Below the pieces are notes generated by a model. The model worked only from the letters and a program-made list of their open reading frames with translations. It did not search any database and was not told the DNA's origin. Source: Acanthochromis polyacanthus (Eukaryota; Chordata; Actinopteri; Pomacentridae). From it: a DNA stretch of 64,000 nt. The stretch covers positions 6,848,653-6,912,652 of the forward strand of contig NC_067131.1 of NCBI RefSeq assembly GCF_021347895.1, read 5' to 3'. Of the stretch, positions 1 to 64,000 are shown in pieces. How positions within the stretch are numbered: position 1 is the stretch's first letter; each line of letters begins with the position of its first letter. The position numbers and the translations under genes were made by a program.

Positions 1-4265
<4,265 letters not shown>

Positions 4266-4610
4266 CTGGGGAGTTGGTTGTTGAAAAATAGACTGCTATC
4301 CTCGACCGCCCGCGACTAAATTTAGCCCTGAGCCCGAACTGCCACCCGGACAGCCTTTTTCCTGGATACACCCGAACAGTTGCGACCAAAAACCCGCTGG
4401 TATTTGGGGTGTAATCGCGTTTTTTCTCCGTGGTGTCACAGCTCCCCCCCGTTTCTCTGCTCGTTGCCAGCTCCGTCTCAGTCTGTAGCAGGAGGAGCCA
4501 TTAACCCACACGGGAAACAATCGCGAGAAAAAAAAGAACAGAATGTCAGTTCGACCAATCAGGTTCGGCGTCTTATAATCTGGGCCTGCAGCGGCCAATC
4601 AGAGGCGTTG
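4266..4610 (-). promoter_or_regulatory. CpG-rich fbxo11 promoter/5' UTR with two CCAAT boxes
   Basis: The DNA upstream of the fbxo11 ATG is rich in CpG compared with the AT-rich DNA beyond 4620. Two CCAATC elements sit at 4555-4560 and 4595-4600, 40 bp apart in the same orientation. This is the spacing and context expected for NF-Y sites in a TATA-less housekeeping promoter. The transcription start itself cannot be placed from sequence alone. Confidence 0.6.
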
Positions 4611-4884
4611 TATCAACCGGCTTGACAAACCTTTCTGTTGGGGTTCGGAATCGGTCAAGCGGCGATTTAGAGCATCTTTGGATTGAATCAATGTATGGAC
4701 GCACCGAGAGGCTCTATTACAGTCAAATAATATACAGTTTAGAGCCTCGGTCTTCACTGTTGAAAGAACATTTATGGGTGAGGTCTATGGCTACATTAAT
4801 GTAATTTGTGAAAGACTGACGCATGGACTAAGATTAGATTTCATTGTAAATCAAGCACACGTAATTAAAGCTCACTGCTACTTA

Positions 4885-4922
4885 ATGAACAAACAAACAA
4901 ACAAACAAACAAACAAACAAAA
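4885..4922. repeat. (AAAC)n microsatellite
   Basis: About nine copies of the tetranucleotide AAAC in perfect array, at the edge of the diverged tandem array that follows. Confidence 0.95.
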
Positions 4923-4930
4923 ACTCCTAT

Positions 4931-6800
4931 TAATCCTGGATATGTGTAATAACTTTCCTACAGTTGCAGATACTTTGTAAACATATGATGCAGTAGAGAG
5001 ATGTGCTTGTTTATATGAAGGTGCTGATCTTTTATTAGAATTATTTCCAGATGAAAACACAATTTTAAGAAGACACAGGTTATAATCTGGATAGCAAAAA
5101 TTAGTAAATTACACAGCAAAAAGTACATTTTAGGTTCTTGGACTTACTTTTTTAAATATATATTTAATGACTGTTTGAGTGTCAAATTCTGGATTTCTGT
5201 GGAATGAAAGAGCCACTAATCCTGAATTTGTGTAATAATCTTCTTACCTATTCATGGGCTAAATATATATTTTATGAATATATGATTGTAATACATAACT
5301 TATATTACAACTATTTACAAACTAAATCAAAATTTTTCAACTAGAAACACATTTCTGTGATATGGATAAACAAAATTAGTAAATTAGAGAGAACAAAGTA
5401 CATTTGGAAACTTTTTCAAATTTAATTATACATGTCTATCGGCCACATTAAAAGTCAGATTTACTAATTAAGAAAGGTATTCTTCTTTAGATTTTAGTGC
5501 ATAACCCATATCAGAATGTAACTTTTCTGTTTTTATTTGCCTGTTAAAAATTTATCAATATTAATTAAAATGATCAAATTCTTCCTGTTATTGTTCTGCG
5601 CTGTTTACGTTCATTTTACCTCAATTCAAGATGACTTTCTTCTGAGCATAGAACATTCTTATCTGCACATTTTCAGCGAGTTTTTGGGTTCCAAATTCTA
5701 GATTTTGACTGCAATAATAAAATTAGTTGTCCTATATCTGTGTAATAATTTTCCTATCCGTTCAGGGGCTGAAATTTTGTTGAGATATTTATGCAGGGGA
5801 GAGATGTGCTTGTTTATGTGGAAGTTTTGATCTTATATTAGAATAATTTCTGAATGGAAAACACATTTTAAAGTAGGAGCACATGTATTGTTATCTGTAT
5901 GGGCAAAATTAATGAATTAGCTAGCATAAAGTAAATGTTTAAGCTTTGTGAAATTAATTATAAATATTGAAATTTTAATGCAATGTCCAAATTTTACTTA
6001 TCTGTTTATATCTGTTTTATATATATTTGTTTTCTATTGTTATAGTTAGTATGTTTGTTTTGTGTTTATCTGGATACATTTTGGTTGTGCAATATTTATC
6101 AAGTTACTTATTAATTCCGTTTAAAAAATGTACAATAATTCCAGCCATTGTTCTGCCCCTTTTGCACTCATTTTAAGCCATGTGACAATCTGACGGCCCC
6201 TTTTTCTTAGTGGAGAACCAAATAATAATGTTTTTTGTGCATATTCTAGATTTTGGGTGGAATATAAAAAGCTACTAATCCTGAAGTAGTGTTTTCCAGC
6301 TTGTTCAGGGATGGATATTTTTTGAAGAAGTGGATGCAGGGGAAAATGTCATTGATCAAGTGGAAAGTGGAATTATTTCTGAACAAAAACTGGAATTTAT
6401 AGTAGGAACACATGATTTGTGATCTGAGTAGGGGAAGTTAGTTGACTAGCAAAAAGTAAAATTTTTAAGCTATTTTGAAGTTACTCAAACATGTCTGTTT
6501 CCAAACTCGGTTTTTAAATAATAGTTAAACAGGATATGTCGATAGAAGATTTATTTAGATGTCAGTGCATAATCATTATGTAAATGTAACTGTTCATACA
6601 ATAAAAGGTTGTGTTTTTGAAATATGTAAATATTTCGTGAATTGTTCTGCATTTGTGTCAATTTGAACTCATATGAGTTTATTCAGACCAAACGTTTTTT
6701 TTTGTTTTGTTTTGTGTTTTTGCAGATTTTTGTATCAAGGAGGTGAATGCTTGAATCTTAAACTCCAGATTTTAGGTCTTTAATAAATACTTTTACTCAA
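4931..6800. repeat. Diverged tandem array, unit about 0.5 kb
   Basis: Four related AT-rich units start at about 4931, 5217, 5729 and 6267. Each begins near TCCTGAATTTGTGTAATAAT and TTCAGGGGCT, and continues with a GCAGGGGAGAGATGTGCTTG block in the better-preserved copies. Later come GAACACAT..., AATTAGT/AATTAGC and AGTAAA blocks, and a TTCTAGATTTTG-like end. Units two to four are about 510-540 bp; the first is about 286 bp and lacks the middle. They have no coding capacity. I do not recognise the family. Confidence 0.7.
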
Positions 6801-8756
6801 TTAGTATCCTTTTATGCAAAAAGACCACCAGAGGGTATCGTTTAGCTGCAAACGATTAGGCTGTGATGTGAAAATACAACAAGGCGCAGCTTTCCACTGA
6901 GGCTCTTCTGTTACATTTTTTTGCAAGGTTTTTTTTTTGTTTGTTTTTTTCTGTTCTGTCTGGAGAAGATCAATTTGTCTGTCTGTGTTTCAACACTTTA
7001 AAAACAATCAGTAATCAGCACCTATACATTTAAGGACAATTATATGATGAAATATGTATTTTTTTTGCTTGAAAAAGCCAATGTCAAAGACTGTAAATGT
7101 GAAGAAAACATACAGGAGATAGCTGATTGTCAGATACAAGGTGTTTTACTCATTTTGCTAACATTACAGTATTAAATATTCTTGTATTAAACTGTGCTGT
7201 GTTTAATCTTCTTATAATTAACATAGTTTAAATAAATATTATGAAGACATTTTTGGGAAAAGAAGAAAGAGAATAGTACATTTATTTCTTATTGTTCTGT
7301 CAAAATTCAACCTCTCTTTGCCTTTATGCATGTTTTTGCATCCAAAATAATTTTACCTCACGCTTACCTCTTATAAAGGTGTGCTTTGCCGTAATAATCA
7401 ATTGCTTGCTTGCAAATTTATAGTGGAAGTTAAGGGAGGGGACGTCATTGATACAGTGAAATAGACTAAAACAGAACGGATATTTCTCTAAATCCAGCAT
7501 CACTAGCAGCGCCTGGTGGTCAAAGTGTATAAATGCACTCACACGCTCAATGTTGGCATGTAGGAGGCAGTGTATCCATATCAATGAGACGGGCTCAGAT
7601 TCCCTCGTGCAGCTGCAGCCTTGAAACTCGGCGTTGCTGCTCTCAGTGTGTGTGTGTGCGCCTTATCTAGCTGCCACATCCACCCTCCTGTAATAAGCAG
7701 AAAGAGCAGCTGTGCAGCCTCTCCTCCCACACCCACCCAGGCATCCACCTTGGTCCACAGAACAGAGGTTGGTGGGGTCACTTTGTCCTTGAAAGCTTTG
7801 GATGCTCTGAAGGACAGCATTGCTAGATAACGACAGCTGAAATATTGTGCATACGTGTGCCCGTGTGAGAGAGAATGAGCGTGTTTTACCTTTTGTCACA
7901 TCTCACATACACTCATTCACTCACACAGAATCAAGCAGAGAGGACACAACAAGCGACTTCAGAAAGCGATATGTAAAAGATATATTTGGTACAAAACAGA
8001 TGCAAAAAGTCCCTCTAAATAGCATTTTCATTGGCAAACATAAACATAATTACATTTCACAGAGATAATTACAGGTTATACATGTAAAATATAGACACAC
8101 TGAAGTGATGGAGGGGATCTGGAGGTCTGGAAAGCTACAGCAGACTGAGTGTACGAGGAGATTATTAATCAGCCAGTCCCTGCGGTGTTCTTCTTAATGA
8201 ATATCATTCAATCATAACGTTGAATGTTGATTTCGTGACGTGCATATGCTGATATCCCAAGCGTCAAACCTTTGTTAAACCGTTTCAAAGTACGTTTCAT
8301 TATCTTGGGACACCAGATGGATGGTGTTTGCTACATAAGGCGACGGATGAAGTCATCAGTTAACTGCTTCTTCTGCTCTCTCGGCTTTTACTTCTAAATT
8401 GTGATGTCGCCGTTAACTTCACCCATCTGGTAATCCAATCAAGTTAAGACAAACACGAGGGTATCTGGGGCTGCGTTTTGAACTAGATTTGGTTAAACTG
8501 TCTGCAGTTGTTGTGTATCTTTTCTTGGATTGTCACAGTGCGTACAGCAGAGTTTACCCATGGGTCACAACGTTTAACAAGGACACTGTGTCTGCTGCTG
8601 GTCACAGCTCAAATATTCACAATGTTACAGGCATTATTTGCACGTTTGTTGCCGTGTCCATGTACAGTTAAAGCGGAACTGAGACCAGGATAGCAGTCTG
8701 TAGGGATATTTTCTATTTGAGTCTGTTGTTGGGCCTGAAAAGTCAGAAGCTGATAT
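6801..8756. other. Intergenic DNA between fbxo11 and the Tc1 relic
   Basis: AT-rich sequence with T runs (about 6690-6720 and 6930-6950). No gene, RNA or well-defined repeat was identified. Short open frames here have no recognisable protein similarity and no codon bias. Confidence 0.5.
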
Positions 8757-10524
8757 GGTGACTATGAAAAATATTCAGCCATTTTGGAAGTTTTTCCCTG
8801 TTATTCCTTTTCAACACTGATTAAATTTGGCTTTTTGTACAAGAATTTACCAGAAAAGACTCTTTTTTTTGTCAAAGCAAAGGCACAATTTCCACAAAGT
8901 AATGTTAATTATCTAAAAATGTAGAATGCGTGTCTACATAAGTATTCACCCACGTTAAAGTGACTCGCCTAATTCAACACGTGCAGCAAGTAGGCGCGAG
9001 AAGTCGCACAGTTAGTGAAATTAAGATCATCTCAGTGCAGTGAATCTGTCTCAAATGATTGTAATATAAAGACACCTATATCTGGAAGGTCCAGCCACTG
9101 GTGAGTCCGTATTCCTGGATTTAACAGGTGAAAAGATTATCGAAAAGCATAAGTCAGAGGTTGGATGACACTGAATGTCCCTTTAAGTACTGTTAAATCC
9201 ATTATTAAGAAATGGAAAGAATACAGCACATGCGTAGTGACAGAAACAGACTAGTGAGGCCACCAAGACACCTATGATTTCCTCAAAGGAGTTACAAGCT
9301 CCAGCATATAACTGCTGCCTGTTCTTCACCAGTCAAAGCTTTATGGGAGAGTGGCAAAGAGAAAGACACTGTTGAGAAAAGCTCATTAAACCTTGATTAC
9401 CAGCAGGCCTGGGAGGGCTTGTTAAGGTAGGGGGTAAAGTAAACGCAAAAAAGTATAGCGAGGATAACCTGATGCAGTCTGAAAGAGAACTGGGAGAAGA
9501 TTTGTTTTCCAACAAGACAATGACCTCAAGCATACAGTCAGAGCTACACAGAAATGGTTTAATCCTCCTGTTGTCTTCATTTACGGGCACTAAAAAAATA
9601 TTTCTGCCTTGTCTGAAAAAAAGTCCAACAATTCAGCAAAACAATTTCTCTCTTTTTTTTTTTGAAATTTAAAAACCTTCAGAAAGAACATTTTTAAAAA
9701 TCCTTAAAAGATTCCCTTAAAAGTCTTATTTTAAAAAGTCGCCCAAATTTGGCAAGAAATTCTTGTAAATATTCTCCAAAAATTTGTTAAAATCTTCCCA
9801 AAAAATCCTAAAAATATCAAAAGTGATGACATATATATATCAGTAAAACTTCTAATATTTTCTTTATGAACATTCACAAAAAATCAACCAAAATCCAGCG
9901 GAATTTGCTGGATTTTGGTAGATTTTTTTGTAAATGTTCCTAAGAATAATTTTTTTAACATTTCTTTTTTTCCACCAAAGATTTCTCAAAAATCTCCCAA
10001 AAATGTTGAAAATGTGGACATCAGAAGTTTCACTGTGAAAATATCTATTTTTTCCCACATTTTCAAAGTTTAAAACGGGTCAATTTGACCCGCAGGACGA
10101 CACGAGGGTTTAAAGAAGGTGAATGTTCTTTAGTTTCTGAGTCGGAGCCCAGAACTGAATCAAACTGAGAATTTGTGCCTGAGCTTGAAAATGGGCTTTT
10201 CTCCCATGATTGCATGGCAGCTTTGCAAAGAAGGATGAGGTAAAGTTGCAGTGTCCAGATGTACAAGGCTAACTGAGATCTATTCATACAGGATCAATGC
10301 TTTAATTGAGGCAAAAAGGGCATCTGCTAAATACTGACTTGAAAAGGGTGGTTACTTGTGCTGTCCCTTATTTTGCATTTTATATTTTCAATTAATTGAA
10401 TGAATGAATGAAATGAAATTAATTTGTAGAAACCTGTTTCCTGTAAATTCTTGTCCTGATTCAATGTTAAAAAGCAATTCTAGGTAAAAAACGTCCAAAG
10501 GGATTGAATGCTTTATACTTGCCA
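8757..10524 (+). mobile_element. Tc1-like transposon relic, interrupted
   Basis: A decayed copy of a Tc1/mariner family common in fish. The left end (GTGACTATGAAAAATATTC) and the right end (GATTGAATGCTTTATACTTG read outward) resemble inverted termini. Inside, the frame around 9497-9557 still reads as the transposase motif QQDND.KHT, which includes a catalytic Asp. Most of the central catalytic region is deleted between about 9385 and 9400, so it cannot encode a working transposase. A separate element is inserted at 9563-10109. The right end lies about 320 bp beyond the fshr stop codon, possibly within its 3' untranslated region. Confidence 0.85.
9563..10109. mobile_element. TTAA-targeting MITE (piggyBac-like ends), copy 1
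   Basis: A 547 bp insert sits inside the Tc1 relic and is flanked on both sides by TTAA (9559-9562 and 10110-10113). Its ends read TCCTCCTGTTGTC and, inverted, CCCTCGTGTCGTCC. A GGGTCAATTTGACCC palindrome sits just inside the right end. Removing it restores a continuous Tc1 sequence. A second copy is at 30042-30514. It has no coding capacity. Confidence 0.85.
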
Positions 10525-10843
10525 GAGACTCCAACATACTAGAAAAAACAGCAGTATCATCTAAATCATGAGAATGATGATTTGGGGCATCATTTTGCTT
10601 TTAACAGCCTGTCTGTACACCACTAAAATATGCAACAGTGACATCAAATGCACATCTTAAACAATGTTCAAACCATGTTCTAACCTTGAGGTGTTCATGT
10701 ATTACAAACCGCCGCATGTCCTTCATCCCCAAGAAGAATTTTACTTTGGTTGCCTGAGGGAAGGACATCTGTGGGAGGAAAAGCAGGAACCTCCTGTTAA
10801 CAATCCAGCAAAAACTCTGTACCTGCGAATATTTGGATGACAG
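10525..10843 (-). other. Probable fshr 3' untranslated region
   Basis: Sequence between the fshr stop codon and the Tc1 relic. No canonical AATAAA was found on the minus strand in this stretch, so the polyadenylation site may lie inside or beyond the transposon. Confidence 0.4.
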
Positions 10844-11380
10844 TCAGCTCTCCTGTTTCCCATCTAGACTCAGTGTGTTGGCCAAGGAGCACGTCATTAT
10901 CCGGCTGCTCTTTGGAGAGGTCCACGCTGGCTGCTGACAGGAGGAACTCTCCGTCCGGTAAATCTGTGCCCGAGTCTTAAACAAGCCGAAGCGAGCCGCG
11001 AGGAGGAAGAAGTCCTGTCTGAAGGTGCGGGTGAAGAAGGCGTACAGGAAGGGGTTCGAGCACGAGTTGATGGGGTAGAACAGGACCAGAAGGAGTTTGG
11101 AGTCGGAGACGGTGATGAGAGGGAGCTTGAGGGCCGCCGAGACGGCGAAGAAGGAGATGGGAGCCATGCAGATAAAGTCGGTGAAGATGAGGACGGCCAT
11201 GCGTTGAGCCACGCGGGTGTCGGCGTGGGCTGGTGCCGACGAAGGCTTGCGGAAAGTCAGGTAGATGCTCAGGTAGCAGCCGCAAACACAGAAGAAGGCC
11301 AGGATGTTGAGGAGGAGCAGGGATACAACGTAGACCTGCGACACCAGAGTCTCCACGTCCATGGGGAGGCAGATACTCAC
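10844..11380 (-). CDS. fshr: fshr terminal exon (ECL2 to C terminus)
   Basis: 537 nt, phase 0, acceptor CTGTTCAG, ending at TGA 10844-10846. It encodes [20 protein letters not shown] (ECL2/TM5), TM6 ([15 protein letters not shown]), TM7 with NPFLY, and a short tail with [10 protein letters not shown]. The tail is FSHR-like, not LHCGR-like. Confidence 0.95.
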
Positions 11381-14300
11381 CTGAACAGAAACATTCAGAA
11401 ATCACACAATGTTCAGGGGCCTTGGTGCACTTAATGTGGACCAGTCTTTATATTAGCAGATACAGCTTCATATTCAGATTATCAAAGAAATGAAGCAACT
11501 ACAAGTCAACTAGTGCACGTCGTATACGAATTATTCTGAAAATATCACACATTTCTTTAGCAAAACTGCACTCGTGGTCGAAATATTTAACATTCACACT
11601 CCGTAACTGCAGTTTTCAATTCCAGCGAGGAAACCTTGGCTGCATCTATCTCCCTCTGTGTGTTTTGCTGTCTCTCTTTAGGCTGCTCTCATTCTATCAA
11701 ATAAAGACAAGTACACCCAAAAGAAAAGAAAAGTAAGAAAACCAACAGAAAAACAAAACAGGCTCAAGGAATAGCACGAAAACTCTGCTGTTTCAGGAGC
11801 AGAGCTGAAACAATGTTGTTGATTGACAGAATTAATCAGCAACCTAACTGTGAAAGACATTTTTTCAAGCCAAAATGGCAAAAAATGTGGAGGTTCCAGG
11901 TTCTCAGATGTGAGAATGTGCTGCTGTTCCTTGTCTTACTTAACAGGAAATTGATATTCTATCAGTTTTTGGCTGCAAGATGGACAACAGAAGACATTTG
12001 AAGATGTTTTTGAGGCTCTAGGAATTCTTTTAACTGTTGCAAATTTCAAAGCCTATAAAGCATATTCTACATATTCTATTCAGAATTTGTGAGTTTATGC
12101 AAGATTTTGCTTCTCAAATTATCAGAATCAGAATCACTTTATTCTATACTATATAAATTATGTGGAACTGTGCACATTTTGAAAGACACATATACGTTGT
12201 GAGGAAAGCACAGAAGCATTAAATTGGAAGTGTGTCGGCTAAATGAAGGACCCACTTTGCCGTAGCTGCTGACCCCAACTGTGGGCAGCAATGCGGCCAG
12301 CGAGGAGAAGATCCAACCTGCTGCCATGATGATGCAGGCGTGTCTCAGGCGAAGCTTCTGGTCGAGCCGCAGAGCGTGTGTGATGGTGTGCCAGCGCTCC
12401 ACAGTGATCGCCATCAAAGTGAACACCGACAGCTCGCTGGCAAACACCTGCAGACGACACACAAACACACTGATTCACCTGCTGACACACATTGATGTGC
12501 GCGGTCGCTGGTTGTAGGCGATGACGTCGGCACGCACCGTGAAGAAGCCCGCGGCGTTGCACCCCAAACCCATCTGCCAGTCGATGGCGTGGTTGTAGTA
12601 CCGGCCACGGGTGAGCATGTCCACGGTTGCTATGACGACCAGGTAGATGCCCATGCAGAGGTCGGCAAAGGCCAAGTGGCACATGAGGAAACGAGGAACG
12701 GTCAGCTTGGAGCGGGTGCCTGATCGAACATTGGTGGAAAGAAAAAAAGTAAATAAATGTTATCAGTATAATGCACTCAATGTCTCAACAGCACTGTTTA
12801 CTGTCCAGCACCGTAGAATTAAAGGAGGAAAAGAAGGAATGAAAGCAGGAGAAAATGCCATGAGTTAATTTGAAGGGAAGTTTGCCTCACAGTACAAATA
12901 TTTAGCATCAAATTTGCACTTTAGTAGAGAACTCATCTAAAGTTTCCATCTGAAAGCCGAAATACAACAGCTGAAAAGCACTGACAGCACAAAACAGTAT
13001 TTGTTTTAGGGAGCCAAGTTTCACACGCAGCCAAAAACTTGCTCAGTAACAAAGCATGAATTCTGCCAATTATTTTTCCCTTTTCATACCTAACAGTACA
13101 AAGAGAACCACGGCGTTCCCCAGCAGCGCCAGAATGGAGATGATCCAGATGAGGACTCGTAAGAGGACGCCCGACATGATGTCCTCGCAGGGGTTAAAGT
13201 CGTCCGGCACCGGGGTGCAGGTGATGGAGGTGGAGTTGGAGCAACAGTCCCTGTAGAAGCGAGGATAATTCTTCGCGTTGGGGTCTTCGCACCATGAGTG
13301 CCAACAGGATCTGATGCACAACAACCCACACACCCGCACATGGATGTGAAAAAGCATTCATTTTTTTTCAGTTTATAGCAGCAAAACCTCCACTTCAGGG
13401 CCCTGTGGTAAAGTCTGGTAATTGACCAGCAATGGAGCCATAATGAGATATTAGGAGGAAAAGAAAAATTAAAACCTACAGTCACTCCCAGGAGAAGAAC
13501 TTTGTTTTTAATGAGCTTTAGAGTTGCCGGGAGGCATTTTTTAGTCTTTAGACGGAGCCAGGCTCGCTGTTTCTGCCTGCTTCCACTCTTTATGCTGAGC
13601 TAAACTAAGCAGCTCCAGCTCCAGAGTCACATTTAGTAGACTGATGTGAGAGACGTGCCAATGTCTTCAGGTAATTCTGGGCAACAAAGTGAACAAGAAG
13701 ATTCTCCCTAATTTTGTTCTATTCTTTAAATATGCCATATTATGCAAAATCCACGATCTCACAGTCTTTAACCCTCTGAACCCCAAGCTGTTTATGTATG
13801 TTTTCGCTTCATTTGTCCACATTTTTCCTCACAGCCGACTCATTTTTCACTGCAATATTAAGTCTTGCATCTCTATGGAAACTGCACACCTGTGTCTAGA
13901 AATATAGAGAATATTAAAAATGTTATCTATGCAGTATGATAAAGTTATGATGCCATAAATCATACCTATCTCCAACATTTTCCCAAAGGTGTTAACAATA
14001 CTGGAGAAAAAAGCAAACCGTGTATACTACAGATATTTTACTACTTGCATGTTGAATTTATTTTCCTACATGACTTCTATCTGCTCAATTTAAACACAGC
14101 CTGCACTTCATCTGAAGACTATCTGAATTTTTGTCACGTGGCTGTTGGTTGCATTTGAGTCACTAATGACTTCAAAGAATGATGGCAGAAATGTATCTAT
14201 TAATGTATCTATTTTTTAAAAATAAAACCTGACCCGAGTACATCTTTATTTTAAGTAAGTAAAATTTATGTATATAGCACATTTCACAGACATAAAATCA

Positions 14301-17300
14301 CAAAGGATAAAAACAATAAAGCTAAAGGTATTAAAGTGTTAAAACAGGGGAGCAGCAGCTAAAATAAGCACATTTTTAAATGAAACATGGAATAGAATAA
14401 CATGATATGTATGAAATTTCAAGCATTTCTGCTTAGTTTTTGGGCAATTTTCATAACCACTCAGCTTGTTATATATGAGTGGTTTTAGGGCCGTCAGGAA
14501 GCTAAAAATCGAACCGTTCTCTCTGTTTTTACAGATCAATGGTGTAACATTATAAATCCAACAATGCCTTTCAAACCCTCCACTGGATTTCAGGGTCCAG
14601 ATTATTAAGCATCGTAATGAGTCCCCTAGTGTTATTAGAGAGTGTCCTCTCGTTTTGTTCTTTTCTCTGTAGATCACAAAGTGTGTCTCTGAATGAGCAG
14701 TTTAGGTTTTTGCTGCCTGCTGTGATGTCACAAAAGGGACAAGCCTCGCCCCCCCTGTTGGCTCCTCCTCCTCTCTACTGTCAAAGCAGAGAGCCATGTC
14801 TGTGACCTTTAGACACACTGAAACAGCCTCTTTTGAACAGAGCTCAGACCGCACGTGGTAAAGAAACTGTAAAATTAACAAGCTCTGCAATATTTTTGAT
14901 CTGAAACTTTAAATTCACATCCCAGGGAGATGTGAGGCTTTCACCAACTTGTCAAAAAGAGGCATAATACGGGACGCTTTAATCATGGCAGGTACCTTTC
15001 TGCCAGCAGCACATGTACCTGTTTCTGTGCATGTTCTGGAAGGCGCAGCAGTGCGACGAGTACGTCAGATTGGCAAAGCGCAGCTTGGTGAAGAGGTGCA
15101 GGGGAGGAAGCTCTTTCAGGTGGAAGGCAGATTCTGCAAACAGCCTCGTGAGTCCGCCGAGGATGGAGTCTGGCAGAGAACTGAGGGCTGTTTGAGAGAT
15201 GTCCCTGCAGGAGCGAGCGCAAACAAAGGGGATTTAACAGGGGAGTAATTCTAGCTTCAGAATCCATTTTTAACAGATTCTTCTTCCATTTTATGCTCGC
15301 TACATGGGGATTTGATCAGGTCATAAAGCCTAAAAATGTAGGATTTAATAGAAGCGGCGTTTATTAAGAATAAATAGGACAGCAACATTTTAAGAACAAA
15401 ACAATGAAACTGATGGGAAGCCACTGTTTGATTGCCAAATGATTGCTGGAAGTGAGGGAAAAAACCATCACAGCAGTGGCAGCCCATAAGAAAAACAAAT
15501 ACTTTTGTGTGATTCCTGCTTCAATAGAAAAAGGTGCCTCTTTGTTTGGAGGATAAACAGGTAAGAAATCTCCCTCCGGTTATATTTCACTGACTTCCTC
15601 TCTTTCCGGATCTCTTTTTTAAACCTGAAACCTATCAAGTTTTCCCACTCATGTCACTTTGGTGTCTCCTACATCCTGAGCTTAATAAGTGAAGATGAGG
15701 AGGGTGAATCACGTAGGCATGAGTTTACTGCTGGATGTCATGCTTACAGCGTCACCAGCTCACTGGAACCCACAAAGGCGTTGGGATTGATGTGAGTAAG
15801 CTGTTGGTTGCCTTTTAGGGACCTTAGAGGAAAGAAGAAGAGGATGATGAAGAAGCAGAGAGAGAGAGAGAGGAATTAAATATGTACCATTTTTTAAAAT
15901 TGTTAATCTTCTGTTTGTAATTGTGTCTCTGCCGCTGACTCACAATTTTTTCATCTTTGTTCCGTTGAAGGCGTCACTTGCCACCTCCTTGATGCCATTT
16001 CTGGTGAGCCGTCTGTCATTGGAAAGAGGAGCCAAATTACAGTCATGTGGCTCCAACACGGAACATTCCCAAACAGTAAACTTATTTGAACTATCGACGC
16101 CAGTTTTAGTGTTTGCGCTTCTTCTGTTCCCAGTAACTAAAGCTGCACAAATACACAGAATTTCAGTCCAACACTAAGTAAATCAGCATTGTCTGTGCCA
16201 TCTTCTCTTCTTCTGTTTCTTACTTTTCGGCTATTTAACATTATTTACGGTGGAAACTGTAGTCGAACCGCATCTGTGGAGAGATTCTGCAGCGGTGGAA
16301 GAAATACTCAGAATCTTAGCATGAAATGTGACAGAAAATGTGCTTCTTTATATTCCGGATAAGATTGATGCTGCTCTTATTTCGGTCTACGTGAACACAG
16401 CGAGCAGGCGATAAGCTTATTATGAAGACTGGAAGCCAAAAGAACCAGCTAGTGTGGCTCCATCCAAAGTCTTAAAAAAATCCACCTACCACTATGACTT
16501 AATTAACACATTATATTGTTTTTGCAAGCATAACAACAAAAAAAAACCCTGAATTTTACAGGGGGTTATGTGCCAGACTGCTCACTGGCTGCCAGGTACA
16601 GCTACTTCCTTGAATATCTGGCAAGAAATACTCAGACACATCATGCCTGTAAAACCCGAATTTGTCATTTTCACACAGTAGTTTTTGAACAAACAAGACA
16701 CAACGCGTTAATTAGAGTTAATTAGTGAGCTTTAGACGTCCTGACAGGTGGATTTTGTTGTTTTCCTAAAGAGACAGACCAATTGTTTCTCCTTGTTTCC
16801 AGTCCACATGCTAAGCTAAGACAATCTGCTGTTGGCTATAGCTTCATATTTACCAGACAGACATGAGAAGGATATTTATAGTTTCATTTGATATTGAATA
16901 TTTGAAAGAAGTATGATCAGTTTAAGGAAAAAACACGAGCAGAACCAAGCCTATCACTGTTATTTTATTATATATTATAATATTAGGTTATTATAACTGA
17001 CACATTATACTATTAGCCATATTTAAGCTGTGTTTTGAAGGTGCAACAGTTTGATATTGGGATGATTTTAACTATTTTACCTTCTGTCAGGATGTTTAAA
17101 CTTAATAAATGCATCCTAAATGTCACATCTCAGTCGACTATTTTATTTGATTTAAAAAGTACCAATGGCTGTTAGAAAAAAGCTCCAGAAAAACATGAAA
17201 ATAAGCAGCAAGGCCACTTTATTTTGCACTTTACAATATATTGTGTATTTGAGCTGTAGTTGAAGTATGCTACTTTTTTTTGAATGAATCTCGTTTAGCT

Positions 17301-20300
17301 TTTTGCTTTGGTGATGGTAGCTTACATTTATGGATTGTATCGCCTTTAAATTACACTTTGTCCCTTTAAACTGGTATTTTAATTTAATTAAAAGTGCAAA
17401 AATCAGGTTTAATCCTTTAGTATTGTGCTCCAACTCAACCTCTGCCTCCTTTGAGTGGCATTAAAGAGTAAAGAAAAGGACAGAAAGGTAGAAGCATAAT
17501 GACAAAATCTTGTTCTACATTTTACAAAGTTGGAAAAATTGGAAACTTGGAGGTAATTTCTCCTCTAGCTGCAGCAATGCAAACTGTTCATCTGAGCGGA
17601 ATCACATGATTTTGGTACATTTAATTTAAACCAGTCACATTAAAGTTTTTTTGTAATTTAAATAAACAGAATTAAATTGAGTGTTACCAGTTAAAACGAT
17701 TCACTTAAGGGGATCTAATAAATATTTTTTGAGTGCTGAGGAGCTGACTTTAGAAATTACGGTAGTCTTATTACTTTCATTTTTAATTTATCTAAGCTTG
17801 TATTTTTTATATCAATATTACAATCTTTCTCTGTTAAATACACAAAAACAACTAAAAGATATGCATTGACTATCTTGCCACGAGAAAGCATCAAAATTTA
17901 AAGTATATATTCTGCTGATATAGGCCCTAGTTTCTGCTATATTATTATATCTGACACTATTAAACAAATTAATAATAAGTCTATAATTTAGTCTCTTGGT
18001 TGGGAAAATAAAATAAAGGCAGACAGGGCAGCCCTTATTTTTCCTCCTGGCAGGAAGTGTAAACAGGAAGTGAGGTGTTAAAGCAGGAACACCTGTGAGG
18101 TGAGTGGAGCAAACAAACATGGAGAACAGTAGAGTGAAATGATGGTTGGAGATTTAGGAGGGACTATCTTTGCTTTACTTTGAAATGTATTTAAGTGAAC
18201 AGAGTGTCTGCGGAACCCAGAATTAGCTGCATATGTGACATGTGATTCCTAAGAAAGTGTGACTGAGCTGATCCCAGGAGCAGGACTAAAACTTTTCATT
18301 CCACCTCCTCTGTGGCTGCTTGGATTACTGAATGGATATCTGTGACTCTGTTGGACCCTGGTTCAGGTAGGTCTTTATTTCTTACCAAATCTCCAGCCTT
18401 CTTCCTTTCCTATTGCCTCAGCTCAGACTACATTATCCTTTACCTTCATTAGCTTCTTCGGCCCTCACCAATTGAGATAAGTTGAACAAAATGAAAAGTG
18501 CAAGAAAACTGAAATGCTTTGAAATGATTCTTTCTTGAAGTGATATTATTTGAAGGTTTTTCTTATTTCATGAAGGAACTTTTGATTATTTTTACCGGGA
18601 CACAATCATTTTTTTTTTGTCTGTTTCTGATATTTTGTTGGGTTTCTGTTGATTGGATGGAGATTTGTTCTGTTTGATTTGGACTGGAGTGGTATTTAAC
18701 CTGAGTTTTTAAAAAGGAAGATGAAATTGGATGACTATGGTTCTCTTCTATCTTGTGTGGTTTTGGTATCTTTTTGTATGCATGTTTTAAAATGAAAAGT
18801 AAAGAATCATCTTCATGCTATGGAGCTTGGCTGTTAACTCAGTTTGACTAATTTGAACATTATGGATGTCTCTCTGCTACGCTGCAAAGTTTCATGAGAT
18901 AAATCATAATAAATTAAAGGAAGGAGAACAAAAGAAGAGGTTTTGCTTCATAAATCAATTTCATCTTTTGTTTTTTTTCTCTGATCTTTTGTGTTTTTGC
19001 TAAGCAGTGAATAATTCTTGAGGCCTTCAACAGGGAGCCTAGAAATGAAATCAGTAAATCTTTGAATTGCTATTGACTCCTGAACATCTAAAGGGGAACA
19101 AACAAGATGCAGATATATTTTAAGTGTCTTTTTGAGAACCACTGGTTTCATGTTGAATCATCCAGTTTTTCAGAAGCTTTCAGAAATGTGTGGTTTTGGT
19201 TTAAATCTTAATCCTCCAAATAAACAGCAGCGGTTGTCGTCAGATAAATGCAATGTTTTAAAAAGCGCATTTCCCTCTGAAATGCAGTACAATGAAGATA
19301 TAAAGAGGCATTAAAGGTAAGTGCTTAACTAAAGACAACAACTTCATAATTGCTCTCAAGTGCGGCACTTCAGTAAGTCTCATCGCTCTCCACCACTGAT
19401 TTAGCATTCTATCAGTTACACAAGAAAAGCAAATTAATGACCTATACATGAAGCAAAACTGGAGTACATTTCAGTCTGGCTCGATTCGTGATCTTCAGCA
19501 GGATTCGTGATCTGCAGTTCAAAAGGAAAAGTGGGGGGAAAAAAAAACAAAATGAAAGGCGTCGTACAGAAGTGCTAGAAATGCAAAAAAAAAGGGAGAC
19601 CAGTAGGAGAAGATAGACTCAGTAAAGAGGGCAGAGAGCATTTCAGGGAACATTCATCACAGCGCATGAGATGCCCACTCGGATCTGTGTGAGGGTGTTT
19701 CTAAAAAAGAAAAAAAGACGAATCCCTTACATCTCCATGAAGGTTTGAGTGCAGAGGCCTCTGAAGGCATTGGCGGGGACTTTCTCGATGTGGCTGTTCT
19801 CCTCCAGGTCGCTAAGCAGCACAAAGAGCAAAAACACTAGGATGAATAGTGTGTTTCTGAGCAGAGAAATTACAGAAATATGCAGGTTTCGGGTGCAAAA
19901 CAGTAGGAATATGTATCAGAATGCGCGCCACAAGCTCTATTAAATCCACTTTCTTTTTGAAGCTGATAGATGTCAGATGGCAGACAGTCTGAATGTGGAT
20001 TTTTTTAAGGCTGGGGACAGATGGTTTGCATCCCTGATATTCTGCTTCTGCAAGAACTACTCATCATTTCCACTGCAGTATTGTATGTTTGATGGTGGGA
20101 TTTCTTCTGGGCATATTTAATTCTGCATGCATACAGCAGCCTATGAATTCAGGTGCATGTGGGATTAATAGTGTGTGTGTGTGGGGGGGTGTAGTTGTAG
20201 TTCATATCAGTATTATACTGGGACTTACAGCAGAAATCGGTTAGCCGTGGAGTGGATCTTGGAGAAATCCGGAAAGATTCTCAGCCCAGTGCTGGAGATG

Positions 20301-23300
20301 GTCCTGTGATGTAAAGATTAAACCACCAAATGTTACTATGCTCACACTGCAACCTCCAAAAAAAAAAAGAGACACTTTGTGCAGTGCTAAAGTCACACAC
20401 GCACACAGCCACAATGCAGTATTCATTTGTGTTAACTGAGATAAAAATTAACAAGTGAAAAGAATCCGAAACAATTTAGAGAGAAGCTTAGGTGGCAGAC
20501 AGATGAATCAGATATTCTGTATCTCTAAAATATTTCGACGCTGATTAATGAGAAAGTTGCTGTGAGTTTGGAAATAATAAGCAGCTCTGTGAGGTTTTTA
20601 TGGTCTCAGTGGTGTTTCAGTTTAAAGTCTCCCACTGGACAGATTAAACCCAGAAAAACTCATCTCTGTTTATCTAAGTTGCAGAATTAGAAGGTTATTT
20701 TTCATGAAAATGATAATTTCCAGCCCTAAAATGTCTTTCTTTAGTGTGTGGATCTATGAAGTCCCCTACTTGCCTCTCTTGGCTACTTGGTGCAGCTCGA
20801 GCACACCAGCTCAGCTCACTTCAAAGCCTGGAAAACTCCTCTGCAATGGCAAGATGTAATATTTGTTTGAACTGGAAACCAATTCTAAAGAAAACTAGTG
20901 ATACAGAAAGCTCCACCCTTCAACCTGACAGGATTGGGTCTGTAGTTTTGTGACATATGAAACTCTTGAATTCCAGTTCTGTGTTTTTCAAACGACCATC
21001 GGTTCACTGCAGTGTGAAGGTAGAAAAGCTCAGTCGTGGTCCTGACTGCATATTTTGCACCGGATGTGATTTCTAGTACTATGTTCTTTATGTACTAATC
21101 ACCATATGGCCTTGCCACCAAAGTTAAAGGCCTCATTTTCACCAGAGGGCTAGCTGCTAGCTAGTAGAACTAACCAATGCTTATGGTAAGCAGGTATAAA
21201 TATATAGCTTGTTTAGCTTCCTAGTTTACGGTGTTCGCATGCCAACAAGACATAAGAACACCATAAAAATGCCAGAACTGATGAAATATCTTTAGTTTTG
21301 CATGCATTTGGGTTGAAATCAAAGTATTGACTGAGAATCATCAAATTAGTATGGAACCGTGAATATCTGAACCAAATTTAATGGGAATTCTTGCAATACT
21401 TGTGAAGACTTTTCAGTGAAAACCACAAATATCATAATCATTGTAGCTTTACAGAAAAGGCCAGAGCATCAAGAGTAATGCTGAATGTCTGTACAAACTT
21501 TTATGGTATTTATACACTATTTATTTGGATGTTTAGTCAATGTGGAACAACGGACTAATTCATTATGACTGCCATCTATAGAGCTGCATTGCAAGCATTG
21601 TCTGTTTTGAAATCAATATGGAACTATATTTTGAGGTAACATTTCTAATTAAGCAACATGATTAGGATCTTTTCTTGATGCCATCTCTACATTTATCCAT
21701 GTATCAAAAAGTGACAGTGATTCTGAATACATGCAAGCTCAGACACCTTTTTTTTTTTTTTTTTTTAGTTTTACCGACTCTTCTCTACTTTATGCATCAC
21801 TGACTAATCTAGAAAATCTTCCATAGGGTGACAAAGTTGTGAAAAGAGCTTTTGGCAGGATGGTGTGGGATGTCAGTATCTGACTGTCACTATATAAAAA
21901 GAGCATTTTCCAGGTAAATAGATTCCTTTGTCAGTTTCTCATGCCTCCTCTCTGTGGATCGTCCTTGACTGTCTCTCCTTTCTGCTGTCTTTTTCGTCTG
22001 CATTTCTCTCCATATCTGCCTCCTGTCCACTCTTCAGCTTTTGAATGCTGAACAACCTGAAAATATGGCTATGTCTGAAACTTCTTATCATTTGTGGCTT
22101 GCGGTGCTGGCCAGCTGAAATACTCAGACCTATACGTGTCAAGATAGTGAAAGAATTTAGTTCAGATCCTTGTATTACATTACACTGTAAGCAGGGGTGT
22201 CATGCATTCTGAGTTTTACGAGTCATAGTTAAAAAAAAAAAAAAAAAATCATACAATTGTATTTCACAACATAGCTTACATAGAGTGCATTTAATTAATC
22301 TTTTTTTTAACATTCTTGATGAAAAGCGCACATTTCAGCTGCCATGATATCAGATTTTCACTGTTATTGTGGCCTTGGTAGTTCACAATACTATTGCAGT
22401 ATCTACAGAATTATCCTGTCAGTCGAATTCATCTTTTCATTGATTCTTTATTATGTGTTTTCGGTCTTTTTTGCAACTGAACTGCACGGAAAGTGTGAGT
22501 ATAGGAGGTCTGTAACTAAAACTGTATTGTATGTTGTTCATATGTTCCTGTGTGATTATGTGATTATTATTAATATAAATACAATATTTCATTTTTTAAA
22601 GATCACAATTATCTTTTATTCTGGTACATCGCAACACATTCAGTGCCTATTTTGACAGTTTTTTCTGATTCATTATTGCATTTAACAGCTACATTGAAAA
22701 TGAAAATGTTGGTGAGTTTACGTGGACAAATGTGTCCTGTAGTTACTGTTTCTACTTGCACTATGCAGCTCTTGTCTCTTCATAGAAAGTCTCTTGTTCA
22801 TCTCTAGTTTTGTAGGATCTTCTACACTACTGCATTCTTTATTTGACAAATACAAAAACTTAGCTGCTATTAGCGACAAAAGAAAACAAGCTGACACTAA
22901 TGTTAGCTGCTAAAATCACTTTTACTAAGAAATGCTTTATAATTCAACCAAAAGTTCCTTTCCTGTGTCTTGTTTAATTGATTTTAATATCATATGGACA
23001 TAATGGTGACATTCCTTTTTTAGAGCAACATTTTTAAGGACTGAGAAATTGGGTGTGCAGACAGAGAGATGAGCCTCTTTTAATCTGTTTTTAGATCCAC
23101 CTTTGCTTTGTATTAAACCTCTACACAAACAAATTGCAACTGTGAAACTGCTTCTTCTTTTCCTATTTCATTGTTCTTGTACTAAGGTGCCCTTATTATC
23201 AAGTTCAATAGCTTAAAAAAAGTACTGTCATCACAGAGCGCTGCGTTTATGTGTCCCAGTTTTCACAAATTGGGACAAAATAGAGCAGTAATAGTGAGAG

Positions 23301-26300
23301 ATTTCAGCAATGCACTGTCCTTATAAACAGCTATACTGAGATCGCTTCAAAACAATTCATTTTTCTTGCAACAAATAAGATGTAGCATCTTTAAATGGTT
23401 TGTTGAAACACAAAGATTTCTTTTTTATCCTTGGAATGAAGTGTGACATTTGAATTCTCTTCCAGAGGGATCCAAGCTGATTAAAAAGTAATGTCTCTGG
23501 TCGTGTGGGCCATCAAAAGTAGGCCTGTCACCCATGACCCATTTTGGACTCACAATCACTTCAAAAAACACAAACTGAAGTAGAAAGTGTTTGTCTTTGG
23601 TGCACTCTGGCTGAGTACTCACAAAAACTGCAGTTTTGTAATGTTCCTGAAAGCATCTGGGTGGATGAAACTCAGGTGTTTTGACTTTGTTATGATTCTG
23701 AAAGAAACACATCCAGTCATGTGTTCATTAATATAAATGGCTACAGCTGTAATTACAGCCTTTCACTGCTGCCAGTTATACTTACATCTCGTTGAGTTCA
23801 GGAAGATCTGAGAAAGCAAAAGCCTCGATACGTTCCAAAGCAACATTTCCAGATATTGAGCTGAGACAAAACACAAGAATATGACATGTATTTAAAAACT
23901 GAAGGTGTCAGGCCTTCATCCACACTTCTTCTTTGGAACATTTTGTCTCCACAACAGTGCCAAGCAACTATTTGGGTGATCTCTTAGTTCCATTGTAAAG
24001 ACTAAACACACAAAAGCACGTTGGTAAAATATTTTCTATGCAGTGGCATTTCCAAATGGGTATACTCACACGTAAGTGAGCCGAGGGAGGCTGGTAAAGG
24101 TGAACGCACTGATGCTCTGCAACATGTCGTTCTCTAATATGGTTCTAAGGTTGGAAATAAAGAAGAAAGATGAAAAAGTGAAAGATATGAATACTGGTAG
24201 AGCATTTTATTGGCATTTCAGTCACAAACAACACAGAACATATCAGTAATAGTAATCCTACAACTGTAGTTTAAGAAGATCACTACTCATGACACAAATA
24301 AAAAAAACAAGTGAGCACTCAGAGAGCACAGCACTCTATCATGGCTGCTAAGTTGTATCATTTCTGATGGCTGAAATCTTTAAAAAAAATGTGGCAGAAA
24401 TCATGGCACCATAGAATGTGGCCATTTAATATAGATGTACCCACAAACAAAATTACCTTGAACTGATCACAGATATGTGTTATGTACGGACACCGAATCG
24501 TGTGACCTAAATATGTAGCCGGTGGCAGGAATTGATGGGGCTCAGAAACATCCCTACAATTTAATCAGTTGTTCTTTTTGTCATTTCAGTTGATTTGTAG
24601 TAGGATCACAATCATGTGATCATCATCAGCAGCTGACGCAGTGTTCATTTGTCATCATAGTTATAGTGACGCCGTGCTGCTATCGTCAATGATACAGAAA
24701 TCTTTAACAAATTCGTGGATCCAGACTGTAAGCCGCATCACTGCCAAAATCTATTGAAGTGGTCCTTGTGTCATTTCTGACCTTCCCTGATAATTTCATC
24801 CAAATTCATCGGTCAGTTATTGAGTAATGCTGCTAACAGACAGACAGACAGACAGACAAACATACAGACAGTCAAACCGACGGCGCTGGTCACATAACTC
24901 CACAGAGGCTCCTCCTCCTTGCCAGAGTAAAAAGGCCAAAAAAAACAACAGATCACTTATATCCAGCGCAAAAATTTAAAACTAAAACCAGGCCTTTGGT
25001 CAGTACATGAAAGTTCAAGTACGTCATATTTCTGCTTTGGTGTACTTCACAGTTGTAATTCTCTTGCTCTAAATATTATAGATCTCTATAGATGTGATGC
25101 ATCTTTAAACCTGAGGATAAATAATGACAGTTAACACAAAAGTAATCAAACAGATTTTACTTTGTCAGCATCTAGGTGGATGAAACTCAGGTGTTTTGAC
25201 TTTGTTATGATTCTGAAAGAAACACATCCAGTCATGTGTTCATTAATATAAATGGCTACAGCTGTAATTACAGCCTTTCACTGCTGCCAGTTATACTTAC
25301 ATCTTTGTGAGCTCAGGGAGATCTGAGAAAGCAGAAGTCTCGATACGTTCCAAAGCAACATTTCCAGATATTGAGCTGAGACAAAACACAAGAATATGAC
25401 ATGTTCATCCACAAATTACACACAAATTACAAGAGACAAACGTGCAATACTTTCATAATGTGCAATAAGAATTTTATAAATTGTTGTGTTTTTTGTTGTT
25501 TTTTTCTGTATATCTGCATTTAATTTTAATTTAATTAAACTTTAGTGTAATTTATTTCAGGGTTCTTGTTTCTTTTTAATTGTTGGTAAATTGTTCTTTG
25601 GGCTTTGTTGCTTTTTTTTGCATCGAAACATTCAGAGTTAATATTATTATGCAGTTCAGCAGGAAATTCATCTGCAAGAATTTTGTCTTTTCAAATTGGA
25701 CTCTTGGAAACTGTAAAATACATTTTTCACTATTTTCTGACATTTTGTGGACTAAGCAATTAATCTAAAATAGAATAAAAGACTAATCAGTAACTGAAAT
25801 AAAACCAACACATTAGTAGCAGCAAAAATATCTGTAGTTTCACAATGTTCCTGAAAGCATCTGGGTGGATGAAACTCAGGTGTTTTGCCTTTATTTTGAT
25901 TCTGAAAGAAACACATTCAGTCATGTGTTCATTAATATAAATGGCTACAGCTGTAATTACACCCTTTCACTGCTGCCAGTTATACTTACATCTTAGTGAG
26001 TTCAGGGAGATCTGAGAAAGCGAAAGCCTCGATACGTTCCAAAGCAACATTTCCAGATATTGAGCTGAGCGAAAACACAAGAATATGACATGTATTTAAA
26101 AACTGAAGGTGTCAGTCCTTCAGTCACACTTATTCTTTGGAACACTGAGATCATCCAAATACTCGAGTGATTTTGTAGCTCTTCTTGTTCCATTGCAAAG
26201 ACTGAACACAAAAGCACATCAGATAAAATATGTTTCAGTATATGCAGTGGCATTTCCAAATGTGCATACTCACACGTAAGTGAGCCGAGGGAGGCTGGCA

Positions 26301-29300
26301 AAGGCGAAGGCAGTGATCTTTTGCAACACGTCGTTCTTTAATATGGTTCTAAGGTTGGAAATGAAGAAGAGAAGACGAAGAAGTGAAAGATATGAATACT
26401 GGTAGAGACACTACTAATCTCACAGCAGAAGTTTTTAGATGGTAAAAAGCATCATGAAGGCCAAAAACAACAAGAAGAAGCTTATATCCAATGCAAGTAT
26501 TTGACTGCAAGTATTTAGCACTTAAATCAAGCCTTTGTTCTTTGAATAAAAGTTCAAACTAATCTTTTTTTATGCCTTGTTGCTGTTGGAAAATTGTGGC
26601 TTTCATGCTCCAAAGTATAAATAATGACAGCTAACTAACATGCAAAGCTTGTATCGTTATGCAATTCATCAGTCAGCAGGAAATTCAGCTGCAACAAATT
26701 TAGTGTTTGAACACTAAAGGATATTTTAAACTATTTTCTGATCAATTCATAGACTAAATAATTAATCCAAAATTAAAAATAATAATACCAAAAAATAAAA
26801 ATAAGTCATGCAAATTCTATTTCAAAGCAAAAAATAAAAATCTAAATCAGAAACTGTTTTATTGCCAAGTAGTTTTTCACATGTGAGGAATTCAGTGTTT
26901 TAGTGCAGAACAACAAACGGCAAAATATAGATTTTTCTAAAAAAAAAAGTGTTGCAAGTGTTGACGGTTAAATTAGTCAAATTAGCACCAAGTGTATCCA
27001 GAGAATATACTTCTATATACAAATACTTCCAGTGTGCAGGAATGTGCAAATGAAACACCTGACAGTGTTACACACTATGTAGTGTAAACACCTTGAAATG
27101 TGCAAAATCATTAGAATAAAAACAAAATTCCCATCTGTTGACTGTTTTGCATTTTCAACATAAGTGCAAATTACAAATGCAAGCTGGGAATACAAATATA
27201 TCAACACAGAATTACTACCATTGTACTGCAATTACTTATCTAAAATTAGGCTGTTTTACCAGGAATAGCACAAGATTTCTCCGCCCTCTGTTTGGATGAT
27301 CCGTATCTTTTTGTGTTTTGACCTCCTCGCCTCATTATCCTCCACATCAAAGAATAAACATGAGCAGCAGACACACACTCACAGATTCCAGAGGTGCTGC
27401 AGGCTGCTGAGGGCACGCTGAGGAATCACTCTGATCTTCGTCTGATTCACTTCCCTGTGGATGCACAAACAGCCACTCACACCCAGCTCTCAGCAACGCA
27501 ACTGATCACAGGGATGGAAAATCATTAGTGGACATTTTTTTACCCCCCAGTATGTCATTGGGGACGTGGGTGGGATACAGATTTTCCAACTTCTTTTTTG
27601 CATGAATAATGAAATACGACCATGACCAGCTACTCATGTATTTCCTTTTCATGCATGACACAAACTCCTTTGAAAGTCGACACAAGAGCCCAAGATTTTT
27701 TTTTCGCATCTGCTTGGACATCCACTGCTGCGTACTTGTACATTTCCCTTTCTGTTCCAGAGCCTTGACCTTCTAGTGGAGCAGAACTGATGAGAACACA
27801 CGCATCGTCGCATGGGAGTTCGCACAGCGCCTCTTGGGAATACTTCCACTGCAAAAGCATGTCCTTGTCTTAGTGCGTGCGTGTGTGTTTGTGCATCAGC
27901 TGTATTTGTTGGTATGCCTTTGGGAGATTACCTATAGCTAAAGTGTTCTTGTGTACGTCTGGCTGCCAGTTTGAGCAAAAAAAAAAACCAAAACGCTCCA
28001 GACGATCCTAATATTTCCTCTGGAAGGCCTTGAGATTCCTCGACGGCCAAAACAACAGGTGAGTGTTTACTCCGAGCAGGCAATCACCTTCAGCTCTGTG
28101 CCATTGTGTCAAGGACACCGGAGCTGCTTGCACCACCTTCAATCAACTTTTTGGAAGTTTACGGCGACACCTTGAAAACTTTCTAGAGAAAGAAAACGAC
28201 AGTCTTGCTGGGAGCTCGCGTCTGTATGCTAAACATGAAGCGAGCGCCTGCAGCCTTTCTGAAGGGGCCTTTCTTCACATAAAACGACTAACGTGGTTCA
28301 TGCAGAGGTAAGTTGAAAATGCTGTACGAGCAGCTTTGAAGCTCACGTGGACTCTCATCAGTTTCATGTGCCCTAAGTGTAAAACACAGGCCAGGTTTAC
28401 ATGAAGTTTTTTAATTCGGAATTAACTCATTCGGAATTAACGTTTTGTGCTTTGCGTTTACATGGAAATATCCCCTTCCTTAATTCCGCTTTAACGCTTG
28501 GGCATTGGAAAGGATTCTGATTGGACAGGGAGTGGACGTGATGTATCCCTGTTTACCGGAAGAAAACAAACTCCATTTGCCGTAGCATTTCTTTTCCCCA
28601 ACAACATGGAGTAACAACTAATAAGCACGCTTTTTGCTTTGCTTTTTATTGTAGTTTTGAAACAGCATCTCGACAATGGCGTACTACTTCTGCTGCAGAA
28701 CGTGTACGTCGCTACGTCATCGCTACATGAGGAGCCAAGCATGACCGAAATGAACTAAAGCAGAATTAACTGTATACATGAATAGAAAGTACACAGAAAT
28801 TAGTTTATTCGGAACTCACATGACAATAAGCCAGGTAGTTTATTCTGAATTAACGTTTTAATTCAGAATTAAGTGTTTACAAGGAGATTTTAAAGCAGAA
28901 TTAACTTTAATTCCGAATTAAAGAGGAGTTAAAGGTCTCATGTAAACGTGGCCACAGTGACAGAACCAGGCTAGCTGCTTGAATTCGCACGCCGCTGCCC
29001 CCCAGTTTCATTCAACAAAAAAATGGAGTGGGAATTTTAAAAAAAAAAAGAAGACTTCAAGCTAGCAGATGTAGATGCAAACAGCCCACGTCGTTTCCTT
29101 GCAAAACATTGGATGTGAACTTCACATTTGTTTGTTTACAAGAAAACTCCTCGGGGCATCTTTAACCCGTGCCTGCTCGGTGGCCAACGGTGGCTGAGGC
29201 GGCGAGGATGAGCAGACACGCTTTGCATACATTCCCTCTCCTAATGACTGCTTAATAGAACCAGCGTTGGCAAATTCACTGCGTAATTTCAGCCAAGAGG

Positions 29301-30779
29301 AGATGAGTGCGGATTAGGAGGAAAGTCGAAATGATTATGCATGCTTACGAGATGGGACTGTGAATTGTAAACACTGCACAGATCCCGAATCTGTGTTTGT
29401 GTTGAATGGGAGGTAGCATTCAGACACGTGTTCTCTGTAATACTGACCTACTGCAGGTCGTTTGCAGGGATGCTGCAAGCTTTACACCTTTAAGAGAGTT
29501 TGCTCATCATAAAAAAGTGCTCCTCGGGCAGTTGTATGTATTCTGTTGCTCCGAAAAAGCTTTTAAAGCCTGAAAGATAACCCCAAATGGCACCATTAGG
29601 CCTCATACAAACCGGAGGTGTGGAGTTTGAGAGATGTGGGCATTTAGCAGAAATGGAGGTCTGTTGAGTTGAACTATTGGAAACGTGGGATCAAGTGTGT
29701 GTGGAGTTTGGCTCGAGCAAGACACTGAAAGGATATTTGAGCTCTGCTGCTTTCTTTATGTCTTGTGACTCTCAAAATGGGAGTGAATTTTCAGAGTACA
29801 AAGTGCAAAAATCTTCCAAGAACTGAGCTCTACAAGCAGGCGTTTAACCAAACTGCAGTTCATTTTTAAGGGTTGATGGAACAACAAAATCATAAAACTA
29901 ATTTAAAAAATGGACAGATCTTGTCGATTCTGTCATGAAAAATGGTACCTAAAAGGCTACTTTGTGGTTAACAAACAGAAGGGGATTAAATTACTAGAAG
30001 AGCAGGATTATTAATACCTTTAATGCCACAAAACAACTTAACCCTCATCTCGTCCTGCAGGTCAAAATTGACCCGTTTTAAAGTTTGAAAATGTGGGAAA
30101 AAACATATTTTCACAGTGACACTTCTGATGTCCACATTTTCAACATTTTGGGGAAATTTTTTAACATTTTTTTGGGGACAAAAGAAATGTCAAAAATGTT
30201 TAAGAACATTCACAAAAAATCAATCATGATTGTTTTGTGAATGTTCTTAAAGAAAATTTGAGAAGTTTTACTGACATATGTAATCAGTTTAGATATTATT
30301 AGGATTTTTTTTGAAGATTTTTACTCTTTGAAAACATTCACGAGAATTGTCTTGCCAAATTTGTTTTTTTTAAAATAAAACTTTTAGGGGAAACTTTCAA
30401 GGAATTATTGGAATTTTCTCCCTGAAGGTTTGCAAATTTTTGCTGAATTTTTGGATTTTTTTCAGACAAGGAAACAATATTTTTTGGTGTCCATAAATGA
30501 GGACAACAGGAGGGTTAATATTGGATTTGCTGCAGAGTTACAGATGTGTGCATCCTCTTGCGTGTTTGTGTGTACTCACAGGCACTGGATGCTCCTGGGG
30601 ATGTTGGATGGAATCTCTGTGGCCCCAAACGGCACCTTGTAGCACGGGTCCTGGGTTTGTTTGGTCAAACCGGCATTAGGTCCAGATTTATTGTCCACTT
30701 CATAACCAGGCGCGAAGGCTGCTGCCACCTTTATCACCACCGCCACCAGCATTATTAGCCTCATCACCACCATCATCAT
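10844..30779 (-). CDS. fshr: Follicle-stimulating hormone receptor, 17-exon model
   Basis: FSHR is a leucine-rich-repeat G-protein-coupled receptor of gonadal somatic cells that binds FSH and signals through Gs and cAMP. Seventeen phase-compatible exons give 779 residues: signal peptide (1 to about 21), a short cysteine cap, an LRR array (about 67-400), hinge with FNPCEDIM (about 440), seven membrane helices and a short tail. ERW ends helix 3; NPFLY is in helix 7. The C terminus ([10 protein letters not shown]) and gonadotropin-receptor cysteines fit FSHR rather than LHCGR. Two features differ from mammals: three introns split the membrane domain, and the LRR exons are tandemly duplicated (X', A', A'', X, A). 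Skipping X', A' and A'' gives 704 residues and 14 exons, which I recall as the usual percomorph form. Confidence 0.93.
12117..12152. repeat. LINE 3'-tail fragment
   Basis: The motif CAGAATCAGAATCACTTTAT at 12123-12142 resembles the 3' end of non-LTR retrotransposons common in fish. Nothing else of the element is visible. It lies in the last fshr intron. Confidence 0.4.
12256..12447 (-). CDS. fshr: fshr TM3-TM4 exon
   Basis: 192 nt, phase 0-0, acceptor TCTGCAG, donor CAAA|GTGGGT. It encodes [20 protein letters not shown] (ERW is the receptor's counterpart of DRY), ICL2 and TM4 through VGVSSYGK. Confidence 0.93.
12538..12719 (-). CDS. fshr: fshr TM2-TM3 exon
   Basis: 182 nt, phase 1 to phase 0, acceptor GATCAG, donor CACG|GTGCGT. 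It encodes [23 protein letters not shown]1 ([11 protein letters not shown]) and the start of TM3 (GCNAAGFFT). Confidence 0.93.
13090..13310 (-). CDS. fshr: fshr hinge and TM1 exon
   Basis: 221 nt, phase 2 to phase 1, acceptor TGCATCAG, donor TTAG|GTATGA. It encodes the hinge ([20 protein letters not shown] and EDIM) and the first transmembrane helix ([19 protein letters not shown]). Mammals encode this and all following exons as one exon. Confidence 0.93.
13580..13670. repeat. Fold-back repeat family fragment (arm)
   Basis: GACGGAGCCAGGCTCGCTG and the TTTATGCTGAGCTAAACTAA block match one arm of a fold-back element seen more fully at 16380-16910, 36420-36915 and 54440-54775. It is an interspersed fish repeat that I cannot name. 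Confidence 0.5.
13768..14180 (+). repeat. TTAACCCTCTGAAC interspersed repeat, copy 1
   Basis: This shares several blocks with 49330-49780 on the opposite strand: the TTAACCCTCTGAAC end, GCATCTCTATGGAAAC, AAACACAGCCTGCACTTCA and TGAATTTTTGTCACGTGGCT. Non-coding and probably a degenerate DNA transposon; it lies in an fshr intron. Confidence 0.6.
14240..14340. repeat. Interspersed repeat fragment
   Basis: AGTAAGTAAAATTTATGTAT followed by AGCACATTTCACAGACATAA resembles a widespread fish retrotransposon 3' region. Only about 100 bp remain. Confidence 0.45.
15019..15204 (-). CDS. fshr: fshr exon 9 equivalent (last LRRs, hinge cysteines)
   Basis: 186 nt, exactly the length of mammalian FSHR exon 9, phase 2-2, acceptor CCTGCAG, donor ACAG|GTACAT. 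It encodes the C-terminal LRRs ([20 protein letters not shown] ...) and the SSHCCAF hinge cysteine cluster with HRN. Confidence 0.93.
15748..15822 (-). CDS. fshr: fshr LRR exon (mammalian exon 8 equivalent)
   Basis: 75 nt, phase 2-2, acceptor CTCTAAG, donor CGCT|GTAAGC. It encodes [20 protein letters not shown] then ELVTL. Only about 120 bp separate it from the preceding exon. Confidence 0.92.
15944..16012 (-). CDS. fshr: fshr LRR exon (mammalian exon 7 equivalent)
   Basis: 69 nt, phase 2-2, acceptor ATGACAG, donor AATT|GTGAGT. It encodes [20 protein letters not shown] then KK. The NGT glycosylation sequon matches the conserved one in mammalian FSHR. Confidence 0.92.
16013..19730. other. fshr intron between LRR exons
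   Basis: A 3.7 kb intron. Apart from the fold-back repeat at 16380-16910 it is AT-rich sequence in which I see no exon or conserved element. Confidence 0.5.
16380..16910. repeat. Fold-back repeat, fuller copy
   Basis: The left arm contains CAGCTAGTGTGGCTCCATCC and TTAATTAACACATTATATTG. The right arm carries the inverse (GTTAATTAGTGAGCTTTAGA, CATGCTAAGCTAAGAC). The inverted arms enclose about 200 bp. Non-coding, in an fshr intron. Confidence 0.55.
19731..19811 (-). CDS. fshr: fshr LRR exon (mammalian exon 6 equivalent)
   Basis: 81 nt, phase 2-2, acceptor CTGCTTAG, donor AGAT|GTAAGG. It encodes [20 protein letters not shown] then TQTFMEI; it is slightly longer than the mammalian exon. Confidence 0.92.
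20229..20303 (-). CDS. fshr: fshr LRR exon (mammalian exon 5 equivalent)
   Basis: 75 nt, phase 2-2, acceptor CATCACAG, donor TGCT|GTAAGT. It encodes [20 protein letters not shown] then NRFLL, a conserved glycoprotein-hormone-receptor LRR. Confidence 0.92.
20304..23622. other. fshr intron between exon B and the next LRR exon
   Basis: A 3.3 kb intron with a T run (about 21747-21766), an A run (22233-22248) and a retrotransposon-like fragment at 21150-21450. No exon was recognised. Confidence 0.5.
21150..21450. repeat. Diverged fish interspersed repeat
   Basis: The stretch AACCGTGAATATCTGAACCA and AATTTAATGGGAATTC, preceded by a GTTTTGCATGCATTTGGG block, resembles a highly abundant fish repeat with the phrase CATGAATGTCTGTACCAAAT. 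Divergence is high, so the call is tentative. Confidence 0.4.
23623..23697 (-). CDS. fshr: fshr LRR exon B
   Basis: 75 nt, phase 2-2, acceptor TTCTTTCAG, donor TTTTT|GTGAGT. It encodes [20 protein letters not shown] then LQFL, equivalent to mammalian exon 4. This is the only one of three copies with a working donor. Confidence 0.92.
23786..23860 (-). CDS. fshr: fshr LRR exon A
   Basis: 75 nt, phase 2-2, acceptor TGTCTCAG, donor AGAT|GTAAGT. It encodes [20 protein letters not shown] then ELNEI. This is the extra LRR of percomorph FSHR relative to mammals, as I recall from sea bass and tilapia. Confidence 0.9.
24070..24144 (-). CDS. fshr: fshr LRR exon X
   Basis: 75 nt, phase 2-2, acceptor AACCTTAG, donor ACGT|GTGAGT. 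It encodes [20 protein letters not shown] then RLTYV. It corresponds to mammalian exon 3 in size and position. Confidence 0.9.
24640..24915. repeat. Interspersed repeat with (CAGA)n tail
   Basis: AATTTCATCCAAATTCATCG, TAATGCTGCTAACAGACAGA and GGCGCTGGTCACATAACTCC are typical of a non-LTR-like fish repeat. It lies between exons X and A'' and may have helped the local duplications. Confidence 0.55.
25167..25212 (-). pseudogene. Truncated relic of fshr exon B (B'')
   Basis: About 45 nt of exon B with its acceptor remain, reading [10 protein letters not shown] and then running into unrelated sequence with a stop codon and no donor. It marks one breakpoint of the A''-B'' duplication. Confidence 0.8.
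25301..25375 (-). CDS. fshr: fshr LRR exon A'' (second duplicate of exon A)
   Basis: 75 nt, phase 2-2, acceptor TGTCTCAG, donor AGAT|GTAAGT. It encodes [20 protein letters not shown] then ELTKI. It differs from exon A at 7 of 75 positions and from A' at 5. The duplicated block around it is short (about 25167-25411). Confidence 0.82.
25827..25901 (-). pseudogene. Relic of fshr exon B (B')
   Basis: The first 60-70 nt match exon B (23623-23697), including the acceptor and [13 protein letters not shown]. The donor is destroyed: CAGTTTTT|GTGAG has become CAGATATTTTTGCTGC, with no GT nearby. It lies 88 bp downstream of exon A', exactly the A-to-B spacing, so it was duplicated together with A' and then died. 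Confidence 0.8.
25990..26064 (-). CDS. fshr: fshr LRR exon A' (duplicate of exon A)
   Basis: 75 nt, phase 2-2, acceptor CGCTCAG, donor AGAT|GTAAGT. It encodes [20 protein letters not shown] then ELTKI. It differs from exon A (23786-23860) at 5 of 75 positions. Functional splice signals are present, so it is probably used. Confidence 0.82.
26274..26348 (-). CDS. fshr: fshr LRR exon X' (duplicate of exon X)
   Basis: 75 nt, phase 2-2, acceptor AACCTTAG, donor ACGT|GTGAGT. It encodes [20 protein letters not shown] and RLTYV, a canonical LRR. It differs from exon X (24070-24144) at 9 of 75 positions, seven of them amino-acid changing. Splice sites and reading frame are intact. Confidence 0.82.
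27383..27454 (-). CDS. fshr: fshr exon 2 (LRR)
   Basis: 72 nt, phase 2 on both sides, acceptor CCACAG, donor AATCT|GTGAGT. It encodes [20 protein letters not shown] followed by LWNL, the first leucine-rich repeat, the same length as mammalian exon 2. Confidence 0.9.
28389..28953. mobile_element. Inverted-repeat MITE with TTTACATG termini
   Basis: The left end GGCCAGGTTTACATGA is inverted at the right end as GGCCACGTTTACATGA. Both sides carry subterminal AATTCGGAATTAA-type repeats. It is about 565 bp and non-coding. Superfamily is uncertain because no clear target-site duplication is visible. Confidence 0.75.
30042..30514. mobile_element. TTAA-targeting MITE (piggyBac-like ends), copy 2
   Basis: A 473 bp element flanked by TTAA at 30038-30041 and 30515-30518, with ends CCCTCATCTCGTCCTGCAGG and, inverted, CCCTCCTGTTGTCCTCATTT. 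It contains the same GGGTCAAnnTTGACCC-like core as copy 1, in the opposite orientation. It lies in fshr intron 1. Confidence 0.85.
30580..30779 (-). CDS. fshr: fshr exon 1 (signal peptide, cysteine cap)
   Basis: 200 nt ending in phase 2 at the donor GCCT|GTGAGT. Three ATGs in a row (30779, 30776, 30773) precede a hydrophobic signal peptide ([19 protein letters not shown]). The mature start carries only two cysteines (DPCYKV ... SIQCL), fewer than the four of mammalian FSHR, as I recall for other fish. The frame stays open upstream to another ATG at 30914, but that extension is hydrophilic and would bury the signal peptide, so I reject it as the start. Confidence 0.88.
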
Positions 30780-33070
30780 GTCTGGATCCAGATTTGTTGC
30801 AGTTTCACTTTTTTTTTTTTTTCTGTTTTCCCCCTTCTTCCTTTTCTGTGTCTCTGCTTTGTCTCCCACACGGTGTTTACAAGGAGCTGCGCAGGCCTTT
30901 CCTCCAGAGCCCACAGATATGAAAGTCTCTGCCTGTCTGTCCGTCTATCCCCTTAGGGTTCAGCGCAAGGTCGGAGAGAGGAGAAGAAATGTGAGGTGTT
31001 TTCTGCCATGCAGCAGTAAAAAGTAGTGGGCGTGAGATGTTCACCGGGTGTACGAGGATGTAGGAGGTCTCTGCTGGATGGTGGATGTTTGTGTGCTGTC
31101 TAAAAATTGCCACAGCAGAGCGCAGATCTTGATAGGATGTTGTGATTTTTTTTTCACCCCCTTTCAGATTTTACAAATTCCTCTGGCGCTCTAGTTTGTC
31201 CAAAAGTCTGGCTCTTTAAATGGTCTCACAAGGACTCAGTGAAATTGGTTAGCACCTTGTTATTGCAGCAGAAAATAGCAGAATTCACTCCTGTCTTTGA
31301 TCAGATTTTTTTCTTATTCAAATCAGGTTTAAAAAAAAAATTTATTCTTGCTTAAAAAAAATCTTCAACAAGACTCAACTCACTTGCCACCAAAATAATG
31401 GATTCTGAAGAGGAAGAACTAAAAAATTAAATAGCAAATATAAGAGTGGAATCACTTCTTAGAACACATGAACATTTTTGTTCACCAAGTTTGTCAAAGA
31501 ATTGTTGGAAAAGAACTTAAACTGTAGTGTTAGACTGTTTTTCGTGATTTTTGTCATCAATATTTTTTGTAACATGGCCCAATGACTTTGCATGGCCCTT
31601 CCTCCAAACAATAATAAAAACCAGAGCGTATTAGCATCAGTGGTTGTTGCTCAATCGCAAGTTGCTAACCTACTACAGTCTATAGCTTGCTAACTATAGC
31701 TATGCCTTCGTCCAGCAAATACACCTTCTCTTGATACCTGAACATGCAGAACAGTTCAGCCTCCTGATTTAAATTTCCTAAAAATGGTAAGATGAAGAAG
31801 AGATGGATTGATTTTGCTTTATTTACAAAGACCTGAATCACCACCACCACCTACCACTGCATTTTATACCAGGTAGACTTTCATCAGAAACAATTGGGAT
31901 TCACTGATAATCCTCTAGCTAGGGTTCGTGTGATGTAAATGGGATGACTAAACTACAAGGGTAACAGTATGCAAGCGAACTCATGCAATGGTGAAAAAGT
32001 CTAGCAAAAACAACTCTGGCAGGTGTTATTCTTTCTGCATCTGCGAGGGCATGCACCATGTACATTTTACCTTGCCCCCAAATACACAAGAGTGCACATG
32101 GACCCCTGCACATGTCTGTGTGTAGTCCAAGATTTGTATCTGCACAGCAACTATCCTTCAAAAATAATAGTGCACATGCTCAGCAGTATGGTGTATGCAC
32201 AGAATACATGAAAACCACCTACTGGGCATGTATTTCAGCAGAGGCTTGCAAGTGGACTCCTGCAGATTGGAAAGGCAGCATAAAAACAACCATGATGTGT
32301 CAATGTATGTCTGCAGGGGTCCGTGTGGGTTTCTATAGCGGGGTTTACTCAAGATCCTAGTATATATAGCATTATAGTCCACAGTGATGAAGATATTCAA
32401 CATCTACAGTGTACATTTGTGATTTCTCCTCTAAGTTGTTTGGTTTGGTTAAAACAAACTCTTCATCACCACCAATATTTTCAGAGCTGAGAACGCTTGA
32501 TTTTGAAACCTGTTTTTTTTTAATTTACCTTTTAAAAATATGCATTCAAAACTGGCCACACGGCTAATAACACAATTACTGTTGTTGACAAAAATTCAGA
32601 ACACATATGGTAACTGTTTTAAGTATATATCTATAAAAAAAAAAACTTTTCTGGAGCACCAAATGTGACGAAACGTTAGTTTGTTAGGCCGCATAGGCTA
32701 GCAAACAAATGCTAAAGGAAGCTAGCTTGCTGACTCTGCCTGCAAACTTGTTAGTTCTAAGTTTATATTGCATTTTAAGACAACAACATAGCTAACACAA
32801 AACTACAAAATGTAAACATGGCATGAAGTCTAAATATTTCCATCGTGACCCCTGTGGGACATGAGTGAGTTATCAAATGATGTTGGCTAGCGGGTTAACT
32901 CTGTTAGCATTAGCTTGCTGACTAAAATGCTTCAGCTACTGTTACAATTGTTCATACAGACTTGATACCGCTAGACAGTACATGGATAAATAATATTAAA
33001 TACACTTACCGGTGATGAAAATGGTAGCCACAGCTAGCAGCAAAAGCAAATCGTTTAGCTTGTTTTGTGC
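30780..33070. other. fshr upstream region
   Basis: The first few hundred bases contain a T run (30810-30822) and must include the fshr 5' untranslated region and promoter on the minus strand. I could not place a TATA box or start site. Beyond about 31100 the sequence is AT-rich with no gene recognised. Confidence 0.4.
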
Positions 33071-33349
33071 CAGCCCGATCTCACGAGGATTCGTGAAACT
33101 GTCACGTAAGTTTTAGTTTCGGTTTCGTGCGCACCAACACGATTTCGTCATGTTTTTCGTGCCGCTCACCACGAAATGCGCACCAATGTATTTTAAACGG
33201 CGGACTTTTCGTGCCACCCAGAACGTATTTCAAACGAATGTGTGTATTATATTTTTAATGTAAAACCATGGCGAATCCAACGCTATATTTTGCATGACAT
33301 CGTCCCTAACCATAACCCTAACCATAACCATAACCCGGTGGTACACTTA

Positions 33350-33383
<34 letters not shown>

Positions 33384-33660
33384 CCCCAATTTGCATAGGA
33401 ATTTCAAGAATGTCCGGCGGCCGGCGGCCGCAAACGCGATCACACAAGCAGTATACGCCGATGGACAGCTTAGATCGTCATGAATCCGCTGGTATAAACC
33501 ACTTTCAGCTGTGATTACCACAGCTGGTTTCGTTGTGAGCAACACGAAAAACATTTCGTGGTGAGCGGCACGAAAAACATGACGAAATCGTGTTGGTGCG
33601 CACGAAAAAGAAACAAAAAATTTACGTAACAGTTTCACGAATCCCCGTGAGACCGTGTTG
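33071..33660. mobile_element. hAT-like non-autonomous element with ~105 bp inverted repeats
   Basis: The left end begins CAGCCCGATCTCACGAGG; the right end inverted reads CAACACGGTCTCACGGGG. The inverted repeats extend to about 105 bp and share CGCACCAACACGATTTCGTC. TTTGTGC flanks both sides (33064-33070 and 33661-33667) as a 7-8 bp target duplication. The interior has CCCTAACCATAACCCTAACC-type repeats and a 32-base T run. No transposase frame. Target-site length and CA start suggest hAT, by inference. Confidence 0.8.
33352..33383 (+). repeat. Poly(T) run
   Basis: Thirty-two consecutive T residues inside the fold-back element, a probable hotspot for length variation and assembly error. Confidence 0.95.
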
Positions 33661-34593
33661 TTTGTGCTTAGCTCGTTGCTAGCAGTGTTTTAGCACATGA
33701 TTAAATGTGTGCTAAAATCCCAAAATAGGAAAAGGAAGGTGCTGAAAACACCAATGTTTTACTGCTTTAAGTATACAGCAATAAAAATCTACTTTTAAGG
33801 GGTCCTTTGTACTTTTCCAGGAAGAGGAAGGTGTTGGAAAATAAACGTAGCTAAAAAAAGAAAAATTGTAATTCTGTGTAGTTTTTATATTGTCAAATTG
33901 TCATTAATAGTTAAAAAGAGCTATTGGCACATGGTAGGTTAAATTAAGAGTAAATCTAGAAACTTCTTTTTACACTATTGTAATTACCTAAGTTTTGGAG
34001 ATATCTGATAACATTTCACAACATATCTCCAGTTTTAGGTCTCTTGCAGTTTTCATTGATTTATTTTCGGTGTTGTTGTTGCATGCTAAAATAAGTCCAT
34101 GTTATTCACACTTTTGGAGTAAAAATACAAACAATAGTGAGCATGGTCCTTTTTCTGGCTGATAGTGTATTTTTCTTCTTTGTTTTCAACCTTGTCAAGA
34201 AGCTAAATAATTATGGGAACCAGGTGTGAATCTGTTTTGTCTCCTGTCTCATACTGATGTAGAATTTGTGAGCACAGTTTGATAACAATGGACATAATAT
34301 TCCTTTTCTGGCCTGCTCCTTACACGTCAGCAGGGCATAGAGCCAGATCGCAGGGACACTCTGCATTCATGCCAACAAAAACAGGCTCGCTTTATGTAGC
34401 AAACTATCTTTTTTTTTTTCTGTACACTTTTAAATATGTAGCGTCTCCTCTGCATGCATGCTGTTGCTGCTTGTATTAATACATAATTGAGCGTGTGTGC
34501 GTGTTGTGCTGTGGGAACTGGTGGAGGAACAGAACTCTTAGTGATTTATTCCAAAGCAGGAAGAAAAAATGCAGCCTTGAGCTCCTGACATGA

Positions 34594-34594
<1 letters not shown>

Positions 34595-34666
<72 letters not shown>

Positions 34667-34681
34667 CTCTCTCTCTCTCTC
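34595..34681 (+). repeat. (CA)n-(CT)n compound microsatellite
   Basis: About 34 CA repeats followed by about 9 CT repeats. Apparent open frames through it are artefacts of the repeat. Confidence 0.97.
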
Positions 34682-36419
34682 CCACAGTCGCTTGCTTACA
34701 CACAAGGCAATGATATGAATTTGTGGATTACTCTGCCTCTGATTGTTGTACACCTGTGCAGGGGAGGACGAATAATACTGGCGAGTCCTTGCTCCCCTTG
34801 CTTTAAAAAAATCCCTTTGAAAGCTTACAATTAAAGTCAACAGAGCTTTTTTTCACGACTGATATTTTGCATACAAAACACAGGTGCAACTCGCATCATA
34901 AACAATGGATGTAGTCCGTTTAGAAGGGCTAGTTTCAGGCCTCTGTGACTGTGCATTCTGATTCACTGAGCCACTTTAGTGTTATTGTAGATCCACGTTT
35001 AGTAGTGTTTGGGACATGTCAAAGTGTTTGCCATTAAACAGGTTCTGCTGCTGATGTACAAATCTACATTTACAACTACTCTGACTAATACTTCAGCCAA
35101 GGAACAGAGCTCCTAACAGTGTGTACTGGCCTTTAACTAACATAATTTCCTATAAGAACTGTCTGTTCGTGGGCTAAATGTCACGGCTCAACAAAACCGA
35201 TTCAGTGTCGCACATTTAGAACATTTGCAGACTCCCAATGGACAACCAGAATGGATGCAGGGGAAGAGATTCTGTATCTGTCCGTGCTGCTAATTTTTCG
35301 ATAGTGTCCACTTGCAGTATTGGAACGACAAGCAGCCCAAAAACAATGTTTTTTGCATAGGGTGCAAATAAAAAGCAGACGACTGAAAGTGTTCACAGGA
35401 CAACTCCACAGCAAATATGTTGAATTTTGTTCTGGTCTTGAGTGTTTCATATTTATGTTATATTATATTCCTCCACTGAGCCGAGAAAAATTCATTTGAT
35501 CATCATCTGATTCCAGTTATTAGTTTCTTTGTGCACTGACTTTTTTATGCATACAAACACATACACAACTTACAAAGTATCTTTTATATGACTACATTTT
35601 AAATAAAGAAATTATAAATAAATGCAAACTGTCTAGAAATGCAATAAATGCAAAATTTCTAGATTTTACCCTAATGTTAAAAATCTTAAATACAACACAT
35701 AAGCGTTATTTGAAATGAGCAAATTTGGTGGCTTTAATACTATTTTCCGATGCAGAATGAACACAACAGTTTTAGACACCATGTTGTGGATGTGTCCCTT
35801 CTGTAAATGTTGGATGTTCATGTTGTTGCTGACTGATGGAGTTATTCCGTATTTACCCTATAAATATAGCCGGGCTCTTTCTCTATCTCTGTGCAAGCTG
35901 GCCGTGGTCAAGGACAGCAAAGCAGCAGATGGCTACAGCCTAACACAAGCCTTTTGTTGAGCACAGACTGTTCAGTGAAGACAAAAAAGAGAGCATAAGA
36001 GAGAGAACAAGACAGCGCGACTTGGGAGGTGTTTATTGAAATAGCAGGTCCTTGTAGCAGCTCTCACCTGAGGACACGAGCTCAGCTCTGCAGTCTCAGG
36101 GATCTTTCATCCGGCAAACGAGAACTCTGTGGAGACTTACAGCGTTTACTGCACTGAGTCATACATCAAAGCCCTGCTCGCTGTGTGCAAAGGGGGTATT
36201 TATGTGTGCCTACTGTCCCAGTTAGATCGAGTGGGACTTGCCAGAAAAGGTGTTGCTTTCCTTACTTAGATGAAACAAAAGGTGAACGGGAAGAGACTGA
36301 TGCAGTTTATAGGAGAAGATATTTAAAGAAATGGTTTGAAGGCAAACGCGCCTAATTGCTACCTGACGAAGAGTTTGATGAGAAGAGTGATGCCAGTCTG
36401 ATGTCTGTCTGTTACAGGC

Positions 36420-36915
36420 CTTCTGCTGCAGCTAACAGCTTGTTAGTTTAGCACAGCAGAAAGACAGGAAACGGGGAAACAGCTAGTCTGGCTCTGTCCA
36501 AAGTAGGGCTCCAACATCCATTAATCTGCCAAATGTTGCTCAAAAACTCCTCATAACAAGTTCCCAAAGTCTTCTTGAAGTCTTCAGATGCTTGTATTGT
36601 CTGGTTATAAGCACCAAACACATTCAGTTTGCCATTGTGGAATGTTTTTTTTTATGTTTTTCTTGAAAAATGATCAAATTTGTCAGATTACTCTTCCAGT
36701 GATCTATCCATTGGAGCTCTATTGTCAGGTTATGTTAGTAAAATAATGCTTTTACACATAGTTTGTTTTATAGTGGATCAAACAAACAAGATATGATGCT
36801 GCCTGTTGATGATTTTGAATAAAAATCCAAGTTAGCTGTTTCTAATCTTCGTGTTCATGCTGGCTGTAGACGTGAAATTGGTCTAGAATTTTGAACTATT
36901 CCTTTAACTGAGCAA
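36420..36915. repeat. Fold-back repeat copy
   Basis: It contains CAGCTAGTCTGGCTCTGTCC near the left and TTTTGAACTATTCCTTTAAC at the right end, both hallmarks of the family also seen at 16380-16910 and 54440-54775. Confidence 0.55.
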
Positions 36916-37057
36916 GTTGCGATTACTTCGTCTTAACAAGACCCTCTCCTACTCCCTTGGCTGAAGGGCATGCAGTAACAGACACTGTTTCGATGTCTAC
37001 AGGCAGACTGGAGCAAAAAACCAACACAGAAACACTACAGGTTCACTTGGGTAATAT

Positions 37058-37063
37058 TTTATT
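37058..37063 (-). terminator. Possible nrxn1 polyadenylation signal
   Basis: AATAAA on the minus strand, about 2.5 kb downstream of the nrxn1 stop codon. It is in the right place for a long neuronal 3' untranslated region, but this is unproven. Confidence 0.35.
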
Positions 37064-37496
37064 TACTCATTAATCTTCAAAACTATTTTTCATAATAAAT
37101 TTCCACTTTATGTTCATCAAAGAACCGTAACAATAAAAATAAAAGTAAATACTGTAGAAAAATTGTACATATAGAAAATAAACATGGTTAATGAACACCT
37201 AGATGTAGAATCCCATTGGTTGAGACACCTCCTTTTTGTTTCTGATGGCAACACAACAGAGAGAGAGCGAAAAGAAAGCGATAGACATGGAGGAACTGGG
37301 AGGGCAGACGGGGAAACGTACTGAACAAGGGGGAAACAAGAAAAAGGAGGGTAAGGAGGTCGGTCAGAAAGGCCAGTTAATGATGGAGAGAATAAGGGAA
37401 AATGTTAATTTTGACATTATACTTTGAAATCTCACACACAGTCTGCTTGGTGTCCGTCCTCCCCCTGGTCTGTTTTGCATGCATCCGGCTGGTTAG

Positions 37497-37580
37497 TTAC
37501 ACTGCTTGGAAGAACTCGAGGGGCTTGTTCATGTCATGGCACTGTTTGTACTGATATCTCATGGGGCTACGATTCTTGAG
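37497..37580 (-). CDS. Unrecognised terminal-exon-like ORF (27 codons)
   Basis: On the minus strand a good acceptor (CCCTCCACAG) precedes a 27-codon open frame in phase 0 ending in TAA. The frame begins LKNRSPMRYQYKQCHDMNKP. Codon third positions are mostly C or G, unlike the AT-rich surroundings. I do not recognise the protein. The phase would fit a splice from the nrxn1 exon ending at 46105, giving a neurexin without a membrane anchor, but it may be an accident within the 3' untranslated region. Confidence 0.3.
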   Translation of the reverse strand, partial: LKNRSPMRYQYKQCHDMNKPLEFFQAV

Positions 37581-37716
37581 CTGTGGAGGGCTCAGAAACT
37601 GCAAAAGTCAATAAACAGATAATTATACCAGAGCCCGTAGGAAACCCATCTGTCTGTGCTGTTATTGGTCATGTCATGAGGATTTAGAAGTCAACCCAAG
37701 AGCATGAATACATGAG

Positions 37717-37721
<5 letters not shown>

Positions 37722-37758
<37 letters not shown>

Positions 37759-37770
37759 GAGAGAGAGAGA
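37722..37770 (+). repeat. (GA)n microsatellite
   Basis: About 24 GA repeats with one interruption (GAGTGAG). Confidence 0.95.
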
Positions 37771-39526
37771 AAAGGGAGAGCCAATGAAATCAAAGCAACT
37801 CAAGTCGTCATATAGCCAATGGCATCAAGAACTTGACTTTTCTATCTATTAGCAACACATGGTAACATTTACTTTGATCTGTTTTTGATTCTTTTCCTCG
37901 GCTGGTTTTTGCTATAAAAGGTGGTTGGTTAGAGCGGGTATAGTGGGCGTGGCCTATAAGACATCAGGCTAGAAAACAGTCGTGTGTGGTGGTCGCACAC
38001 ATCCAGGCGTTGTTCTGGAGTTCGCCTTCATCCTCCTCCTCCTCCTCCTCCTCCTTCGTCCCCCCACAGACAAACCTACCACCTCTGGACTTAGTGGGAC
38101 ACAGGCCACCACTCCACAGCACAGCTCAGAGACTCAGGCATGCAGCACACTCGAGATGGTCACACTTTGTCAATGAAGATTTGAACTGAGAGTCGATTCG
38201 GGGATTGAAATCGGCCTCGAATCTCACATACTGAAAAACCGTTTGAAGAGCGTATTTAGGAATACTTCAAGCCAAGGTGGTACGTTTATGATGGTGGTGC
38301 GTCACGGTGTGATCTCTGGAGTTTCAACGCAGTATAAATCACACGGAGTAAGATAATTCACGTGCAATAAGATCCCCCCTCCCTTCCCCAGAGTCTATAC
38401 TGCCCAAATGTTCTTCATATTCATCATTATCATTGCCATAACAATTATCATAATGGTCTTTGTCATTTTTCACCATTGTCTTCTTGTATGGTCTTCAGTG
38501 TCATTTATGAAGATATGGTAGGTCTTTAGCATTGCAGGTAAGTGTATGTCTGCATGTGTAGATTGTTTATATTTTAGTGTGTGTGCATGTGTGCTGTATG
38601 TGTGCATGTGTGACACCGCAGTCATGCACGACTGGTGTCTGTAGGTAGCATCTGAAGTCTCAAGTATGCTGTCCAGGAAAATATCACTCAGTTTTCCACT
38701 GATTCCACCTTTGTGATTTACAGGGCGCCATAAAATATCAGCTCTGCAGCATAACAACCACAGCACATCCATTATGTTAACGGGCACCAGCCCTGCCTCT
38801 GCCTATTCACTCGTATTTCACTGTCTCTATGGCTACACCCTGAATTCCTGTCCTGTTGCTTAGGGATAAACTTGGACCGTTGGTGTGCTTGTTTCCTCAG
38901 CATCCTCAGTGCTTCATCGAGTCCCGTCTGCTAACAGGGAGGAAGGCCAAGAAGCTTGGAAGAGACACTTAGTGCTTGACTTGGTGCTTTTACATCGCGT
39001 TTGTTCTGGTGCTCTGCCTCTCGCTCAACACACTCAGTCTGCCATGTTCTTCATATAAAGTCTTCCTTGACCTCTCTGAGTCCAACTGGAGAGGTCCTAC
39101 TTTGGCAGGGGAGTAACTGGTCTTTTTATCTGGCTGGCCCCAAAATGGTTCTTAACTGGGAATTGAACTGGTACTTTTCGAAATCATTTGGAATGGTGTT
39201 TATGTTCATAAAACAAGCCTCTCTCTGAGGCTCTGCTCATTGGTAAATACTGTACAGTAAGGGCCCATGCCCTCAGGCCAGTCTGTGTGTGTGTGTGTGG
39301 ATGTATGTTTGTGCTTAAATGTGTGTGTGCTTGTTTGTATCTATGTTTGTGCTTGTTAGCGTGTGTGCAGGTGTGATTATTGGAGAGTAAACATTAACAT
39401 CAGCATGTCTATGTCACTGTGTATGTGTGTATTTCTTTTTTTTTGGAGAATATATCTATTTATGTACATATACCGTTATATATAAAGGTGTATGCGTATA
39501 TGTCTGTGTGCTGGAAGTCTTCCACC

Positions 39527-60679
<21,153 letters not shown>

Positions 60680-63600
60680 CTGTACAAGATGCACAGGGAG
60701 AGACAGACAAGAGGCGAATGACAGACCAAGGGAGGATGTGAGAGACAGACAGAAAAAGACGAGGATGACGGAGGTGGGCAGAAATAGAGGGAAAAAAAGA
60801 TGATTGACAAGAAAAAAACACATGAGGTGGGAGGAGACAAAGGCAATTTGACAGTGAGTGAATCAGATTTAAACATGACAAAGTATGTTGCAGCGTGGCT
60901 ACACTCCCCTGCTCCCCTGCCACAACATGTTGAAACTAAAAACCTGCTGCCTACAAAATTATCCCATCACTTTCCACTCTTAATTCATCATCACTCCCTC
61001 CGCCTTAGAAGAGGGTGTAAAAATAGCCGCAGCTGGTTGGCTGGCCCTATTATCCAGTTAAATCAGAATGCATGGTGGTGAGTGTGTTAGCCACCGTCGC
61101 TGACATCCCAGACCCTGGAGTCATAATGTAACAAGCTCAGGTGATCCCGCTTTAATGTCTTTTGCATACTCATTTACATATTCATAATCTTCTCTCCCTG
61201 CTACCTGCTGAGGCCAATCCCCAACCGCTAAACTGTTTACCTCCGAGGACCCTTTTTTTTTATTGGCCAATTACATACACAGCTAAACACACTCTCCATG
61301 CCTCTGCCTCTTTATCTCTCCCTTCTCTTCCCTTCTTCTTCCTCTATCTCCCCACTCTATTCTTCCTCTGCGTTCTCTCCCTCCTCGCTCTCCCTGTTTC
61401 TGAGGGAGACGGTTGGAGCCAAGGCAAAAAAAGAAAAAAACAAGAGAACAGGAAGAGAGGAAGGCGTCATGAATACTGATGAGCCGAGGAGGAGGGAAAG
61501 AGGGAGATAGTGTGTGCATATGTGTGTGTGCGTGCATGTCAGAATAAGTGAGTGAATTTAAGTGTGAACAGAGGAGGGTTTAGTAAAGTGAGAGCAGGGG
61601 GAGAGAAAATAGGGACAGAGCAAGAAAGAGAGAAAGCAGCAGGAGGAGGAGGGTGGGGGGAAAGAGGGGAAAAGCTCTTGGCTAAAATGCAAATGAACCC
61701 TCATTAACTTGAGGAAAAAAGAAGGTGGTTGGCCTGTTATATCACAGATAACATAACTAAGAGCCACACAAACACACACACGCATACGTGCACGCGTTTT
61801 TGATAAGGGAGACAGCTGACTAAATTTTCCTCACCACGGCACCTGACTCATTACCAGGCAAACAGAGGACAGAGGGCTGGTGAGAAGGAAGCATGGAAGC
61901 CCAGTTACGCCAGGCAATGGGAGAAATTGACAGTACAATGCACACCGGCTCTGTCGCATGCCATTGCATCATTTGACGCCTGTCGCACGCACCAGATGGA
62001 CCATACAAGCAGAATAAGCGAAGGATGAGGCCAGAGATATTCTATATATTTTGTTAGAGTCAATGATCCTATGAAAAGCACCGAAGCCAACTATGCGTTT
62101 ATCTCCCAATTCTTTCTAACTTTCTTTTTTCCTTCTTGCCTCTGGTACTCAGATCCAAGGCCAGTGGTTCCTACAAGATGCTGTAAAAGTTTTAGACTCT
62201 AAAAGCAATTTGAGGACACTTTTGGAAATAATGCAACAGTTTTTTTTTTACTGCTAAATTCACTTCAAATACAATCGGTATTATCTTGCTTCCAGGTTGA
62301 TGCCTCCGTGATTGACCAGTTAACTCATAGACCAGCTGTTTTATACATTTTGTACATTTAGCGTGTTAGTTGGTACGTTTTTCCTAAAGTCTGTGAAGGT
62401 TTGTCTCTTATGCTAGATGCTAGCCATCTGTGTTGTACCGCCTTTTTCTCTATGCACCTCGTATAATCTTAGCACCACACATACATTAATGTCAATATGA
62501 TATTTTACTCTGTCTTCTTCATCTTTGTCCTATTCTAACGAACACATATCTGCTATTTATGTACAGTCATTGCTACCGTTCAGTCTCCAACTGCTCTATG
62601 TGCTTTTGAATTGCCCCCAGGGGACAAATAAAGTTTCTAAGATGAGTATTAGCTGTCATCGCCATTTTCTTACAATTGTCTCCAGGTATTTGTATGACTG
62701 ATGAGAAGTTAAGCTTCTAAAGTGCCTAAGATATTTGCACAATGCAGTAAATCTTTATGCAATTCCATTTTTTTTGGGGGGGGGGTTACTAATTTCCTCA
62801 AATCTGCTTGCTACTATTCTCAGTTGTGTATCTGGTGCATCAGCAGCAGCACAGTTTATGCGTTGACAGCCGCCAACATATCAGAACACTGTTTATTATC
62901 TCCTAGGAATTCTGACCTGTTGTCATTATGATGGAAAAGTCATATTTCTGACTCATAATTCTGCCTTATTATATCGCATTCATTACTTATTGTACCGTAT
63001 GCCATTATACTCCCCCTTAAAATGTGTTGTCACAAAATAAAAATGCGTCTCGGAGCCAGAGCGCGGCAACCATCTTCGTTCATTAAACAAAAGAGAGAGA
63101 GGGAACAAAGGAGAGAATGAGGGAGGGAGAAAAAGGGAGGGAGAAACCGCAGGTAGAAGGCATAAACATGGCCAATCACTCTCTCCATCTGCTTCTCCAT
63201 CTGTGCTTCCTTTAATCCACTGAACCACCAGTTAGTGACCCCTCAATGCACACAGAGAGGGATGAAGAAAGATATAGACAGGAAGACGGAGCTAAGGAAG
63301 AGGGAGAGGTAGAGGGTGCGCAGCCATGATAAATAAATACACTGCGGATGTTTGTCCTCAGAAATAAAACATTTTCATATCAACACCTTTTCAGAAAAGC
63401 ATGTGTGTGGTTGTGTGTGTGTGTGTTGTGTGTGTATATCTCCTGTTAGATGATAGTACAATCATCACTTGAGACGCATCAGCAGTTGTGGCACAAACAA
63501 CATTTCTTCTCTTCTCCTTGTCTGACTCCATCTCGCTCCTTTCAACAGGCCGGTATCAGTCCCTCTGCCAATCTCTTCCGACTTTCCATTTCTCTCTCGG

Positions 63601-64000
63601 CCCGAATTCATACCTTTTCTCATAACTCTCTCTCCCTCTGTCAGATTTTCTACTCCCATCTCCCATTCCTCCTCATCTCCTCACCTGCTGTCATACGGCG
63701 GTTCCAGCCCGGCGATTCCACCCTCCTCTGTCACAGCTCCTGCTCCCCACTTTCTGCACATTTCCTCTCCCATCGATTCCCAGTCACTACATCCATAGCA
63801 GTCCAATAGTCCTGTCTGCTGCTCTGCTTCCACCCACCTCTTCTCTTTCACCTGTGTTCCTCCTCTCCTTTCCCTGCCTCCATTTTACTACTCGCCGTTT
63901 GACACAGAAAATGTGTAATTCTGAATAAAAAACACACATAGCCAAAGATAGAAAAACCTGCACTGTTATTATTTTTTTTCTGTTGAGCTTACTGGGTCTT
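60680..64000. other. nrxn1 intron upstream of LNS4 exon
   Basis: The exon for EGF2 is expected next but was not found before the window ends. The stretch holds many short purine- or pyrimidine-rich tracts and a possible retrotransposon tail at 62606-62645. No other gene is visible. Confidence 0.5.
62606..62645 (+). repeat. Possible LINE/SINE 3' tail
   Basis: TTGCCCCCAGGGGACAAATA followed by AAGTTT resembles the 3' end of fish non-LTR elements (CCCAAGGGGATTAATAAAGT type). Only the tail is visible. Confidence 0.35.

What the first reader, a model, noticed from the sequence alone, without database searches (positions are those of the whole stretch)
23623..26348. Tandem expansion of LRR exons in the FSH receptor ectodomain
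Seen directly: five 75 nt exons (X' 26274-26348, A' 25990-26064, A'' 25301-25375, X 24070-24144, A 23786-23860) precede exon B, all in phase 2-2 with intact AG acceptors and GT donors, and all encoding good LRRs. As I recall, mammals have one exon in this place and studied percomorphs two (X and A). If all are spliced in, the hormone-binding solenoid gains three repeats (779 versus about 704 residues). Symmetric phases also allow isoforms of different LRR number. This is a natural test of how ectodomain length affects gonadotropin binding.
Basis: partly seen in the sequence, partly recalled or inferred. Interest (0 to 1): 0.88.

Follow-up and report, generated by a model that had tools for sequence, protein, structure and literature searches.

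The report
Tripled exon unit in damselfish FSHR
In the spiny chromis damselfish, one stretch of the gene for the follicle-stimulating hormone receptor has been copied in tandem, leaving three extra exons that look usable, but the known receptor sequence does not include them and whether the fish ever uses them is untested.

Summary
The five 75-nt exons lie at the stated minus-strand coordinates, phase 2-2, with AG/GT ends and open frames; splicing all gives 779 residues. The gene is fshr of Acanthochromis polyacanthus: the form using only X, A and B equals the 704-residue database protein P0001. Amphiprion ocellaris models hold two different X-type and A-type sequences, so misassembly is unlikely. 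None of 8 pomacentrid models retrieved has more than one X and one A, and X' shows no purifying selection against X. Yet the extra exons' splice signals match those of the used exons, and mackerel and tuna FSHRs carry one extra repeat (2 of 99 anchored proteins). Most likely the 704-residue form is the main product, with the extras skipped or minor. An FSHR of variable repeat number is open, not shown.

The parts
30580..30779 (-). fshr exon 1 (signal peptide, N-terminal box)
   Evidence: identical to P0001 residues 1-66
27383..27454 (-). fshr exon 2 (first small LRR exon)
   Evidence: in P0001
26274..26348 (-). X', extra LRR exon, unit 1
   Evidence: 9 of 75 nt differ from X; absent from P0001, a cut form in P0006
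25990..26064 (-). A', extra LRR exon, unit 1
   Evidence: 5 of 75 nt differ from A
25827..25901 (-). B', copy of exon B with a B-like acceptor but TTTGCT where B has its donor GTGAGT
   Evidence: homology to unit 3 ends at its 3' end
25627..25802 (-). start of unit 2: copy of sequence upstream of X' (26637-26804), 66% identical
   Evidence: 66.8 bits; best of 50 shuffles 32.6
25301..25375 (-). A'', extra LRR exon, unit 2 (which has no X)
   Evidence: 7 of 75 nt differ from A while the A-B intron is identical over 88 nt
25167..25212 (-). B'', truncated copy of exon B, no donor
24932..25073 (-). start of unit 3: copy of sequence upstream of X' (26457-26614), 63% identical
   Evidence: 51.1 bits; best of 50 shuffles 32.6
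24070..24144 (-). X, LRR exon present in most related fish FSHRs retrieved and absent in human FSHR
23786..23860 (-). A, LRR exon (aligns with human residues 77-100, the exon-3 repeat by recall)
23623..23697 (-). B, intact LRR exon (aligns with human residues 102-125, the exon-4 repeat by recall)
15019..20303 (-). fshr exons 5-9 (20303-20229, 19811-19731, 16012-15944, 15822-15748, 15204-15019), rest of LRR domain
10844..13310 (-). fshr exons 10-13 (13310-13090, 12719-12538, 12447-12256, 11380-10844), hinge and seven-helix domain split by three introns
   Evidence: 7tm_1 in P0001

Best explanation
The region is intron 2 of fshr in Acanthochromis polyacanthus, in which a unit of about 1 kb (upstream sequence, X, A and B up to its donor) was tandemly repeated to three units. 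Unit 3, next to exon 5, is complete and makes the receptor. In units 1 and 2 the copy of B ends at or inside the exon and has no donor (shown), most simply because the duplication breakpoint fell there (inferred). Unit 2 also has no X (shown), lost or never copied. What remains upstream is X', A' and A'', open and correctly phased (shown). I think the main mRNA joins exon 2 to X-A-B and gives the 704-residue receptor, while X', A' and A'' are skipped or included only at a low level (inferred). The A copies have been partly homogenised by gene conversion (inferred from the mosaic divergence).
For: The exons without X', A' and A'' spliced in silico give exactly P0001, the 704-aa A. polyacanthus FSHR held by ncbi, uniref and nr, with no isoform label in its ncbi name and 18 cluster members (the other members were not visible). 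None of 8 pomacentrid models (P0001-P0006, P0008, P0054) has more than one X-type and one A-type exon; P0004 and P0054 have no X-type and P0008 has neither. 76 of 99 anchored proteins (of 169 retrieved) have exactly the X-A-B length and none exceeds one extra repeat. B' and B'' lack donors. X'/X: pN 0.125, pS 0.124. Upstream repeats mark three units. The X-A intron differs 22% between units 1 and 3, but the A-B intron 2.3%: mosaic.
Against: The donors of X', A' and A'' score the same as those of X and A, and their acceptors are alike, so nothing at the splice sites explains skipping. The three extra exons have no stop, indel or splice-site loss; in a rough neutral simulation one exon survives intact with probability about 0.25 at a per-copy divergence of 0.13. 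Exon A differs less between units 1 and 3 than the X-A intron (5/75 against 45/204, P = 0.0025; for X 9/75, P = 0.06), though conversion could explain that. P0001 is a database entry whose transcript support I could not see.
Confidence: 0.55

Rival explanations
1. Alternative splicing: X', A' and A'' are cassette exons, or X'-A' replaces X-A, so the fish makes FSHR forms with different numbers or faces of LRRs, perhaps by tissue or season.
For: All phases are 2-2 and splice signals alike. UniRef model P0003 of Amphiprion ocellaris joins an X'-type to an A'-type to B, and P0006 of A. polyacanthus joins a cut X' to A and B. Extra copies occur in two genera. LRR-by-exon modularity as a basis for alternative splicing is described for NLR proteins, NLRP3 above all (PMC6642158, abstract and outline seen).
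Against: P0003 and P0006 look computational: both lack exon 2, P0003 reads into sequence upstream of X', and P0006 lacks exon 8. No RNA evidence was available. X' shows no purifying selection against X.
Confidence: 0.3
2. All five exons are constitutively spliced and the receptor is the 779-residue form with three more repeats.
For: Open frames, intact splice sites and the 779-aa model. One extra repeat is annotated in Scomber and Thunnus (727 and 726 aa), and AlphaFold2 puts the tuna ectodomain in one regular solenoid, with 10-residue blocks from 61 to 280 at mean pLDDT 90-96 and strands about 25 residues apart.
Against: The database protein of the same species is the 704-aa form. 0 of 99 anchored proteins have more than one extra repeat.
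Confidence: 0.1
3. Assembly artefact: collapsed or mis-joined haplotypes produced the repeated block.
For: The A-A'' block is 96.6% identical over 238 nt.
Against: Two different X-type and two different A-type sequences also occur in Amphiprion ocellaris models (P0002, P0003). Units 1 and 3 differ by 22% in the X-A intron, more than I would expect between haplotypes.
Confidence: 0.03

Closest known systems
Percomorph FSHR with exons X-A-B (for example Dicentrarchus labrax P0009, Oreochromis niloticus P0013)
   Same: Same gene, same repeat order and same 75-residue X-A-B stretch.
   Different: They show one X and one A; the window holds two X-type and three A-type exons.
Scombrid FSHR with an extra LRR (Scomber scombrus P0025, 727 aa; Thunnus maccoyii P0027, 726 aa)
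   Same: An additional 25-residue repeat between X and B, so extra LRR gain has a precedent in this receptor.
   Different: One extra repeat, and it is in the annotated protein; its sequence is diverged and it is probably an independent event (inferred).
Human FSHR (PDB 8i2h) and Chanos chanos FSHR (P0138)
   Same: Same receptor family and solenoid.
   Different: No X: one repeat fewer.
LRR exon modularity with alternative splicing (NLRP3, PMC6642158, abstract and outline seen)
   Same: Repeats coded by separate exons, which permits splicing of whole repeats.
   Different: There, according to the abstract, isoforms were shown; here they are not.

Membership tests
Follicle-stimulating hormone receptor (fshr) | LRR ectodomain fused to a rhodopsin-type seven-helix domain | tested here: met
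   P0001, identical to the window's X-A-B form, has 7tm_1 and LRR_8
Follicle-stimulating hormone receptor (fshr) | Closest named relatives are FSHR | tested here: met
   P0001 and near relatives such as Oreochromis niloticus P0013 are named follicle-stimulating hormone receptor by ncbi; many UniRef-only hits are labelled thyrotropin receptor
Follicle-stimulating hormone receptor (fshr) | Closer to solved FSHR than to solved LHCGR | tested here: inconclusive
   8i2h FSHR 665.1 bits, 7fii LHCGR 662.1 bits: too close to decide
Follicle-stimulating hormone receptor (fshr) | Neighbour of nrxn1 | tested here: inconclusive
   Laminin G domain exons at 55538-55972 and 60450-60935 on the same strand; that they are nrxn1 is inferred, and they lie 5' of fshr here while the passage of PMC4536197 puts nrxn1 at the 3' side
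Tandem exon duplication | Adjacent homologous exons of equal length and phase | tested here: met
Tandem exon duplication | Present in more than one genome | tested here: met
   Two X-type and two A-type sequences in Amphiprion ocellaris protein models; no DNA of that species was available
Alternatively or mutually exclusively spliced exons | Transcripts that use the alternative copies | not testable with these tools
   No RNA data held; only protein models P0003 and P0006
FSHR with enlarged LRR solenoid | Mature mRNA contains X', A' and A'' together with X and A | tested here: inconclusive
   0 of 8 pomacentrid protein models contain them together; transcripts not examined

The most novel reading that the evidence does not exclude
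Damselfishes make an accordion FSH receptor: by including zero to three extra LRR exons (X', A', A'') in gonadal mRNA they vary the length of the hormone-binding solenoid, and with it FSH/LH selectivity, within one species.
Probability: 0.22. Interest if true: 0.78.

Novelty: new member of a known kind. Interest (0 to 1): 0.45.

Why it matters
LRR number varies little in glycoprotein hormone receptors (eel and mammalian gonadotropin receptors are given 11 LRRs in PMC4536197, passage). A living fish whose gene holds three spare, in-frame repeats beside the working ones would allow a direct test of how ectodomain length affects gonadotropin binding, and it shows how such repeats can be gained: a tandem duplication that ends at a splice donor adds repeats in frame. 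If the extras are never used, it is a case of exon copies that keep good splice sites yet are skipped, which is a splicing question in itself.

Tried and rejected
Misassembly was considered and judged unlikely. A claim that exon A'' evolves faster than its introns (7 of 75 against 1 of 163 in the 238-nt block, P = 0.0015) was not used as proof of selection, because three of the seven positions (58, 69, 71) are shared with A' and point to conversion. Purifying selection on the extra exons could not be shown: A pairs have pN/pS about 0.2 to 0.6, but A itself is constrained, and X'/X is about 1. Literature: 10 searches; judged by titles and abstract starts, none listed a paper on extra LRR exons in damselfish fshr; the library lacks most subscription journals, so this is weak. 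PMC5066260 (clownfish transcriptome, passages) has no hit for fshr. A PDB search with exon B alone gave only weak WNK3 kinase matches (best E 0.73).

Fold comparison with PDB was not run. Its result says nothing direct about the window's protein.

Full report
What is there. The minus strand of the window carries a complete 17-exon reading of fshr from 30779 to 10844.

After A' lies B' (25901-25827) and after A'' lies B'' (from 25212). Both begin like exon B behind a B-like acceptor, but B' reads TTTGCT where B has its donor GTGAGT, and B'' loses homology inside the exon. Unit 1 matches unit 3 from 26407-25827 to 24202-23623 (87.6% over 589 aligned positions), so the match stops at the 3' end of exon B; unit 2 matches unit 3 over 238 nt (96.6%) and stops inside B. 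Sequence from upstream of X' recurs about 25 nt after B' (26804-26637 to 25802-25627, 66%) and about 95 nt after B'' (26614-26457 to 25073-24932, 63%); these score 66.8 and 51.1 bits against a best of 32.6 in 50 simple shuffles each. So I read three tandem units, each starting upstream of X and ending at or within B. Unit 2 has no X, and unit 3 is complete. The donorless B copies are best explained by the duplication breakpoint (inferred).

Which organism and gene. The X-A-B form equals P0001, Acanthochromis polyacanthus FSHR, over all 704 residues. The fshr qPCR primers published for this species (PMC5757642, passages seen) match the window exactly and span 11028-11122.

Is it real in other fish? 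In Amphiprion ocellaris, P0002 and P0003 hold different X-type and A-type sequences. P0002 fits X and A (23 of 24 each; 18 of 24 to X', 21 of 24 to A'). P0003's A-type fits A' (23 of 24; 21 of 24 to A), but its X-type fits X' only narrowly better than X (21 against 20 of 24), by V7, K10 and A15. In that species the A-type copies of P0002, P0003 and P0004 share ALKRIEAF, whereas the three A. polyacanthus copies read ALERIE (A and A' ALERIEAF, A'' ALERIETS). That fits homogenisation within each species, but these are computed protein models and no Amphiprion DNA was available. Stegastes partitus P0054 and Amphiprion percula P0008 show no sign of extra copies, but both models are irregular.

Are the extra repeats in the receptor? 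None of 8 pomacentrid models (P0001-P0006, P0008, P0054) contains more than one X-type and one A-type exon. Of 169 proteins retrieved, 99 had recognisable exon-2 and exon-5/6 anchors: 76 have 75 residues between them (X, A, B), 10 have 50, 2 have 100 (Scomber, Thunnus), and 11 have other lengths from shortened or irregular models (25 in 2, 38, 47, 52, 56 in 2, 61, 66, 67 in 2); none approaches the 150 that the full array would give. The 70 without anchors were dropped from this count; they include unrelated LRR proteins and models lacking exon 2. The 169 are cluster representatives from the best-120 lists of three capped searches, so longer forms hidden in clusters or lower lists are not excluded. 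The search limited to residues 65-260 of the 779-aa form listed no longer pomacentrid form among its best 120 of 206.

Selection and age. Between units 1 and 3, differences are 3/58 upstream of X, 9/75 in X, 45/204 with 3 gap events in the X-A intron, 5/75 in A, 2/88 in the A-B intron and 9/75 in B. The 22% in the intron suggests an old duplication; the near-identity around A suggests that conversion, or constraint, has acted there. X'/X gives pN 0.125 and pS 0.124 from 9 changes; A'/A gives 0.037 and 0.173; A''/A 0.083 and 0.142; A'/A'' 0.037 and 0.167. Donorless B' differs from B as much as X' from X, so X' shows no sign of constraint. Against that, a neutral simulation (crude, 20000 draws per setting, with an indel rate taken from the X-A intron) gives about 0.25 for one exon staying open with both splice sites and no indel at a divergence of 0.13, and about 0.58 at 0.05; three survivors are therefore mildly in favour of use.

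Structural plausibility. Human FSHR (8i2h) aligns with about one repeat fewer than P0001: two matched stretches overlap on the chain. The tuna protein with one extra repeat is predicted as one even solenoid, with 10-residue blocks from 61 to 280 at mean pLDDT 90 to 96 and strands starting at 64, 88, 113, 138, 163 and 188 (32 sequences; whole-protein mean pLDDT 64.4 because the rest is poor). Adding repeats at this place is physically reasonable.

Known background. PMC4536197 (passages) gives eel, gar and elephant shark fshr 10 exons, as in human, and says that salmonid and percomorph fshr have several additional exons. Exon modularity of LRR domains and its splicing consequences are described in PMC6642158 (abstract and outline). 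Ten searches of an open-licence library listed no paper on extra LRR exons in damselfish fshr, judged by titles and abstract starts.

Verdict. A real tandem exon-unit triplication in fshr, with extra copies in at least two damselfish genera, ordinary in kind but unusual in place. The claim of a 779-residue receptor is not shown and runs against the database protein of the same species; use of the extra exons in minor or regulated isoforms stays open, because their splice signals are as good as those of the used exons.

Noticed in passing
window 11028-11122: The fshr qPCR amplicon of PMC5757642 (95 bp; primers described there as intron-spanning) lies wholly inside the last exon of the model, so those expression data cannot distinguish ectodomain isoforms and could amplify genomic DNA.
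   Followed up: yes
window 13310-10844: The seven-helix region is split by three introns (exons 10-13), unlike the single large last exon described for eel and human fshr in PMC4536197.
   Followed up: partly
window 55538-55972 and 60450-60935, minus strand: Laminin G domain exons upstream of fshr on the same strand, presumably nrxn1.
   Followed up: partly
window 24836-24871 and surroundings: A 4-base tandem repeat (ACAG) inside the sequence that separates B'' from X; the stretch may be a transposable element insertion in unit 3 (not tested).
   Followed up: no
window about 28400-28950: Repeated TTAATTCCGAATTAA-like motifs in intron 1 (seen by eye); looks like a small mobile element.
   Followed up: no
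P0025 and P0027 (Scomber, Thunnus): Scombrid FSHRs carry one additional LRR between X and B in the annotated protein, an apparently separate repeat gain.
   Followed up: partly
P0084 (Polymixia lowei) and P0058 (Centroberyx gerrardi): Both have the X-A-B length, so exon X seems older than percomorphs (placement of these fish outside percomorphs is recalled).
   Followed up: no
P0147 (628 aa, source eukprot): A tuna-like FSHR model that lacks the second A-type repeat, exon B and exon 5, plus exon 8; possibly an exon-skipped isoform or an annotation fault.
   Followed up: no
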